Source: Mycobacterium sp. ITM-2016-00318
Lineage (GTDB): Bacteria; Actinomycetota; Actinomycetes; Mycobacteriales; Mycobacteriaceae
NCBI RefSeq assembly: GCF_002968285.2
Contig: NZ_CP134400.1
Span: 3,534,001 to 3,598,000 of the forward strand
Length of the DNA: 64,000 bases
Direction of reading: 5' to 3'
Positions within the stretch are counted from its first letter, which is position 1. Every line of letters begins with the position of its first letter. Shown in pieces: positions 1 through 64,000 of this stretch. The notes under the pieces were generated by a model, which saw nothing but the letters and a program-made list of their open reading frames with translations, had not been told where the DNA came from and did no database searches. The position numbers and the translations under genes are program-made.

Positions 1-137
1 TGGAAGTGGGTGCCGCGCTGGCGGACGATGATCTCGCCGGCCTTGACGACCTGGCCGCCGAACCGTTTGACGCCGAGCCGCTGTGCGTTTGAGTCGCGAC
101 CGTTACGTGAGCTGGAAGCGCCTTTTTTGTGTGCCAT
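1..137 (-). CDS. rpmA: 50S ribosomal protein L27 (partial, N-terminal part)
   Basis: The reading frame starts at the ATG at 137 with [20 protein letters not shown] and continues [20 protein letters not shown], the very conserved N-terminal half of L27; the C-terminal half lies beyond the left edge of the window. L27 reaches towards the peptidyl-transferase centre of the 50S subunit. It lies 11 bp downstream of rplU on the same strand, the universal rplU-rpmA arrangement, so the two are surely co-transcribed. No processed N-terminal extension of the Firmicutes kind is present. Confidence 0.97.
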
Positions 138-148
138 CTGATCGCTCC

Positions 149-460
149 CTACTTGATTCCGGTGACCTTGAGGACCGTCAGCGGCTGACGGTGACCTTGC
201 CGCTTGTGGTAGCCGGTCTTGTTCTTGAACTTGTGGATGCGGATCTTGGGGCCCTTGGTGTGCTCTAGCACCTCGAAGGTGACGGCGACCTTCTCCAGCT
301 CCTTGGCGGCACTGGTGACCTTCGAGCCGTCGACGACGAGGGCGACGGGCAGCGACACACTGGCGCCGGGCTCGCCCTCGAGCTTCTCGACCTTGACCAC
401 GTCACCGACGGCGACCTTGTACTGCTTGCCGCCGGTCTTGACGATTGCGTACGTCGCCAT
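149..460 (-). CDS. rplU: 50S ribosomal protein L21
   Basis: A 103-residue protein, the usual mycobacterial length, starting [20 protein letters not shown], which is the L21 signature, and ending in the basic [19 protein letters not shown] tail that binds 23S rRNA. The frame stays open upstream to 571, but those residues show no L21 similarity, so the ATG at 460 is taken as the start. An AGAGGAA ribosome-binding site sits just before it. It is the first gene of an rplU-rpmA operon; a sigma-70-like promoter is visible about 110 bp upstream. Confidence 0.97.
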
Positions 461-570
461 CGTTCCTCTGCTTCTCTGGGCACGCGCTACCCGTGGGTGC
501 GCGAGCGGGTCTGGGTGCGGAGCCACGGTGGGCCCGCTGTCCTCGGCATCAGCCGAAAGACAACTGGTCA

Positions 571-600
571 AGGGTACGTGAGGGTCATCGCCAGGGTCAA
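571..600 (-). promoter_or_regulatory. candidate housekeeping promoter of rplU-rpmA
   Basis: On the minus strand TTGACC (595-600) is followed after 18 nt by TACCCT (571-576), a reasonable mycobacterial SigA -35/-10 pair between the rne stop and the rplU start. It would give a leader of about 105 nt. It is read by eye only. Confidence 0.45.
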
Positions 601-621
601 ATCACCGCAGGTCACGCCGGG

Positions 622-3366
622 TCAGTCGTCGTGGATCGGCGGACCTGCCGGTCGGGCGGCCGACCGACGGCGCGGGCGCCTGCCGCCGATGGTTCCGGCT
701 GGAGCCGCGCCGCGATCGTCGTCGTCGTCGTCCGAATCGTCGTCGTCGTCCGAGTCATCGTCGTCGTCGTCGTCCGAATCGTCGTCGTCGTCCGAGTCAT
801 CGTCGTCCGCGTCGTCGGAGTCCTCGGAGTCGATCACCTCGATGTCGTCGTCGAGCTCGTCTTCCTCGTCGTCGGCGACCAGGTCGATCTCGTCATCCGA
901 ATCATCGTCGTCATCCGAGTCGTCGTCGGAATCGTCATCGTCGGAGTCTTCCGAGTCGTCGTAATCCTCGTCGAGATCGTCGTCTTCGAGTTCGGCATCG
1001 GCGGTATCGACAACGGCCTGCTTGATGGTGTCGGTATCGGCCTCGGCGACTTCCTCGGCCGCTTTCTTGGATTCGTCCTTGACCTCGTCGTCACCGGCCT
1101 CGTCGTCATCGTGCTTGCCGTTGGCGGCCTGCATCGCCTTGAACATCGGATGTTCGCTGGTGTGCGAGGGCACCTTCGCGACGGCGACCTCCTCGGCACG
1201 CCCGCCCTTCTTGCCGCGTTTCCCGCGTCGTCCGGACTCGGACTTGCGCCCTGTGGCGGACGCCGAATCGACGGGATCGGCGTGCAGCATAATGCCTCGG
1301 CCCGCGCAGTGCGGGCACAGCGTGGAGAACGCCTCGATCAGACCGGTGCCAAGGCGCTTGCGCGTCAGCTGAACCAATCCCAGCGAGGTCACCTCCGACA
1401 CCTGGTGTCGGGTGCGGTCACGGGCGAGCGCCTCGGTCAGCCTGCGCAGCACCAGATCCCGGTTGGACTCGAGCACCATGTCGATGAAGTCGATGACGAC
1501 GATGCCGCCGATGTCGCGCAGGCGCAGTTGGCGCACGATCTCCTCGGCGGCCTCGAGGTTGTTGCGGGTGACCGTTTGCTCCAGGTTGCCGCCCGAGCCG
1601 GTGAACTTGCCGGTGTTGACGTCGACGACGGTCATGGCCTCGGTGCGGTCGATCACCAGCGTGCCGCCCGACGGCAACCAGACCTTGCGGTCCATCGCCT
1701 TGGCCAGCTGCTCGTCGATGCGGTGCACCGCGAACACATCAGGACCGTCCGAGCTGGCAGGCTGGTACTTCGTCAGTCGCGGAACAAGATCCGGCGCAAC
1801 GGCATTGACGTAGTCATTGATCGTGCTCCAAGCCTCGTCACCGGACACGATCAGGCCGGAGAAGTCCTCGTTGAACAAGTCACGGATGACCTTGACGAGG
1901 ACATCGGGCTCTTCGTAGAGCGCGACAGCGGCACCTGCCGCCTTGCCCTTGGTCTCGGTAGCCCTCTTCTCGGTCTGGGACCAACGTTCTTGCAGCCTGG
2001 TGACATCGGAACGGATGTCGTCTTCCTTGACGCCTTCGGACGCCGTGCGGATGATCACTCCGGCGTCCGACGGAACCACCTCGCGGAGAATCTCTTTGAG
2101 TCGCTGCCGTTCGGTGTCGGGAAGCTTGCGGCTGATGCCGGTGGACGATGCGCCGGGCACGTACACCAGATAGCGGCCGGCGAGCGAAACCTGGGTGGTC
2201 AGCCGCGCGCCCTTGTGCCCGACCGGATCCTTGCTGACCTGAACGACGACGTAGTCACCCGGCTTCAGCGCCTGCTCGATCTTACGGTTCGTGCCGCCGA
2301 GACCCGCTGCCTCCCAATTGACTTCACCCGCGTAGAGCACACCGTTGCGGCCGCGGCCGATGTCGACGAACGCCGCCTCCATCGAGGGCAGCACGTTCTG
2401 CACGATGCCGAGGTAGATGTTGCCCACCAGCGACGCCGACGCGGCGGACGTCACGAAGTGTTCGACGACAACGCCGTCCTCCAGCACCGCGATCTGGGTG
2501 TACCGGGCGCCTTCATGCGGCGGTTCGCTGCGGACCTTGTCTCGCACGACCATCACGCGCTCGACGGCCTCCCGGCGTGCCAGGAATTCAGCCTCGCTCA
2601 GGATCGGCGGCCTGCGCCGCCCCGCATCGCGGCCGTCACGGCGACGCTGACGCTTGGCCTCGAGCCTGGTGGAACCCGAGATGCCCTGGATCTCGCCGCT
2701 GTCCTTGTCTTTGTCTTTCTCTTTGTCGCCACGCCCAGCGCGTTCGTGGACGACCGTGTTCGGCGGATCGTCGGGTGAGGGATCGTTCTCGCCTCCGCCG
2801 CCGGACTTGCGGCGGCGGCGACGACGGCGGCGACGTGTCCCGGCGTCATCGCCACCGGAGTCGTCGTCACCGCTGTCGTCGTCATCATCGCCGGAGTCGT
2901 CGGCCTGCCCGTTGGACTGTCCGTCGCCGGAGTCGTCGTCGGAATCGTCGCCACTCTGCTCGCCGCGACCCCGGCCCCTGCCGCGACGGCCGCGACGGCG
3001 ACGCCTGCTCGGCCGCTCGGACTGGTCGTCGTCGGAGTCGGGACCCTCATCGCCGTCGCCGTCGCCGTCGCCGTCGTCGTCATCGACCTCGTCGTCGTCG
3101 CCGGAGTCCGGTTCGAACTCGACGGGTTGCGGCGCCACAAACAGCGGCATGTACTCGGCGCGCTCAACAGTGGTCTCCACCGTGGTCGTCTCGATGATTG
3201 TCCGAGAGTCGGGTTCTGCGCCGTCCACGTCGTCGGCCGGTTGGTCCTCGAGCGCCGGCTCGGCGGATCCGTCCGAATCTCCCACGACGACGGTCAGCCC
3301 GTCAGGCTGCGCCTCGGGCTCCTGAGTCTCTTCCGAAATGTCTTCAGTAGATGCATCGTCGGCCAC
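622..3366 (-). CDS. rne: ribonuclease E/G family endoribonuclease
   Basis: A 914-residue RNase E. The start is GTG at 3366, preceded by GAGGAG with 6-nt spacing. The order is: an acidic disordered N-terminal arm with Arg-rich patches (to about residue 260), an S1 RNA-binding domain around 310-400 (VGNIYLGIVQNVLPSMEAAF), the catalytic DNase I-like domain with the metal-binding Asp in TVVDVNTGKF (about 580) and VVIDFIDM (about 620), and the Zn-link CPHCAGRG near 690. The final 150 residues are almost pure Asp/Ser/Glu followed by a short basic end. It is the essential nuclease for mRNA decay and rRNA processing, and the degradosome scaffold in mycobacteria. Having disordered arms on both sides of the core is typical of actinobacterial RNase E. 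Confidence 0.95.
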   Translation of the reverse strand: MADDASTEDISEETQEPEAQPDGLTVVVGDSDGSAEPALEDQPADDVDGAEPDSRTIIETTTVETTVERAEYMPLFVAPQPVEFEPDSGDDDEVDDDDGDGDGDGDEGPDSDDDQSERPSRRRRRGRRGRGRGRGEQSGDDSDDDSGDGQSNGQADDSGDDDDDSGDDDSGGDDAGTRRRRRRRRRKSGGGGENDPSPDDPPNTVVHERAGRGDKEKDKDKDSGEIQGISGSTRLEAKRQRRRDGRDAGRRRPPILSEAEFLARREAVERVMVVRDKVRSEPPHEGARYTQIAVLEDGVVVEHFVTSAASASLVGNIYLGIVQNVLPSMEAAFVDIGRGRNGVLYAGEVNWEAAGLGGTNRKIEQALKPGDYVVVQVSKDPVGHKGARLTTQVSLAGRYLVYVPGASSTGISRKLPDTERQRLKEILREVVPSDAGVIIRTASEGVKEDDIRSDVTRLQERWSQTEKRATETKGKAAGAAVALYEEPDVLVKVIRDLFNEDFSGLIVSGDEAWSTINDYVNAVAPDLVPRLTKYQPASSDGPDVFAVHRIDEQLAKAMDRKVWLPSGGTLVIDRTEAMTVVDVNTGKFTGSGGNLEQTVTRNNLEAAEEIVRQLRLRDIGGIVVIDFIDMVLESNRDLVLRRLTEALARDRTRHQVSEVTSLGLVQLTRKRLGTGLIEAFSTLCPHCAGRGIMLHADPVDSASATGRKSESGRRGKRGKKGGRAEEVAVAKVPSHTSEHPMFKAMQAANGKHDDDEAGDDEVKDESKKAAEEVAEADTDTIKQAVVDTADAELEDDDLDEDYDDSEDSDDDDSDDDSDDDDDSDDEIDLVADDEEDELDDDIEVIDSEDSDDADDDDSDDDDDSDDDDDDDSDDDDDSDDDDDDRGAAPAGTIGGRRPRRRSAARPAGPPIHDD

Positions 3367-3662
3367 GTATTCTCCTCAAGCCCCCGGGCGCGTCCTTGCG
3401 ACGCGGCCACGCGAGGGCTTCCGCTGTTGGCCCGGGCTGTTCACTCCCGAGCTTGTTATGGTCTCGCTCCGAGCGGTTCACTTCGGAACCCTCCCGGTGC
3501 CTGGCTGAATGATGGCTGGGACGGTCGGCGCCACACCACGGGTGAGCGGTGGTCGCGCTCGTCAAAGTCTTCATTCGGGTGTCCGGCCCTGGTGTACAGC
3601 CGTCTACCCGGAGCCAGTATCCCATACCACTGGCCGTCACCGGACCAGGCTGGAGGACTCAG

Positions 3663-4073
3663 CTATCTTCCGGGGAACCAGAGTTGGATTTCACGGGCGG
3701 CCGATTCCGGCGAGTCTGACCCGTGCACGAGGTTTTCCTGGGTGACAAGTGCCAGGTCACCGCGGATTGAGCCGGTGAAAGCCTTTTCCACCGGGTCGGT
3801 GCCGCCGGCGAGTTGGCGAAACGCTGCGATGGCCCTCGGGCCCTCCACGATCGCCGCCACGACGGGCCCCGAGGTGATGAATTCCAACAGCGAGTCGAAG
3901 AACGGTTTGCCGTCGTGCTCGGCGTAGTGCTTGCGGGCCAGTTCGTCGCCGACGGCGCGCATCTCCAGGGCCGCGATCGACAGGCCCTTGCTCTCGATCC
4001 GGCCGATTACCTCGCCGATCAGGCGCCGCTGGACGCCGTCGGGCTTGATCAATACCAGGGTCCGCTCAGTCAC
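3663..4073 (-). CDS. ndk: nucleoside diphosphate kinase
   Basis: A 136-residue NDK starting with GTG at 4073 ([20 protein letters not shown]). The enzyme moves the gamma phosphate from ATP to NDPs through a phospho-histidine. Visible family marks are the KPDGVQR nucleotide-binding strand, the [10 protein letters not shown] segment and the [19 protein letters not shown] loop. The active-site region is present as [19 protein letters not shown], where the HGSDS motif holds the catalytic His. Size and position between rne and the DUF4233-folC-valS block match M. tuberculosis ndkA (Rv2445c). About 296 bp without a gene separates it from rne. Confidence 0.97.
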
Positions 4074-4177
4074 GGCCGACAGCGTACCTGCGGAACCTTT
4101 CCGCTCCGCGGCACCGCGGTTCGCCGGCGGCGCCGCGGAACGGGCTCAGCTCCGGTCAACGGGATGCCGACCGGTCT

Positions 4178-5251
4178 CTAGCAGGTGACTCCCTGGATGC
4201 AGTTGGTGTTGGGGTCGGCAGGCAGAGGCTCCAGCGGTGGCGGGGGCTTTTCCATGACCGGTGGCGGAGGCGCCGGCTTCTCCTCGGGAGGAGGCGGAGG
4301 CGCCGGCTTCTCCTCCGGCGGAGGTGGCGGTGGCGCTTGCTTCTCCTCCGGCGGAGGTGGCGGTGGCGCTTGCTTCTCCTCCGGTGGCGGTGCTTTCTTC
4401 TCCTCCTCCGGCGGCGGAGCTTGCTTCTCCTCCGGCGGCGGAGCCTTCTTCTCCTCCGGCGGCGGCACCTTCTTCTCCTCCGGCGGCGGCACCTTCTTCT
4501 CCTCAGGCACCGGGACCGGCTTCGGGGCCGGTGGAGGAGCGACCGGAGCCTGCCGAGGAGCTGGATTGTTCGGCGCAAGGCGAGGCGCCTGCTGCACGGG
4601 AGCCTGCTGACGAGGTGCCTGCTGCACAGGAACCCGTTGGGCGGGAGCCTGCTGACGTGGCGCGGGCTGCTGAACGATCACCGGCGCACTCGGCGGCGCA
4701 GGCGCGGGGGCCGCGGGCGCAGGCGCCTCCTGCACCGGCGCGACGGGAATCTCCACCTGCTGCTGGGGAACCCCACCTTCGGTGTTAGCCGGCGAGGTCC
4801 CGATCCCGCTGTTCATCTGCCACGTGGCGATCAGTGCGGCGACCGCCAGCAACGCCGCCCCTGCCGCGCCACCGAACATCACGCCAGGCTTCCGGTACCA
4901 GGGCAGCGGCGCTTCGGTCTGAGCGGCGGGTGGCTGGGTGTAGTACTGCGGCTGCTGTAGTGGTGGCGGCTGTTGGTAGTACTGCGGCTGCTGGCCGTAG
5001 TACGGCTCCAGCGGCGGCTGACCGTACGATGCGTATTCGTGTCCGTACGACGCGGCAGGCTGCTCGTCGGACCACGCCGTCGGCTCCGGCGGAGGCGGTG
5101 CCGACGGCGTTACCACCGTCGGCGGGGATATCTGCTGCGTCCTGTCCCCCAACCGCTGTGTCCGGTCGCCGAGCTGCTGTGTGCGATCACCCGTCTGCTG
5201 TCCGCGGTCACCCATCCGCTGCGTGCGGTTCACGTCTCGTGGATTGTTCAT
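4178..5251 (-). CDS. proline-rich single-pass membrane protein with PPPEEK repeats
   Basis: The ATG at 5251 has GGAG 6 nt upstream and is preferred to an in-frame TTG at 5263. The protein (357 aa) starts MNNPRDVNRTQRMGDR and continues with GDRTQQ/L repeats, then a Gln/Tyr/Pro-rich segment. One membrane helix (GVMFGGAAGAALLAVAALIA) lies near residue 135. An outer Pro/Ala/Gln region follows, then about ten copies of PPPEEK or KVPPPEE. It ends in a short Cys-containing tail (DPNTNCIQGVTC). The topology suggests a cytoplasmic N-terminus and an extended envelope-spanning stalk. It is not recognised as a named family. The N-terminal MNN-RD motif is shared with the gene just upstream, and the two are paralogues. 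Confidence 0.8.
   Translation of the reverse strand: MNNPRDVNRTQRMGDRGQQTGDRTQQLGDRTQRLGDRTQQISPPTVVTPSAPPPPEPTAWSDEQPAASYGHEYASYGQPPLEPYYGQQPQYYQQPPPLQQPQYYTQPPAAQTEAPLPWYRKPGVMFGGAAGAALLAVAALIATWQMNSGIGTSPANTEGGVPQQQVEIPVAPVQEAPAPAAPAPAPPSAPVIVQQPAPRQQAPAQRVPVQQAPRQQAPVQQAPRLAPNNPAPRQAPVAPPPAPKPVPVPEEKKVPPPEEKKVPPPEEKKAPPPEEKQAPPPEEEKKAPPPEEKQAPPPPPPEEKQAPPPPPPEEKPAPPPPPEEKPAPPPPVMEKPPPPLEPLPADPNTNCIQGVTC
4230..4520. repeat. tandem repeats coding for PPPEEK units
   Basis: A run of near-identical 18-33 nt units built on the plus-strand motif TTCTCCTCCGGCGG. They encode PPPEEKK, PPPEEKQA and PPPPPEEKPA blocks of the protein on the minus strand. The units differ mainly in the number of Pro codons, as expected from slippage or unequal recombination. 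Confidence 0.8.
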
Positions 5252-5397
5252 GGTTTTCTCCAATTCCTACTGCGCCGGCTGCGCCGGTGCCTTTTGTCTC
5301 CTGTGCAACCAGGCGGGTTCGGATGGCACAGCAGGTCTTCGGGTGTGGGATTCTTCGGGTCGCCGGGGTTCATGTCCGGCACCCAGGTGGCAGTAAC
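5248..5397 (-). pseudogene. out-of-frame 3' part of the MNN-type membrane protein gene
   Basis: Reading on from the membrane helix with a +1 shift gives TATWVPDMNPGDPKNPTPED and then LLCHPNPPGCTGDK with a basic end (RRSRRSRNWRKP). Its TGA stop (5248-5250) shares bases with the ATG of the next gene (5249-5251), a translational-coupling overlap. The composition (Pro, paired Cys) resembles the Cys-containing tail of the neighbouring paralogue. The intact product would be about 147 residues. Confidence 0.6.
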
Positions 5398-5690
5398 GCG
5401 CCGACGGCGATCACCGCGGCCACCGCCGCCGTGCCGAAAACGACGCCCGGCCGCCGATACACCGGCAGTGGCGCTAGCGGAGCTTCGTATGCCGGTGCGG
5501 ACTGGCCGTACTGCGGTGGCTGTTGGCCGTAGTAGATGTCCTGCGGCTGCTGACCGGGGGACGGATATGGACCGGGTTCGCGGTGGGGAGCCTGTTGCGG
5601 CCATCCCCCCTGCTGGTGACCAGCTGCGGGAGCACCCATCGTCGGCGCCCCGTCAAGGTTCGACTGGTCGAAATCCCTTCGGTTGTTCAT
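5370..5690 (-). CDS. small MNN-type membrane protein, 5' part of a frameshifted gene
   Basis: Starting at the ATG at 5690 (MNNRRDFDQSNLDGAPTMGA), the frame encodes a Gln/Pro/Tyr-rich cytoplasmic segment. It then has one membrane helix (GVVFGTAAVAAVIAVGALL) homologous to the helix of the downstream gene, and stops abruptly at 5370 after LPPGCRT. The paralogue continues after its helix with an ATW motif. Here TATWVPDMNPGDP is found in the next frame, so a one-base loss near 5392-5398 is likely. The stop of that second frame overlaps the next start codon as ATGA, which supports the longer version being the ancestral gene. It could be a real mutation or a sequencing error. Confidence 0.6.
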   Translation of the reverse strand: MNNRRDFDQSNLDGAPTMGAPAAGHQQGGWPQQAPHREPGPYPSPGQQPQDIYYGQQPPQYGQSAPAYEAPLAPLPVYRRPGVVFGTAAVAAVIAVGALLPPGCRT

Positions 5691-5801
5691 GTTGCTTCCC
5701 ACAAGCGATGTGCATTTAAGCCGGTCCGCTTGGGCACAACAATGACACTTCAGCGCCAGTTATGCAGCGTAGTTCGCTACCCCAGTTTTCGTTCGCCGCA
5801 A

Positions 5802-6200
5802 TTAGTCGGGCGGGGGGTGTTGCCCAGGCAGCAGGCCGCGCTCTTCCCGACGCTTGACTTCGCTGCGTAGGTACAGGATGAGCAGCCAGACTCCGGCGAA
5901 CGCCAGCCCGATGAAGCCGAGGGCACTGGAGACGACCCAGCCCGCGATCAGCACAAGCTGGATGCCCAGATTCACCCAGATCGCCCATGGGCGCCCCTGC
6001 AGTCCGGCCAGCAGGATCAGCACGACGGCCAGACCGATCAGATAGGTGCCGGTGACGGCGGTGAGCCCGCCATCGAGCACCGAGACGACGGGCAGCGCGA
6101 GCAGGACCACGATGGCTTCGAGGATCAGCGTGCCCGCCATCACGCCGCGGAAGCTCTTCCACGGATCCGGCGCGGCAGGCGTCTCGGGCTGCTCGCTCAT
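5802..6200 (-). CDS. DUF4233 family membrane protein
   Basis: A 132-residue protein with four hydrophobic segments (GTLILEAIVVLLALPVV, VTGTYLIGLAVVLILLAGL, WVNLGIQLVLIAGWVVS, FIGLAFAGVWLLILYLR) and a basic cytoplasmic tail. It matches the DUF4233 family that follows folC in mycobacteria (Rv2446c position). Its ATG overlaps the folC stop by 4 bp (ATGA), so it is translationally coupled to folC. Its biochemical role is unknown; the constant link with folC suggests a function related to folate or polyglutamylation, but that is only context. Confidence 0.88.
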   Translation of the reverse strand: MSEQPETPAAPDPWKSFRGVMAGTLILEAIVVLLALPVVSVLDGGLTAVTGTYLIGLAVVLILLAGLQGRPWAIWVNLGIQLVLIAGWVVSSALGFIGLAFAGVWLLILYLRSEVKRREERGLLPGQHPPPD

Positions 6201-7630
6201 TGCGGGTCCCGCCCGAACAGCGTGCGCGCCATGCCCGCGGTGACAACTGAACCGGTGATGACGATGCCGCTGCCGGAGAAGCCCTCGCCGTCGTGCCCGG
6301 CATCTTCGGCAAGTGCTGTCGCGGTCTCGATGGCGTCGGGCAGGCCTGTTGCCGCGATCACCCGGTCAGGGCCGAAGCGCTCCTCGGCCCGCATCGCCAG
6401 GCTCTCGACCTCGAGCGCGCGCGGCGATCCGTTGGTGGTGACGACGATCTGATCGAGTACTGGTTCCAGCGCGGCGAGGATTCCGTCGACGTCTTTGTCG
6501 GCCATCACCGCCACGATGCCGACAAGCATGCGGAAGTCGAATTCCTCGGCGAGCGTCCCCGCCAACGCCGCCGCCCCGGCGGGATTATGGGCAGCATCGA
6601 TGAAAACCGTTGGCGCGCTGCGCATCCGTTCCAGCCGACCCGGACTGACAACCGAGGCGAATCCGGCGCGCACGGCGTCGATATCGAGTTGACGGTCAGC
6701 TCCCGCACCGAAGAACGCCTCGACGGCGGCCAGCGCGATGACGGCGTTGTGGGCCTGATGCTCACCGTGAAGTGGCAGGAATATCTCGGAGTACACGCCG
6801 CCGAGACCCTGCAGCTCGAGCATCTGCCCGCCGATAGCCACCTGACGGCCGAGCACGGCGAACTCGGAATCCTCACGGGCGACCGCGGCGTCGGCCAGCA
6901 CGGTTTCGGCGAGCACCACCTCCATCGCCTCGGGCACCTGCCTGCCGATCACCGCAACGGTGCCGACCGGCACGAGGTCGTCCTTCTGCCGGGTGATGAT
7001 CCCCGCCTTTTCCTTTGCGATGTCAGCGATCTCAGTGCCCAGGTACTCGGTGTGGTCCACACCGATGGGGGTGATCACCGCGACCGGGGCGTCGACGACG
7101 TTGGTGGCGTCCCAGCGGCCACCCATGCCGACCTCGACGACGGCCACGTCGATCGGCGCGTCGGCGAAGGCGGCGAACGCCATCGCGGTCACCACCTCGA
7201 ACTTGCTCATGGCCGGGCCACCCGCCGCTTCCGACTGCTTGTCGACCAACTCGACGAACGGTTCGATCTCTTCGTACACGGCGACGTACTGCGCCGGCGT
7301 GATCGGCTTGTTGTCGATCGCGATGCGCTCCACCGCCGACTGCAGGTGCGGGCTGGTGGTCCGGCCAGTGCGCCGGTGCAAAGCCGTCAGAAGCGCATCC
7401 ACGATGCGCGCCACCGACGTCTTGCCGTTGGTGCCAGCGATGTGGATCGACGGGTAGCCCCGCTGCGGCGAGCCGAGGAGCTCCATCAAGGCGGAGATCC
7501 TCGCCGTGCTCGGTTCCAGCTTGGTCTCGGGCCACCGCTGGTCGAGAAGATGCTCGACCTGCAGTAGCGAGGCGATTTCGTCCGGCGTTGGGACTGTCTC
7601 CTGTCGCCCACCAGGCGGCTCCGATGTCAT
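6197..7630 (-). CDS. folC: bifunctional folylpolyglutamate/dihydrofolate synthase
   Basis: A 477-residue Mur-ligase-type enzyme. It adds glutamate residues to folates, and in bacteria often also makes dihydrofolate from dihydropteroate. The ATP-binding loop [18 protein letters not shown] lies around residue 65. The central-domain motif [16 protein letters not shown], the VDHTEYLG stretch and the C-terminal HNPAGAAAL segment are all visible. The ATG at 7630 overlaps the valS stop by 4 bp, and its own stop overlaps the DUF4233 start, making a tightly coupled valS-folC-DUF4233 operon as in M. tuberculosis (Rv2448c-Rv2446c). Confidence 0.96.
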
Positions 7631-10290
7631 TGCAGGGATGCCAGCCTCGTCGTGATCCGGTCGACCTCGTCCCTGGCGAGGGCCTGCCGGTCCCGGATCT
7701 TGTCGACGACGTCGGCGGGCGCTTTGGCGAGGAAAGCGTCATTGTCCAGCTTGGCGCTGGTGCCCTTGAGCTCCTTCTCCGCTGCGGCCAGGTCCTTCTG
7801 CAGCCGACGCCGCTCGGCAGTCACGTCGACGGTGCCCGACGTGTCGAGCTCCACCACGACGGTGCCGCGCGTCAGCCGCACCTCAACCGAGGCAGTCGGC
7901 GCGAACCCGTCGGAGGCGGGGGTCAGCCACGCCAACGACGCCACGGCAGGCACTTGCGAGTCGAGATCGGCGGCGGCGATGTCGCCGAGCCGCGCGGGAA
8001 CCTTCTGCCGGTCGGCCAGACCTTGGTCGCTGCGGAACCGCCGCACCTCGGTGACCAGCTTCTGCATATCGGCGATCCGTTGCGCCGCAACCTGATCCGC
8101 GGCGAAGCCCGAGGGATTCGGCCAGTCCGCGATCACGAGTGACTCGCCACCGGTGAGCGCCTTCCACAGCGTCTCGGTCACAAAAGGCATCACCGGGTGC
8201 AGGAGCTTGAGCAGCGTGTCGAGAACCGACGCCAGCACAGCAGTCGTGTGTGTGACGATCCTTTCGTCCCGGCTGGCCAACTGCACCTTCGCGAGCTCGA
8301 GGTACCAGTCGCAGAACTCGTCCCAGGCGAAGTGGTAGAGCGCTTCGCAGGCACGGCTGAACTCGTATCTGTCGAACGCCGAATCCACTTCGGCGCGAAC
8401 CTCTTCCGCCCGGCCGAGAATCCAGCGGTCGGCATCGGTGAGGTCTTGTGAGCCGGGTAGCGGGGCGGGACTTGCCCCGTTCATCAGCGCGAAGCGGGTC
8501 GCATTGAACAGCTTCGTGGCGAAGTTGCGCGACGCACGGGCGTGGTCCTCGCCGATGGACAGGTCGCCGCCCGGACTGGCGCCGCGGGCCAGCGTGAAGC
8601 GAAGCGCATCGGCGCCGAACATCTCCACCCAGTCCAGCGGGTCGATGCCGTTACCCCGGGACTTGCTCATCTTGCGGCCGAACTCGTCACGAATCAGGCC
8701 GTGCAGGAAGACATTCTCGAACGGCACCTGAGGTCCGCGCTTGCCGTCGACCGTGATCGCGGGATCGTCGGCGACGAACTGGCCGAACATCATCATCCTG
8801 GCCACCCAGAAGAACAGGATGTCGTAGCCGGTCACCAGCACAGAGGTCGGATAGAACTTGGCGAGTTCCGGCGTGTGGTCCGGCCACCCCAGCGTGGAGA
8901 ACGGCCACAGCGCCGAGGAGAACCAGGTGTCCAGCACGTCGGGGTCCTGTTCCCAGCCCTCCGGCGGGGTTTCGTCGGGCCCGACGCAGACGGTTTCGCC
9001 GGTCGGCCCGTGCCAGATCGGGATGCGGTGACCCCACCACAGCTGGCGCGAGATGCACCAGTCGTGCATGTTGTCCACCCAGCCGAACCAGCGCGGTTCC
9101 AGGCTCGGCGGGTGAATCACGGTGTGCCCGTTGCGCACCGCGTCACCCGCGGCCTTGGCCAGCGACTCGACCTTGACCCACCACTGCAGCGACAGCCGCG
9201 GCTCGATGGGTTCTCCGCTGCGCTCGGAATGTCCGACGCTGTGCACATACGGGCGCTTCTCCTCGACGACCCGGCCCTCTGCGGCCAGCGCTTCGCGCAC
9301 CGCGACGCGCGCGTCGAAGCGGTCCATGCCGTCGAACCGGGTTTCGGTGTCGGCGACGCGGCCCTTGGCGTCCATCATCGTCGGCATCGGCAATTGGTGC
9401 CGGAGACCGATCTCGAAGTCGTTCGGGTCATGTGCGGGCGTGACTTTCACTGCCCCGGTGCCGAATTCAGGATCGACGTGCTCGTCGGCGACGATGATCA
9501 TCTGGCGGTCGACGAACGGGTGCGGCAACGTCGTGCCGACAAGGTGGCGGTACCGCTCGTCGTCGGGATGCACTGCGATCGCGGTGTCACCGAGCATCGT
9601 CTCGACACGTGTTGTCGCGACCACGATGTGCGGCTCTGAGTCATCGAGCGACCCGTATCGGAACGACACCAGCTCGCCCTCGACGTCGGAGTACGAGACC
9701 TCGAGGTCGGAGATTGCGGTCTCCAGCACCGGCGACCAGTTCACCAGGCGTTCGGCCTGGTAGATCAGCCCGGCGTCGAAGAGCCGTTTGAAGATGGTGC
9801 GTACCGCACGGGACAGGCCCTCGTCCATCGTGAAGCGGTCCCGGCTCCAGTCGACGCCGTCGCCGAGGCGCCGCATCTGAGCGCCGATCGTCCCGCCCGA
9901 GTCGTGCTTCCAGTCCCACACCTTGTCGATGAACAGCTCGCGGCCGAAATCCTCTTTCGTCTTGCCGTCGACGGCCAGCTGCTTCTCCACCACCGACTGG
10001 GTGGCGATGCCCGCGTGATCCATGCCCGGCAGCCACAGCACCTCGTAACCCTGCATCCGGCGCCGCCGCGTGAGCGCGTCCATCAGCGTGTGGTCGAGGG
10101 CATGCCCCATGTGCAGGCTGCCGGTGACGTTCGGCGGAGGCAGCACAATGGAATACGGCGGCTTCGCGCTGCCGGGGTCCGCCGTGAAATAGCCGGCGTC
10201 GACCCAGCCCTGATACAGCTCGCTTTCCACCTCACCCGGATCCCACGACTTGGGGAGGGTGTCGGTTGTCGGCTTGGGGCTTGCGGTCAC
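7627..10290 (-). CDS. valS: valyl-tRNA synthetase
   Basis: An 887-residue class I aminoacyl-tRNA synthetase. The HIGH-type motif appears as [14 protein letters not shown] near residue 50 and the KMSKS motif as RKMSKSRGN near 540. Between them is the CP1 editing domain that clears mischarged Thr-tRNA(Val) ([17 protein letters not shown]). The C-terminus has an anticodon-binding domain with [13 protein letters not shown] and the final coiled coil typical of ValRS. Length is normal. It starts the valS-folC-DUF4233 transcription unit, 67 bp downstream of a DUF937 gene. Confidence 0.98.
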
Positions 10291-10357
10291 CGCGCCATTC
10301 TATGGAGTGCGGTTCGCCCGCCCCGACCTCAGGGTTTGAGCCGGCTCGGCCGGCGCC

Positions 10358-11011
10358 CTACTTCTTACCCCCGAGCAGGCCGCCGAGGATGTCGCCGATC
10401 GCGCCGCCCTGTTGGCCGCCGATCACGCTGCCGAGGATGCTGCCCAGCGGGTTGTCGCCGCCACCGCCTGCACCTGCACCGCCACCTGCACCTGCACCTG
10501 CACCTGCACCTGCACCGGCGAGGATGCTGCCAAGGATGTCGCCGAGGCCACCGCCGCTACTGGTCTGTGCCTGCGGCTGCTGCGCCGGGGCCGAGCCACG
10601 GCCGCCCTTGTTGAGCTGCTTGCCGATGTAGGCCAGCACGATCGGCGCGAGGATCGGAAGAAGCTTCTTGATCAGGTCTCCGCTGCCTGCTCCCTGGCCT
10701 GCGAGCGCCGAGGCGACGGCGTTGCTGTCGTTGCCGCCGAAGAGGTGCGCGACGAGGTTGTCGCCTTCGTTCTCGTCGACCTGCTCGACGTTGACGCCGC
10801 CGTCGAGGAGGCCGCTGGCGCCCTGTTGCTGCACAGCTGATTCGAGCCTGCTCGAGTCGATGTCGTCGGACTGGACGTTCTGGGCCAGCCCGCCGACGAG
10901 TGCGGGAACCAAGGTCTTGATCGCGTTGTTCACCTCATCCTGGTCCGCACCGATTTTGTTCGCGATGTCCTGTACGGGGATCTGCGCGAAAAGCTCGTCG
11001 AGACCTGCCAT
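10358..11011 (-). CDS. DUF937 family protein
   Basis: A 217-residue protein, MAGLDELFAQIPVQDIANKI, with the DUF937 pattern: a helical domain (ADQDEVNNAIKTLVPALVGG, then LFGGNDSNAVASALA) followed by a low-complexity Gly/Ala region (residues about 155-185). That region is coded by a six-base CACCTG-type tandem repeat near 10465-10520. The C-terminus is Gly/Leu-rich (GSVIGGQQGGAIGDILGGLL). There is no signal peptide. The family function is not established, though some members resemble YidB-like regulators of cell-envelope traits. It sits between the enoyl-reductase-like gene and valS. Confidence 0.85.
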   Translation of the reverse strand: MAGLDELFAQIPVQDIANKIGADQDEVNNAIKTLVPALVGGLAQNVQSDDIDSSRLESAVQQQGASGLLDGGVNVEQVDENEGDNLVAHLFGGNDSNAVASALAGQGAGSGDLIKKLLPILAPIVLAYIGKQLNKGGRGSAPAQQPQAQTSSGGGLGDILGSILAGAGAGAGAGAGGGAGAGGGGDNPLGSILGSVIGGQQGGAIGDILGGLLGGKK

Positions 11012-11103
11012 TGTCGTGTTCCACCTTCATTGCTGGTTACCGCATCTCGATCACGACACTAGTCCACATGATCTTGGTTGACAGGCGTTCTGCGCGCTGC
11101 CGA

Positions 11104-12357
11104 TCAATCCAGCAGGGACGTCACCAAAGACACACCGGCAGCGGGCAATCGGGCCAGCAGCGCGTCGCCCATCGCCGCCGCGGGCGTCAATACGCCACGC
11201 AGATCGGACAGCCGGTCGCGGTCGAGTGCCAGTGCCAAACCGCTTTCACCCAACAGCACCGACGTAGCCTTGTAACCCGGGTCGCCCTTCTGCGACATGG
11301 TGGTCCGGTAGCGCGCCCCCGTTGTGGTCGTGGTGTACGTCTCGACGGTGTAGTGACCACTTTCGCGCGTACGTTCGCTCGGCCCGGTGCCCGGTTTGGG
11401 CAGGACCCGTTCGATGAGCTTCTCAGGCACCTTGTCGAGGAACCGGGTGCCGAACGCGATCGTGGCCGCATTACCGCCCGCAGCGAGTGCCGCGGTGACC
11501 GGCGCCACCAACGACTTACCCACTGTCATCTGTTCGCCGTACTCGAGCCTTCGGCCGTACGCATAGTCGAGTAAAGCGTTGCTACGCCTGACGATTCGGG
11601 TGTTTACGACGGCCATCACGAACGGCCCGACCCAGTACCCGTCGAGCTCCGGTGCGATATCGCCACCGCGTCGCCAGCGCATGTCCGCCTGCCCGCCGAG
11701 CTCCGGTTCGGCCGCGCGGTCCGGAGTCAGCGTGTACGGATCGTTCATGATTCGGCGGAGTTCGGCATCGCCGGAGGATGCACGCATCACCTCGACCATC
11801 GAGGCCGCCGTGCCACCGGATATCCCGGCCTTGAACGAACGCACCACCAGGTTGGTGTCGCCGAGCTGACCCGCCTTGTCCTGCTCTGCTCGTCTGTACA
11901 GCGCGAAGACTGTGAGATCCGAAGGGACGGAATCGAATCCGCACGAATGCACAATTCTCGCGCCGCTGTCCATCGCCTGCTTGTGATACAGGTCGATACT
12001 CTCGCGGATGAAGTTCGTCTCGCCGGTGAGATCGGCGTAGTCGGTTCCCGCCGCAGCGCACGCCGCGACGAGCGGCAGTCCGTGCTTGGCGTAGGGACCG
12101 ACTGTCGTCACTACCACCTGGGTCTGTGCGGCCATCGCGTTCAGAGTCGACGGCTGGGACGCGTCGGCGATGATCAGCGGCCAGGACTGTGCGCGCTCCC
12201 CCAGCCTCTCCCGGACGGCGAGAAGCTTGTCGTGGGAACGCCCCGCGAGCGCGATTCGTGCGTCGCCGCCCGCCTTGGCCAGGTATTCGGCGGTCAGCGT
12301 CCCCGCGAACCCGGTCGCGCCGTACAGGACGATGTCGAACTCACGAGCAGTGGTCAT
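11104..12357 (-). CDS. saccharopine dehydrogenase-like trans-acting enoyl reductase family protein
   Basis: A 417-residue protein beginning with a Rossmann fold (FDIVLYGATGFAGTLTAEYL) that binds NAD(P)H, followed by the saccharopine dehydrogenase NADP-binding domain (VVTTVGPYAKHGLPLVAACA, GTDYADLTGE). It corresponds in position and length to Rv2449c, a member of the family containing the trans-acting enoyl reductase Rv2953 of phthiocerol/phenolphthiocerol lipid synthesis. A reductive step in lipid metabolism is therefore plausible, but the substrate is unknown. It begins with ATG at 12357, 11 bp after the stop of the S9 peptidase gene upstream, so the two may be co-transcribed. Confidence 0.85.
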   Translation of the reverse strand: MTTAREFDIVLYGATGFAGTLTAEYLAKAGGDARIALAGRSHDKLLAVRERLGERAQSWPLIIADASQPSTLNAMAAQTQVVVTTVGPYAKHGLPLVAACAAAGTDYADLTGETNFIRESIDLYHKQAMDSGARIVHSCGFDSVPSDLTVFALYRRAEQDKAGQLGDTNLVVRSFKAGISGGTAASMVEVMRASSGDAELRRIMNDPYTLTPDRAAEPELGGQADMRWRRGGDIAPELDGYWVGPFVMAVVNTRIVRRSNALLDYAYGRRLEYGEQMTVGKSLVAPVTAALAAGGNAATIAFGTRFLDKVPEKLIERVLPKPGTGPSERTRESGHYTVETYTTTTTGARYRTTMSQKGDPGYKATSVLLGESGLALALDRDRLSDLRGVLTPAAAMGDALLARLPAAGVSLVTSLLD

Positions 12358-12368
12358 GGCTTCCGACG

Positions 12369-14357
12369 CTACCCGAGCGTCTCGGGCAGTTCGCGGTCCT
12401 CACCGAGCATGTGCCGGGCGAGGAACGCGTCGACCACCTGGTACCAGACCTTGGCATTCTGCGGGGAGAGCACCCAGTGGTTCTCCGACGGGAAGCAGAG
12501 AAAGCGGTGGGGGCTGGTGCCGTCGTCGGCCGCGGGCAGTCCCGACTCGGTGCGCAACTCGTACCACAGGCGCAGCGCCTCGCCGATCGGCACGCGATAG
12601 TCCTTGTCGCCGTGGATGACGAGCATCGGGGTCCGGATATCGGAGACGAAGTTGTGCGGTGAGTTGGCGGTCGCCATGTCTTTCGTCATCTCCCGCACCC
12701 AGTAGTAGGCGGCGTCGGTCGTCGAGTTGAACTGGTCGAGCGCCCACAGGCTGGCGTGGGTGACGATCGCGGCGAAGCGGTCGGTGTGGCCCGCGATCCA
12801 GTTCGCCATGTACCCGCCGAAGGAACCGCCCATCACACCGGTGCGCGAGGCGTCCACGCGCGGGTGCGCACACGCGGCGTCGGTGGCGGCCATCAGGTCC
12901 TCGTACGGCGCCACTCCCCAGTTGCCCCAGCCGCGCTGGATGAAGTCCTGCCCGTAGCCGGTCGACAGCGCCGGGTCGGGCAGCAGCACGGCGTAGCCCC
13001 GCGCCGCCATCAGCCACGGGTTCCACCGCCAATGCCAGGAGTTCCAGCTGGCCAGCGGTCCGCCGTGGACCCAGAGCAGAAGTGGCGCAGGTGTCTCGCT
13101 TTCGGGCAGCACCAACCAGGACCGCACGGGATTCCCGTCGGCTGCCGTCGCCGTCACCTCGGTGAGCGACCCGGGCAACGCCGGCGGTGCCACGCACGGC
13201 AGAACGGTGACAGTGCCGTCGGCGTCGATGCGGACCGGATGCGGCGGCGCCGCGTAGGAACTACGCAGCGCGTAGACGACACCGCAGGGAGCGGCCGTCA
13301 CATCGGTGTAGGCGAAGTCGTCTGTTGTCAGTTGTTCCACCGAACCGTCGGCCAGGCGAATCCGGAACACCGGGCAGCGACCGCCGTCGTCTGCGGTGAT
13401 GAAGAGCTCGTCGCCGTCATGCGACCACGTGACCGACGCAGGCCAGCGATCCCAATCCACGGCGAGGTCCGTTACTTCATCGCCGAAACCCAAACAGCTC
13501 AACGATATTCGCGGCGCGCGCTCCGGCGTGGAGTACGACTCGCGGATGAACGCCACCGCCGATCCGTCCGGTGCGATGGCCGGGCCGAAGAGATCGGCGC
13601 CGAACTCGTCGACGATGACGGTGCTGTCGCCGGAGGCGACGTCGATGCGCACGAGCACCGAACGCTGCGACGCGTCGGGCGCAGGCCGCTGCCACGCCGT
13701 GACCACGAAGCTGCCGTCGTGGCTGACGTCGAAGTCGGCGTCGCGCAGTGCTGCTGCCGGCCGCGGCGTGAGGTCGGTCGGCGCGGACCCGTCACCGAGA
13801 TCGAGCGCAAGCAGATGCGGGGCGCCGGGGCCGAGGTCCTTGTCCCAATGCCGGACGGGATAGCCGGTGTGCAGGATCGCGGTGACCTTGTTGTCCTTGC
13901 GCAGGTCCCGCAGCCGACGGTCGTCGTCGACGGTCTCGGCGGACGGTAAGAGCGGTACGCGGACCACCGCGCACTGCGCGCCGCGTGCTGTCTTGACGGC
14001 TTCCACGCCGCCGGCCGGTGCCAGGACCTCGACGGCCTCACCGCCTGCCGCAGGAAGATTCCACAACGCCGCCGGCGGCTTGTCGTCGTCTTCGGTGGGG
14101 CGCACCGCCACGAACAGCAGGTCGCCGCTCGCGGTGAAGGCCGGCGCCGACTCGCCCTTGGCGCCCCTTGTCAGCCGCCGGGCGCCCTCGCGGCCGTGCG
14201 GGTCGAGTTCCCACACCGCGGTGACGTAGTCAGTGCCCTTCTCGTTGAGCTCGCTGATCGTCGTCACCACCCGGGAGCCGTCTGCCGCCGCCGCCAGCCC
14301 TGCGACCCGGGGCAGCGCAAAGTAGTCGTCGAGATCGCCGAACGGGGTTTCGGTCAT
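12369..14357 (-). CDS. S9 family (acylaminoacyl/prolyl oligopeptidase-type) peptidase
   Basis: A 662-residue two-domain serine peptidase. The N-terminal about 390 residues have the repeating strands of a WD40-like beta-propeller. The C-terminal alpha/beta-hydrolase domain carries the nucleophile in GVMGGSFGGYMANW (about 510), the acid in VIHGDKDYRVP (about 590) and the His in PSENHWVLSP (about 635), giving a complete triad. Such enzymes cut small peptides or acyl-amino acids from the N-terminus. No signal peptide is seen, so it should be cytoplasmic. It is divergent from the HxlR regulator gene with only 65 bp between starts, which may share a control region. Confidence 0.93.
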   Translation of the reverse strand: MTETPFGDLDDYFALPRVAGLAAAADGSRVVTTISELNEKGTDYVTAVWELDPHGREGARRLTRGAKGESAPAFTASGDLLFVAVRPTEDDDKPPAALWNLPAAGGEAVEVLAPAGGVEAVKTARGAQCAVVRVPLLPSAETVDDDRRLRDLRKDNKVTAILHTGYPVRHWDKDLGPGAPHLLALDLGDGSAPTDLTPRPAAALRDADFDVSHDGSFVVTAWQRPAPDASQRSVLVRIDVASGDSTVIVDEFGADLFGPAIAPDGSAVAFIRESYSTPERAPRISLSCLGFGDEVTDLAVDWDRWPASVTWSHDGDELFITADDGGRCPVFRIRLADGSVEQLTTDDFAYTDVTAAPCGVVYALRSSYAAPPHPVRIDADGTVTVLPCVAPPALPGSLTEVTATAADGNPVRSWLVLPESETPAPLLLWVHGGPLASWNSWHWRWNPWLMAARGYAVLLPDPALSTGYGQDFIQRGWGNWGVAPYEDLMAATDAACAHPRVDASRTGVMGGSFGGYMANWIAGHTDRFAAIVTHASLWALDQFNSTTDAAYYWVREMTKDMATANSPHNFVSDIRTPMLVIHGDKDYRVPIGEALRLWYELRTESGLPAADDGTSPHRFLCFPSENHWVLSPQNAKVWYQVVDAFLARHMLGEDRELPETLG

Positions 14358-14422
14358 GCGACGTTCGTAGCACAGCGGGACTAAGTTTGATTTTCAAACT
14401 GACTGCTGGCAGACTGGCGGGC

Positions 14423-14818
14423 ATGACCGCCCAACCGCTGGCCCAGCTGCCCGGCAGGCCATGTCCGATTGCCGCTGCGCTCGAGCTCGTCGGCGAGCGA
14501 TGGGCACTGCTCGTCATCCGCGAGATCGCGCTCGGCGCGAACCGCTTCGGCGACATCGTCGCCGGGACTGGCGCGCCGCGGGACCGCATCGCGGCCAGGT
14601 TGAAAGCCCTCGAGAGCGCGGGCGTCGTCGCACGCACGCCCTACCACGAAGGGCCGGTGCGCTACGAGTACCGGCTCACCGAATCCGGTGACGCGCTCAT
14701 CGGAGTTCTGGACGCGCTTCTCGAGTGGGGCACGCGCTACGCGGTCGCCACCGACGACCCCGACCGACAACGCCGGTACCGACCGATGAGCGGTCTGAAA
14801 GTGAAGGGATCACGATGA
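14423..14818 (+). CDS. HxlR-type winged-helix transcriptional regulator
   Basis: A 131-residue protein from the ATG at 14423. The frame is open back to 14387, but the family core begins after this point. Family marks are the conserved Cys and helix pair CPIAAALELVGERWALLVIR, REIALGANRFGDI, the recognition helix around DRIAARLKALESAGVV and the wing YEYRLTESG. HxlR proteins sense aldehydes, quinones or redox state and usually control adjacent detoxification genes. Its stop overlaps the next start (ATGA), so it belongs to one operon with the thioesterase and probably the FAD monooxygenase. It may also act on the divergent S9 peptidase promoter. Confidence 0.9.
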   Translation: MTAQPLAQLPGRPCPIAAALELVGERWALLVIREIALGANRFGDIVAGTGAPRDRIAARLKALESAGVVARTPYHEGPVRYEYRLTESGDALIGVLDALLEWGTRYAVATDDPDRQRRYRPMSGLKVKGSR

Positions 14819-15345
14819 CCGCAGAGCTGGCCGAGGCGACCGACCGCGAGGACTGGGGTCCACAACGGTCTCGCACGGTCACCTGGCATGAGCCGGGCCC
14901 GAGCACCGCAAAGGGTCTCACGATGGCCGGAGTGGACTACCTGCGGGCGATGGCCGACGGCGAGTTGCCGCAGCCGCCGATCGCCGGCCTGCTGCGCTTC
15001 GGGATCGTCTCTGCCGATCCCGGCCGAGTGGTCTTCACGTGTGAGCCCGATGAGTCGGCGTACAACCCGATCGGCGCGATCCACGGTGGTCTGGTCTGCA
15101 CACTGCTGGACTCGGTGACCGGTTGCGCGATCCACAGCACGCTGCCTCCGGGCAAGGGCTATACCTCGGTGGAAATCAAGGTCAACTACCTCAAGGCGAT
15201 CCGGCTCGCCAGCGGGGTGCTCACCGCGACCGGAACCGTGGTGAAGGCGGGGTCGCGCGTCGGCTTCGCCGAGGGCGTCGTCACCGATGCCGGTGGGACC
15301 GTCGTGGCCACCGCCACCAGCACGCTGTTGGTGTTCGACCTGTAG
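14815..15345 (+). CDS. PaaI-type hotdog-fold thioesterase
   Basis: A 176-residue protein, MTAELAEATDREDWGPQRSR, coupled to the HxlR gene by a 4-bp overlap. The hotdog domain carries NPIGAIHGGLVCTLLDSVTG, with the HGG motif and acidic residue of the 4-hydroxybenzoyl/phenylacetyl-CoA thioesterase (PaaI) group, then GYTSVEIKVNYLKAI and the usual GTVVATATSTLLVF end. It should hydrolyse an acyl-CoA thioester. Together with the next flavin monooxygenase it suggests turnover of an aromatic or branched acyl compound, but the substrate cannot be read from sequence. Confidence 0.9.
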   Translation: MTAELAEATDREDWGPQRSRTVTWHEPGPSTAKGLTMAGVDYLRAMADGELPQPPIAGLLRFGIVSADPGRVVFTCEPDESAYNPIGAIHGGLVCTLLDSVTGCAIHSTLPPGKGYTSVEIKVNYLKAIRLASGVLTATGTVVKAGSRVGFAEGVVTDAGGTVVATATSTLLVFDL

Positions 15346-15367
15346 GCCGAGGCGCTACGTTCGACGA

Positions 15368-17023
<1,656 letters not shown>

Positions 17024-17210
17024 CTAAAGGGACTTTCGGGTTGGAAGTGTCAGGCGTTACAAGGGAGGTATTTGCACGTTATCGAGACGGGATAGGCACC
17101 AGGTAGCGATGGGGCAAATGAGTAAAAAGGGCCAATTGTGGAAATAGCGCTTCTTGTTAGAGAAGTGGTAGGAGTGATAAAAGTGATGTTTGTGACTGGA
17201 GTGAATAGAA

Positions 17211-17242
17211 CGATGCCGGGCCCCGAACGGGACCCGGCATCG
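17211..17242 (-). terminator. hairpin terminator after the upstream rpf gene
   Basis: A perfect 10-bp inverted repeat, CGATGCCGGG (17211-17220) and CCCGGCATCG (17233-17242), around a 12-nt loop. It starts 26 bp past the stop of the 17268-17594 rpf gene. No long U-run follows, as is common in mycobacteria. It would separate the two rpf genes into two transcription units. Confidence 0.7.
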
Positions 17243-17267
17243 TCTCTAGTTATGCGTAGCGCGTGAA

Positions 17268-17711
<444 letters not shown>

Positions 17712-17716
17712 TCACC

Positions 17717-17739
17717 CCACCGGGCTTCACGCCCGGCGG
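17717..17739 (-). other. strong hairpin in the rpf leader
   Basis: CCGCCGGGC and GCCCGGTGG on the minus strand form a 9-bp stem with one G-U pair around a 5-nt loop, about 125 nt before the rpf start. It could be a structured leader or an attenuator; no known riboswitch consensus was recognised. Confidence 0.4.
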
Positions 17740-17870
17740 CCGCGGAAGGCGATCCGCCCGCCCGCAACCCCACTCACACGCAGGTTCGTGGTTTTAAATT
17801 ATTTGCTCGTTTTCTGAGCCGTGAGGAACGTACAAATCGAGCCGCACAAAGTCATAATCGAGAGGAGAAC

Positions 17871-17894
17871 ATGTCGCGGACAGATCACGGTTAG
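17871..17894 (+). CDS. possible 7-residue micro-ORF
   Basis: ATG at 17871 is preceded by AGAGGAG with 3-nt spacing and encodes MSRTDHG then TAG. The 10-bp direct repeat AGATCACGGT covers its end (about 17881-17901). No downstream plus-strand gene explains it as a leader peptide, so it may be chance. Confidence 0.15.
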   Translation: MSRTDHG

Positions 17895-18454
17895 ATCACG
17901 GTGGCGCCTTGTGGCGTCGATGCAGGTCATCGCGGCGTGTCGACGGCAATGGCACGCCCTTACCGGCGTGCTGTTCGGGTGAGCCAAATCACCACGATTT
18001 TGTGACGTGCGGCACGTTTATGCGCTTGATACTTCAACCATCTCGGCTGGTGCGCCTCAGATCGGCCGTCCCACTAACTGTTTCAGTCCAATCATCCAAA
18101 TCAGTTCGCCACTATTACTTTTCACAGCTGTCCCGACATCCGCTATGCGGCAACATGTTCCGGAGGGATCATTGGATCCTGCCCGGAACTCGAATCAGAG
18201 TCTTGACGGATCGGTATAAGGTCTCTGAAAACGAGCGTTCCTATGCGTGAACGGCTTTCGCCGACTAACCACCGAACGGCCGTAGAGGTTGACGACCGCC
18301 TACACAGACGACACCGTCAGACCAAAGAGTCTCATCCGGGACGGGCACCGTTGGGCCGTTGACGATCGGCCATCGCCAAGCCGCGCTGCGGTCCATCCAC
18401 GGCCGACAGGAGATCTGACGCCCACAGAGTCCGAAACCTCAACGGATAGGCGAT

Positions 18455-18485
18455 ATCTCGGTCGGGTATCGAGGTCGACCGAGAT
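18455..18485. other. 10-bp perfect inverted repeat downstream of mobA
   Basis: ATCTCGGTCG (18455-18464) and CGACCGAGAT (18476-18485) flank 11 nt; a third partial copy, TATCTCGG, follows at 18493. It lies about 140 bp past the mobA stop and could be a terminator without a U-tract or an orphan operator. Confidence 0.4.
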
Positions 18486-18624
18486 TCCGCCGTATCTCGG
18501 TGCTATCGCGGTGTGATTGCGATGGGTTGGGCGAAGAATGGCGCTGGGCGAGACCGTAAGCACAGCTAACTAAAAATCGGAAGTTTGCTAGACAAATTAC
18601 TTGAGGTAATAACCGCGCAGGGCG

Positions 18625-19191
18625 CTAAGACACGTCGGCAGCGGTGTTGACGTTCGTCAGCGCCTTCTGCGTGGCCATCACGATGCGCTGCGTGTCGACC
18701 GACTCCACCAGCGCACGCATGCTCCGCTCCCCCTGCGCGACCAGCGCGGCGGCGCGGTCAGCCAGGTCGGTGCGATAGACGCCTGCCAGGTAGTGATCGC
18801 GGCCGTCCCACGGCAGCACCACGTCGACCCCCAGCCGCGCGCTGTGCTCGGCGAGTTCGTCGATCAGCTCAGTGGTCATGTGCGGCATGTCGACCGCACA
18901 GACGAATGCGAGCTCGCAACCCGCATCGGCAGCCGCCCGCAGCCCGCGCTCCGTCGCGAGAAGTGGCCCGACTCCGCGTACCTCGTCGCGCAGTACCTCA
19001 GCCTGCAGCTCAGGCAGCGGCTGGCCCGGCGCGGCGATCACGAACACCGGCGCGCATCTGGCGCTCAACGCGGAAACGACCCGTTCCACCATGGTCGAGC
19101 CGTCGAACGGCATGGTGGCTTTGTCACGACCCATCCGGCGCGACGCACCGCCCGCGAGTACGACAGCAGCAAGCGGCACAGGCGATGTCAC
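18625..19191 (-). CDS. mobA: molybdenum cofactor guanylyltransferase
   Basis: A 188-residue nucleotidyltransferase from the GTG at 19191. The diagnostic N-terminal loop is [20 protein letters not shown] (LAGGxSxRMGxDK). The metal-binding Asp is in [10 protein letters not shown] near residue 95, and the [13 protein letters not shown] segment is typical. It joins GMP to molybdopterin to give the guanine dinucleotide cofactor. The YdeP/FdhF-type molybdoenzyme at 44.3 kb in this window would use that cofactor. It lies 11 bp after korB, as in M. tuberculosis (Rv2453c after Rv2454c). Confidence 0.93.
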
Positions 19192-19202
19192 GTGTTGAGA
19201 GG

Positions 19203-20273
19203 CTAGTCGACGGTCCAGGTGTCTTTACCGCGGAGCAGGGACTGCAGGGCGGTCGTGTCGTGCGGCCTGGCGTCGCGGGCGGCAGCGACCTGCGCACGCG
19301 CGGCGTCGTCGTAGGTCGGCTTGCTCACCTGGCGGAAGATCCCGGTCACCATGTGCTCGAGGTTCTGCTTGGAGAGCCGCGAGAGCGCGAACGCATAGGC
19401 CGGATCCTCGACCTGTGCGTTGTGGACGACGATCTCGTCGGCCGAGACGTCAACCGTCTTGGCCACCTCGAGCCCGTAGCCGGACTTGACCACGCAGTAC
19501 CCGCCGTCGGCGCCGAACGTGATCGGCTCCCCATGGCTGAGGTTGATCAACCGCTCCTCTGCGCCTTCCTTGCGGAGAGCGTCGAACGAGCCGTCGTTGA
19601 AGATCGGGCAGTCCTGCAGGATCTCCACCAAAGCGGCGCCGCGGTGGGCGGCCGCGGCACGCAGCACCTCGGACAGACCCTTGCGGTCGGAGTCCAGCGC
19701 GCGGCCCACGAAGGTGGCCTCGGCGCCCAGCGCCAGCGACACCGGGTTGAACGGGTAGTCCAGCGAGCCCATCGGCGTGGACTTGGTGATCTTCCCCGTT
19801 TCGGAGGTCGGCGAGTACTGGCCCTTGGTCAGACCATAGATCCGGTTGTTGAAGAGCAGGATCGTCAGGTTCACGTTGCGGCGCAGCGCGTGGATCAGGT
19901 GGTTGCCGCCAATGGACAGCGCGTCGCCGTCACCGGTGACGACCCATACCGACAGATTGGGCCGGGCCAGCGCGAGACCGGTGGCAATTGTCGGGGCGCG
20001 GCCGTGGATCGAGTGGAAGCCGTAGGTCTCCAGGTAGTACGGGAAGCGGCTCGAGCAGCCGATACCGCTGACGAACGCGATGTTCTCCCGGCGCAACCCC
20101 AGCTCCGGCAGGAAGTTGCGGATCGTGTTGAGGATGACGTAATCGCCGCACCCGGGGCACCAGCGGACCTCCTGGTCGCTGGTGAAGTCCTTGCCCTTCT
20201 GCGGCTCGTCGGTCGTCGGCACACCCGAGGTGCCAAGGGTCAGGCCGAGGTCGGTTCCGATCAGGTCAGTCAT
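19203..20273 (-). CDS. korB: 2-oxoglutarate:ferredoxin oxidoreductase, beta subunit
   Basis: A 356-residue thiamine-diphosphate subunit. [12 protein letters not shown] near residue 35 supplies conserved Cys for the [4Fe-4S] cluster, with [20 protein letters not shown] following. The ThDP/Mg motif is [20 protein letters not shown] with [14 protein letters not shown]. KorAB converts 2-oxoglutarate plus CoA to succinyl-CoA with reduction of ferredoxin, the CoA-dependent alternative to the KDH complex in mycobacteria. Its ATG overlaps the korA stop (ATGA), so the two subunits are made in step. Confidence 0.96.
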
Positions 20274-22243
20274 GCGTCTGCTCCCACGCCAGGTTCCACG
20301 GTGGCCGCCGCCAACCGCGCGAACTGGGCCTTGTCGCTTTCCTTCTCATTCAACGTTCCATCGAGGGCCGAATCGATGATGGATTCGACCTCGTCCGCAA
20401 GGAAGGCCATGCCTTCGACCTTGGTCACCGACTGCACGTCGACGAGGAATTTGCCGCGCAGCAGCAGCGCCAGCTGGCCGAGGTTCATCTCCGGCAGCAC
20501 CACCTTGGGATAGCGCCGAAGCACCTCGCCGAGGTTGGCCGGGAACGGATTGAGGTTGCGCAGCTGGGCGTGGGCGACCTTGACGCCCTTGCGCCGCGCT
20601 CGCCTGCACGCCTCGCCGATCGGCCCGTACGAGCTACCCCAGCCGAGCATCAGCAGCTCCGCGTCGCCGCTCGGGTCGTCGACCTCGAGATCCGGAACGG
20701 CGATGCCGTCGATCTTGGCTTGCCGCAGCCGCACCATCAGGTCGTGGTTCTTGGGCTCATAGGAGATGTTGCCCGAGCCGTTGGCCGCTTCAAGACCACC
20801 GATGCGGTGCTCCAGACCCGGAGTACCGGGAACGGCGAACTGGCGCGCCAGCGTCTCCGGATCGCGGGCGTACGGCTGGAAAGGCTCATCGGTCTTGGCG
20901 AACGTGTGCGCGATCGGCGCGTACGTGCTGACATCCGGAATCTGCCACGGCTCAGAGCCGTTGGCGATCGCGCCGTCGGACAGGATCATCACCGGCGTGT
21001 GGTAGCTGATCGCGATGCGGGCCGCCTCGACGGCGACATCGAAGCAGTCCGACGGCGAGCGCGGCGCGATGATCGCGACGGGCGACTCGCCGTTGCGGCC
21101 GAACATCGCCTGCAGCAGGTCGGCCTGCTCGGTCTTGGTGGGCAGTCCGGTCGACGGACCGCCGCGTTGGACGTCGACGACGACCAACGGCAGCTCGGTC
21201 ATCACAGCCAGGCCGATCGCCTCCGACTTCAGCGAGATGCCGGGGCCCGACGTGCTGGTGACGCCGAGCGCGCCGCCGTAGGACGCGCCGATCGCCGCCC
21301 CGATACCGGCGATCTCATCCTCGGCCTGGAAAGTGAGGACGTTGAAGTTCTTGTGCTTGGACAGCTCGTGAAGGATGTCGGAAGCGGGCGTGATCGGGTA
21401 GGTGCCGAGCACCAGCTGGACGTCGGCCAACTGACCGGCGGTGACTAGCCCGTACGCCAGGGCGGTGTTACCCGAGACCTGGCGGTATTCGCCTGACTTC
21501 AGCTTCGCGGGCGCCACCTCGTAGGTGCTCGCAAACGCCTCGGTGGTCTCGCCGTAGTTCCAGCCGGCCTTCAGCGCCAGCACGTTGGCCTCGGCGATAT
21601 CGGGCTTGCGGGCGAACTTTTCGCGAATGAACGCCTCGCTGTGCTCGAGTTCGCGGCCGTACATCCACGACAGCAGGCCGAGCGCGAACATGTTCTTGGC
21701 GCGCTGGCCGTCCTTTTTGGTGGCACCGATGGACTCGACAGCGCCGAGCGTCAGTGTGGTCATCGCGACGGGCTGCACCACGTAGTCGGACAGCTCGTCG
21801 CTCTCCAGCGGATTGGACTCGTAGCCGACCTTCGCGAGGTTGCGCTTGCTGAACTCGTCGGAGTTGGCGATCACCAGCCCGCCGCGCGGGACGTCCGAGA
21901 TGTTGGCCTTCAGCGCCGCCGGGTTCATCGCGACGAGAACGTCGGGGCGATCGCCGGCGGTGAGGATGTCATAGTCGGCGATCTGAATCTGAAACGACGA
22001 GACGCCGGGCAGAGTGCCTGCCGGTGCACGAATCTCGGCGGGGTAGTTGGGTTGCGTCGCAAGGTCATTGCCGAACAGTGCGGCCTCGGTGGTGAACCGG
22101 TCGCCGGTGAGTTGCATGCCGTCGCCGGAGTCGCCGGCGAATCGGATGACGACCTTCTCGAGCTTTTGACGTTGCGACGCCGAGCTCGCGGAGCCGGCGC
22201 CTTCGTTTGTGCCAGGACCGGCCGCGTTGCCGTTCGGGCTCAC
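20270..22243 (-). CDS. korA: 2-oxoglutarate:ferredoxin oxidoreductase, alpha subunit (gamma-alpha fusion)
   Basis: A 657-residue protein from the GTG at 22243. The N-terminal gamma-type domain (residues about 30-215) starts VVIRFAGDSGDGMQLTGDRF. The alpha domain begins near SGNTALAYGLVTAGQLADVQ and includes GTYPITPASDIL and TSTSGPGISLKSEA, typical of pyruvate/2-oxoacid ferredoxin oxidoreductases. It works with KorB. About 290 bp of non-coding DNA upstream holds its promoter and separates it from the catabolic island. This is the last gene of the conserved left-hand block. Confidence 0.95.
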   Translation of the reverse strand: MSPNGNAAGPGTNEGAGSASSASQRQKLEKVVIRFAGDSGDGMQLTGDRFTTEAALFGNDLATQPNYPAEIRAPAGTLPGVSSFQIQIADYDILTAGDRPDVLVAMNPAALKANISDVPRGGLVIANSDEFSKRNLAKVGYESNPLESDELSDYVVQPVAMTTLTLGAVESIGATKKDGQRAKNMFALGLLSWMYGRELEHSEAFIREKFARKPDIAEANVLALKAGWNYGETTEAFASTYEVAPAKLKSGEYRQVSGNTALAYGLVTAGQLADVQLVLGTYPITPASDILHELSKHKNFNVLTFQAEDEIAGIGAAIGASYGGALGVTSTSGPGISLKSEAIGLAVMTELPLVVVDVQRGGPSTGLPTKTEQADLLQAMFGRNGESPVAIIAPRSPSDCFDVAVEAARIAISYHTPVMILSDGAIANGSEPWQIPDVSTYAPIAHTFAKTDEPFQPYARDPETLARQFAVPGTPGLEHRIGGLEAANGSGNISYEPKNHDLMVRLRQAKIDGIAVPDLEVDDPSGDAELLMLGWGSSYGPIGEACRRARRKGVKVAHAQLRNLNPFPANLGEVLRRYPKVVLPEMNLGQLALLLRGKFLVDVQSVTKVEGMAFLADEVESIIDSALDGTLNEKESDKAQFARLAAATVEPGVGADA

Positions 22244-22506
22244 AACCCCTGCCTTCCGTGCTGCTCTTCGGACGGATCCGTCGGTCGCGGGTCATCGCGC
22301 CATCGAGTTGAACGTCCATCGAAATTTGGTGTCACTCTCAGTACCGATTAAACCACTTCTCTTAGGCGGCCCTTTACCGGACGCGCCGGTGACCTGCAGG
22401 TCGCGAGCGCCGGAAGTGACTGGTCAGCGGCGTGTGCAGAAACCCGATGAGACAAAAGTGTGTCGTTCGTCACGTCACTGCGACACAACTATTTTAAGGA
22501 AATTGT

Positions 22507-22518
22507 TACCGATCGGTA
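22507..22518. promoter_or_regulatory. perfect 12-bp palindrome, possible repressor operator
   Basis: TACCGATCGGTA is a perfect palindrome in the pfkB-korA gap, 264 bp upstream of the korA start and 15 bp past the pfkB stop. The CCGATCGG core resembles TetR-type operators, but no TetR gene is adjacent. Confidence 0.3.
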
Positions 22519-22532
22519 GCTGTCCGCTAGCA

Positions 22533-23399
22533 CTACCGCTTGACCGGAAAGTGCGCCGAGCGCCCCTCGTCGCTGCGCAGCCGCTGCTCGAGCTCACGGG
22601 CGACGAGTTCACTGGCGAGTTCGACTGCGCGGCGACTGTCCGCGCCTGCCGACCGGTGCGCCGTATAACAGGCAGTGAACATGTCACCCGCGCCGGTGGT
22701 CTGCACGCCCTCGACCCGCCACGCCGCCGGAACACGGACGACGGTGTCGTCGGTGTAGACGTCGCACCCCTCCGACCCGAAGGTCACCAAGACTTCCGGC
22801 ACCCCCAGCCGCGCCGCCGTCGATTCGTCGAACGGCCCGTCGGCGACGATGACCGCCTCGTCCTCAGCGAGCTTGAGCACACTTATGTGGCGGAGCAGTT
22901 CGGGCGAGAAGTGCCGGTCGACCACCATCGGGCCCACCCGGTCGGCGCGCACGAGGCCCTGACCGTCGTAGACGATGCGATGACCGCGGGAGTGAAGGAG
23001 GGCGAGCGTCTGCGCAGGGAAGTCGGTGCGTAGTAGCGGCGCAAGATGTAGCCATGTCGTGTCGGGGCTAGCGGCCTCGATCGCGTCGGAGTTCCACACC
23101 GGGCCGACGGCGTCGACTGACATTCTGCGGTGGTCGACGTCCACGTAGTCCAACCGGAAGGAGCTCGTGCGGTCGGACGGCAGGATGCGCAGTGTCGGGC
23201 CGAGGCGTGCGGCGAGGTCGTCGAACAGCGCGTGGTCACGTTCCGCGCCCATCGCCACCAGCCGGCCGGGCACATCGACCGCGGCCAGCGCGACGCCTGC
23301 GAATGACGCGCAGCCGCCAGGACTCGGCGGGGCCCCGTCGATGATGTCAATCGCGAGGTTGCCCATGACGGTCACCCCGGCGATGAGATGGCCGTGCAT
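22533..23399 (-). CDS. PfkB-family carbohydrate kinase
   Basis: A 288-residue kinase from the ATG at 23399, with GAAGG 7 nt upstream; GTG six bases earlier is too close to that site. The C-terminal PfkB signature is GVQTTGAGDMFTACYTAHRS, holding the anion hole and catalytic Asp. The N-terminal substrate region is the Gly-rich SPGGCASFAGVALAA. Identity within ribokinase/fructokinase-like enzymes cannot be fixed. It lies 100 bp after the LacI regulator gene on the same strand and may phosphorylate a sugar or polyol from the neighbouring PhyH operon. It is distinct from iolC at 33.5 kb. Confidence 0.88.
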   Translation of the reverse strand: MHGHLIAGVTVMGNLAIDIIDGAPPSPGGCASFAGVALAAVDVPGRLVAMGAERDHALFDDLAARLGPTLRILPSDRTSSFRLDYVDVDHRRMSVDAVGPVWNSDAIEAASPDTTWLHLAPLLRTDFPAQTLALLHSRGHRIVYDGQGLVRADRVGPMVVDRHFSPELLRHISVLKLAEDEAVIVADGPFDESTAARLGVPEVLVTFGSEGCDVYTDDTVVRVPAAWRVEGVQTTGAGDMFTACYTAHRSAGADSRRAVELASELVARELEQRLRSDEGRSAHFPVKR

Positions 23400-23427
23400 T
23401 CTCACACCTTCACGAACTTCTGGTCAG

Positions 23428-23452
23428 ACACGACGGCCGCTCGTCGTCGTGT
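23428..23452. other. hairpin between lacI-type and pfkB genes
   Basis: ACACGACG (23428-23435) and CGTCGTGT (23445-23452) form an 8-bp perfect stem around 9 nt, directly before the pfkB ribosome-binding region on the minus strand. It could attenuate read-through from the regulator gene. Confidence 0.4.
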
Positions 23453-23499
23453 GCGGCGAAATAGTAGTCGGCCGACTCGTGAATCAGCGACTCTTGCAG

Positions 23500-24504
23500 T
23501 CAGGAGGGCACGTTGAAGGGGGTCACGATCTGGATCGGTGCCGGCCGCGCGGGCTCGGCGGGCAACGCTTTGCGTTCCTGCAGTATCAACCGCATCGCCA
23601 AGCGCGCATCGGCACGCAGGTCGTTGTGCAGGACCACCGAGATCCTGCCGTCGCGCAGCAGGGCCCGGTTGTCGACGTCGAGATCGTGTGCGATGAAGAC
23701 ACGGCAGTCGCGGCCCAGCCGCTCGAACGCGGCGACGGTCGCCGCGTTGCCACCACCGACGGAGTACACCGCCTGCACCGCCGGATTGCGCTGCAGCGCC
23801 TCGAGCACCAGTCGCTCGTTCGTCGCGTCTATGCCATCGCTGCCGCTCACCTCGACGATGTGCCGCCCGCTACCGCGCAGTGCGGCCCGGAAGCCGACCT
23901 CGCGCTCACCTTCGCCACGAAATGCGTTGCGGCTCAGGGTGATCAACACGTCTGACGGCGACGAACCCAGCCACTGCCCCATCAGGTAGGCGGCTGTCAC
24001 GCCCGCGCCGTGGTTGTCGATGCCGACATATGAGCATCTGGCACTTGCCGGCACATCGGTCGCATACGTCACCACCGGGACGCCGCTGCCGACGAGCCGG
24101 TCGATGGCCTCGGCGACCTCGGGTTCGTCCTGCGCCTTGAGGATCACGCCGTGGCTGCCGCGCAGCCGTGCGAGCGCATCGACCATGTGGGCGGTGGAGC
24201 CGGTCTCCCACAGGTGGAACCGCGCCCGCAGCATCGCCGGGGCGAATGCGGGCAGTTCGGCTTCCACGGCGGCCCGGAAGGAGTCCGAGAACCGCTGCGG
24301 TGTCTGCATCACGACGTCGATGAGGTAGCGGCGGCCGTTCAGCCGCAGCTGGGCACGCTGTTTGTCCAGATCGGAGATCGCCTGCATGACCTCGGCGCGG
24401 GTGGTCTCCCGTACGCCGGGCCGCTCGTTGAGCACTCGGTCGACGGTGGCCTCGCTCAGGCCGGACTGCTGGGCGATTTCGCGGACCTTGTAGCGGTGCG
24501 GCAC
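23500..24504 (-). CDS. LacI-family transcriptional regulator
   Basis: A 334-residue regulator from the GTG at 24504, which has GAGGAG with 6-nt spacing; the frame continues upstream without family features. The N-terminal LacI helix-turn-helix is YKVREIAQQSGLSEATVDRV followed by LNERPGVRETTRAEV. A periplasmic-binding-protein-like effector domain follows (CSYVGIDNHGAGVTAAYLMG, VYSVGGGNAATVAAFERLGR). It faces the PhyH/iolG-like operon across a 152-bp gap that contains a short inverted repeat, so it very likely controls that operon and itself in response to the operon's sugar or polyol. Confidence 0.92.
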   Translation of the reverse strand: MPHRYKVREIAQQSGLSEATVDRVLNERPGVRETTRAEVMQAISDLDKQRAQLRLNGRRYLIDVVMQTPQRFSDSFRAAVEAELPAFAPAMLRARFHLWETGSTAHMVDALARLRGSHGVILKAQDEPEVAEAIDRLVGSGVPVVTYATDVPASARCSYVGIDNHGAGVTAAYLMGQWLGSSPSDVLITLSRNAFRGEGEREVGFRAALRGSGRHIVEVSGSDGIDATNERLVLEALQRNPAVQAVYSVGGGNAATVAAFERLGRDCRVFIAHDLDVDNRALLRDGRISVVLHNDLRADARLAMRLILQERKALPAEPARPAPIQIVTPFNVPS

Positions 24505-24522
24505 GGCTACTCCTCGTTTCGC

Positions 24523-24536
24523 CGTCGAAATCGACG
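24523..24536. promoter_or_regulatory. candidate LacI-type operator
   Basis: CGTCGA and TCGACG flank two bases in the gap between the divergent regulator and the PhyH operon, 18 bp upstream of the regulator start. Position and symmetry fit an autoregulatory operator; the match is by eye. Confidence 0.35.
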
Positions 24537-24656
24537 AGATGGTGGGCTCTGCTCGAACTTTCCCGCCCAAGTGTCGGTTTGGGCGTGGTTGTATGAGGCT
24601 TTTTTGATGGGTTTCTGGTGTTGATTGCGGTGCTGGCGACTATCAGACTAGCTGCC

Positions 24657-25814
24657 ATGGCAACACCGCTGACCACTGCATACCCGCCGTGGATCGACGA
24701 TGCCGCGTGTGACCTCGACGCGTTTAGCGCTCAGGTGGCGCGCACAACCGATCTGGCCGCCTATCCGCACGCCGTCGCCATCCGCGACAACGTCCTCGTC
24801 TATCCGGCCGCCGAACCGGCCGACCGGCGTGCGTTGCAGGCGGAGTTGATCCGGGCGCTGACCGACGGTCCTGGCGTGGTCGTGTTCGAAAAGGCGTTCC
24901 CCGCTGACGTCGTCGACCGCGCCAGTGCCGCGTTCTTCGCCATCATCTCCCAACAGCGCGCGGCGGGCGCCGCGGCAGGCGACCACTTCGGAATGCCCGG
25001 AGCCAACGACCGCATCTGGAACGCCGCGCAGAAACTCGCGCTGCACTCCCCCGACGTGTTCACCGAGTACTACGCCAACGACATGCTCGCCGTGATATCG
25101 CAGGCCTGGCTCGGACCCCGCTACCAGGTCACCTCGCAGGTCAACGTCGTCAATCCCGGGGGCAGGCAACAGGTTCCACACCGCGACTACCACCTCGGCT
25201 TCGTCGCACCCGAGGATCTGGCGGCGTATCCGGCGCATCTGCACCGCACCTCCCCCGTGCTCACCCTGCAGGGCGCGGTCGCCCATTGCGATATGCCGAT
25301 CGAGAGCGGGCCGACGATGCTGCTGCCCTACTCGCAGCAGTTCCTCGGCGGCTACATCGCGTTCAACCGCCAGGAGTTCGTTGAGTTCTTCGCCGAACAC
25401 CATGTGCAGGTGCCCCTCCACAGCGGCGACGCGGTGTTCTTCAACCCTGCCCTGTATCACGGTGCGGGAACCAACTTCTCGAATGACATCCAACGGATGG
25501 CGAACCTGCTGCAGATCTCTTCGCCGTTCGGTCGCGCGATGGAGGCGCTCGACCGGACCGCGATGGTGCACGCCATCTATCCGGCGCTGCTCGAGATGAA
25601 GGCCGCGGGCCGATCGCATCACGATCTGCTCAACGCCATCGTCGCGACCGCGGAAGGGTATGCGTTCCCCACCAATCTGGACGTCGACCAGCCGATCGGC
25701 AGCCTCGCCCCGCCGTCGCAGGTCGACACCGTGCTGGCTGCGCTCGCGAACGACTCCACGCCGGAACAACTCGAGGTCGCGCTGCGCGACCAGAACGATC
25801 GGAGAATCCCATGA
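24657..25814 (+). CDS. phytanoyl-CoA dioxygenase (PhyH) family Fe(II)/2-oxoglutarate oxygenase
   Basis: A 385-residue protein from the ATG at 24657 (MATPLTTAYPPWIDDAACDL). It has the Fe(II)-binding HxD in QQVPHRDYHLGF (about residue 180) and the distal His in FFNPALYHGAGTNFSNDIQR (about 265), the latter with an Arg suited to hold 2-oxoglutarate. This is the double-stranded beta-helix layout of PhyH-type oxygenases, which hydroxylate or oxidatively demethylate small substrates. It opens an operon with two Gfo/Idh dehydrogenases and an IolE-like protein (4-bp overlap with the next gene). A role in converting a modified cyclitol or sugar into a substrate for those enzymes is inferred, not shown. 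Confidence 0.85.
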   Translation: MATPLTTAYPPWIDDAACDLDAFSAQVARTTDLAAYPHAVAIRDNVLVYPAAEPADRRALQAELIRALTDGPGVVVFEKAFPADVVDRASAAFFAIISQQRAAGAAAGDHFGMPGANDRIWNAAQKLALHSPDVFTEYYANDMLAVISQAWLGPRYQVTSQVNVVNPGGRQQVPHRDYHLGFVAPEDLAAYPAHLHRTSPVLTLQGAVAHCDMPIESGPTMLLPYSQQFLGGYIAFNRQEFVEFFAEHHVQVPLHSGDAVFFNPALYHGAGTNFSNDIQRMANLLQISSPFGRAMEALDRTAMVHAIYPALLEMKAAGRSHHDLLNAIVATAEGYAFPTNLDVDQPIGSLAPPSQVDTVLAALANDSTPEQLEVALRDQNDRRIP

Positions 25815-26815
25815 CAACCATCGGCGTGATCGGACTGGGCCGCATCGGCGCCTTCCACACCGACACCCTCAGCGGACTGGACAGCGTCGACAATCTGGTG
25901 ATCACCGACGAGCGGCCCGAACTCGTCGCCGCTGTCGCCGCCAAACACAATGCAAAGCCGGCGGATTCGGTTGACCAGCTGCTGTCGTCGGGTATCGACG
26001 GGGTGGTCGTCGCCGCGGCGACGCCCGCGCACGCCGAGCTGACGCTGGCGGCCGTCGAGCGCGGGATACCGACGTTCTGCGAGAAGCCGATCGCCTCGAC
26101 AGCGGTGGAGGCCGCCAGGGTCGCCGACATCATCTCGCGCTCCGGTGTGCCGGTTCAGGTCGGCTATCAGCGCCGCTTCGACGCCGCGTTCGCCGCGGCC
26201 AAGCGTGCCGTCGACGACGGTTCGCTCGGCCACATTCACACGGTCCGCAGCACGACGATGGACCCCGCCCCGCCGCCGATGGAGTACATCGCAGGCTCGG
26301 GCGGCATCTTCCGCGACTGCGCGGTGCACGATTTCGACATCCTGCGGTGGATCACCGGGCAGCAGGCCGTCGACGTGTATGCCACCGGCAGCGTGCAGGG
26401 CGATCCAATGTTCAGCGAATTCGGTGATGTCGACACCGCCGCGGTGGTGGTGCGTTTCGAATCCGGCACGCTCGGGGTGGTCTCGGCGGCCCGTTACAAC
26501 GGCCACGGGTATGACTGCCGGCTCGAGGTGCACGGCTTCGACGACACCGTGGTGGCCGGTTGGGATAAGGGCGCGCCGGTGCGAAACGTCGACCCGGTCA
26601 ACGACTTCCCCGAAGGCCCGGCACACCACTTCTTCATGGACCGGTTCACCGAGGCGTTCCGTGCGGAACTCGCTTCGTTCGTCGACGTCGCCAAGGGCAA
26701 TGCCGCTCCGGCCTGCACCGTCGAGGACGCGGTTGAGGTGGCGTGGCTCGCCGAAGCGGCGACCGAGTCGTTGAAGCGCGGTGCCCCGGTACGACTCGAC
26801 GATGTGAGGTCGTAG
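25811..26815 (+). CDS. Gfo/Idh/MocA oxidoreductase, inositol 2-dehydrogenase-like
   Basis: A 334-residue NAD(P)-dependent dehydrogenase, MTTIGVIGLGRIGAFHTDTL, with the GxGxxG Rossmann motif. The catalytic Lys lies in TFCEKPIAS (about residue 97) and the Asp/His pair in DCAVHDFDILRWITG (about 175), the arrangement of IolG-type inositol and scyllo-inositol dehydrogenases. It overlaps the PhyH stop by 4 bp and abuts the IolE-like gene. It probably oxidises one hydroxyl of a cyclitol or sugar to a ketone. It is a separate paralogue from the iolG of the main iol operon at 39.2 kb. Confidence 0.88.
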   Translation: MTTIGVIGLGRIGAFHTDTLSGLDSVDNLVITDERPELVAAVAAKHNAKPADSVDQLLSSGIDGVVVAAATPAHAELTLAAVERGIPTFCEKPIASTAVEAARVADIISRSGVPVQVGYQRRFDAAFAAAKRAVDDGSLGHIHTVRSTTMDPAPPPMEYIAGSGGIFRDCAVHDFDILRWITGQQAVDVYATGSVQGDPMFSEFGDVDTAAVVVRFESGTLGVVSAARYNGHGYDCRLEVHGFDDTVVAGWDKGAPVRNVDPVNDFPEGPAHHFFMDRFTEAFRAELASFVDVAKGNAAPACTVEDAVEVAWLAEAATESLKRGAPVRLDDVRS

Positions 26816-27688
26816 ATGAAGATCGCCGGTGCTCCCATTTCCTGGGGCGTGTGCGAGGTCCCCGGCTGGGGCTACCAGCTCGCGCCCGACAAGGTGCTCG
26901 CCGAGATGCGCGATGTCGGAATGTCCGCGACAGAGCTTGGGCCGGAAGGGTTCCTGCCGTCGGATCCCGCTCAGCTGACGGAGTTGCTCGGGTCTTTCGG
27001 CTTGCGCAGCGTCGGCCAGTTCGCCCCCGTCGTGCTCCACGACCCCGATCACGATCCGGTTCCCGACATCGGCGCACCATTGGACGCGTTGGTGGCGACC
27101 GGGGCGGATGTGCTGGTGTTGGCGGCCGCAACCGGCGCCGACGGGTACGACGCCAGACCCACCCTCGATGACCGCCAATGGGCGACGTTGCTGGCCAATC
27201 TGGACCGGCTCGCAGGCGCTGCGGACGACCGCGACGTGCTCGCGGTGCTGCATCCGCACGTCGGCACGATGGTCGAGACCCGAGACGAGGTCGATCGCGT
27301 GCTGACCGGGTCGTCGATTCGACTGTGCCTGGACACCGGTCACCTGTTGATCGGAGGGACCGACCCGCTGCGGCTGGCACGGCAGGTGCCTGAGCGCATC
27401 GCCCACACTCACCTCAAAGATGTCGACACGAAGCTCGCGGCCGACGTGCAGGCAGGAACGCTCACCTACACCGAGGCGGTGCGGCGCGGGATGTACACGC
27501 CGCTGGGAGCCGGCGACGTGGATATCGCGGGCATCGTCACCACCCTGCGCAGCAACGGCTTCGACGGCTGGTTCGTGATGGAGCAGGACACCATCCTCGA
27601 CGCCGAGCCGACCGACGAGGGCCCGCTTCGCGACGTGGCGGCTAGTGTGCAGTTCATGCGGGATGTCTGCCGCGGCGTAGCGGTATGA
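26816..27688 (+). CDS. IolE-like sugar isomerase/inosose dehydratase (TIM barrel)
   Basis: A 290-residue AP-endonuclease-2-like TIM barrel. Its start, MKIAGAPISWGVCEVPGWGY, closely resembles the APxSWG start of 2-keto-myo-inositol dehydratases (compare SAPDSWGVWF in iolE at 38.2 kb). Metal ligands are expected in LCLDTGHLLIGGTDP, RIAHTHLKDVD and FVMEQD. The ATG follows the preceding stop with no gap. It should dehydrate or isomerise the keto product of the dehydrogenase before it. A second IolE-type enzyme points to a substrate differing from plain myo-inosose. Confidence 0.85.
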   Translation: MKIAGAPISWGVCEVPGWGYQLAPDKVLAEMRDVGMSATELGPEGFLPSDPAQLTELLGSFGLRSVGQFAPVVLHDPDHDPVPDIGAPLDALVATGADVLVLAAATGADGYDARPTLDDRQWATLLANLDRLAGAADDRDVLAVLHPHVGTMVETRDEVDRVLTGSSIRLCLDTGHLLIGGTDPLRLARQVPERIAHTHLKDVDTKLAADVQAGTLTYTEAVRRGMYTPLGAGDVDIAGIVTTLRSNGFDGWFVMEQDTILDAEPTDEGPLRDVAASVQFMRDVCRGVAV

Positions 27689-28647
27689 GCTTGCGGATCG
27701 GGGTGCTCGGCGCATCCCGAATCACCGACCTCGCCATCGTCGGTCCAGCGCATCAGTTGGGGCACCGGCTGGTCGCCGTCGCTGCGCGCGACCCTAAACG
27801 CGCCGAGGTGTTCGCCGAAAAGCACGGCGTCGAACGGGTTCTGGGTTCCTACGCCGACGTCATCGCAGACGCTGAGGTCGACGCGATCTACAACCCGTTG
27901 GCGAATTCGCTGCACGCGCCATGGAATTTGGCCGCGGTCGAAGCGGGCAAGCCCGTTCTCACCGAGAAGCCGTTCGCGCGCAACCGGTCCGAGGCTCAGC
28001 GCGTCGCCGAGGCCGCCCGGTCCTCAGGCGTCACGGTCGTGGAGGGCTTTCACTATCTCTATCATCCGGTGACGCGCCGAGCCTTCGAGCTCGCACACGA
28101 CGGCACGATCGGCGACATGCACCACGTCGAGGTGCGGATAGCGATGCCCGAACCCGATGCCTCCGACCCGCGATGGTCGTTCGAGATGGCCGGCGGCGCG
28201 CTGATGGATCTGGGCTGCTACGGCCTGCACGTGATGCGCATGCTCGGCCGCCCGTCGATCATCCGAGCCCACGCGGGAGAACGTACGCCGGGAGTCGACG
28301 AGTGGTGCGATGTGGAGCTCGGCTTCCCCGGCGGCGCAACGGGGCGCAGCGCCAACACGATGACCGCCTCCGACTACTCGTTCACGCTGCGCGTCGTCGG
28401 CACCAAGGGAGACCTGTTGGTGCACGACTTCATCAAGCCGAACAAGGACGACCGGCTGACCATACGGACCCCTTCGGGCACGCGGGTAGAGCACCACGGC
28501 ACAAGGACGTCGTACAGCTACCAGCTGGAGGCGTTCGCCGCCCACGTGCTCCACGGCGCTGCGCTGCCCATCGACGCCGCCGACGCGGTGCAGAACATGG
28601 CTTTTGTGGACGCCGCCTACCGCGCCGCCGGAATGACGCCCCGCTAG
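27685..28647 (+). CDS. Gfo/Idh/MocA family oxidoreductase
   Basis: A 320-residue dehydrogenase, MSLRIGVLGASRITDLAIVG, overlapping the previous stop by 4 bp. The catalytic Lys is in VLTEKPFARNRSEAQRVAEA (about residue 95) and the second motif reads ALMDLGCYGLHVMRMLG (about 180), as in glucose-fructose oxidoreductase/trans-dihydrodiol dehydrogenase relatives rather than strict inositol dehydrogenases. It is the last gene of the four-gene operon and is followed by a strong bidirectional terminator. It may carry out a second oxidation, or the reduction half of an epimerisation. Confidence 0.87.
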   Translation: MSLRIGVLGASRITDLAIVGPAHQLGHRLVAVAARDPKRAEVFAEKHGVERVLGSYADVIADAEVDAIYNPLANSLHAPWNLAAVEAGKPVLTEKPFARNRSEAQRVAEAARSSGVTVVEGFHYLYHPVTRRAFELAHDGTIGDMHHVEVRIAMPEPDASDPRWSFEMAGGALMDLGCYGLHVMRMLGRPSIIRAHAGERTPGVDEWCDVELGFPGGATGRSANTMTASDYSFTLRVVGTKGDLLVHDFIKPNKDDRLTIRTPSGTRVEHHGTRTSYSYQLEAFAAHVLHGAALPIDAADAVQNMAFVDAAYRAAGMTPR

Positions 28648-28657
28648 CTCTTCTGCC

Positions 28658-28713
28658 GAGCAGACGGAAAAGTACCCTTTTTGCAGGTATTTCGGGTACT
28701 TTTGCGTCTGCTC
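28658..28713. terminator. bidirectional hairpin terminator
   Basis: Two 20-nt arms (28658-28677 and 28694-28713) pair with one mismatch around a 16-nt loop; the left arm begins GAGCAGACGG and the right arm ends CGTCTGCTC. It lies between the convergent Gfo/Idh gene and the ABC ATPase gene, 11 bp past one stop and 10 bp past the other. It is the strongest stem in the window. Confidence 0.8.
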
Positions 28714-28722
28714 GCGAGTGGT

Positions 28723-29547
28723 CTAGCCCTTGGCGGCGCGCAGTTCGTGTGACAGCGCCTCGAGCTCGTCGCCGCCAGCCATCTCCTGCGTGAGGTGCTC
28801 GAGGGTGATCTCGTCGTAGGTGCAGTCCAGCTTCTGCTGGCCGCGTTTGAGGATCACGAAGTGGTCGCCGACCATGTGCGCATGGTGCGGGTTGTGCGTG
28901 ATGAAGACGACGCCGAAGCCGGCCTCTTTGGCCGCAGTGATGTACTTGAGCACCACACCCGACTGCTTGACGCCCAGTGCGGCGGTCGGCTCGTCGAGGA
29001 TCAGGACGCGCGCACCGAAGAACACCGCCCGCGCGATCGCGACACACTGGCGTTGACCACCCGACAGCGAGCCGATCGCCACGTCGACGTCCGGCAGTTC
29101 GATCCCCATCTTCGACAGCTCGGAGAGCGTGGTGGCCCGCATGGCGTTGGCGTCCAACGACCACGGGAAGCGGCTGCGGCGGAGCTCCTGACCGAGAAAG
29201 AAGTTGCGCCACACGGGCATCAGTGGCACGACGGCGAGGTTCTGGTACACCGTCGCGATGCCTTTGCCCAACGCATCCTTCGGTGAGGCGAACTTGATCG
29301 AATCGCCGTCGACGACGAGTTCGCCGTCGGTCTGCGGGTGGTAGCCGGCGATGATCTTGATCAGCGTCGACTTGCCCGCTCCGTTGTCACCGAGGATCGC
29401 GGTCACCTCGCCGGCGTGGACACGCAGCGAGATGCCCTTGAGCGCGGTGATATTGCCGTAGGTCTTGCCGATGTTCTTCAGCGCGACCAACGGAGCTTTT
29501 CCGCCGGAAGGAGCTTCTTCCACGTGTCGATCAACCGTTGCGGTCAT
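28723..29547 (-). CDS. sugar ABC transporter ATP-binding protein (single-domain, FrcA type)
   Basis: A 274-residue ATPase with Walker A ILGDNGAGKSTLIKIIAGYH (about residue 55), the ABC signature SLSGGQRQCVAIARA (about 160) and Walker B VLILDEPTAALG. Importers of this class (CUT2) more often use a doubled ATPase of about 500 residues. This single-domain form matches the FrcA fructose/inositol-type subgroup, so two copies should form the dimer. It is the last gene of the binding protein-permease-ATPase operon, 3 bp after the permease stop. Confidence 0.92.
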   Translation of the reverse strand: MTATVDRHVEEAPSGGKAPLVALKNIGKTYGNITALKGISLRVHAGEVTAILGDNGAGKSTLIKIIAGYHPQTDGELVVDGDSIKFASPKDALGKGIATVYQNLAVVPLMPVWRNFFLGQELRRSRFPWSLDANAMRATTLSELSKMGIELPDVDVAIGSLSGGQRQCVAIARAVFFGARVLILDEPTAALGVKQSGVVLKYITAAKEAGFGVVFITHNPHHAHMVGDHFVILKRGQQKLDCTYDEITLEHLTQEMAGGDELEALSHELRAAKG

Positions 29548-29550
29548 GGG

Positions 29551-30606
29551 TCACCTCTTCGCGGCGTAGTTGCGGAATGCGTTGTTGGCGATCACGGCGA
29601 ACAGCAGCATCGCGCCCATGAAGGCCTTGAACCAGTCCGGTTCCCAGCCCGCGTAGACGATGCCCTTCTCCACCATGCCGAAAATGAAGGCACCGATGGC
29701 CGCGCCGATCGCCGTGCCATAGCCGCCCGTCAGCAGGCAGCCACCGATGACTGCGGCAATGATGTAGATGAACTCCTGGCCGACACCCTGACCGGATTGC
29801 ACCGTGTTGAACGAGAACAGCAGATGCATGCCGAGGAACCAGGCTGCGAAGCCGACGGTCATGAACAGCCCGATCTTCACCGCAGTCACGGGAACACCGA
29901 CCGCGCGGGCGCTTTCCGCGTCGCCGCCAACGGCGAAGATCCAGTTGCCGACCTTTGTCTTGAACAACACATAGGTTGCGATGGCGGTGAACAACAGCCA
30001 CCACAACACGGTGATGCGCACTGACACGCCGAAAATCGTCACGCTGGACGCGAACACCGCGCGCGCCGACTCCCAGCCCTGCATGTCGTTCACGCTCGGC
30101 GTGGCGACCTGGCCGGCGATCAGCTTGGTCACCGCGATGTTTGCGCCGGTCAACATCAACAAGGTGCCCAATGTGATCAGGAAGCTGGGAATCTTCGTCT
30201 TCATCACCAGATAGCCGTTGAAGAACCCGATCGCCAACGACAGCAGCAATCCCAAAGCTGCTCCCACCCAAAGATTTAGATGGAAGTTCCACGCCAGCAT
30301 CGAGGCGGCGAGCGAACTGGTGGTCACCGCCACACCGGCGGACAAGTCGAATTCACCGCCGATCATGAGCAGCGCTACCGCGCATGCCATGATCCCGATA
30401 GCCGAACTGCCGTACAACACCGTCGCCAGGGAGTCTGCGGACCGGAACGGCGGCGCGACGACCAGGAAGAAGACGAAGATCACGATCGCGCCGATCGCCG
30501 CACCCATCTCCGGACGAATCAGCAGACGCTGTAAACGGTTTCGTTCCTTGACGCGTTCGTCGCGGACAACCTTGTGACCGGCTACGTTTAGATCAGTTGT
30601 CGTCAT
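29551..30606 (-). CDS. sugar ABC transporter permease (CUT2/FrcC type)
   Basis: A 351-residue membrane protein with about ten hydrophobic helices (for example GAAIGAIVIFVFFLVVAPPF, AIGIMACAVALLMIGGEFDL, FIYIIAAVIGGCLLTGGYGT). The motif GGEFDLSAGVAVTTSSL is the family signature of BPD_transp_2 permeases (RbsC, XylH, FrcC). It forms the channel for uptake of a monosaccharide or cyclitol. It lies 24 bp after the binding-protein gene. The shared operator upstream of the operon suggests that the solute is myo-inositol or a relative. Confidence 0.93.
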   Translation of the reverse strand: MTTTDLNVAGHKVVRDERVKERNRLQRLLIRPEMGAAIGAIVIFVFFLVVAPPFRSADSLATVLYGSSAIGIMACAVALLMIGGEFDLSAGVAVTTSSLAASMLAWNFHLNLWVGAALGLLLSLAIGFFNGYLVMKTKIPSFLITLGTLLMLTGANIAVTKLIAGQVATPSVNDMQGWESARAVFASSVTIFGVSVRITVLWWLLFTAIATYVLFKTKVGNWIFAVGGDAESARAVGVPVTAVKIGLFMTVGFAAWFLGMHLLFSFNTVQSGQGVGQEFIYIIAAVIGGCLLTGGYGTAIGAAIGAFIFGMVEKGIVYAGWEPDWFKAFMGAMLLFAVIANNAFRNYAAKR

Positions 30607-30630
30607 GTTTAATCCTCTCCCGCGCGGGGC

Positions 30631-31620
30631 TTAACGGGTTCCGGCCTTGGCCAGCTCGGCGACCGAGTCGATGTTCGACTCGTCGATGAACGACGGGCCC
30701 GTCAGGGTGGCCTGTCCGCCGCCGATCAGGTTCTTGTTGTTGATGAACAGCCATAGTGAGTCGATGGCCAGGTACCCCTGCAGGAACGGCTGCTGGTCGA
30801 CCGCCCACTTCACATCGCCGCCCTGGATGGCACCGACAAGCGCCGCGTTGGTGTCGAACGTGACGATCTCCGCCTTGCTATTGGCGTTGGTCTTCGATTG
30901 GACCGCCGCCAAGGCAATCGGTGCACCGAGCGCGACGAGATGATCGACCGACGGATCTTGCTGGAGTTTGGCGGTGATCGTGGACTCTACCGACGGCATG
31001 TCCTTACTGTTGACATTCAAGATCTCGGACTGGCCCTTGAAGCCTTCTTTCACGCCGGCGCAGCGTGATTCGAGCGCGACCTGGCCCTGCTCCTGAATGA
31101 TGCAGACGATCTTCTTGGCGCCATCCTTGGTCAACCGCTCTCCCGCAGCGACGCCTGCGAGCTTCTCGTCCTGGCCGAAGTACTCCTGAACGCCCATCGC
31201 CTTCCAGTCGTCGAATCCCGAGTTGAACGCGACGACAGGAATGTCTTTGTCTATCGCGGCCTTCACCGCGGGAGTCATGGCATCGGGCTTGGCGAGCGTC
31301 ACTGCGATGCCCTTCACGCCGCTGTCAATCGCGGTCTGAACCAGGTTCGCTTGGTTCGGCGCTTCGGGGTCGTTGGAGTACCGCAACTCGATGTTGTCCT
31401 TATCGGCCGCCGCCTGGGCACCCTTGCGAATAAGATCCCAGAACGAGTCGCCGGGCACCTCGTGGGTGATCATCGCGACCGTGACGCGCGGCGTGTTCGC
31501 TTGGCCCGCGCCCATGCCTCCACCGGACTCTTCGGGCTTGCCTCCGGTCGACGAACATGACGCGATGCCGCATACGAGCACGCTTGTCCCGGCGATCGCA
31601 GCGAGCCGATTGAACCTCAT
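30631..31620 (-). CDS. sugar ABC transporter substrate-binding lipoprotein
   Basis: A 329-residue protein from the ATG at 31620, which has GGAGG just upstream; in-frame starts further up would put basic residues before the signal peptide. The lipobox is VLVCGIASC, with Cys at residue 23. The mature part is a periplasmic-binding-protein type 1 fold of the ribose/inositol group (VTVAMITHEVPGDSFWDLIR, NDPEAPNQANLVQTAIDSGV, IPVVAFNSGFDDWKAMG). It is anchored outside the membrane, captures the solute and is first in the importer operon. Its promoter carries one of the two identical 22-bp modules also found before iolC. Confidence 0.93.
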   Translation of the reverse strand: MRFNRLAAIAGTSVLVCGIASCSSTGGKPEESGGGMGAGQANTPRVTVAMITHEVPGDSFWDLIRKGAQAAADKDNIELRYSNDPEAPNQANLVQTAIDSGVKGIAVTLAKPDAMTPAVKAAIDKDIPVVAFNSGFDDWKAMGVQEYFGQDEKLAGVAAGERLTKDGAKKIVCIIQEQGQVALESRCAGVKEGFKGQSEILNVNSKDMPSVESTITAKLQQDPSVDHLVALGAPIALAAVQSKTNANSKAEIVTFDTNAALVGAIQGGDVKWAVDQQPFLQGYLAIDSLWLFINNKNLIGGGQATLTGPSFIDESNIDSVAELAKAGTR

Positions 31621-31698
31621 ATTTCCTCCGCTCTTCGCGCGAGCGCTCATCGCAGTTTCGCGCGCCTTATGAGTGCAACGGAACACGCCTCATCGTTG

Positions 31699-31727
31699 AT
31701 GTAATACGGCTCACAAGCGAAAGTCAA
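31699..31727 (-). promoter_or_regulatory. promoter of the sugar ABC transporter operon
   Basis: On the minus strand TTGACT (31722-31727) is followed after 17 nt by TTACAT (31699-31704), a good -35/-10 pair giving a leader of about 70 nt before the lipoprotein start. The operator core TGTCAGGACA lies directly upstream of the -35 box. Confidence 0.6.
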
Positions 31728-31744
31728 TACTTTGTCCTGACATT
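31723..31744 (-). promoter_or_regulatory. IolR-type operator, copy 1
   Basis: These 22 bp are identical, in inverted orientation, to 33466-33487. The core (minus strand TGTCAGGACA, plus strand TGTCCTGACA, 31733-31742) fits the KGWCHTRACA motif that I recall for the GntR regulator IolR of Corynebacterium glutamicum. It sits between the divergent importer and hydroxypyruvate-isomerase-like genes. Confidence 0.65.
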
Positions 31745-31806
31745 AGGACTGCACATCAAATGTTAGGGTGCATCGGTCCTCCCCGACGAGCAATGGATGG
31801 CAAGCG

Positions 31807-32592
31807 ATGACTGACCTGACTCTGGCGGTCTGCTCGGAGATGGTATTCACCGACTTACCGCTCATCGACAGGGTGCGCCGCATCGACGACCTCGGCTTCG
31901 CCGTCGAGATCTGGAGCTGGCACGACAAGGACCTCGACGCGCTGGCTGCCACGGGCGCGCGGTTCTCGTCGATGACCGGTTACCTGCAGGGCGACCTGAT
32001 CGATCCCGCAAGCGCCGAAGAGGTGGTGCGGACGGCGGAGCTCAGCATCAAAGCGGCTGAGAGGCTGGGTGTTCCGCGGCTCAACCTGCACACCGCCGAG
32101 CTCGTCGACGGCAAAGCGGCCCGGCCGCGGCACCGCGCAACCGGCGAGATGTGGCTGACCGCGCAGCGCACGCTCGAGCGGATCGGCGACCTCGGCGCCG
32201 CGGCGGGTGTGACCTTCTGCGTGGAGAACCTGAACACGCTCGTTGACCACCCTGGCGTGCCGCTCGCCCGCGCGAAGGACACGTTTGCGCTCGTCGAGGG
32301 GGTCGGCCATCCGAACGTGCGAATGATGCTCGACCTGTACCACGCGCAGATCGGCGAGGGGAACCTCGTCGAGCTGATCCGGCGCTGCGGCGACGCGATC
32401 GGCGAGGTTCAGGTCGCCGACGTGCCGGGCCGCTGCGAGCCGGGCACCGGCGAGATCCACTACCCCGCTATCGCGAAGGCACTGCGTGACATCGGGTTCA
32501 CCGGCACTGTCGGCCTCGAGGCGTATGCATCTGCAGGCGGTGTCGCCGGCAGCGAAGCCGCCCTCGACGCCTTCCGCCGCGCCTTCGCCTGA
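31807..32592 (+). CDS. hydroxypyruvate isomerase-like TIM-barrel protein
   Basis: A 261-residue protein from the ATG at 31807 (MTDLTLAVCSEMVFTDLPLI). It has the AP-endonuclease-2 fold with the hallmark metal ligands in VTFCVENLN (Glu), RMMLDLYHAQIGEGNL (Asp/His), EVQVADVPGRCEPGTGEIHY and GTVGLEAY. HPNVRMMLDLYH and GRxEPGTGEI are typical of Hyi hydroxypyruvate isomerases and their OtnI relatives. It is divergent from the importer operon, shares its operator, and is convergent with gntR/iolR. It may isomerise an intermediate of polyol breakdown; hydroxypyruvate as substrate is only a family-based guess. Confidence 0.85.
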   Translation: MTDLTLAVCSEMVFTDLPLIDRVRRIDDLGFAVEIWSWHDKDLDALAATGARFSSMTGYLQGDLIDPASAEEVVRTAELSIKAAERLGVPRLNLHTAELVDGKAARPRHRATGEMWLTAQRTLERIGDLGAAAGVTFCVENLNTLVDHPGVPLARAKDTFALVEGVGHPNVRMMLDLYHAQIGEGNLVELIRRCGDAIGEVQVADVPGRCEPGTGEIHYPAIAKALRDIGFTGTVGLEAYASAGGVAGSEAALDAFRRAFA

Positions 32593-32595
32593 CTT

Positions 32596-32660
32596 CGCGC
32601 GAAATGGCATTCCAGCAGCAAAAGTGCGAGTGAAGGCCTGAGCGAATGCAATCTCGCGCG
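32596..32660. terminator. bidirectional inverted repeat between convergent genes
   Basis: Arms 32596-32612 and 32644-32660 pair at 15 of 17 positions, with CGCGCG at the base of the stem and GCATTC next to the loop. It fills the 72-bp gap between the Hyi-like stop and the GntR stop and should end both transcripts. Confidence 0.65.
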
Positions 32661-32664
32661 GAGG

Positions 32665-33396
32665 TCAGCGGTCGACGAGTGTGGTGTCGAAGTAGTAGCG
32701 CGATGCGCGATAGCCGTGCGTGCCGAACTCGACGGCAGTGCCCGAGTCGTCGAACGCCGTTCGCGCCATCGTCAACAATGGCGCGCCGGGCTTCTCGTCG
32801 AGCAGTTTGGCCTCCGCCCGGGTCGCACCGCGGGCACCGATGCGCTGGCGGGCCAGCCGGATGTGCACACCGCGGGCGCGCAGCGACGAATACAGCCCGT
32901 TGCTCTCCAGCTCCTCGGCATCGGGCGCGATCTCGACGGGCAAATGGTTCACCATCACCGCAAGCGGCTCGCCGTTGGCACAGCGCAGCCGGTGAATGGA
33001 CACCACCTCGCGATCGTCCTTCAGGCTCAGCTCACGCGCGACCTCTTCGTCGGGCGGACCGACGTGGTAATCGAGTAGCTGCGTGGTCGGCTCCTGGCCT
33101 GCCCGCGTCAGATCGTCGTACAGGCTCGTTAGCTCGACGCGCCGGTGTACGGGGTTCTGCACCACCTGGGTGCCGACGCCGCGCTTGCGAACCAGCAGTC
33201 CTTTGTCGACGAGTTCCTGGATGGCGCGACGTGTCGTCGGCCGCGACAACGTCAGCCTTTTTGCCAGTGCCAGTTCATTTTCGAACCGATCCCCTGGTGC
33301 CAGGTCGCCGTCGCGGATCGCGGCCTCGATCGCCTGGGCAAGCTGATAGTAGAGGGGGACAGGGCTTGACCTGTCGAGCTCCACGGCCAATGGCAC
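32665..33396 (-). CDS. iolR: GntR-family (UTRA) regulator, IolR-like
   Basis: A 243-residue protein from the GTG at 33396, with GGAG and 5-nt spacing. The frame is open much further upstream, through the promoter and into the antisense of iolC, which is not plausible. The winged helix is PLYYQLAQAIEAAIRDGDLA, FENELALAKRLTLSRPTTRR and KGLLVRKRGVGTQVV. The C-terminal UTRA ligand domain ends GYRASRYYFDTTLVD. Its position divergent from iolC and next to two IolR-like operators matches the iolR-iolC layout of C. glutamicum, so it is most likely the inositol-responsive repressor of the iol and importer operons. Confidence 0.85.
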   Translation of the reverse strand: MPLAVELDRSSPVPLYYQLAQAIEAAIRDGDLAPGDRFENELALAKRLTLSRPTTRRAIQELVDKGLLVRKRGVGTQVVQNPVHRRVELTSLYDDLTRAGQEPTTQLLDYHVGPPDEEVARELSLKDDREVVSIHRLRCANGEPLAVMVNHLPVEIAPDAEELESNGLYSSLRARGVHIRLARQRIGARGATRAEAKLLDEKPGAPLLTMARTAFDDSGTAVEFGTHGYRASRYYFDTTLVDR

Positions 33397-33437
33397 GTTG
33401 TCTCCGATCTCGGGTCCGATCAGATAACGGTAGCTGA

Positions 33438-33443
33438 ATAGTA
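33438..33443 (-). promoter_or_regulatory. possible -10 box of the gntR/iolR promoter
   Basis: TACTAT on the minus strand lies 16 nt after CTGACT, which overlaps the edge of operator copy 2, and 42 bp before the GTG start. This would make the regulator autoregulated. Confidence 0.4.
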
Positions 33444-33465
33444 GCACCGCATGATTGAAAGTCAG

Positions 33466-33487
33466 AATGTCAGGACAAAGTATTGAC
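33466..33487 (+). promoter_or_regulatory. IolR-type operator, copy 2, with -35 box of the iol operon
   Basis: These 22 bp are identical to the inverse of 31723-31744. The core TGTCAGGACA (33468-33477) is followed by TTGACA (33483-33488), a consensus -35. Relative to its own operon the module has the same orientation and spacing as in the importer promoter. A good -10 at 17-18 nt is not obvious. Confidence 0.65.
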
Positions 33488-33549
33488 ATGCCGGAGTGTC
33501 GCAGGGCACAGTCGTACTGACGCCACCACCAACGCCCCGGAGAGCGATC

Positions 33550-34521
33550 TTGACCAGCATGCAGCCCTACGACGTGCTCGCCATCGGGCGCAGCGGCGTC
33601 GACATCTATCCCCTCCAGATCGGCGTCGGCCTCGAGCACGTCGAGTCGTTCGGCAAGTTCCTCGGCGGCAGCGCCGCCAACGTCGCGGTGGCGGCGGCCA
33701 GGCTCGGAAACCGGACGGCGCTGATCTCCGGCGTCGGCGACGACCCGTTCGGCACATTCGTCCGCAACGAGCTCGCGGGTCTCGGCGTCGACAACCGCTT
33801 CGTCGCGACCCACGACGAGTATCCGACGCCGGTGACGTTCTGCGAGATCTTTCCGCCGGACAACTTCCCGCTCTACTTCTACCGCCGCCCCAGCGCACCG
33901 GACCTGCAGATTCGCGCCGACGAGCTCGACCTCGACGCCGTCCGGTCGGCCAAGCTCTACTGGTCGACGGTCACCGGGCTGTCAGAAGAGCCGAGTCGCA
34001 GCGCGCATTTCGCTGCATGGGAGGCCCGCGATCCTGCCGCGCACACAGTCCTCGACCTCGACTACCGGCCCATGTTCTGGGAATCCCGCGAAGCGGCCAC
34101 CGAGCAGGTGCGCAACGCACTGCGACGCGTGACAGTCGCCGTCGGTAACCGCGAGGAGTGTGAGATCGCCGTCGGCGAGAGCAACCCGCAGCGCGCGGCG
34201 GAGGCCCTTCTCGGCCTGGGCGTGCAGTTGGCGATCGTCAAGCAGGGCCCGCGCGGCGTGCTCGGCAAGACCCGGCACACCCATGTCAGCGTCCCACCCA
34301 ACGATGTCGACGTCGTCAACGGCCTCGGCGCCGGAGATGCCTTCGGCGGCAGTCTGTGTCACGGTCTGTTGCACGGCTGGCCGCTGGAGAAGACCCTGCG
34401 CTACGCCAATGCCGCCGGGGCGATCGTCGCGTCGCGCCTCGAGTGCTCGACGGCGATGCCGACGGCGGCAGAGGTCGCCGCGCTCGCCGACCAGACCGCG
34501 GTGGAGGCCGTCAATGTCTGA
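33550..34521 (+). CDS. iolC: 5-dehydro-2-deoxygluconokinase (IolC)
   Basis: A 323-residue PfkB kinase, YDVLAIGRSGVDIYPLQIGV, with the Gly-rich substrate region KFLGGSAANVAVAAARLGNR and the catalytic signature VVNGLGAGDAFGGSLCHGLL (Asp near residue 265). It phosphorylates 2-deoxy-5-keto-gluconate, the fifth step of myo-inositol breakdown. The TTG at 33550 has a well-placed GGAG; an ATG at 33559 is the alternative start. It is the first gene of the seven-gene iol operon and overlaps the next gene by 8 bp. IolC differs from other PfkB enzymes mainly by context, which is strong here. Confidence 0.93.
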   Translation: MTSMQPYDVLAIGRSGVDIYPLQIGVGLEHVESFGKFLGGSAANVAVAAARLGNRTALISGVGDDPFGTFVRNELAGLGVDNRFVATHDEYPTPVTFCEIFPPDNFPLYFYRRPSAPDLQIRADELDLDAVRSAKLYWSTVTGLSEEPSRSAHFAAWEARDPAAHTVLDLDYRPMFWESREAATEQVRNALRRVTVAVGNREECEIAVGESNPQRAAEALLGLGVQLAIVKQGPRGVLGKTRHTHVSVPPNDVDVVNGLGAGDAFGGSLCHGLLHGWPLEKTLRYANAAGAIVASRLECSTAMPTAAEVAALADQTAVEAVNV

Positions 34522-35395
34522 CGCCATGTGCCGCGACTACGCCGAGATCACCGACGTGCGTGCGTCGGACCCGCAGGCCGTCGAGCGCGCATGGCAGACC
34601 CGTGCCATCCGGCCCGCCGTCCGCGGCAACGGCAGGCTGATGATCGTCGCCGCCGACCATCCCGCTCGCGGCGCCCTTGGCGTCGGCGACCGCCCCACCG
34701 CGATGAACAGCCGCACCGACCTGCTCGACCGGCTTCGGGCGGCGCTGGCCAACCCGGGGGTCGACGGTGTCCTCGCGACCTCCGACATCCTCGACGACCT
34801 GCTGCTGCTCGGCGCACTCGAGGACAAGGTCGTCTTCTCCTCGATGAACCGCGGCGGCCTTGCGGGGGCGCAGTTCGAACTGGACGACCGGATGACGGGG
34901 GCCACCGCCTCGGCAACCGCGGCGGCCCGGATGAACGGCGGAAAGATGTTGTGCCGCATCGATCTCGACGATCCCGGCACCGTGTCGACGCTGGCGACGT
35001 GCGCGCGGGCCATCGACGAGCTCGCCTCGCACGGCCTGATCGCGATGGTCGAGCCGTTCATGTCGTCGCGGGTGAACGGCAAGGTGCGCAACGACCTCAG
35101 CCCCGATGCGGTGATCAAGTCCGTGCACATCGGACAGGGCCTCGGCTCCACGTCGGCGTACACCTGGATGAAGCTGCCCGTCGTCGACGAGATGGACCGC
35201 GTCATGGAGTCGACGACGCTGCCGACGCTGCTTCTCGGCGGTGACCCAGCCGATCCGAACGAGGCGTTCGCGAGCTGGGAGAAGGCGCTGGCGCTGCCGT
35301 CGGTGCGCGGGCTGATCGTGGGCCGCACGCTTCTTTATCCGGCGGATGACGATGTGAGTTCCGCTGTCTCGACGGCCGTTTCGATGGTGAGGTGA
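34514..35395 (+). CDS. Cgl0159-type (beta/alpha)8 aldolase, iol operon
   Basis: A 293-residue protein from the ATG at 34514, MSDAMCRDYAEITDVRASDP. It reads as a class I aldolase-like TIM barrel (MIVAADHPARGALGVGD, HGLIAMVEPFMSSRVNGKV, SAYTWMKLPVVDEMDRV, LPTLLLGGDP), where the Lys in TWMKLP is a candidate Schiff-base residue. It is the second gene of the operon, exactly where C. glutamicum has Cgl0159 after iolC. No IolJ-type aldolase is present, so this protein probably cleaves 2-deoxy-5-keto-gluconate 6-phosphate to dihydroxyacetone phosphate and malonate semialdehyde. That role is inferred from position and fold. Confidence 0.87.
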   Translation: MSDAMCRDYAEITDVRASDPQAVERAWQTRAIRPAVRGNGRLMIVAADHPARGALGVGDRPTAMNSRTDLLDRLRAALANPGVDGVLATSDILDDLLLLGALEDKVVFSSMNRGGLAGAQFELDDRMTGATASATAAARMNGGKMLCRIDLDDPGTVSTLATCARAIDELASHGLIAMVEPFMSSRVNGKVRNDLSPDAVIKSVHIGQGLGSTSAYTWMKLPVVDEMDRVMESTTLPTLLLGGDPADPNEAFASWEKALALPSVRGLIVGRTLLYPADDDVSSAVSTAVSMVR

Positions 35396-36252
35396 GCGTG
35401 CGCAGCGAGTACTACATTCCGGCCAACAGCGCGACGCTGCCCTACACCGTCCACGTCACTCCCGAGTCCGCGGGCTGGTCAGAGGCAAGCCTGTGGGTGG
35501 TCGAACTACAGCCGGATCAGGCACTGGAGCTGGCCACTACAGACATCGAGGTGATGATCGTGCCGCTGGCGGGCGGTGGAGCCGTGAAGTGCGACGGCGA
35601 GACGTTCGAGCTGTCGCCGCGCGCATCGGTTTTCGACGGTCCCGCCGACATGGTCTACATCGGAACCGGCCGGAGCTACACGCTGCGCGGCGAAGGCAGG
35701 ATCGCGATCTGCGGGGCTTGCGCCACGAAGCAACTGCCCAACCGAAGGGTGGCCGCCGCCGATGTGTCGGTCGAGTTGCGCGGTACCGGCAACTGCAGCA
35801 GGCAGGTGCACAACTTCGGCACCGCGGGCGTCTTCGAGGCCGACTCGCTGATCGCCTGCGAGGTGATCACGCCGGGCGGCAACTGGTCGAGCTATCCCTC
35901 CCACAAGCACGACGAGGACACGCCCGTCGAGTCGGCGCTCGAGGAGATCTACTACTTCGAGATCGCCTCCGGCCCAGATGATTCCCGCGGCTTCGGCTAT
36001 CACCGCGTGTACGGCACACCGAGCAGGCCTATCGAGGTCCTCGAAGAGGTGCGCAGCGGTGACGTCGTGCTTGTCCCCCACGGGTATCACGGGCCGTCGG
36101 TCGCAGCGCCCGGCTACCACATGTACTACCTCAACGTGATGGCAGGCCCGGGTGAGGAACGGGCCTGGAAGATCGTCGACGACCCCGAGCACGCTTGGTT
36201 GCGCGACACCTGGGAGGACCAGGCCGTCGACCCCCGGCTGCCCCTGCATTGA
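35392..36252 (+). CDS. iolB: 5-deoxy-glucuronate isomerase (IolB)
   Basis: A 286-residue bicupin protein; the GTG at 35392 overlaps the previous stop (GTGA). Family features include EYYIPANSATLPYTVHVTPE, the second-cupin metal site in WSSYPSHKHDEDTPVESALE with EEIYYFEI, and HGYHGPSVAAPGYHMYYLNV. It isomerises 5-deoxy-D-glucuronate to 2-deoxy-5-keto-D-gluconate, just before the IolC step. Length is within the normal range. It lies between the aldolase and iolD within the operon. Confidence 0.95.
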   Translation: MSVRSEYYIPANSATLPYTVHVTPESAGWSEASLWVVELQPDQALELATTDIEVMIVPLAGGGAVKCDGETFELSPRASVFDGPADMVYIGTGRSYTLRGEGRIAICGACATKQLPNRRVAAADVSVELRGTGNCSRQVHNFGTAGVFEADSLIACEVITPGGNWSSYPSHKHDEDTPVESALEEIYYFEIASGPDDSRGFGYHRVYGTPSRPIEVLEEVRSGDVVLVPHGYHGPSVAAPGYHMYYLNVMAGPGEERAWKIVDDPEHAWLRDTWEDQAVDPRLPLH

Positions 36253-36267
36253 CAAGGAGAGTGACGC

Positions 36268-38220
36268 ATGGTCTCCAAAGCATCCGCGTTCAAGGCGCCG
36301 CACAACGAGCCGACCGTACGGCTGACCGTGTCGCAGGCCATCGTTCGATTCCTGGCCAACCAGTACGTCGAACGCGACGGTGAACGCGGCAGGTTCTTCG
36401 CAGGCTGCTTCGGCATCTTCGGGCACGGCAACGTCGCCGGAATGGGTCAGGCGCTGCTGCAGGCCGAGGTCGAGGCCGAAAGGGCCGGCACCAAGCCTGC
36501 GCTGCGCTATGTGCTGGGCCGCAACGAGCAGGCGATGGTCCACACCGCCGCCGCGTACGCCAGGCAGCGGGACCGCCTGAAGGCCTGGGCGGTGACCGCG
36601 AGCATCGGACCCGGTTCCACCAACATGCTCACCGGCGCGGCACTGGCCACCATCAACCGGCTGCCGGTCCTGCTGCTGCCGTCCGACACCTTCGCGACAC
36701 GGGTCAGCGCGCCCGTGCTGCAGGACCTCGAACAGGCCCACGACAACGAGATGACCGTCAACGACGCGTTCAAGCCGCTGTCGCGGTTCTTCGACAGGGT
36801 ATGGCGGCCCGAGCAACTGCCGTCGGCGTTGATCGGCGCCATGCGAGTACTCACCGACCCCGTCGAGACGGGTGCGGCCACCATCGCCCTACCGCAGGAC
36901 GTCCAGGCCGAAGCGTTCGACTGGCCGGAATCGCTGTTCGCCGAACGCACCTGGCACGTGGCGCGCCCGCTGCCCGAACGCTCGGTGATCGCCACGGCCG
37001 CCGACATCATCCGGTCGGCGCGCCAACCGCTGATCGTGGCCGGTGGCGGCGTCATCTACTCCGGCGCCGACGACGCATTGAGGGCGTTCGTCGAGCAGAC
37101 GGGCATCCCGGTGTCGGAGACCCAGGCTGGTAAGGGCTCGCTCCCCTACGACCATCCGCAATCCGTTGGCGCCGTCGGCTCGACCGGATCCACCGCCGCC
37201 AACGCACTGGCCGCCGACGCCGACGTCGTCATCGGAATCGGCACCCGCTACAGCGATTTCACCAGTGCGTCGCGGACCGCCTTCAACAACCCCGACGTCC
37301 GCTTCGTCAACATCAACGTCGCCTCGTTCGACGCCGTCAAGCAGGGCGGGCTGTACGTCGTGTCCGACGCGCGAGAGGCCATCGAAGCCTTGGTCGAAGC
37401 GCTGAGCGGCTACTCGGTCGACGACGACTATCGCACGCGGACAATCGAACTGGCGCAGGAGTGGGATGACACCGTCACCGCCGCCTACCGGGTCGAGGAC
37501 GACGGAAGCGCGCTGAACCAGAGTCAGGTCATCGGTCTGGCGAACACGCTGTCCGAGCCGCGTGACGTCGTTGTGTGTGCGGCCGGCTCGATGCCCGGCG
37601 ACCTGCACAAGCTGTGGCGCACCCGCGACCGCAAGGGCTATCACGTCGAGTACGGCTATTCGTGCATGGGCTACGAGGTCGCAGGGGGGATCGGCGTGCG
37701 AATGGCCAGCCCAGACCGCGACGTGTTCGTGATGGTCGGCGACGGCTCGTATCTGATGATGGCCACCGAACTTGTGACCGCCGTTCAGGAAGGCGTCAAG
37801 GTCATCCTTGTGCTGGTGCAGAACCACGGGTTCGCCTCCATCGGCTCCCTGTCGGAGTCGTTGGGGTCGCAGCGGTTCGGCACGGCGTACCGCTACCGCG
37901 ACCAGTCGGGCCGGCTGGCGGGCGACAGGCTCCCCGTCGACCTGGCGGCCAACGCGGCCAGTTTGGGCGCCGAGGTGATCAAGGTGACGACGGCCGCGGA
38001 GTTCGCCGATGCGGTCAAGGCGGCCAAGGCGAACGAGCACACCACCGTGATCCACGTCGAGACCGACCCGTTGATCTACGCGCCCGACAGCCGGTCCTGG
38101 TGGGACGTGCCGGTCAGCGAGACCTCGCAACTGGAGTCCACCCGGGAGGCGTATGAGACCTACGCCGAATGGAAGAAGATCCAGCGCCCCTACACCAAGC
38201 CCTACGACGCGAAGGATTGA
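36268..38220 (+). CDS. iolD: 3D-(3,5/4)-trihydroxycyclohexane-1,2-dione hydrolase (IolD)
   Basis: A 650-residue thiamine-diphosphate enzyme of the acetolactate-synthase fold. The ThDP-activating Glu is in YVLGRNEQAMVHTAAAYARQ (about residue 90). The central FAD/NAD-like domain starts near RQPLIVAGGGVIYSGADDAL. The ThDP/Mg motif is VFVMVGDGSYLMMATELVTA with LVLVQNHGFASIG (about 490-520). It opens the cyclohexane ring to 5-deoxy-glucuronate. It is 15 bp after iolB with AAGGAG upstream, and 7 bp before iolE. Confidence 0.97.
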   Translation: MVSKASAFKAPHNEPTVRLTVSQAIVRFLANQYVERDGERGRFFAGCFGIFGHGNVAGMGQALLQAEVEAERAGTKPALRYVLGRNEQAMVHTAAAYARQRDRLKAWAVTASIGPGSTNMLTGAALATINRLPVLLLPSDTFATRVSAPVLQDLEQAHDNEMTVNDAFKPLSRFFDRVWRPEQLPSALIGAMRVLTDPVETGAATIALPQDVQAEAFDWPESLFAERTWHVARPLPERSVIATAADIIRSARQPLIVAGGGVIYSGADDALRAFVEQTGIPVSETQAGKGSLPYDHPQSVGAVGSTGSTAANALAADADVVIGIGTRYSDFTSASRTAFNNPDVRFVNINVASFDAVKQGGLYVVSDAREAIEALVEALSGYSVDDDYRTRTIELAQEWDDTVTAAYRVEDDGSALNQSQVIGLANTLSEPRDVVVCAAGSMPGDLHKLWRTRDRKGYHVEYGYSCMGYEVAGGIGVRMASPDRDVFVMVGDGSYLMMATELVTAVQEGVKVILVLVQNHGFASIGSLSESLGSQRFGTAYRYRDQSGRLAGDRLPVDLAANAASLGAEVIKVTTAAEFADAVKAAKANEHTTVIHVETDPLIYAPDSRSWWDVPVSETSQLESTREAYETYAEWKKIQRPYTKPYDAKD

Positions 38221-38227
38221 TCGACTG

Positions 38228-39133
38228 ATGAGCACGATTCTCGTTGGCTCCGCCCCGGATTCATGGGGCGTGTGGTTTCCCAACGATCCGGGCCAGACGC
38301 CGTACACCCGTTTCCTCGACGAGGTTGCCGCCTCCGGCTACAAGTGGATCGAGTTGGGACCGTTCGGTTATCTGCCCACCGACCCCAAGCAGCTGTCGGA
38401 GGAGCTGGCATCGCGCGACCTGAAACTGTCGGCGGGCACCGTGTTCGAGCATCTGCATCAGGACGACTCATGGGATGCCGTGTGGAAGCAGATCGAGGAC
38501 GTCGCCAAATTGACGGCGGCCGTCGGTGGCAAGCACGTCGTCGTCATCCCCGAGATGTGGCGCGACCCGTCGACCGGCGCCATGCTGGAGGACCGCAATC
38601 TGACGCCCGAGCAGTGGCAGAAGAAGACCAACGGCATGAATCAACTCGGCAAGGCGATGTTCGAAAATTACGGTTTACGTGCGCAATACCACCCGCACGC
38701 CGACAGCCATGTCGACACCGAGGAGAACGTATACCGCTTCCTCGACGGCACCGACGGCGAGTTCGTGAACCTGTGCTTGGACACCGGCCACATCAGCTAT
38801 TGCGGCGGCGACAACATCGCGATCATCGAGCGCGCACCCGAGCGAATCGGCTATCTGCACCTCAAGCAGGTCGATCCCGAAGTGCAGGCGAAGGTGATCG
38901 CCGAGGATCTGCCGTTCGGCGAGGCCGTGAAGCTCGGCGCGATGACCGAGCCACCTCGCGGCATCCCCGAGATGCCGCCGCTTCTGGCCGCGGTGGAGAG
39001 GCTCGGCATCGACGTCTTCGCGATCGTCGAACAGGACATGTATCCCTGTGAGGTCGACGCACCCCTGCCTATCGCCAAGCGAACGCGCAACTACCTCGGT
39101 TCGTGCGGCGTCCCGTCCGTGAAATTCCTTTAG
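38228..39133 (+). CDS. iolE: myo-inosose-2 dehydratase (IolE)
   Basis: A 301-residue TIM-barrel enzyme from the ATG at 38228, MSTILVGSAPDSWGVWFPND, with GYKWIELGPFGYLPTDPKQL following. Metal-binding positions are in LCLDTGHISYCGG (Asp/His), IGYLHLKQVD and FAIVEQDMYP. It removes water from 2-keto-myo-inositol (scyllo-inosose) to give the dione that IolD opens. It is the true iolE of the window; the protein at 26816-27688 is a divergent relative. Confidence 0.96.
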   Translation: MSTILVGSAPDSWGVWFPNDPGQTPYTRFLDEVAASGYKWIELGPFGYLPTDPKQLSEELASRDLKLSAGTVFEHLHQDDSWDAVWKQIEDVAKLTAAVGGKHVVVIPEMWRDPSTGAMLEDRNLTPEQWQKKTNGMNQLGKAMFENYGLRAQYHPHADSHVDTEENVYRFLDGTDGEFVNLCLDTGHISYCGGDNIAIIERAPERIGYLHLKQVDPEVQAKVIAEDLPFGEAVKLGAMTEPPRGIPEMPPLLAAVERLGIDVFAIVEQDMYPCEVDAPLPIAKRTRNYLGSCGVPSVKFL

Positions 39134-39149
39134 GAGCCGGAGGATAGCC

Positions 39150-40175
39150 ATGTCTGATCTTCGTATCGCGGTCCTCGGTGTCGGTGTGATGGGTGCCGAC
39201 CACGTCGCTCGAATCGCCGGCCGTATCAGCAATGCCCGTGTCGCGGTGGTCAACGACTACCTGTCCGAGAAGGCCGAGGAGATCGCGGCATCGGTGCCGG
39301 CCGCGCGGGTCGTCGGCGATCCTCTCGACGCGATCGCCGACCCCGACGTCGACGCGGTTGTCCTCGCCACGCCGGGTCCGACGCACGAGAACCAACTGCT
39401 CGCATGCCTGGAGCACGGTAAGCCGGTGCTGTGTGAAAAGCCGTTGACGACCGATGCGGAAACCTCGCTGGCCGTGGTGAAGCGGGAAGCCGAGCTCGGC
39501 AAGAAGATGATTCAGGTCGGGTTCATGCGACGATTCGACCACGAATACGCGCAATTGAAGGCGCTCATCGACGGCGGCGAGTTCGGTGAGCCGCTGGTGC
39601 TGCACTGCGCGCACCGCAACCCCGCCGTCCCACCGTCCTTCGACAGCGCGATGGTGGTACGGGATTCGCTGGTGCACGAGGTCGACGTCACCCGTTTCCT
39701 GTTCGGCGAGGAGATAGCGTCGATCCAGATCATCAAGCCCGCACCGAATCCGGCTGCGCCGCAGGGACTTGCGGATCCGCAGATCGCCATCATGCGGACC
39801 GAGTCGGGCAAGTTGATCGACGTCGAACTGTTCGTCACCACCGGAGTCGGCTACGAGGTCCGTACCGAACTGGTGGGCGAGAAGGGCAGCGCGATGATCG
39901 GGCTGGACGTCGGCCTGGTGCGCAAGGGTGCACCCGGCACCTGGGGAGGCCGCATCACCCCCGGCTTCCGCGAGCGCTTCCGGCAGGCCTACGACACCGA
40001 ATTCCAACGGTGGGTGGACGCTGTGCGCAATGGCGTGAACGTCGACGGACCCGACGCATGGGACGGCTATGCGGCCGCCGCGGTCTGCGAGGCCGGCGTC
40101 GAATCGTTGCACAGCGGCAGGCCCGTCGAGGTCCAGATCGTCGACCCGAATTCGATCAAGGGGTTCCGGAAGTGA
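39150..40175 (+). CDS. iolG: myo-inositol 2-dehydrogenase (IolG)
   Basis: A 341-residue Gfo/Idh/MocA enzyme, MSDLRIAVLGVGVMGADHVA, with the catalytic Lys in VLCEKPLTTDAE (about residue 97) and the catalytic pair in DSLVHEVDVTRFLFGEE (about 175). It oxidises myo-inositol to 2-keto-myo-inositol with NAD, the entry step of the pathway. GGAG precedes the ATG with 8-nt spacing, and the stop overlaps the iolH start (GTGA). Position in the iol operon makes the assignment firm. Confidence 0.95.
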   Translation: MSDLRIAVLGVGVMGADHVARIAGRISNARVAVVNDYLSEKAEEIAASVPAARVVGDPLDAIADPDVDAVVLATPGPTHENQLLACLEHGKPVLCEKPLTTDAETSLAVVKREAELGKKMIQVGFMRRFDHEYAQLKALIDGGEFGEPLVLHCAHRNPAVPPSFDSAMVVRDSLVHEVDVTRFLFGEEIASIQIIKPAPNPAAPQGLADPQIAIMRTESGKLIDVELFVTTGVGYEVRTELVGEKGSAMIGLDVGLVRKGAPGTWGGRITPGFRERFRQAYDTEFQRWVDAVRNGVNVDGPDAWDGYAAAAVCEAGVESLHSGRPVEVQIVDPNSIKGFRK

Positions 40176-41047
40176 AGATCGCACTCGATCCGACGCCGTT
40201 TCACCACGATTACGAGTTGCTCGAATTTCCCCGTCTGATAGCGGAGTTGGGCTATGAGCACCTGCAGCTGACGCCCCACCGCGACTTCATCCCGTTCTTC
40301 AACCACCCGCGTGCCGACGACGACCTCGTCGCGCAGTTCCGCAAGGCGTGCGCGGACGCCGGCGTGGGGATCGCGTCGGTGCTGCCTGTGCTGCGCTGGT
40401 CCTGGCCGGACGAGGACGCCCGCGAGGCCGCGGTGCGCAACTGGAAACGCGTCGTGCAGATCACCGTCGATCTCGGCGTCAACGTCATCAATACGGAGTT
40501 CTCCGGCCGCCCCGAGCGCGCCGAGGAGTCCGAGCGGGCGTTCTTCCGGTCGATGGAGGAGCTGGTGCCGATCTTCGAGCGCGAAGGCATCGACGTCCGA
40601 ATCGACCCTCACCCAGACGATTTCGTCGAGGACGGGATGGAGGCGCTGCGCATCATCCGCGGCGTCAACTCCCCCAATATCGGCATGGTGTTCGTCGCGT
40701 GCCACAGCTTCCACATGGGCGGCAACATGGGCGAGATCATCCGCGCGGCGGGCAACAGGCTACGGCTGGTGCATGTGGCCGACACCATGGACCACCACCG
40801 CAGCCACGGTCTTCGCTACATCACCAATCCGCCGGGCAGTCCGGCGCGGGTGCACCAGCACCTCAAGATCGGTGACGGCGACGTCGACTGGGACGAGTTC
40901 TTCGGTGCCCTTGCCGATATCGATTTCTACCATCGGCCGGACACCGTCATGGTCTCGTCTGTCTTCGCCGAGGACGAAAGCGCCCATGAGGTGTCCCGCT
41001 ATCAACTGAACACGATGATCGAGTACATCTCGAAGCACGGGAAGTAG
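40172..41047 (+). CDS. iolH: sugar phosphate isomerase/epimerase, IolH-like
   Basis: A 291-residue TIM-barrel protein from the GTG at 40172 (VKIALDPTPFHHDYELLEFP), coupled to iolG by a 4-bp overlap. It contains GVNVINTEFSGRPERAEESE, RIDPHPDDFVEDG, IGMVFVACHSFHMGGNMGE and RLVHVADTMDHHRSHGLRYI, the His/Asp/Glu ligand pattern of the AP-endonuclease-2 family. The last gene of actinobacterial iol operons at this place is iolH; the reaction of IolH is not firmly known. It ends the seven-gene operon. Confidence 0.82.
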   Translation: MKIALDPTPFHHDYELLEFPRLIAELGYEHLQLTPHRDFIPFFNHPRADDDLVAQFRKACADAGVGIASVLPVLRWSWPDEDAREAAVRNWKRVVQITVDLGVNVINTEFSGRPERAEESERAFFRSMEELVPIFEREGIDVRIDPHPDDFVEDGMEALRIIRGVNSPNIGMVFVACHSFHMGGNMGEIIRAAGNRLRLVHVADTMDHHRSHGLRYITNPPGSPARVHQHLKIGDGDVDWDEFFGALADIDFYHRPDTVMVSSVFAEDESAHEVSRYQLNTMIEYISKHGK

Positions 41048-41429
41048 CGATGAGACTCCGCCGAACGCAGGCTCCTCTGCGGCGACGGGTGCTTCGACGT
41101 GAGCGGACTCGTCGAGTTGCTCCGAGGGAAGGGCTTTGACGGTCCGTGGGGGTGGAGCTTGTCGTCCTCCTTCAGGCAGCTGCCGGTGTGGCACGGCGTT
41201 GAACCTGGCCGTCGGCTACGCGTTGACGGTGATTTAGCCGCGCCGACGTCTGCGAATTTCGCGAAGTGGGACACCTGTATGGTTCCCCGCGAGTCCTCCA
41301 CTTTTCGCAATCATGTCGAATATCGGCAAAGTGGTGGCCGGACGAGGCCCTGCGAGCCGCCTAACGAAACAACGCGATTTCGCTTTGCGGCCCGTATTAT
41401 CGCAAAAGAGGCGAGAAGGGGGGGCCACC
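41048..41429. other. intergenic region after the iol operon
   Basis: About 380 bp with no convincing gene. 41205-41245 resembles the inverted-repeat element at 47469-47517 (shared GGTGAYTTAG followed by GCGCC). The distal part is AT-richer and contains TATTAT at 41395-41400, a possible -10 for the acyl-adenylating enzyme. Confidence 0.5.
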
Positions 41430-43064
41430 GTGAGTCGCTTCACGGAGACGATGTACGACAACGCACGCTCGAGCGTGCACGGATTGGTGACAGGCGAACC
41501 TGACGCGCCGGTCCGGCACACGTGGGCTGAAGTCCACGACATGGCCCGCAGAATTGCGGGTGGTCTGGCAGCGGCCGGAGTAAATCCCGGCGACGCGGTT
41601 GGCGTGCTGGCGGGGGCGCCCGTCGAGATCGCCCCGACCGCGCAGGGCCTGTGGATGCGTGGCGCCAGCATCACCATGCTGCATCAGCCGACGCCCCGAA
41701 CCGACTTGGTGATCTGGGCGGAGGACACCGAGAACACCATCGACATGATCGCCGCCAACACGGTGATCGTCTCGGATCCGTTCACCGCTGCGATACCGGT
41801 GCTCGAGGAACGCGGAATCACCGTGCTGACGGTCCAGGGGCTGTTGTCCGCCGATCCCATCGACCCTGTCGACACCGACGAGGACGACGTGGCGCTGATG
41901 CAACTGACGTCGGGGTCGACCGGTAGCCCCAAGGCTGTCCAGATCACCTTCCGCAACCTGGTGTCCAACGCCGAAGCGATGTTCATCGGTGCGGAGTTCG
42001 ACATGGACACCGACGTCATCGTGAGCTGGTTGCCACTGTTTCACGACATGGGTATGACCGGGTTTCTCACCGTACCGATGTATTTCGGCGCCGAACTGGT
42101 GAAGATCACGCCGATGGACTTCCTGCAGGACATTTTGCTGTGGGCCAGGCTCATCGACAAGTACAAAGGCACGATGACCGCGGCACCCAACTTCGCCTAC
42201 GCGCTGTTGGCGAAACGCCTCCGGCGACAGGCGAAGCCGGGCGAGTTCGATCTGTCCACGCTGCGGTGGGCGCTGTCGGGAGCCGAACAGGTGGAACCCG
42301 CCGACGTCGAGAACCTCATCGAGGCTGGCGCGCCCTTCGGCCTGCGGCCCGAGGCGATACTGCCCGCGTACGGCATGGCGGAAACCACAGTGGCCGTGTC
42401 GTTCTCGAAATGCGGCGGCGGCCTCGTCGTCGACGAAGTCGACACCGACCTGCTCGCCACACTGCACCACGCGGTACCGACTCACCACGGCAAGACGACT
42501 CGGCTCGCCACGCTCGGACCGCTGCTGGAAGGACTCGAGGCGCGTGTCGTCGACGAACGAGGTGCTGTGGTCTCCGCTCGGGCCGTCGGCGTCATCGAAG
42601 TGCGTGGTGAACCGGTGACCAAGGGCTACATCACCAGGTCCGGATTGGTCCCCACTCAAGACGAGCAGGGGTGGTACGACACCGGCGACCTGGGCTACCT
42701 CACCGAGGAGGGCCACGTGGTGGTCTGCGGCCGAGTGAAAGACGTCATCATCATGGCCGGCCGCAATGTCTATCCCACCGATATCGAACGTGCCGCGGGA
42801 CGTGTCGAGGGTGTGCGACCCGGCTGCGCCGTCGCCGTCCGCCTCGACGCCGGTCTGTCACGCGAATCGTTCTCTGTCGCTGTGGAATCGAGTGCTTTCC
42901 AGGACATGGCCGAGGTGCGACGGATCAAACACCAGGTGGCGCATGAGATCGTCTCCGACGTGGACGTGCGTCCCCGCAATGTCGTCGTCCTCGGGCCCGG
43001 GGTCATCCCGAAGACACCGTCGGGCAAGCTGCGTCGCGCGCATTCGCTTGCGCTGTTCGCCTGA
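41430..43064 (+). CDS. fatty-acid CoA/AMP ligase (FadD-type acyl-adenylating enzyme)
   Basis: A 544-residue ANL-superfamily enzyme from the GTG at 41430 ([20 protein letters not shown]), preceded by a run of G with 5-nt spacing. The AMP-binding P-loop is [20 protein letters not shown] (about residue 160). Further motifs are [38 protein letters not shown] and the C-terminal catalytic Lys in [13 protein letters not shown]. It activates a fatty acid as the adenylate and then either the CoA thioester or transfer to a carrier protein. The fatty-acyl-AMP-ligase insertion cannot be judged by eye. It appears monocistronic. Confidence 0.92.
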
Positions 43065-43113
43065 CGCCACCACACTTTTCAGCGTCTCTGCCGTCAACGC
43101 CTCAATTCCTGGA

Positions 43114-43169
43114 TGACTGTGCGTTGTCGTACCCGACATGCCGCCCGTCCGTACGCAGACGCACAGTCA
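43114..43169. terminator. inverted repeat after the acyl-adenylating enzyme gene
   Basis: Arms 43114-43132 and 43151-43169 pair at 16 of 19 positions; the stem base is TGACTGTGCGT. It is 50 bp past the stop and 54 bp before the next start, so it probably ends the upstream transcript. Confidence 0.6.
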
Positions 43170-43223
43170 CTGCCGCCGCAACGCTCTGAGCTGGCGTCCA
43201 GCCTCGGCACGTAGCGTGAGGAC

Positions 43224-44309
43224 ATGCGGCGTCTTGCTACTCTCGCGGCGCTCATCGTCATCGTCGGAGGTTGTTCGGAACAACCGCCGCCGGAGACGGC
43301 CGCCCCGCCGGCATCGTCGGCGCCGCAGGCCAGGCCCGCCATACCGAGCGAGGTGCCCACCGAGGGCAACCGGCCACCCGCCGACGATCTGCCCCCGCCG
43401 GCCGAACCGCAGAAGGCGCCGCCTCAGACCGCCACGATCCCGGGCCGCACCGTGCCCGTCGGCACAGCGCCCGAGGGCGTCGTCGTCGACGCGGCGACCC
43501 GCACGGTCGCCGTCGCCAAGCGCGATCCCAACGAACTGGTCCTGCTCAACGCCGACACCGGTGAGGTCGTCAACCGGGTCCCGTTGCCCGGCTTCGTCCG
43601 ACACCTGCAACTGGCGAACGCAGGCGGACCTGTCCTGGTTCCGGTCGAGAGCGCCAACGCGCTGATTCGCGTCGAGCTGCCGAGCGGACGTGCGTTGCCG
43701 CAGGTTGTCACGGGCGTCGTCCCCCACGATGCGTCGGAGGCGGCGGACGGGACGGTGTTCGTCGCCAACGAGCACGGCGGAACGGTCGCCGTGCTGCGCG
43801 GCGAGGAGGTCGTCAAGATCTTCGCCGACAGCGTGCAGCCTGCGGGGTTGGCGCCGGTCGGCCAGTCCATGGGCCTGATCGACGTCCGCAAGAACGACCT
43901 CACCGTCTACAACACCCAGAATCTGCGCATCCTCGGATCCACACCCGCCGGGGAGGGGCCGACGCATCTGGTGGCCGACAAGCACGGCCGGATGATCGCC
44001 ACCGACACCAGGGGCGACGCGATCCGGGTGTTCGAGCCGCTGCCGACGCCGCATCAGGCCGGCGAGGTCGCCCAGCCGGGCGGGCCGTACGGCATCACCT
44101 ACGACAACACCCGCGACCTGCTGTGGGTGGCCTCGTCCGGCACCAACGAGGTGATCGGCTACGACATGAGCCAGCCGACGCCGCGCGAGGTGCGGCGCCT
44201 GCCCACCGTCCAGAACCCCTACACGCTCGGCGTCGACGCGACCACCGGCAAACTGTTCATCGCGGGCGTGTCAGGCGGCGTGGTGCAGGTCGTGGACACG
44301 CAGTCGTAG
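43224..44309 (+). CDS. beta-propeller (YncE-like) lipoprotein
   Basis: A 361-residue protein with a lipoprotein signal, MRRLATLAALIVIVGGC, lipobox VGGC with Cys at 17. A Pro-rich linker to about residue 70 is followed by repeated beta-propeller blades (VGTAPEGVVVDAATRTVAVA, GGPYGITYDNTRDLLWVASS, NPYTLGVDATTGKLFIAGVS), similar to YncE/NHL-type proteins. It is anchored outside the cell membrane. It ends 10 bp before the YdeP-type oxidoreductase start, so it is probably co-transcribed and could be an extracytoplasmic partner, though no family precedent is known to me. Confidence 0.85.
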   Translation: MRRLATLAALIVIVGGCSEQPPPETAAPPASSAPQARPAIPSEVPTEGNRPPADDLPPPAEPQKAPPQTATIPGRTVPVGTAPEGVVVDAATRTVAVAKRDPNELVLLNADTGEVVNRVPLPGFVRHLQLANAGGPVLVPVESANALIRVELPSGRALPQVVTGVVPHDASEAADGTVFVANEHGGTVAVLRGEEVVKIFADSVQPAGLAPVGQSMGLIDVRKNDLTVYNTQNLRILGSTPAGEGPTHLVADKHGRMIATDTRGDAIRVFEPLPTPHQAGEVAQPGGPYGITYDNTRDLLWVASSGTNEVIGYDMSQPTPREVRRLPTVQNPYTLGVDATTGKLFIAGVSGGVVQVVDTQS

Positions 44310-44319
44310 ATTGGGAGGT

Positions 44320-46647
44320 ATGGCTGTTCGACGCGAAATCACCAGTGATTGGGATGCCGATCACGACGAGCATTCGGTGGTCTCGACGGGTGCCGAGCGG
44401 GAGGCAGCGGGCGTCAAGGCCGTCATGGTGTCACTCAAGCGCGGCCTGGAGTCGATGGGCGTCTTCCGCACCGCAGCGTCACTGGCACGGCTGAATCAGC
44501 AGAAGGGCTTCGACTGCCCCGGCTGCGCATGGCCCGAGGAGCACGGCGGCCGCAAGTTCGCCGAGTTCTGCGAGAACGGCGCGAAGGCCGTCGCCGAGGA
44601 GGCCACCAAGCGCGTCGTCACGCCCGACTTCTTCGCCAGGCACCCGGTCGCCGAACTCTCCGCCAAACCGGAGTATTGGCTGTCGCAGCAGGGTCGGCTC
44701 ACCCATCCGATGGTGCTGAGGCCGGGCGACGATCACTACCGGCCGATCGACTGGGACGACGCCTACCGGCTGATCGCCGATGAACTGCGCGCGCTGGCAA
44801 GTCCGAACGAGGCGGTGTTCTACACGTCGGGTCGCACCAGCAACGAGGCGGCATTCCTCTATCAACTGATGGTGCGCAGCTTCGGCACCAACAACCTGCC
44901 CGACTGCTCGAACATGTGCCACGAGTCGTCAGGCGCCGCTCTGGTCGACGCGATCGGTATCGCCAAGGGTTCGGTCACCGTCGAAGATCTCACCAAGGCC
45001 GACCTGATCGTCATCGCCGGACAGAATCCCGGCACGAACCATCCCCGCATGCTGTCGGTGCTCGAGAAGGCAAAGGACAACGGCGCCAAGATCATTGCGG
45101 TCAACCCGTTGCCCGAGGCGGGCCTGATCCGGTTCAAGGACCCGCAGAAGGTGCACGGCGTCGTCGGGCACGGCGTACCGATCGCCGACGAGTTCGTGCA
45201 GATCAGGCTCGGCGGCGACATGGCGCTCTTCGCAGGGATGGGCCGCCTGCTTCTGGAGGCCGACGACCGTGCTCCGGGCACGATCGTCGATCGCGACTTC
45301 ATCGACGCGCACTGTTCGAACTTCGCCGAATACGAGGCACGCACCCGCCAGATCGGCCTGGACACCGTGCTCGAAGCGACGGGGATCTCGCGCGAGCAAC
45401 TCGAGCGCGTCGCGCGGATGTTCGCCGATTCCGAACGGACAGTGGCGTGTTGGGCGATGGGCCTGACGCAGCACAAGCACGCGGTCCCGATGATCGCCGA
45501 GATCGCCAACGTGTTGTTGATGCGCGGCATGATCGGCAAGCCCGGCGCGGGGCTGTGCCCGGTGCGCGGCCACTCCAACGTCCAGGGCGACCGCACGATG
45601 GGCATCTGGGAGATGATGCCCGAGACGTTCCTGGCCGCACTCGACGACCGGTTCGGGATCGTCAGCCCGCGCGAGAACGGCGTCGACACCGTCGACGGGA
45701 TCCGCGCGATGCGCGACGGCCGCGCGAAGGTCTTCATGGCGATGGGCGGCAACTTCGCGTCGGCCACCCCGGACACCGCGGTCACCGAGGCCGCGCTGCG
45801 CAGGTGTTCGCTCACGGTGCAGGTGTCGACAAAGCTCAACCGCAGCCACCTTGCACACGGTGCGACGGCGTTGATCCTGCCGTCGCTGGGGCGGACCGAT
45901 AAGGACATTCAGGCCGGCACCAAACAGATGGTCTCGGTCGAGGATTCGATGTCGATGGTGCACCTGTCGCGCGGCAGCCTGAAGCCGCCGAGCGACGAGG
46001 TGCGCAGCGAGGTGGCGATCGTCTGCCAGCTCGCGAGGACGCTGCTGGGCCCGAACCATCCCGTGCCGTGGGAGAAGTTCAACGACGACTACGACCAGAT
46101 CCGCGACGCGATCGCCGCGGTGGTACCCGGCTGCGCCGACTACAACACGAAAGTCCGCCAGCCCGACGGGTTCCAGCTGCCGCACGGCCCCCGCGACTCA
46201 CGCGAATTCCCCACCGCCACGGGTAAAGCCAATTTCGCGCTCGACCCGCTGCAATGGGTGCCCGTTCCGCCGGGACGGCTGGTGCTGCAGACGTTGCGCA
46301 GCCATGACCAGTACAACACCACCATCTACGGGCTCGACGACCGCTATCGCGGCGTCAAGGGCGGCAGGCGTGTGGTGTTCGTCAACCCGGCCGACCTGCA
46401 GTCGTTCGGTCTGGCCGACGGCGACCGGGTGGATCTGGTCTCCGAGTTCACCAACGGCGACGGCGAATTGCAGGAGCGGACGGCGAAGGATTTCATGGTG
46501 GTGGCCTACTCGACACCGGTCGGCAATGCCGCTGCCTACTACCCGGAGACCAATTCGCTTGTGCCCTTGGACCATACCGCGGACAGGTCGAACACGCCGG
46601 TATCCAAGGCGATCGTCATCCGGTTGGAGCGGTCATGGGCCGGGTGA
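44320..46647 (+). CDS. FdhF/YdeP-family molybdopterin oxidoreductase
   Basis: A 775-residue cytoplasmic molybdoenzyme from the ATG at 44320; a GGGAGG run lies very close to this start, and TTG at 44311 is the alternative. The family mark [20 protein letters not shown] (about residue 65) stands where formate dehydrogenases bind a [4Fe-4S] cluster. PgdMo-binding segments follow ([58 protein letters not shown]). It has no twin-arginine signal. YdeP-type enzymes are formate-dehydrogenase-like, with an unclear substrate. It overlaps fdhD by 13 bp, which fits the need for a sulfurtransferase. Confidence 0.93.
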
Positions 46648-47459
46648 CGGCGCGCCGGCGCGCCAGCCACGTCACTCCGCGCGACGCGGTCACGCGGCCG
46701 GAGACGCTGGTGGTCGAGGAGCCGCTGGAGATCCGCGTCGACGGGAAACCCGTGACCGTGACGATGCGGACCCCGGGCTCGGATGTCGAACTGGCGCAGG
46801 GCTTCCTGCTTACCGAGGGCGTCATCGGACACCGTGACGACCTGCTGACCGTGCGCTACTGCAAAGGCACGGGACCCGACAACCTCAACACCTACAACGT
46901 GCTCGATGCGACGCTCGCTCCCGGCGTGCAGATGCCGGAGGTCGACATCACCCGCAACTTCTACACGACGTCGTCCTGCGGGGTTTGCGGCAAGGCGTCC
47001 CTCGATGCGGTTCGCACCATCAGCCGTCACTCGCCCGGCGATGACGCCTCCCGGGTCGACTCCGCGGCGCTGTCGGCGATGCCGGAGAGGTTGCGCGCCG
47101 AGCAGAAGGTGTTCGCCAGCACCGGCGGGTTGCACGGCGCCGCGCTCTTCGACGTCGACGGCACCGTGTTGGTGGTGCGCGAGGACGTCGGCAGGCACAA
47201 CGCCGTCGACAAGGTCATCGGCTGGGCCGTCGAACAGAACAGGGTCCCGCTGACCGGCACCGTCCTGCTGGTCAGCGGCCGCGCATCGTTCGAGCTCACC
47301 CAGAAGGCGGTGATGGCGGGGATTCCGGTGCTCGCCGCGGTGTCGGCGCCGTCGTCGCTCGCGGTCGATCTGGCCAGCCAGTCGGGGCTGACGCTGGTGG
47401 CGTTCCTACGCGGTGACTCGATGAACGTCTACACCCGACCCGACCGCATCAAGCGCTAG
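46635..47459 (+). CDS. fdhD: sulfurtransferase FdhD, formate dehydrogenase accessory protein
   Basis: A 274-residue protein, [20 protein letters not shown], with [20 protein letters not shown] and the essential Cys loop [12 protein letters not shown] (about residue 115). The nucleotide/cofactor-binding C-terminal half holds [13 protein letters not shown] and [13 protein letters not shown]. FdhD passes sulfur from IscS-type desulfurase to the molybdenum cofactor, activating formate dehydrogenases. It is co-expressed with the YdeP-type gene it overlaps. Confidence 0.95.
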
Positions 47460-47468
47460 CCATCTGGC

Positions 47469-47517
47469 GATTTCGGCGCGTTCAGGCTCGCTGAGGGTGA
47501 CTTAGCGCGCCCAAACC
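47469..47517. terminator. imperfect inverted repeat after fdhD
   Basis: GATTTCGGCGCG (47469-47480) pairs with CGCGCCCAAACC (47506-47517) with two mismatches, 10 bp past the fdhD stop. There is no U-run. The sequence resembles the element at 41205-41245. Confidence 0.5.
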
Positions 47518-47597
47518 ACGGCGTCTACCTGCGTTCTCCCCCTAATCTCCAGGAAACCTCCAAGCTCGCGTCTCGATGGTGACCGAGCATAAATCGC

Positions 47598-48896
47598 ATG
47601 CCAGAAATCCTCATCGCAGCGCTGTCGCCCATCGGACACATCGGACCCTTGCTGAACGTCGCACGCGGGTTGGTCGACCGCGGAGACCGCGTCACCGCCT
47701 TGTCGGGGGCCGACCGTGCTAACCAGATCCGAGCCGTCGGGGCAACGCCGGCGACGCTGCCGCCGCAGGGCGACCTCGATCTGGCGCTGCTGGACTCCGA
47801 CACTGGCCGCGAACAGACCAGCGGCATCAAGCGGCTCAACTTCGACGTCGTGCGGTTGTTCGTCGCACCCATGCCGCATCAGGCGAAGGCGCTGGCTGAA
47901 CTGTTGGCGCAGAGGCGGTTCGACGCGATCCTCGCCGACTACGGGTTCTTCGGGGTACTGCCGTTCACGCTGGGAGAGCGCACCGCGCGACCGCCGGTGC
48001 TCCTTTACTCCACAACCCCGCTGATGATCAGCAGCCGCGACACCGCGCCTGCCGGTCTCGGGCTGCCGCCGTCGACGAGCACGCTGGGGCGGTTACGCAA
48101 TCGGGCGCTGAACGTGTTGTCGCACAGGGTCTTGCTGCGTCAGTCGCAGAAAGCGACCAACTATCAGCTGAACCGGCTGAATTCGCGCGAACTGCCCATG
48201 TTCCTGTTCGACTCCGGCGTGCTGGCCGACCGGCTCATCGCGCCGACAGTACCCGAGTTCGACTATCCGCGAACCGATTTGCCGGCCAACGTGCGCTATG
48301 TCGGAATGGTGGATCCGACGCCGACGGCAACGTTCAACCCACCGTTGTGGTGGCCGAAACTCGACGGTGACCGCCCTGTTGTGCACGTCACCCAGGGCAC
48401 CATCGACAACACCGACTTCGGCCGGTTGTTGCAACCGACCATCGAGGCGCTGGCCGACGAGAACGTGATGGTCGTCGCCACCACCGGCGGCCCGCCCGTG
48501 TCGGAGCTGGGCTTCTCATTGCCGCCGAATATCTATGTCGCCGAGTATCTTCCGCATGATCTGTTGCTGCCGAAGGTCGACGTGATGGTGACCAACGGCG
48601 GCTACGGCGCCGTGCAGCGGGCACTGTCGACGGGTGTGCCGTTGGTGGTCGCCGGGGATACCGAGGACAAGCCGGAGGTGGCGGCACGCGTCGCGTGGTC
48701 GGGCGCGGGCATCGACCTGCGGACCGGCGCGCCCACCGATAAGGCGATCCGCCATGCGGTGCGCGAGGTGCTCGGCGACGGCCGCTACCTGAGCCGCGCG
48801 CGCGAACTGGAAGTGGCGTACGCGCAGCGCTGCGGCATCGCCGAGATCGCCGCCCTCATCGACGAGGTCGTCGGCGAACGGGCGGTGGCGTCATGA
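47598..48896 (+). CDS. MGT/UGT-type glycosyltransferase (GT1 family)
   Basis: A 432-residue GT-B-fold enzyme, MPEILIAALSPIGHIGPLLN, with the acceptor-side loop SPIGHIGP. The C-terminal nucleotide-sugar domain is around VVHVTQGTIDNTDFG and VMVTNGGYGAVQRALSTGVP. The usual HGGxGT of the donor site is NGGYGA here, so the diphosphate-contacting His is Asn, an unusual change for macrolide/rhamnosyl-type GT1 enzymes. It may glycosylate a lipid or small molecule. No signal peptide is seen. Two envelope proteins follow closely. Confidence 0.88.
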   Translation: MPEILIAALSPIGHIGPLLNVARGLVDRGDRVTALSGADRANQIRAVGATPATLPPQGDLDLALLDSDTGREQTSGIKRLNFDVVRLFVAPMPHQAKALAELLAQRRFDAILADYGFFGVLPFTLGERTARPPVLLYSTTPLMISSRDTAPAGLGLPPSTSTLGRLRNRALNVLSHRVLLRQSQKATNYQLNRLNSRELPMFLFDSGVLADRLIAPTVPEFDYPRTDLPANVRYVGMVDPTPTATFNPPLWWPKLDGDRPVVHVTQGTIDNTDFGRLLQPTIEALADENVMVVATTGGPPVSELGFSLPPNIYVAEYLPHDLLLPKVDVMVTNGGYGAVQRALSTGVPLVVAGDTEDKPEVAARVAWSGAGIDLRTGAPTDKAIRHAVREVLGDGRYLSRARELEVAYAQRCGIAEIAALIDEVVGERAVAS

Positions 48897-48962
48897 GTTG
48901 CGCCGATCCGTTCGGCAGGCCGCCGCTCCCATCCCCGAAACCCTCGAAGTCAGGAGAACGTC

Positions 48963-49568
48963 ATGAAGATCCGCGGTCCAGTGGTCACCCTTGGCGCCGT
49001 CGTTGCAGTCGGCGCGGGGATGTGGCTCGTCAACGTCTCGGCGCAGAACGAGACGCAACCGGCCGCTGAGGCGCCGATATCGGTCTCGGCACCGTCGTCG
49101 ACCACAACGCCCCGGGTGCAGCAGTTTCCTGCCAAAGCCGACTACCTCGGCACCGTATCCACCACCTACGGCGCGATCACGCTCGACATCAGGGTCGACG
49201 GAAACAGGGCCGTCGCCTACGCCTGCGACGGCAACTCGGTCGAGGTGTGGCTGCGCGGAGACGCGACAAACGGCGTGGCCATGCTCGCGAGCAGGGACAA
49301 CGCCAGCACGCTCGACGGACGGCTACGTGGCTCGACGGTCGCGGGCACGCTGCAGGTTCGCGGCAAGGCCTGGCAGTTCGTCGCGACGGAGGTCCACGAG
49401 CCGGCCGGTCTCTATGTCGACCAGGGCGTCGACGGCCGCAGCAGTTGGATCGTCGACGCGGACGGAACGGTCACCGGTGTGCTGCGCCGCCCTGACGGTT
49501 CGTCGGTGCCCGCACCGGCGCTGGCGGGCGACGCGACGCGGGTGAACGGGGACACCGATGTCGTCTGA
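48963..49568 (+). CDS. secreted or membrane-anchored protein of unknown function
   Basis: A 201-residue protein with an N-terminal signal/anchor helix (MKIRGPVVTLGAVVAVGAGM, then WLVNVSAQ), a Ser/Thr-rich linker, and a beta-rich domain from about residue 58 (YLGTVSTTYGAITLDIRVDG, RAVAYACDGNSVEVWLRG, GTLQVRGKAWQFVATEVHEP). AGGAG upstream of the ATG supports the start. It overlaps the DUF6529 gene by 11 bp, so the two act together. The family is not recognised; an extracytoplasmic partner for the membrane protein is the simplest reading. Confidence 0.75.
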   Translation: MKIRGPVVTLGAVVAVGAGMWLVNVSAQNETQPAAEAPISVSAPSSTTTPRVQQFPAKADYLGTVSTTYGAITLDIRVDGNRAVAYACDGNSVEVWLRGDATNGVAMLASRDNASTLDGRLRGSTVAGTLQVRGKAWQFVATEVHEPAGLYVDQGVDGRSSWIVDADGTVTGVLRRPDGSSVPAPALAGDATRVNGDTDVV

Positions 49569-50127
49569 CACGCAAACGATCCGAGCCGCGCGCACGAGGG
49601 GTGGCGTATCGGCCGCGATCGCGGTCATCATCGGTGCGCTGGTCGCCGTCGGGCTCGGGGTGTTCGGAAAGGTCCATGAGCCGCAGTTCTTCTCCGTGAA
49701 CCTCGCGGGCTTCTCCAGTCCTGTCGCGGTGAAGTCGTGGCTGGCCACGCTGGCGACCTCGCTCGCGGTGTTCCAGTTGGCGTCCGCATTCGTGATGTAC
49801 CGCTTGACGCCGCGAGGCAATGCGCCTGCGTGGATCGCCGTCGCACACGTCTGGTCGGGCAGGCTTGCCGTATTGGCCAGCGTCCCGGTCGCCGTGCATT
49901 GCCTGTACGCCTTGGGTTTTCAGTCCTCCGACAGCAGAGTGCTGTTCCATTCGCTGTTCGGGTGCTTCTTCTACGGCGCGTTCGTGACGAAGATGCTGCT
50001 GTTGACGCGCAAAGGGCTCCGGCCGTGGGTGCTGCCGATCGCCGGCGGCCTGGTGTTCTTCGGCCTCGTCTACGTCTGGCTGACATCGGCTCTGTGGTTC
50101 TTCGATACCACCGGCATCACCTTCTGA
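49558..50127 (+). CDS. DUF6529-like, cytochrome b561-like membrane protein
   Basis: A 189-residue protein with five hydrophobic segments (SAAIAVIIGALVAVGLGVF, SWLATLATSLAVFQLASAFV, GRLAVLASVPVAVHCLYALG, SLFGCFFYGAFVTKMLLL, WVLPIAGGLVFFGLVYVWLT). His residues near membrane edges (AHVWSGR, AVHCLYALG, LFHSLFG) could ligate b-type haem, as proposed for such proteins. Family members often stand beside a Rieske protein; a broken piece of one follows directly here (50134-50229), suggesting that a small redox module has lost a part. Confidence 0.72.
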   Translation: MSSDTQTIRAARTRGGVSAAIAVIIGALVAVGLGVFGKVHEPQFFSVNLAGFSSPVAVKSWLATLATSLAVFQLASAFVMYRLTPRGNAPAWIAVAHVWSGRLAVLASVPVAVHCLYALGFQSSDSRVLFHSLFGCFFYGAFVTKMLLLTRKGLRPWVLPIAGGLVFFGLVYVWLTSALWFFDTTGITF

Positions 50128-50133
50128 CCGTGA

Positions 50134-50229
50134 CAACGAGAAACGACGTTCGCACTGTCGTCGGTATGCCCGCACGCGGGATGCAAGGTCAACCAGATCG
50201 TCGACGGCGATTCGATTCGTGTGGAGTAG
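50134..50229 (+). pseudogene. Rieske [2Fe-2S] protein fragment
   Basis: In the frame beginning at 50134 the translation contains TFALSSVCPHAGCKVNQIVD then GDSIRVE and a stop. CPHAGC is Rieske box I (CxHxGC) and the flanks match actinobacterial Rieske proteins. The second box (CPCHG) and both ends of the protein are missing, and a stop codon precedes the fragment. It is therefore a remnant of a gene that would normally follow the DUF6529 gene, lost by deletions on both sides. Confidence 0.65.
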
Positions 50230-50274
50230 CCCACTACGCGCGCCCGCGGAGCCGTGCGAGGAAAGAGTGGACAC

Positions 50275-50418
50275 ATGGTCACCAACCTGCAGTTCGCCGG
50301 CGTCGCGGCCTACCTGCTGTGGTGTTTGTGCGCCTCGCTGAGTGACAGGTTCGGAGCCGGCGGGCAAGACGTCGAGTCGGCTAGCGACGAAAGCGACAAA
50401 ACCGTGCCGGTCGCATGA
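50275..50418 (+). CDS. 47-residue small protein, possibly membrane-associated
   Basis: The ATG at 50275 opens a frame coding for MVTNLQFAGVAAYLLWCLCA followed by a short acidic tail (DVESASDESDKTVPVA). The first half is a good short membrane helix with two Cys; the second half is polar. An AGGAAAG sequence lies 12 bp upstream. It follows the Rieske remnant and may belong to the same decayed redox locus, or be chance. No family is recognised. Confidence 0.4.
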   Translation: MVTNLQFAGVAAYLLWCLCASLSDRFGAGGQDVESASDESDKTVPVA

Positions 50419-50634
50419 TCAATAGGCGCACCATGGGGTCGTGGGGGCGTTGTTCGAGGGGTACGACGCCCTGCGACCGCCTCCTGCGCGCCGTCACACC
50501 TCGTCGTTGACGACGCGCACGCGGACGTCGAGCCTGAATCTTTGCCGTCGATCAGCAGGTTGAGGAACTTCGCCGTCTGAGGATGGGACGTCAAGGGTGT
50601 CGAGCAGCTGCACGGCTGGACACCCGGATAAACG

Positions 50635-51915
50635 CTAGGCGCTCTTGTCGCGGCGCTCGGGCCGAGCGGGCTTGCGCGGCACGATCGTCGGCAGCACGTT
50701 GTCCTCGACGGTTTCCTTGGTGACGACCACCTTGGCGACGTCGTCGCGGCTGGGGATGTCGTACATCACCGGCAGCAGAACTTCTTCCATGATGGCGCGC
50801 AGGCCGCGGGCCCCGGTGCCGCGGTGGATGGCCTGATCGGCAATGGATGAGAGCGCCTCTTCGGTGAATTCCAACTCGACGCCGTCCATCTCGAAGAGCC
50901 GCGTGTACTGCTTGACCAACGCGTTCTTCGGCTCGGACAGGATCTTGACGAGCGAGTCCTTGTCGAGGTTCGTCACCGACGCCACGACGGGCAGTCGGCC
51001 GATGAACTCGGGAATCAACCCGAACTTGATCAGGTCTTCGGGCATGACCTCGGCGAAGTGGTCCTGGGTGTCGATCTCGGCCTTGGAATGCACCTCGGCG
51101 CCGAAGCCCAGCCCGCGCTTGCCGACCCGGTCAGAGACGATCTTCTCGAGACCCGAGAACGCGCCCGCCACGATGAACAGCACGTTGGTGGTGTCGATCT
51201 GGATGAACTCCTGGTGTGGATGCTTGCGGCCGCCCTGCGGAGGCACCGACGCCTGCGTGCCCTCGAGGATCTTCAGCAGCGCCTGCTGCACGCCCTCGCC
51301 GGAGACGTCGCGGGTGATCGACGGGTTCTCGCTCTTGCGGGCGATCTTGTCGACCTCGTCGATGTAGATGATGCCGGTTTCGGCGCGCTTGACGTCGTAG
51401 TCGGCGGCCTGGATCAGCTTGAGCAGAATGTTCTCGACGTCCTCACCGACGTAACCGGCCTCGGTCAGTGCGGTGGCGTCGGCGATCGCGAAGGGGACGT
51501 TGAGCATCTTGGCCAGCGTCTGCGCAAGGTAGGTCTTGCCGCAGCCGGTGGGTCCGAGCATGAGGATGTTGGACTTGGCCAGTTCGACGGGCTCGGCGCG
51601 CGAGTCGCGCATCTTCTCGCCGGCCTGGATGCGCTTGTAATGGTTGTAGACGGCGACGGCCAGTGTTCGCTTAGCGGTGTCCTGCCCGATGACATAGCCC
51701 TCGAGGAAATCGCGAATTTCCGACGGCTTGGGCAATTCGTCGAGTTTTACGTCGTCGGCGTCGGCCAATTCCTCTTCGATGATCTCGTTGCAGAGGTCGA
51801 TGCATTCATCACAGATGTACACGCCGGGGCCGGCGATGAGCTTTTTGACCTGCTTTTGACTCTTCCCGCAGAACGAGCACTTCAGCAGGTCACCGCCGTC
51901 TCCGATGCGCGCCAT
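50635..51915 (-). CDS. clpX: ATP-dependent Clp protease ATP-binding subunit ClpX
   Basis: A 426-residue AAA+ unfoldase. The N-terminal zinc-binding domain has two Cys pairs (CSFCGKSQ and CDECIDLC, residues about 14-40). Walker A is [18 protein letters not shown] (about 120), Walker [12 protein letters not shown] (about 185), with sensor residues downstream and the ClpP-docking loop IGF replaced by the nearby GLGFG region. It recognises tagged or native substrates and feeds them to ClpP1P2. It is separated from clpP2 by about 375 bp, so it probably has its own promoter. The gene marks the right edge of the inserted catabolic island. Confidence 0.97.
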
Positions 51916-52292
51916 GGTGGTGAAGTCCCTACTTCCTGTAGCAGTCGTTCTATCTCAAGCGTGTGGGCCGCCTCGGGCGTTCACCCGACGCTACCCGCTC
52001 ATTCCGGCGCGGTGCGACCCATAAAGCCGAATCGCGTCGGTGGTATTCAGCTGTGTTGCAGAACATATCGCCTCACGCGTCCCACGACCCCCATGACGCA
52101 CCGGGAGTGTCCTTGGCGTGTCGCCGCTGTTACCGGACCGAGTTGCTGGCCCAGCTTGATCGTCGAGATGCGAGGTGTCGTTCGCAGCCTCCCACGATAC
52201 GGCTATCCGGCGACCTTCGCCTGGTTGACTCAGCGCTGACGGCGTCGGCCTCTTGGCAATTCGCGCCGTGAGCTCAGAGTCAAGGAAAGCGG
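51916..52292. other. intergenic region between clpP2 and clpX
   Basis: About 375 bp without a gene, carrying the clpX promoter and leader. In M. tuberculosis other genes (mmuM and Rv2459) lie here; no trace of them was seen. Confidence 0.5.
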
Positions 52293-52940
52293 TTACGCCG
52301 TCTGCGCGGAGAGCTTGCGGTACTCGAGGACGGTGTCGATCACGCCGTAATCCTTGGCCTCTTCTGCCGTGAGGATCTTGTCGCGGTCGGTGTCCTTGCG
52401 GATCTGCTCGGCGCTCTTACCGGTGTGATGCGCCAGCGTCGTCTCCATCAGCGTGCGCATCCGCTCGATCTCCTTGGCCTGGATCTCCAGATCGGAGAAC
52501 TGGCCCTGGATGACGCCGGACAGCGCGGGCTGGTGGATCAGGATGCGGGCGTTGGGCAGCGCCAGCCGCTTTCCGGGCGTACCCGCCGCGAGCAGCACCG
52601 CGGCGGCCGATGCGGCCTGGCCGAGGCACACCGTCTGGATGTCGGCGCGCACGTACTGCATGGTGTCGTAGATCGCCATCAGCGACGTGAACGAGCCGCC
52701 GGGCGAGTTGATGTACATGGTGATGTCGCGGTCGGGATCCAGCGACTCGAGGACCAGCAGCTGGGCCATGATGTCGTTGGCCGAGGCGTCGTCGACCTGC
52801 ACGCCGAGGAAGATGATGCGCTCCTCGAAGAGCTTGTTGTACGGGTTGGACTCCTTGACGCCGAAGCTCGAATGCTCGATGAATGACGGCAGGATGTAGC
52901 GGGCCTGCGGCTGCAGACGGGGATCTGTGTGATCGGTCAT
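52293..52940 (-). CDS. clpP2: ATP-dependent Clp protease proteolytic subunit 2
   Basis: A 215-residue serine peptidase. The catalytic Ser lies in [20 protein letters not shown] (about residue 110), the His in [20 protein letters not shown] (about 135) and the Asp further on in [18 protein letters not shown]. It starts [20 protein letters not shown], with an N-terminal propeptide. ClpP2 pairs with ClpP1 in the essential mixed tetradecamer, and is the ring to which ClpX or ClpC1 docks. Its ATG overlaps the clpP1 stop by 4 bp. Confidence 0.97.
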
Positions 52941-53551
52941 TTGTCATCAAGTCCTGCGGTCGGGCCGGAGCCGTTGAGGCTGGCGCTGGTGATGATGTGG
53001 TCGACGAAGCCGTACTCGAGTGCTTCCGGCGCGGTGAACCAGCGGTCGCGATCAGAGTCGGCCTCGATGCGCTCGATGCTCTGTCCGGTGAACTCCGCGT
53101 TGAGCCGGAACATCTCCTTCTTGATGACCGAGAACTGCTCGGCCTGGATGGCGATGTCTGCGGCGCCACCGGTGATGCCGCCAAGCGGCTGGTGCATCAG
53201 GATGCGCGCGTGCGGCAGGGCGTAGCGCTTGCCCTTGGTGCCGGCGGCCAGCAGGAACTCACCCATCGAGGCGGCCATGCCCATGGCGTAGGTGGCGACG
53301 TCGCACGGCGCAAGCACCATGGTGTCGTAGACGGCCATGCCCGCGCTGATCGAGCCGCCCGGCGAGTTGATGTAAAGGTGGATGTCCTTGGTGGGATCCT
53401 CGGCCGACAGCAGAAGGATCTGCGCGCACAGCTTGTTGGCGATGTCGTCGTCGACCTGGGACCCCAGGAAGATGATGCGCTCGGCGAGCAAGCGCTCATA
53501 GACGGAGTCGACAAGGTTGAGACCTGTCCCGTTCGAACGCATGTCAGTCAC
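52937..53551 (-). CDS. clpP1: ATP-dependent Clp protease proteolytic subunit 1
   Basis: A 204-residue protein from the GTG at 53551 ([20 protein letters not shown]); an internal ATG at 53542 is possible, and the first residues are removed on maturation in any case. Catalytic Ser is in [20 protein letters not shown], His in [20 protein letters not shown], and Asp in [18 protein letters not shown]. It is co-expressed with clpP2. About 90 bp upstream, at the end of tig, lies a CGC-N5-GCG palindrome fitting the ClgR activator site. Confidence 0.96.
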
Positions 53552-53633
53552 GACTGGATACCTACTTTCTTCATAGCTCTCACCGAACACTAACCAACCT
53601 GCGCGGCGGCGCACTCCCTGACAGGGGCACGTT

Positions 53634-53644
53634 CGCTCAGAGCG
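53634..53644. promoter_or_regulatory. candidate ClgR-binding site upstream of clpP1P2
   Basis: CGCTCAGAGCG fits the CGCYNANRGCG core remembered for the actinobacterial Clp regulator ClgR, which is known to activate clpP1P2. It lies 83-93 bp before the clpP1 start and ends one base before the tig stop codon. Confidence 0.5.
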
Positions 53645-55096
53645 TCACTTGGCGTCGTCGGACGCCTCGTCGTCGGTCGTGTCGGCTTCGGTGGCTGCGG
53701 TCTCGTCGGCCGCGCTGGCAGCGTGTTCTACCTGCGCGGCGATCTGGGCGGCGATCTCGGCCGGATCCGTGCTCTGCGGCGGGCCGAAGAACTCGGTGGT
53801 GTCGATCACGTTGCCGTCGGTGTCGGTGACGGTGGCGCCGTGCACGACGGCGGCGACGGCAAGGCCGCGGCGCACGTCGGCGAACATGACGGGCAGCTGG
53901 TTGTTCTCCTGGAGGTACTGCAGGAGTTGCTGCGGCTCGAGGCCGTACTGGCGCGACATCAGAACGAGCCGCTCGGTGAGGTCGTTCTGACCGACCTGCA
54001 CGTTGAGCTTGTCGGCGATGGCGTCCATGACGAGCTGGGTCTTGACGGCGCGCTCGGAGTTCTCCTTGTTGTCCTTGTCGAACTCTTCGCGGCTGCTGCC
54101 CTGAGACTCCAGCGCCTTGGCGAACGCGTCCTCGTCGTGGTCGAGTTGGTGGATCGCGTTGTGGATGGTGTCGTCGATCTGCGCCTGCACGATCTTCTCG
54201 GGCAGCGGAATGTCGATCTCGTCGAGCAGGGTTTCGAGGGCCTTGTCGCGGATCTGCTCGGCCTGCTGCACGCGCTTGACGCGCTCGACCTGCTCCTTGA
54301 GGCTTTCCTTGAGCTCGTCGATGGTGTCGAATTCGCTTGCCAATTGCGCGAATTCGTCGTCGGGCTCGGGAAGCTCGCGCTCCTTGACGGACTTGACGGT
54401 GGCGGTCACCTGAGCCTCTTCGCCTGCGTGCTCACCGGCGGCCAGCGTGGTGGTGAAGACCTTGGTCTCCCCCTCCTTGAGGCCGACGATCGCGTCGTCG
54501 AGACCGTCGATCAGCTGGCCGGAGCCGACCTCGTGGGACAGGCCCTCGGTCTTCGCGTCGGGCACGTCCTCGCCGTCGACGGAGGCCGACAGGTCGATGG
54601 AGACGAAGTCGCCGTTCTCGACGGGGCGGTCGACGCCGGTAAGGGTGCCGAAGCGGGCGCGCAGGTTCTGGAGTTCGGTGTCGATGTCCTCGTCGCTCAC
54701 GTCGATCGGGTCGACCTCGATCTTGAGCGCCTCGAGGTCGGGGATGGTGACCTCGGGGCGGATGTCGACCTCGGCGGTGAAGACAAGCTCTTCGCCATCC
54801 TCGAGCTTGGTGATCTCGATGTCGGGCTGGCCGAGCGGCTTCACCTCCGACGTGGTGACGGCCTGGCTGTAGCGGCTGGGCAGGGCGTCGTTGACGACCT
54901 GTTCGAGGACGGCACCGCGGCCGATGCGGGCTTCGAGCAGCTTACGCGGCGCCTTGCCTGGACGGAAGCCGGGCAGCCGGACCTGCTGCGCGAGCTGGGA
55001 GAACGCCCGGTCGAAGTCGGGCTCCAGCTCGGTGAAGGGCACCTCCACATTGATGCGAACCCGTGTTGGGCTCAACTGCTCGACGGTGCTCTTCAC
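53645..55096 (-). CDS. tig: trigger factor, ribosome-associated chaperone and prolyl isomerase
   Basis: A 483-residue protein, [20 protein letters not shown], with the ribosome-binding signature in [19 protein letters not shown] (residues about 40-58). The FKBP-type PPIase domain lies around 160-245 ([40 protein letters not shown]), followed by the long helical C-terminal domain. The end is an Ala/Thr/Asp/Glu-rich tail of about 40 residues, characteristic of mycobacterial trigger factors. It greets nascent chains at the ribosome exit. The order tig-clpP1-clpP2 on one strand is conserved. Confidence 0.97.
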
Positions 55097-55144
55097 GTCT
55101 GATGCTCCTCTTATATGTGTCGCGTCTCGGGGTCGTGCCGCTGG

Positions 55145-55218
55145 TCGGGGTGACAGGATTTGAACCTGCGGCCTTCCGCTCCCAAAGCGGATGCGCTACC
55201 AAGCTGCGCTACACCCCG
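55145..55218 (-). tRNA. tRNA-Pro (anticodon UGG)
   Basis: On the minus strand the gene begins CGGGGTGTAGCGCAGCTTGG and folds into a full cloverleaf. The acceptor stem is CGGGGTG/CACCCCG, the anticodon loop is TTTGGGA (anticodon TGG) and the T-arm is GCAGGTTCAAATCCTGT. The CCA end is encoded at 55142-55144. It lies between tig and the divergent tRNA-Gly. Confidence 0.96.
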
Positions 55219-55309
55219 CGGACCACCGCAGATACTACGGCCCAGGCACGCCGAACCTTTAATTGGATTTGGTCGGATAGCCGCCGGTACAGTGTTGTCC
55301 GCTGTACTC

Positions 55310-55380
55310 GCGGGCGTAGCTCAATGGTAGAGCCCTAGTCTTCCAAACTAGCTACGCGGGTTCGATTCCCGTCGCCCGCT
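55310..55380 (+). tRNA. tRNA-Gly (anticodon UCC)
   Basis: GCGGGCG pairs with CGCCCGC in the acceptor stem. The D-arm is AGCTCAATGGTAGAGC, the anticodon loop CTTCCAA (anticodon TCC) and the T-arm GCGGGTTCGATTCCCGT. The 71 nt are without an encoded CCA; the discriminator base is T. It faces away from the tRNA-Pro gene. Confidence 0.96.
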
Positions 55381-55741
55381 CTGAATGCTCTCAAGGGAGT
55401 ACGTCAACGGCGTTCGGGGGCTCGCGCGGTCCCGTTCGTCAGGGGTGCTCCGCCTCTGCCACGTCTCCGTAGATGTGGTTTGAGACTGCGGTTACTAAGT
55501 TGGCGCCTAGTGCGCTCATAGGCACCCGTCCACGACGGGACCCGACCTATATAGCCAACTCGCTCGCGACCCCTCCACCCGGCACTATGGGCTATCGCAG
55601 TCAGGTGACTGCGTCATCGGCAGCGCTGATAACTTCTGACGTCGTTGTCAATTTGCTGTCTTTTTGCTGTTTGAAGCCTCAATGGGTGCTATACATCACG
55701 AACGCCCCAATGCGCGAGGCGCTGGCTATGAGGGTGGCATC
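55381..55741. other. intergenic region downstream of tRNA-Gly
   Basis: About 360 bp with slightly lower GC and no convincing gene. It holds the promoter of the PE-PPE protein. No duplicated tRNA 3' end (attachment-site scar) was found. Confidence 0.5.
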
Positions 55742-57199
55742 GTGAAGAAGTTAGCTCTTTCAATGGTGATCGCCTTGCTGGGAGCTATTACCGCCGTAGT
55801 GGTGACGGTGACGTCCACCATCTCCACGGCAGCTCAGCTGATGGTGACGACGATCGTGATGCACGGCACGGGCGAAGGGCTTCCCCCGCCGATATTCGTG
55901 TCAGAAGCGCTGGAGAATTACATCTACCCCACCAATCCGTGGCTGCCTGCCGATCCCAATGCGGACCCGCTGTTCACCCCTGAAGACGCCTGGCCACTAA
56001 CCGGTCTGTTCACCTACACGTTCGGAAGATCCGTTCGCATCGGGCTGCGGGACCTCGAAGACGAAGTCAACGATGCGGAGACCACGGAGCCGATCGTCAT
56101 CTTCGGTATCTCGCAGAGCGCAGTCATCTCCACCGAGTACAAGCGGAAGCTGGCCCGCCAGTACCCCGGAACCGACAACCCGGACGCACCGGACATCACC
56201 TTCGTCCTTCCCGGCAACCTCAACCGGCCCAACGGCGGCGTGATGTCCCGCTTCCGCGGGCTCTACATTCCCATCCTCAACTTCAGCTTCAACGGCCCGA
56301 CACCGACGAACACGAGTTTCACCACCTACGACATCGCCCGCGAATACGACGGGTTCGCCGACTTCCCGAACTTTCCGCTGAACCTCCTCGCCACACTGAA
56401 CGCGGTGGCCGGCATCATCTACATCCACTCCGGTTACATGACTGTCGGGCTCGACCCCGACCCGAGCCAATATCAGCAAGGCCCTCCGCACGGGGACACC
56501 ACCTACTACTTCATCCCGACCCCCCACCTGCCCCTGCTGCAACCTTTCCGCGACCTCGGCTTTCCCGAGCCGTTGCTTGCTCTCATCGAACCGGTGCTGA
56601 AGGTGATCATCGACCTCGGCTATGACCGCGACATCCCGCCGTGGCGGCCCACCCGCGCAGGCCTCTTCCCGTTGCTCAATCCGTTCACGGTGGCCAACGA
56701 TCTCGTGAACGCGATCGGTCAGGGCATCGACGACGCCCTGGGTCTCCCCGTTCCGCCATCGCCGTTCAGCAATTCTGAGCCCACGATCAACGCCGCCGCA
56801 CGAACGGGCGCCGAAACCGACCCGGTGACCGCGCTGGAAACACAGGCGGACTCCATTGAGCCGATCGAATCGGAGCCACCGACGCAGTCCATTCAGCCGA
56901 CCGGGACGCAGCTGCAGCCGGATATCGATCCGGTGACCGCCACAAAGCCGCAGACGGACACCGATCCGGTAATCGAGACGAGCAAGCCGAACGACGTCAA
57001 CGAGCCGAGCAAGACGAAGAAGCGGAAGGCCGTCCACGAGGCGACCGAGACGAGGAAGCCGAACCGCGTCGACAAGCCAAGCGAGATAAACACGCTGAAG
57101 GACGTCGATCAGGGCATTGACGGAGAAACGGACACCGACCTCAAGAAGGCCCACCCCGCAGACACGCACGACGACGCCAGCGAGTCGGCTGCGGGTTGA
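55742..57199 (+). CDS. PE-PPE domain-containing secreted hydrolase-like protein
   Basis: A 485-residue protein from the GTG at 55742, with GAGGG upstream. The signal helix is LALSMVIALLGAITAVVVTV. The PE-PPE (alpha/beta serine hydrolase) domain covers about 35-330, with the nucleophile in IVIFGISQSAVISTEYKRKL (GxSxS) and DITFVLPGNLNRPNGGVMSR, typical of this mycobacterial family. It lacks the PE or PPE N-terminal secretion module and has an ordinary signal peptide instead. The last 120 residues are a polar Thr/Lys/Asp/Glu tail with degenerate repeats. A lipase/esterase role outside the cell is likely. Confidence 0.88.
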   Translation: MKKLALSMVIALLGAITAVVVTVTSTISTAAQLMVTTIVMHGTGEGLPPPIFVSEALENYIYPTNPWLPADPNADPLFTPEDAWPLTGLFTYTFGRSVRIGLRDLEDEVNDAETTEPIVIFGISQSAVISTEYKRKLARQYPGTDNPDAPDITFVLPGNLNRPNGGVMSRFRGLYIPILNFSFNGPTPTNTSFTTYDIAREYDGFADFPNFPLNLLATLNAVAGIIYIHSGYMTVGLDPDPSQYQQGPPHGDTTYYFIPTPHLPLLQPFRDLGFPEPLLALIEPVLKVIIDLGYDRDIPPWRPTRAGLFPLLNPFTVANDLVNAIGQGIDDALGLPVPPSPFSNSEPTINAAARTGAETDPVTALETQADSIEPIESEPPTQSIQPTGTQLQPDIDPVTATKPQTDTDPVIETSKPNDVNEPSKTKKRKAVHEATETRKPNRVDKPSEINTLKDVDQGIDGETDTDLKKAHPADTHDDASESAAG

Positions 57200-57369
57200 T
57201 TCGGCACAGCGCCAACGCAGGGCGCCTTGGGGCGTTGCTGCCGAGGCTTGATCGAGCGCCCGGACCCGGCGCATGCACTCAGGTGGCTGGTTTGAAAATC
57301 GCAATGCTGGCGTGCCTGGTATGGCAGCATTGACCCAGGGTCGGGATGTGACGACGCTATGGGGAAAGA

Positions 57370-58149
57370 ATGAACGTCACGAGATCGTTTTATGCTGGCT
57401 GTGGGCGTCGGCTGCAGGCCATTGGCAGCGCACGCCGGATCGCTCAATTCCTTGCCGCCGTGGTGGTGAGCTCGGCGGCGTTGCTGGGGTCGCCGAGTCC
57501 GTTCGCGTTCGCTGAGCCGTGCCCCGACGTTGACGTGGTTTTCGCCCGCGGTACCTACGAGCCACCAGGTGTCGGCGGTGTGGGACAGGCGTTTGTCGAC
57601 TCGGTCCGCGCGCAAGCCGGTGCCCGGTCGGTCGCCGTATATGGGGTCGACTACGCCGCCAGCGGTGACTTTCCTGCCCCCGGAGACTTCCAGGGGGGAT
57701 TGCAGTTCCTCAGTACGGTCATGAATGGGATTTATGACGCGAGAGATCACGTCGTAGCAATGGCGGCGAACTGCCCGAGGACCAGGATTGTGCTCGGCGG
57801 ATACTCCCAAGGCGCGGCGCTGGCGGGTTTCGTCACCTCGGCTGCCATTCCGCAGGAAGTACCTGCGGATTACGTACAGTACGTTCCGAAACCAATGAAG
57901 CCGGAGGTTGCTGACCACGTCGCCGCGGTTGCCCTGTTCGGGAAGCCTTCGGATCAATTCCTGGGCGCGTACGGCGTGCCGCCCATCAAGATCGGCCCGT
58001 TGTACCAGCCCAAGACCATCGAGTTGTGCGCACCCGGTGACGACATCTGCTCCGGGGCTCCCGGGGGGCAGCCCGGAATTGCGCACCTTCTGTATGGGAC
58101 GAACGGGATGACCAACGAGGCTGCAGCCTTCGTCACGAGTCGTCTTTAG
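57370..58149 (+). CDS. cutinase-family serine esterase (secreted)
   Basis: A 259-residue protein, MNVTRSFYAGCGRRLQAIGS, with a long signal region cleaved near AFAEPC. The cutinase domain shows CPDVDVVFARGTYEPPGVGG, the nucleophile in IVLGGYSQGAALAGFVTSAA (GYSQG, about residue 142), the Asp in CAPGDDICSG and the His in GIAHLLYG, a complete triad with paired Cys. Mycobacterial cutinase-like proteins hydrolyse lipid esters in the envelope or the host. It lies after the PE-PPE gene and probably shares its extracellular lipid substrates. Confidence 0.93.
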   Translation: MNVTRSFYAGCGRRLQAIGSARRIAQFLAAVVVSSAALLGSPSPFAFAEPCPDVDVVFARGTYEPPGVGGVGQAFVDSVRAQAGARSVAVYGVDYAASGDFPAPGDFQGGLQFLSTVMNGIYDARDHVVAMAANCPRTRIVLGGYSQGAALAGFVTSAAIPQEVPADYVQYVPKPMKPEVADHVAAVALFGKPSDQFLGAYGVPPIKIGPLYQPKTIELCAPGDDICSGAPGGQPGIAHLLYGTNGMTNEAAAFVTSRL

Positions 58150-58254
58150 CAACGTCCCCGCGAAGGGCTCCGCGGATGCACGACGGCAGTTCGGACATGG
58201 CAACCGCGGTGATGAGCACTCCGGGCCGGACGGCCGAAGACCTGATGCCCCACC

Positions 58255-58587
58255 CTAGATAGCGGGATAATTCTTACAGGTGTTGGCCATGTCGATGACG
58301 AGTCCGGTGTACTGCGTTAACTGGGGCGCCTGCTGAATCAATTGGTTCCGCTGCTGGACCGGCGAGTCGAGAAACGCATGCAGCCAGGTCTGCGTCATCG
58401 GTGAATTAGCAAATTCCTGGCCATGGTCCGGCGAGAGCGCGATCAGCGCCGCCTCCGCTTGCGAATAAGTGCACGTCGTGTTGATGAAAGGAGACAGGTC
58501 GGGTTCCGCAAAAGCGACCCCAGCCCCGGTGCTCAACGCCAAGGCGCAAAACAGGACACTCAACCTTGCCGACGTGTGCTTAACCAT
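58255..58587 (-). CDS. haemophore-related secreted protein
   Basis: A 110-residue protein, MVKHTSARLSVLFCALALST, with a signal peptide ending near AFAEP and a small helical domain, INTTCTYSQAEAALIALSPD, MTQTWLHAFLDSPVQQRNQL, and the closing VIDMANTCKNYPAI with two Cys for a disulfide. This matches the Rv0203-like mycobacterial haem-binding (MHB) group. It should be exported and may bind haem, but the binding residues cannot be verified by eye. It is convergent with the cutinase gene. Confidence 0.85.
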   Translation of the reverse strand: MVKHTSARLSVLFCALALSTGAGVAFAEPDLSPFINTTCTYSQAEAALIALSPDHGQEFANSPMTQTWLHAFLDSPVQQRNQLIQQAPQLTQYTGLVIDMANTCKNYPAI

Positions 58588-59108
58588 CTCGAGCCCTCCC
58601 TAACATGCACTTCACCGCCAATCGCTGCGGCGACGTCCACCCCCCAAGCGTCGTCGTAGCTGAAAACGCTAGCAGCCAGCGCGTGCACTAGGAAGATGTC
58701 AGCGCTGGGCATGATTAGGGCTAATAAGCCTCAGCCAACGCCTCAGAGCTATGGCGCCCAAGGGATTCGTCTCACGCGCATCCGTCCTGCGTGGTCGCGA
58801 TCGAACTGCAAACCCTGATGGGGAATTCATAACAAGTAGTCGCCGGGCAACCTACGCAAGTTCGATGCCTACGTGCCTCTGAACGGTCGTCCCGGCCCGC
58901 CGCAACAAAGGCCACTTCGCATAGTTGTGCAAGCAACGGCCCCCATTCGCAAGGTCGCATACCTGGTTGGATCTGCTCAAGCAATTGATTGACGCGGACG
59001 ACAATAATCTTATGAAACCTTTAAGATGTAGTGGCCACTCCGCGCCTTACAGGCGAGCTAGCCTGATCCAAATCAAGCCCGACGGGAAAGGCGTTCGAAC
59101 TTCCGACC
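58588..59108. other. gene-free interval with lower GC
   Basis: About 520 bp between divergent genes with no credible ORF. AT-richer patches at about 58710-58735 and 58985-59035 (including AATAATCTTATGAAAC) could be promoters for the flanking genes. The composition suggests old, decayed sequence. Confidence 0.45.
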
Positions 59109-59699
59109 GTGAGCTCTGACAAGAATCCGCCTCGCCGACTGACCCCGCCGGAGGCGTTCCCCGATCTCGATGCCGCCCTCGCGGCGCGCGGACTCGCGCT
59201 CAACGCCGGCGCTCCGCGCCGCCGGGTCAATGAACCGGAAGAGCGGCTGACAGACGCTGTCCAGCAGCCTGCCGGTTTGAACGGAGGTTCGTCGCCGCAC
59301 GTTGGGGCTTTCACAGGCGCGGTGCTCGGGCTGGTATTGATTGGGCTGCTCGTCTTGTCGGTCATCAGGGTGTCGGGCGACTCAATTCGCCCAGCCGCGC
59401 CGATCGCCAATACGCCTGCGACTAGCACGGCGGCACCGGCCCCGGTTGCAGCCGTGCCGCCGCCCGCGGCAATACCGCCGACGCCTGACTCGGCCCCGCC
59501 TGAGCTTGCGGCCGCTTCACAGGCTGCGCCGCCGCCAACTTCGGCGTCTCCCACCGTGCCGTCTGCAGTAGTGATTGCTTCGGAGATGACCGCCCAGACG
59601 ATGATCGCCAAGCCACCGCCGCCGCCGGAGAGCACGCCTGAGGACAGCCTGCGATCGCGACTGCGGGAGCGGTTTGAGCAGTTGTTCCCCGGCCCATAG
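59109..59699 (+). CDS. single-pass membrane protein with Pro/Ala-rich extracellular region
   Basis: A 196-residue protein from the GTG at 59109 (MSSDKNPPRRLTPPEAFPDL). A cytoplasmic part of about 65 residues is followed by one membrane helix, VGAFTGAVLGLVLIGLLVLS. A low-complexity Pro/Ala/Ser region to about residue 165 ends in a short charged helix (EDSLRSRLRERFEQLFPGP). The layout resembles the two proline-rich membrane proteins near 4.2-5.7 kb, without sequence identity. No family is recognised. Confidence 0.65.
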   Translation: MSSDKNPPRRLTPPEAFPDLDAALAARGLALNAGAPRRRVNEPEERLTDAVQQPAGLNGGSSPHVGAFTGAVLGLVLIGLLVLSVIRVSGDSIRPAAPIANTPATSTAAPAPVAAVPPPAAIPPTPDSAPPELAAASQAAPPPTSASPTVPSAVVIASEMTAQTMIAKPPPPPESTPEDSLRSRLRERFEQLFPGP

Positions 59700-59846
59700 C
59701 TCCCTGCATCTCGGCTGCAGATTTTCGCTAAGCCGAATCGCAACTCAACCGCAACAAACTCTCGGCCTCTGACGGTCGGCCTTAACAGGCTGCGCCCATA
59801 CGCTCGATACCCAAGGCCAGCAACGGCCATCGTCGTCAGGAGGCTC

Positions 59847-61040
59847 GTGAGCGCGCACCGCAGGGCCTCAATCAGCGGCTCCTGCTCACCCGACTTCGCG
59901 CGTGTCCGCGACGCATTCGACGCCAACTTCCGCGAGCGCGGCGAAGTCGGTGCAGCCGTCGCCATCTGGGTCGACGGCGACCTGGCCGTCCACCTGTGGG
60001 GTGGCACCGCCGACGCCAAAGGCCGACAACCCTGGCACCACGACACTCTCGCTAGCATCTTCTCCGGTTCAAAAGCGTTGACCAGCACCTGCGTTCACTT
60101 ACTCGCCGACCGCGGCGAACTCCACCTACAAGCACCCGTCGCCGACTACTGGCCCGAATTCGCGCAAGCGGGAAAACAAGACATCACCATCGCCACGGTC
60201 CTCGGACACCGCTCAGGGGTCATCGGGCCCCGCACCAGACTCACACCAGCAGAGACCCTCGACTGGAACGCCGTCTGCGATCACATCGCCAAGGCCGAAC
60301 CGTGGTGGCAGCCAGGCACCGCCCAGGGCTATCACATGGTGAGCTTCGGCTTCATCCTCGGCGAGATCGTCCGCCGCGTCACCGGCCGCACCCTCGGCGA
60401 GTATCTGCGCACCGAGATCGCCGAACCCCTCGGCATCGACGTCCACATCGGACTTCCGCAAGCCGAACACCGCCGCTGCGCCGACATGGTCAACAAACCC
60501 CACATTCGCGACGTGCTCGCCTACGGAAATGCGCCCGGCTACCCAACGAGCATCGACGAGCATCCGATGGCGGCCTTCTCCGTCGCGATGGGCTTCATCC
60601 CCGACGACGAACTCGGCTCCACTGACATCACCGCCTGGCGCGCCGCCGAGTTCCCCTCCACCAACGCCCACGTCACCGCACTCGGCCTCGCGACCTTCTA
60701 CAACGCGCTCGCCCAGGGCAAGCTGCTCAGCTTCGAGCACATGGATAAATGCCGAATCTCGCAGGGCGGTTTCGACACCGACGTCGTCCTCGGCGCGCGC
60801 GTCGCCGACCATGGCTGGGGCCTGGGTTACATGCTCAACCAGCGCGGCGTCAATGGCCCGAACACCCGGACGTTCGGCCACGGCGGCTCGGGCGGAAGCT
60901 TCGGCTTCGTCGACCTTGAACACCGCATCGGCTACGCCTACGTCATGAACAACTTCGACGCCACCAAGTGCAACGCCGACCCGCGCAGCGTGGCCCTCTC
61001 CGACGAGGTCTACTCCGCTCTGGGCGTAACGCCCGATTGA
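59847..61040 (+). CDS. serine hydrolase, beta-lactamase/class C (EstB-like) family
   Basis: A 397-residue protein with the SxxK nucleophile motif in SIFSGSKALTSTCVHLLADR (about residue 75), the Tyr of the second motif in GYHMVSFGFILGEIVRRVTG (about 165) and GHGGSGGSFGFVDLEHRIGY near the C-terminus where HxG replaces KTG. This pattern belongs to esterases such as EstB and mycobacterial LipL/LipD-type enzymes rather than resistance lactamases. There is no signal peptide. It is expected to hydrolyse esters. Confidence 0.92.
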   Translation: MSAHRRASISGSCSPDFARVRDAFDANFRERGEVGAAVAIWVDGDLAVHLWGGTADAKGRQPWHHDTLASIFSGSKALTSTCVHLLADRGELHLQAPVADYWPEFAQAGKQDITIATVLGHRSGVIGPRTRLTPAETLDWNAVCDHIAKAEPWWQPGTAQGYHMVSFGFILGEIVRRVTGRTLGEYLRTEIAEPLGIDVHIGLPQAEHRRCADMVNKPHIRDVLAYGNAPGYPTSIDEHPMAAFSVAMGFIPDDELGSTDITAWRAAEFPSTNAHVTALGLATFYNALAQGKLLSFEHMDKCRISQGGFDTDVVLGARVADHGWGLGYMLNQRGVNGPNTRTFGHGGSGGSFGFVDLEHRIGYAYVMNNFDATKCNADPRSVALSDEVYSALGVTPD

Positions 61041-61084
61041 TCACGGCCCCGAAACGGCCGTTTCCCGTGAGTACGCTGGTCGTC

Positions 61085-61888
61085 ATGGACGGCTTCTTGC
61101 TGGTGCTCATCCTTGTCGTTGTCGGCGCGATCGGCCTAGTTGTCTGGCGAGCGTCGCGCAATACCGCCAACCGGAATGCCGCCTCCCTGGCCGACGCCAA
61201 GGCCGACGCCCGGAGAACCATCGATCGGCTCGGCGGCCAGGTCATCAACCTGACCGGCACCGACGACGCGTCCAAGCAGGCCCTCGCCGACGCCTCGGAG
61301 CGCTTCAACGCCGCGGGCGGGCAGATCGAGCAGGCGACGACGGCCAAGCAGGCGCTGCTCGCGAAGGAAAGCGCCATGGAGGGGCTGTACTACGTGCGCG
61401 CCGCCCGCATCGCGATGGGCATGGACCCCGGGCCCGAACTCGAATCGCTGTCCGGGCAGAAATCAGCAGGCGTCGTCACCGAGGATCGGCGCGTCGAGTT
61501 CGAGGGCCGCGAGATCGAGGCCTCACCCAACCCGACCGAACGCACCCCGAACTACTACCCCGGCGGCCGCGTCGCGGGCCGTCCGGTGCCGGCCGGTTGG
61601 TATTCCGAGCCGTGGTGGAAGCCTGCGTTGGTCGCGGGCGCCTGGGGTGTTGGCTCGGTGTTCCTGTTCAGCGCACTGTTCTCGGGCATGGGCGGTGTCG
61701 GCTATGACGCTCAGGGCTTCGAGAACGGACAGGGCGAGGGCAGCGACTACGGCGGCGACGGCGGCGGGGACTATGGCGATGGCGGCGGAGATATGGGCGG
61801 CGACAGCTGGGGCGGTGGCGACAGCGGCGGTTGGGGCGGCGGCGACTTCGGCGGTGGCGATTTCGGCGGAGACTTCGGCGGCTTCTAG
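61085..61888 (+). CDS. DUF1542-like membrane protein with Gly/Asp-rich tail
   Basis: A 267-residue protein from the ATG at 61085 (MDGFLLVLILVVVGAIGLVV). It has an N-terminal membrane anchor, a coiled-coil-like Ala/Asp-rich region (about 30-110: AKADARRTIDRLGGQVINLT) and a middle segment ESAMEGLYYVRAARIAMGMD. A second hydrophobic segment follows (ALVAGAWGVGSVFLFSALFS, about 180-200). The last 60 residues are almost only Gly, Asp, Ser, Trp and Phe. It resembles actinobacterial proteins labelled DUF1542; function unknown. GTG at 61067 is an alternative start. Confidence 0.72.
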   Translation: MDGFLLVLILVVVGAIGLVVWRASRNTANRNAASLADAKADARRTIDRLGGQVINLTGTDDASKQALADASERFNAAGGQIEQATTAKQALLAKESAMEGLYYVRAARIAMGMDPGPELESLSGQKSAGVVTEDRRVEFEGREIEASPNPTERTPNYYPGGRVAGRPVPAGWYSEPWWKPALVAGAWGVGSVFLFSALFSGMGGVGYDAQGFENGQGEGSDYGGDGGGDYGDGGGDMGGDSWGGGDSGGWGGGDFGGGDFGGDFGGF

Positions 61889-61893
61889 ACCCG

Positions 61894-62856
61894 TCACCGC
61901 AGTTGGGGCATGACCTCGGACGCGACCAGCTCGAGGTGGTCGATGTCGTCGATGTTGCGGATCATGAAATATGTTCGCTTGGAACCGATCTCGGCATAGC
62001 GGCCAACACTGTCGATGATCTCTGCGGGCGAACCCGCGCCACCGCGTTCCCGTAATTGCTCGACTGTGCGGTCGATCGCCGCGGCCCGTTCGGCGATTTC
62101 GGCGTCGGTTCGGCCACAGCACAGAACCACAGCATGGGACAACTTGATGTCACCGGGTTCACGATCAATCGCTTGACACGCCTGTTTGACTCGCTCGAAC
62201 TGTGCAGCGACCGCCGCGACAGCGGTGGGCTGCGCGTTGAAAGGTTCGTCGACGTCCGTCCTGCCCGGCTGGTGGTTGAATTCGTCGGCGTAGCGGGCGG
62301 CGAGTGCGGGAGTGCGCCTGGTTCCGGCACCGCCGATGATGATCGGCGGCCCGCCCGGCTGGACGGGCTTCGGCAATGCCGAGCAGTCCTCGAGGCGAAA
62401 ATGCTTGCCGTGGTGGTTGAATCGGTCGCCGACCGGGGTCTGCCACAGACCGGTGATCACTGCCAACGACTCCTCGAACCGGTCGAAGCGTTCTCCCCAC
62501 GACGGGTACGGGATGCCGTAGGCCCGGTGCTCGGGTTCATACCAGCCCGCACCCAACCCGAAATCGACGCGACCCCTGCTCATCTGGTCGACCTGGGCGA
62601 CCTGTACTGCCAGCGACCCCGGGTGGCGAAACGTCGCCGCGGTAACCAAGACACCGAGCCGGATGGTGGAGGTCTCGCGGACGAGTCCGGCCAAGGTCAT
62701 CCACGCGTCGGTCGAGCCGGGCTCTACCTCACCCCAATAGTGGTCTCCGCGAACGAACCCGTCGTAGCCGAAGGTCTCGGCTGCCTGCGCCAACCGCAAG
62801 TATTGGTCGTAATCGGCCGACCTCGAACCCGGCGCAGCAAAGATCGTCAGCTCCAT
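61894..62856 (-). CDS. LLM-class, probably F420-dependent, oxidoreductase
   Basis: A 320-residue luciferase-like TIM barrel from the ATG at 62856 (MELTIFAAPGSRSADYDQYL). It has TSTIRLGVLVTAATFRHPGS, DFGLGAGWYEPEHRAYGIPY and PIIIGGAGTRRTPALAARYA, the flavin/F420-binding landmarks. Mycobacterial members mostly use coenzyme F420 to oxidise or reduce small organic molecules; the substrate here is unknown. It ends 5 bp from the convergent DUF1542-like gene. Confidence 0.9.
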   Translation of the reverse strand: MELTIFAAPGSRSADYDQYLRLAQAAETFGYDGFVRGDHYWGEVEPGSTDAWMTLAGLVRETSTIRLGVLVTAATFRHPGSLAVQVAQVDQMSRGRVDFGLGAGWYEPEHRAYGIPYPSWGERFDRFEESLAVITGLWQTPVGDRFNHHGKHFRLEDCSALPKPVQPGGPPIIIGGAGTRRTPALAARYADEFNHQPGRTDVDEPFNAQPTAVAAVAAQFERVKQACQAIDREPGDIKLSHAVVLCCGRTDAEIAERAAAIDRTVEQLRERGGAGSPAEIIDSVGRYAEIGSKRTYFMIRNIDDIDHLELVASEVMPQLR

Positions 62857-62908
62857 GACGCAAGCATGCACGTTTGAGTAGTGACGACGCACCGCTCTCC
62901 GAAATTGG

Positions 62909-64000
62909 TCAGAATCGGCTCTCCAGGCGCGCTGACACACCGGCCTCCTGCAGATCGAGCCGTTCGAGCATCGCGCGCACGGCTTCATCTTCGATGCGGC
63001 CTTCGTCGCGCTCGCCGATCAGCGCCTCGCGTTGTGCCGCAAGGACATCGCGGTACAGCGCCGAGAACACCTCCGACCGTTTCGTATGCGCGTCGGGGTC
63101 AGGCATCTCGTCGGCATCCTGCGAGTGCCGCGCGACGACTGCGCGAATCTCCGCCAGCGTCCGCGGATCCATTCCCTCCGGCGGGTTGGCCCGGAACTCG
63201 GCAAGCACCGCGTCAGCCGCCTCGTGCACGATACGTTCGGCCTTGAGTTCCTCCTCGCGGTCGGCGGCATGGTCGTCGCTGAACCGCGACAGATGCAGCC
63301 GCCGAATCAGCAGCGGCAGTGTCCAGCCCTGGATCAACAAGGTGCCGACACTGACCACGAACGCGATCGCCTGGATGGTCGCGCGCTCTGGGAACGGTTC
63401 GCCGGACACCGTCGTCGCCGGAATGGCCGCTGCGGCTGCCAGTGTCACCACACCGCGCATGCCCGTCCACGACACCACGACGCTTTCCCGCCAACTCAGC
63501 GGACGACGGTCGATCCGTGAGCGCCATCTACCAGGCGGCTTCGACCGTTGTCGCGTCCCCAGCGCCCCGCGGGCACCCACCGCCGGAACGGGCACACTGA
63601 GGCGGCTTTCGACATGCGACGACAACTTGTTGCGGCCGAAGATCGCGAACACCGACAGCGGCCGAATCACCAGCACGATCATGAGGATGATCGCCGATGC
63701 GACGGCGACCTGCGCCAGTGAATCATCAGACTGATGCAGATCCTCGAGCACAAATCGCAGATGCAGCCCTATGTAGGCGAACACGAACGCCTCGAGCAGC
63801 ACGTCGACCGAATTCCATACGTACCGCTCCTGCAGCCGCGTCTGGTACCCGGCGTCGAGTGTTCCATTGCCGACCACGAAACCCGCTACGACAACGGCTA
63901 ATACACCTGATGCGTGCAGTTCCTCGGCGCAGATGAACGCCGCGAACGGCACCACCAGCCCCTGCACCGTCTCCAGTCCGGGGTTGGCGAGCCGCCGTCG
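62909..64000 (-). CDS. Na+/H+ antiporter, CPA1/NhaP type (partial, 5' end outside window)
   Basis: At least 364 residues; the start lies beyond the right edge. Membrane helices include VLAVVVAGFVVGNGTL, VDVLLEAFVFAYIGLHLRFV, VAVASAIILMIVLVIRPLSV and AIAFVVSVGTLLIQGW. The VVSWTGMRGVVTLAAAAAIP motif is a hallmark of monovalent cation/proton antiporters of the CPA1 family. A cytoplasmic helical tail of about 130 residues follows. It exchanges Na+ or K+ for protons across the cell membrane. Confidence 0.9.
   Translation of the reverse strand, partial: RRRLANPGLETVQGLVVPFAAFICAEELHASGVLAVVVAGFVVGNGTLDAGYQTRLQERYVWNSVDVLLEAFVFAYIGLHLRFVLEDLHQSDDSLAQVAVASAIILMIVLVIRPLSVFAIFGRNKLSSHVESRLSVPVPAVGARGALGTRQRSKPPGRWRSRIDRRPLSWRESVVVSWTGMRGVVTLAAAAAIPATTVSGEPFPERATIQAIAFVVSVGTLLIQGWTLPLLIRRLHLSRFSDDHAADREEELKAERIVHEAADAVLAEFRANPPEGMDPRTLAEIRAVVARHSQDADEMPDPDAHTKRSEVFSALYRDVLAAQREALIGERDEGRIEDEAVRAMLERLDLQEAGVSARLESRF

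Follow-up and report, generated by a model that had tools for sequence, protein, structure and literature searches.

Why does a gene for an Fe(II)/2-oxoglutarate oxygenase of the PhyH family lie in one operon with genes for inositol-type dehydrogenases and a dehydratase? The locus comes from Mycobacterium sp. ITM-2016-00318 (contig NZ_CP134400.1, positions 3,534,001 to 3,598,000), and the window, i.e., the whole stretch of DNA analyzed, comprises 64,000 nucleotides, in which all coordinates are given. On balance we favor the reading that PhyH catalyzes the first step of an accessory inositol-breakdown module under LacI control and oxidizes a modified cyclitol for the iol pathway.

The oxygenase operon and its setting

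The operon consists of four genes on the plus strand, joined by 4-base overlaps or abutting ends. They encode PhyH (385 aa, 24657..25814), the IolG-like inositol dehydrogenase GfoA (25811..26815), IolE2, an IolE-like inosose dehydratase paralog (26816..27688), and GfoB, a Gfo/Idh/MocA dehydrogenase outside the IolG branch (27685..28647). This four-gene set had been proposed by a sequence-only reading and is borne out by the open reading frames and by Pfam: PhyH scores 99 bits on PF05721 (gathering cut-off 22), GfoA and GfoB carry Gfo/Idh/MocA domains and IolE2 an AP_endonuc_2 domain. The APISWG start of the IolE-like protein was also recovered (MKIAGAPISWG), as was the opposite orientation of a LacI regulator and a PfkB kinase. 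Both genes are on the minus strand, the LacI-type gene (23500..24510, 5′ end uncertain, Peripla_BP_4 sensor domain by Pfam) being divergent from phyH and the kinase gene (22533..23405) scoring 62.5 bits on PF00294 and reaching no NCBIfam cut-off.

Directly after GfoB, and between it and the iol operon, sits an ABC importer on the minus strand (28723-31686) with an ATPase (28723..29547, PF00005), a permease (29551..30606, PF02653 184 bits) and a sugar/cyclitol substrate-binding protein (SBP, 30631..31686), probably the subunit of an inositol importer. The best PDB match of the SBP is 4ru1 with 367 bits, and Foldseek with a structure model of mean pLDDT 78 gave E 3.5e-38 and 56% identity; we take the ligand of 4ru1 to be myo-inositol. 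Further along are a hydroxypyruvate-isomerase-like TIM barrel (Hyi) gene (31768..32592, plus strand; PF01261, TIGR03234 125 bits, cut-off 353) and, divergent from iolC, a GntR/UTRA-type regulator gene (32665..33489, minus strand, 5′ end uncertain; PF00392 51 bits, PF07702 120 bits) assigned to a cluster that has members in 30 loci, the window included.

The iol operon (33559..41047, plus strand, order iolC-B-D-E-G by NCBIfam and Pfam profiles) had been placed 10 kb away and actually starts about 5 kb beyond GfoB. It comprises iolC (about 33559 to 34521), a Cgl0159-like gene (about 34520-35395), iolB (35392-36252), iolD (36268-38220), iolE (38228-39133), iolG (39150-40175) and, up to 41047, a TIM-barrel gene that we presume to be IolH-like from its position. 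The products of iolC, iolB and iolD pass their NCBIfam cut-offs, and those of iolE and iolG stay below. The host is a soil mycobacterium, and its oxygenase operon adjoins its own inositol-breakdown genes.

PhyH is the single PF05721 match in the 5.46 Mb genome at E 0.001. All 20 orthologs compared keep the residues H175-x-D177...H268 and R280, presumably the ligands of Fe and 2-oxoglutarate as in the rest of the family. The PhyH sequence had no match in the PDB at E 0.001; the predicted fold (five AF2 models with mean pLDDT 69-86, the best 86) matches the Fe/2OG oxygenases PrhA, OkaE, AsqJ, TlxIJ and KanJ, and these matches do not separate the possible substrate classes.

The IolG-like and IolE-like enzymes had been read as a second, divergent pathway. 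On the curated myo-inositol models they are the closer copies: GfoA reaches 322.3 bits on TIGR04380 (operon iolG 211, equivalog cut-off 355) and IolE2 165.8 bits on TIGR04379 (operon iolE 143.5, equivalog cut-off 290), and although none of the four reaches its cut-off, the divergence is therefore not supported. The best PDB match of GfoA is 3ezy, followed by inositol dehydrogenases. The EKP lysine and the D-x3-H motif are catalytic, and in GfoA both motifs align with the operon iolG. Their catalytic role is described in part in PMC9603128. IolE2 forms its own clade (FastTree support 0.96) and matches the PDB IolE 9zmu at E 5e-33 with its HxH, LDTGH and HLKDV stretches aligned; the longer stretches HPHVGTMVET, LDTGHL and THLKDV, presumably the metal-ligand regions, align with both 9zmu and 3cny. 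GfoB scores 102 bits on TIGR04380, and its best PDB matches are 4had, sugar 3-ketoreductase, dihydrodiol dehydrogenase and glucose-fructose oxidoreductase.

Linkage with inositol genes and the upstream site

Actinobacterial loci repeatedly combine PhyH with neighboring genes for LacI, an inositol-type importer and GfoA/GfoB and with iol genes (locus counts rest on tblastn, except those given as clusters). GfoA was found in 73 of the 80 genome-contig loci, and at least one inositol-type gene, by tblastn identity thresholds, in 79; the PfkB kinase gene is present in 16 of the 80 and adjoins the LacI gene in part of the mycobacterial loci. Among 201 genomes of the family, iolD exceeds its cut-off in all 36 PhyH-positive genomes and in 23 of 165 PhyH-negative ones (Fisher 1.8e-24, uncorrected for relatedness), and lies at most 20 kb from PhyH in 31 of the 36. 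In the genus of the window the counts are 4/4 and 0/11. PhyH also lies near annotated inositol genes in Tsukamurella, Paracoccus, Thioclava, Marinovum, Shinella and Pantoea sp. At-9b. The recurrent neighbors and the co-occurrence with iolD tie PhyH to inositol breakdown, as had been suggested from the sequence; in the neighborhood check proposed at that time, the contrary outcome, a PhyH gene unlinked elsewhere, did not occur. Whatever the substrate, the finding that phyH occurs in this family solely where iolD is present gives a clear pointer to function.

A single fixed route through all four enzymes, also part of the sequence-only reading, is weakened by the survey. The gene order LacI<PhyH>GfoA>IolE2>GfoB> was found in 25/25 mycobacterial genome-contig loci, a synteny that may reflect vertical inheritance at a single chromosomal site. 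Such a route is not general, because PhyH and IolE2 co-occur little above chance: of the 59 genomes with iolD, 26 carry the two together, 10 have PhyH without IolE2, 11 IolE2 without PhyH, and 12 neither (Fisher p = 0.097). Eight of the 10 PhyH-only genomes belong to one genus, and in 5 of the 26 with both the two genes were not found on one contig at a distance of up to 20 kb. Outside these, there are groups in which an SDR gene follows phyH. PhyH and the GfoA-IolE2-GfoB cassette are thus partly separable.

Possibly, two separate accessory modules share the neighborhood. GfoA-IolE2-GfoB would then serve another isomer of inositol, and the substrate of LacI-PhyH-(SDR) would be a different sugar or glycoside whose product reaches the iol pathway only indirectly. 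The 10 PhyH-only and 11 IolE2-only genomes would fit such an arrangement, as would PhyH with just LacI and an SDR in Rhizobium, Sinorhizobium, Ciceribacter and Pantoea sp. SOD02 and the position of LacI between PhyH and GfoA in four genomes of one genus. We nevertheless judge it unlikely. PhyH is confined to iolD-positive genomes of the family and the genes overlap in the mycobacterial operon, which argues for coupling.

The LacI gene is adjacent and divergent to phyH in 78/80 genome-contig, 30/40 other actinobacterial and 20/28 plasmid regions (at least 40% identity). A palindromic LacI operator was tried first, and the best shared element turned out to be an 11-bp direct repeat, TGAKGGNTTTTTGATGGNTTT, a putative operator at 24593..24614 (plus strand) upstream of phyH. 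At least 18 of its 22 positions are matched in 103 of 110 regions and in 0 of 1100 shuffles. The site recurs from Actinobacteria to Proteobacteria: in Pseudomonadota loci outside its derivation at least 18 positions are matched in 11/19 loci as against 0/950 shuffles. Of its 17-base core the genome has a single exact copy and two further sites with 2 mismatches; the reversed-pattern control gave 1. We infer that LacI would bind the direct repeat. A palindrome above 8 bits was seen in 45 of 54 mostly-Streptomyces regions; we take it to resemble the IolR motif, and a literature search with its motif string found no paper. In the window the IolR-type motif TGTCCTGACA matches between the SBP and Hyi genes (31733..31742, plus strand) and at the GntR/iolC boundary (33468..33477, minus strand), which is chance level (2 matches, 1.3 expected, 37 of 100 shuffles reaching 2).

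An unrelated-passenger role for PhyH, in a place where carbohydrate genes gather, is very improbable given the retention of the direct repeat across phyla and an inositol-type gene in nearly all genome-contig loci. In favor of a passenger are the size of the PhyH-like family, of which the best 8000 candidates were scored in the homolog search, and the absence of recognized inositol genes, at the thresholds used, from 6/40 other actinobacterial loci and 26/28 plasmid regions. It also counts against the favored reading that just 2 of the 28 plasmid regions have iol genes, at identity thresholds tuned to the actinobacterial copies, and that several consist of LacI-PhyH-SDR alone.

Candidate reactions of PhyH

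For PhyH as entry enzyme we infer the substrate and the order of reactions as follows. With Fe(II), O2 and 2-oxoglutarate, PhyH would oxidize a modified cyclitol unsuited to direct entry into the iol pathway and would yield a free inositol or an inosose. GfoA would dehydrogenate the ring to the inosose, IolE2 would dehydrate it, GfoB may alter the redox state or the stereochemistry, and the steps after that would fall to the adjacent iolD, iolB and iolC enzymes. The regulated oxygenase operon probably lets bacteria use chemically modified inositols.

Plants commonly contain cyclitols that are methylated or modified in other ways. As leading chemistry we tentatively propose that PhyH oxidatively O-demethylates a pinitol- or ononitol-like O-methyl-inositol of plants to inositol and formaldehyde, a reaction that is possible rather than probable. 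Just as tentatively, the LacI-controlled PhyH common to soil Actinobacteria, rhizobia and marine Rhodobacterales might O-demethylate such plant compounds and pass the liberated inositol to the iol pathway. The lone positional hint toward this chemistry is folD-purU next to LacI-PhyH-SDR in one rhizobium, the single case among 148 loci (147 with PhyH, flanks of at most 10 kb). C1-folate genes as a general partner of PhyH were accordingly rejected; purU of the window's genome lies outside the PhyH locus.

A deoxy-cyclitol like quercitol or viburnitol would likewise give an inositol if PhyH hydroxylated it where the hydroxyl is missing. Within the enzyme family, C-H hydroxylation is the most frequent reaction, and as it needs no C1-disposal genes it fits their absence from the fetched flanks of 147/148 loci; we regard this reaction as quite improbable. 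About as improbable is the oxidative deamination of an amino-cyclitol, e.g., scyllo-inosamine, which would release ammonia and supply the iol pathway with an inosose. KanJ oxidatively deaminates an aminoglycoside in this way, but it fits the PhyH fold no better than terpenoid and alkaloid oxygenases do, and the three SBPs scored all lie far under the rhizopine cut-off (window SBP on NF052284 179.5 bits, cut-off 420). Furthermore, PMC2597717 suggests from MocB homology a transport of myo-inositol and warns that simple homology leaves specificity unsettled.

In the literature searched we found no description of a PhyH-type oxygenase module of inositol breakdown and nothing on a bacterial methyl-inositol oxygenase; "phytanoyl-CoA dioxygenase" was not mentioned among the literature matches listed. 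The word "dioxygenase" is absent from the main text of PMC9603128 and of PMC9430895 (a survey of 24,812 species) and from a third inositol-catabolism paper, PMC2597717, and a term search in PMC12462448 and PMC5020614 gave nothing useful.

Should O-demethylation hold true, bacteria would have a genetically defined route, by way of a 2-oxoglutarate oxygenase, for an abundant class of plant osmolytes. On the favored reading in general, the lacI-phyH pair with its upstream site would mark soil, root and marine bacteria that use modified cyclitols across several classes. A large oxygenase family named after phytanoyl-CoA in databases would gain a testable substrate class, and LacI and its site could be used as cyclitol sensors.

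Comparison with known systems

The levoglucosan pathway is made up of Gfo/Idh and TIM-barrel enzymes. Its layout with a xylose-isomerase-like TIM barrel is similar to that of our locus; the pathway is the subject of PMC7676230. Membership was rejected: on the levoglucosan dehydrogenase model GfoA scores 64.7 and GfoB 62.5 bits (cut-off 650), whereas GfoA has 322 bits on the IolG model, and IolE2 matches IolE best.

Rhizopine catabolism reportedly depends on inositol catabolism, going by Galbraith's 1998 title. The mocABRC/mocDEF system of Sinorhizobium meliloti L5-30 likewise handles a modified inositol with a Gfo/Idh enzyme and a related SBP, but has MocR and mocDEF where our locus has LacI and PhyH (PMC10107442). 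Among the scanned window genes (part of the window ORFs) MocR and mocDEF were not found, and membership was rejected because the SBP stays far under the curated cut-off.

KanJ, the kanamycin B dioxygenase, shares with PhyH the fold (16-18% identity in the fold match) and has a polar, cyclitol-bearing substrate. Also similar is the iol pathway with its accessory dehydrogenases, represented by Corynebacterium glutamicum IolG/OxiB/OxiD/OxiE: IolG- and IolE-like enzymes, several Gfo/Idh paralogs, an inositol-type importer and an iolC-B-D-E-G region are shared, and compared with the system of PMC9603128 our locus adds an Fe/2OG oxygenase with a LacI gene of its own.

The oxygenase operon and inositol catabolism

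The genome studied here consists of one contig of 5.46 Mb. The four overlapping or abutting genes at 24657-28647 (+ strand) encode, in this order, the Fe(II)/2-oxoglutarate oxygenase PhyH, the IolG-like dehydrogenase GfoA, the IolE-like dehydratase paralog IolE2 and GfoB, a Gfo/Idh/MocA dehydrogenase outside the IolG branch. LacI and PfkB genes lie opposite (22533-24510, - strand). To the right of GfoB there follow an ABC importer (28723-31686, - strand), a hydroxypyruvate-isomerase-like TIM barrel (31768-32592) which could be an inosose isomerase, a GntR/UTRA regulator and the iol operon, whose iolC, iolB and iolD score above their NCBIfam cut-offs. This operon also contains a Cgl0159-like protein (34520-35395; PF22649, 419 bits); in Tsukamurella a gene annotated as deoxyribose-phosphate aldolase adjoins iolC. 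Next to PfkB are the two subunits of a 2-oxoacid:ferredoxin oxidoreductase (19203-22243, - strand; alpha 660 bits, above the cut-off, and beta 253, slightly below it), and at 15287-16531 there is an FAD-dependent monooxygenase that comes nearest to the urate hydroxylase HpxO model, with a score under the cut-off.

A full-length PhyH ortholog is present in 36 of the 201 genomes of the family, matches below 70 bits being left out, among them one fragment in the iolD-positive genome G134. All 36 genomes, which cover nine genera, are among the 59/201 with iolD above the curated cut-off (Fisher 1.8e-24, a test which ignores relatedness), and in 31 of them phyH and iolD are at most 20 kb apart. Within the window's own genus iolD is found in 4/4 PhyH-positive versus 0/11 PhyH-negative genomes. 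These data bear out the sequence-only reading in placing the operon in inositol breakdown. Its description of the G and E copies as divergent, however, has to be given up, as the copies in the PhyH operon outscore the iol operon's iolE (38228-39133) and iolG (39150-40175) on the curated myo-inositol models; the latter iolG is a better fit to the bifunctional chiro-type model (305 bits). We conclude that the module is a real, conserved accessory part of inositol catabolism, with the substrate class of the oxygenase only proposed. Literature term searches, covering few subscription papers, returned no publication tying this oxygenase to inositol, and the word "dioxygenase" is absent from the main text of PMC9430895, PMC9603128 and PMC2597717.

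Constant and variable parts of the locus

Among the best 8000 candidates scored, the closest species-named PhyH proteins belong to Mycolicibacterium moriokaense (83%), M. stellerae (82%) and M. agri (79%), which suggests that the window too comes from a Mycolicibacterium. Three sets of loci were compared, which overlap in part (L034 and L084 stem from contigs of equal length): 40 regions, drawn from 42 actinobacterial genomes in which PhyH is strongly matched and leaving aside only G070 and the window's own genome; the best 80 of 580 confirmed stretches from one genome-contig scan, a choice biased toward near relatives; and 28 regions out of 47 plasmid records with a PhyH match, including a single actinobacterial region (Tsukamurella).

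At the identity thresholds used, these best 80 of 580 stretches have a divergent, adjacent LacI in 78 cases, GfoA in 73, GfoB and an importer gene in 50 each and any of iolB/C/D/E/G in 37. The corresponding counts in the set of 40 actinobacterial regions are 30/40 for a divergent, adjacent LacI, 29/40 for the importer and 18/40 for any iol gene, with none of the counted inositol-type genes found at thresholds in 6/40 regions. On the plasmids we find LacI in 20/28, SDR (the partner dehydrogenase of PhyH elsewhere) in 14/28 and iol genes in 2/28 regions by identity thresholds; annotated inositol genes adjoin PhyH in Tsukamurella, Paracoccus, Thioclava, Marinovum, Shinella and Pantoea sp. At-9b. 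LacI lies between PhyH and GfoA and not upstream of PhyH in L043, L058, L061 and L062, which represent four genomes from a single genus.

Within the best 80 of 580, LacI, PhyH, GfoA, IolE2 and GfoB keep their order in 25/25 mycobacterial loci, but the usual order in Streptomyces is LacI<PhyH>SDR>GfoA>(GfoB>), often with iolG and iolE close by; of the loci with this order one, L122, has an IolE2 match and the others have none at the threshold used. The mycobacterial cluster adjoins the same 2-oxoacid:ferredoxin oxidoreductase genes (found by gene clustering in 26 and 28 loci, including the window), so simple inheritance may explain why it is constant there. A levoglucosan-dehydrogenase-like Gfo/Idh (L151 6946-8148, 304 bits versus a cut-off of 650) repeatedly adjoins the cluster in this and similar Streptomyces loci (43 loci by gene clustering). 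In rhizobia LacI<PhyH>SDR> alone is common.

IolE2 (E 1e-60 or better) occurs in 37/201 family genomes, every one iolD-positive. The 59 iolD-positive genomes divide into 26 with PhyH and IolE2, 10 with PhyH only (8 from one genus), 11 with IolE2 only and 12 with neither (p = 0.097); where both are present they are at most 20 kb apart in 21/26. PhyH is thus the constant part and the partner dehydrogenase the variable part, a pattern that speaks against one invariable route of four steps and in favour of an entry role for PhyH.

Substrate of the oxygenase

Gene position carries little information on PhyH chemistry. O-demethylation of a methyl-inositol, the idea of the sequence-only reading, is plausible and testable, and we tentatively rank it first. 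Its sole C1-folate link among 148 loci is on a Peteryoungia desertarenae plasmid (L167 8161-12138), where LacI-PhyH-SDR is followed on the opposite strand by a Gfo/Idh, folD, purU and a sugar ABC importer; a folD-purU pair would burn formaldehyde via folate. This folD is split over two reading frames, and in the genome of the window purU is located away from phyH. The substrate-binding protein of the window's importer is closest to 4ru1 (56% identity, 367 bits), which we take to be a myo-inositol complex, and it scores below the cut-off for rhizopine-binding proteins. An unspecified or different sugar substrate comes second after O-demethylation and seems rather unlikely. Deamination and hydroxylation of a deoxycyclitol follow, both equally improbable.

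Upstream repeat

A 22-base direct repeat, TTGAKGGNTTTTTGATGGNTTT, lies upstream of phyH (24593-24614 in the window, a putative operator) and is matched at 18 or more positions in 103/110 regions versus 0/1100 dinucleotide shuffles. Since the consensus was drawn from those 110 regions, the fairer test is provided by 19 later Pseudomonadota plasmid loci, some being close kin of loci behind the consensus: at least 16 positions are matched in 15/19 (shuffles 20/950) and at least 18 in 11/19 (0/950). In none of the four loci below 16 (L171, L175, L183, L185) is PhyH immediately preceded by a divergent LacI. The 17-base core of the window's repeat has a single exact copy in the genome and two sites with 2 mismatches; the reversed-pattern control gave one match. 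We infer that LacI binds this repeat. The same upstream stretch holds a TTGTCATGACAA-type palindrome in 45/54 mostly-Streptomyces regions (above 8 bits), which presumably resembles the IolR motif of C. glutamicum.
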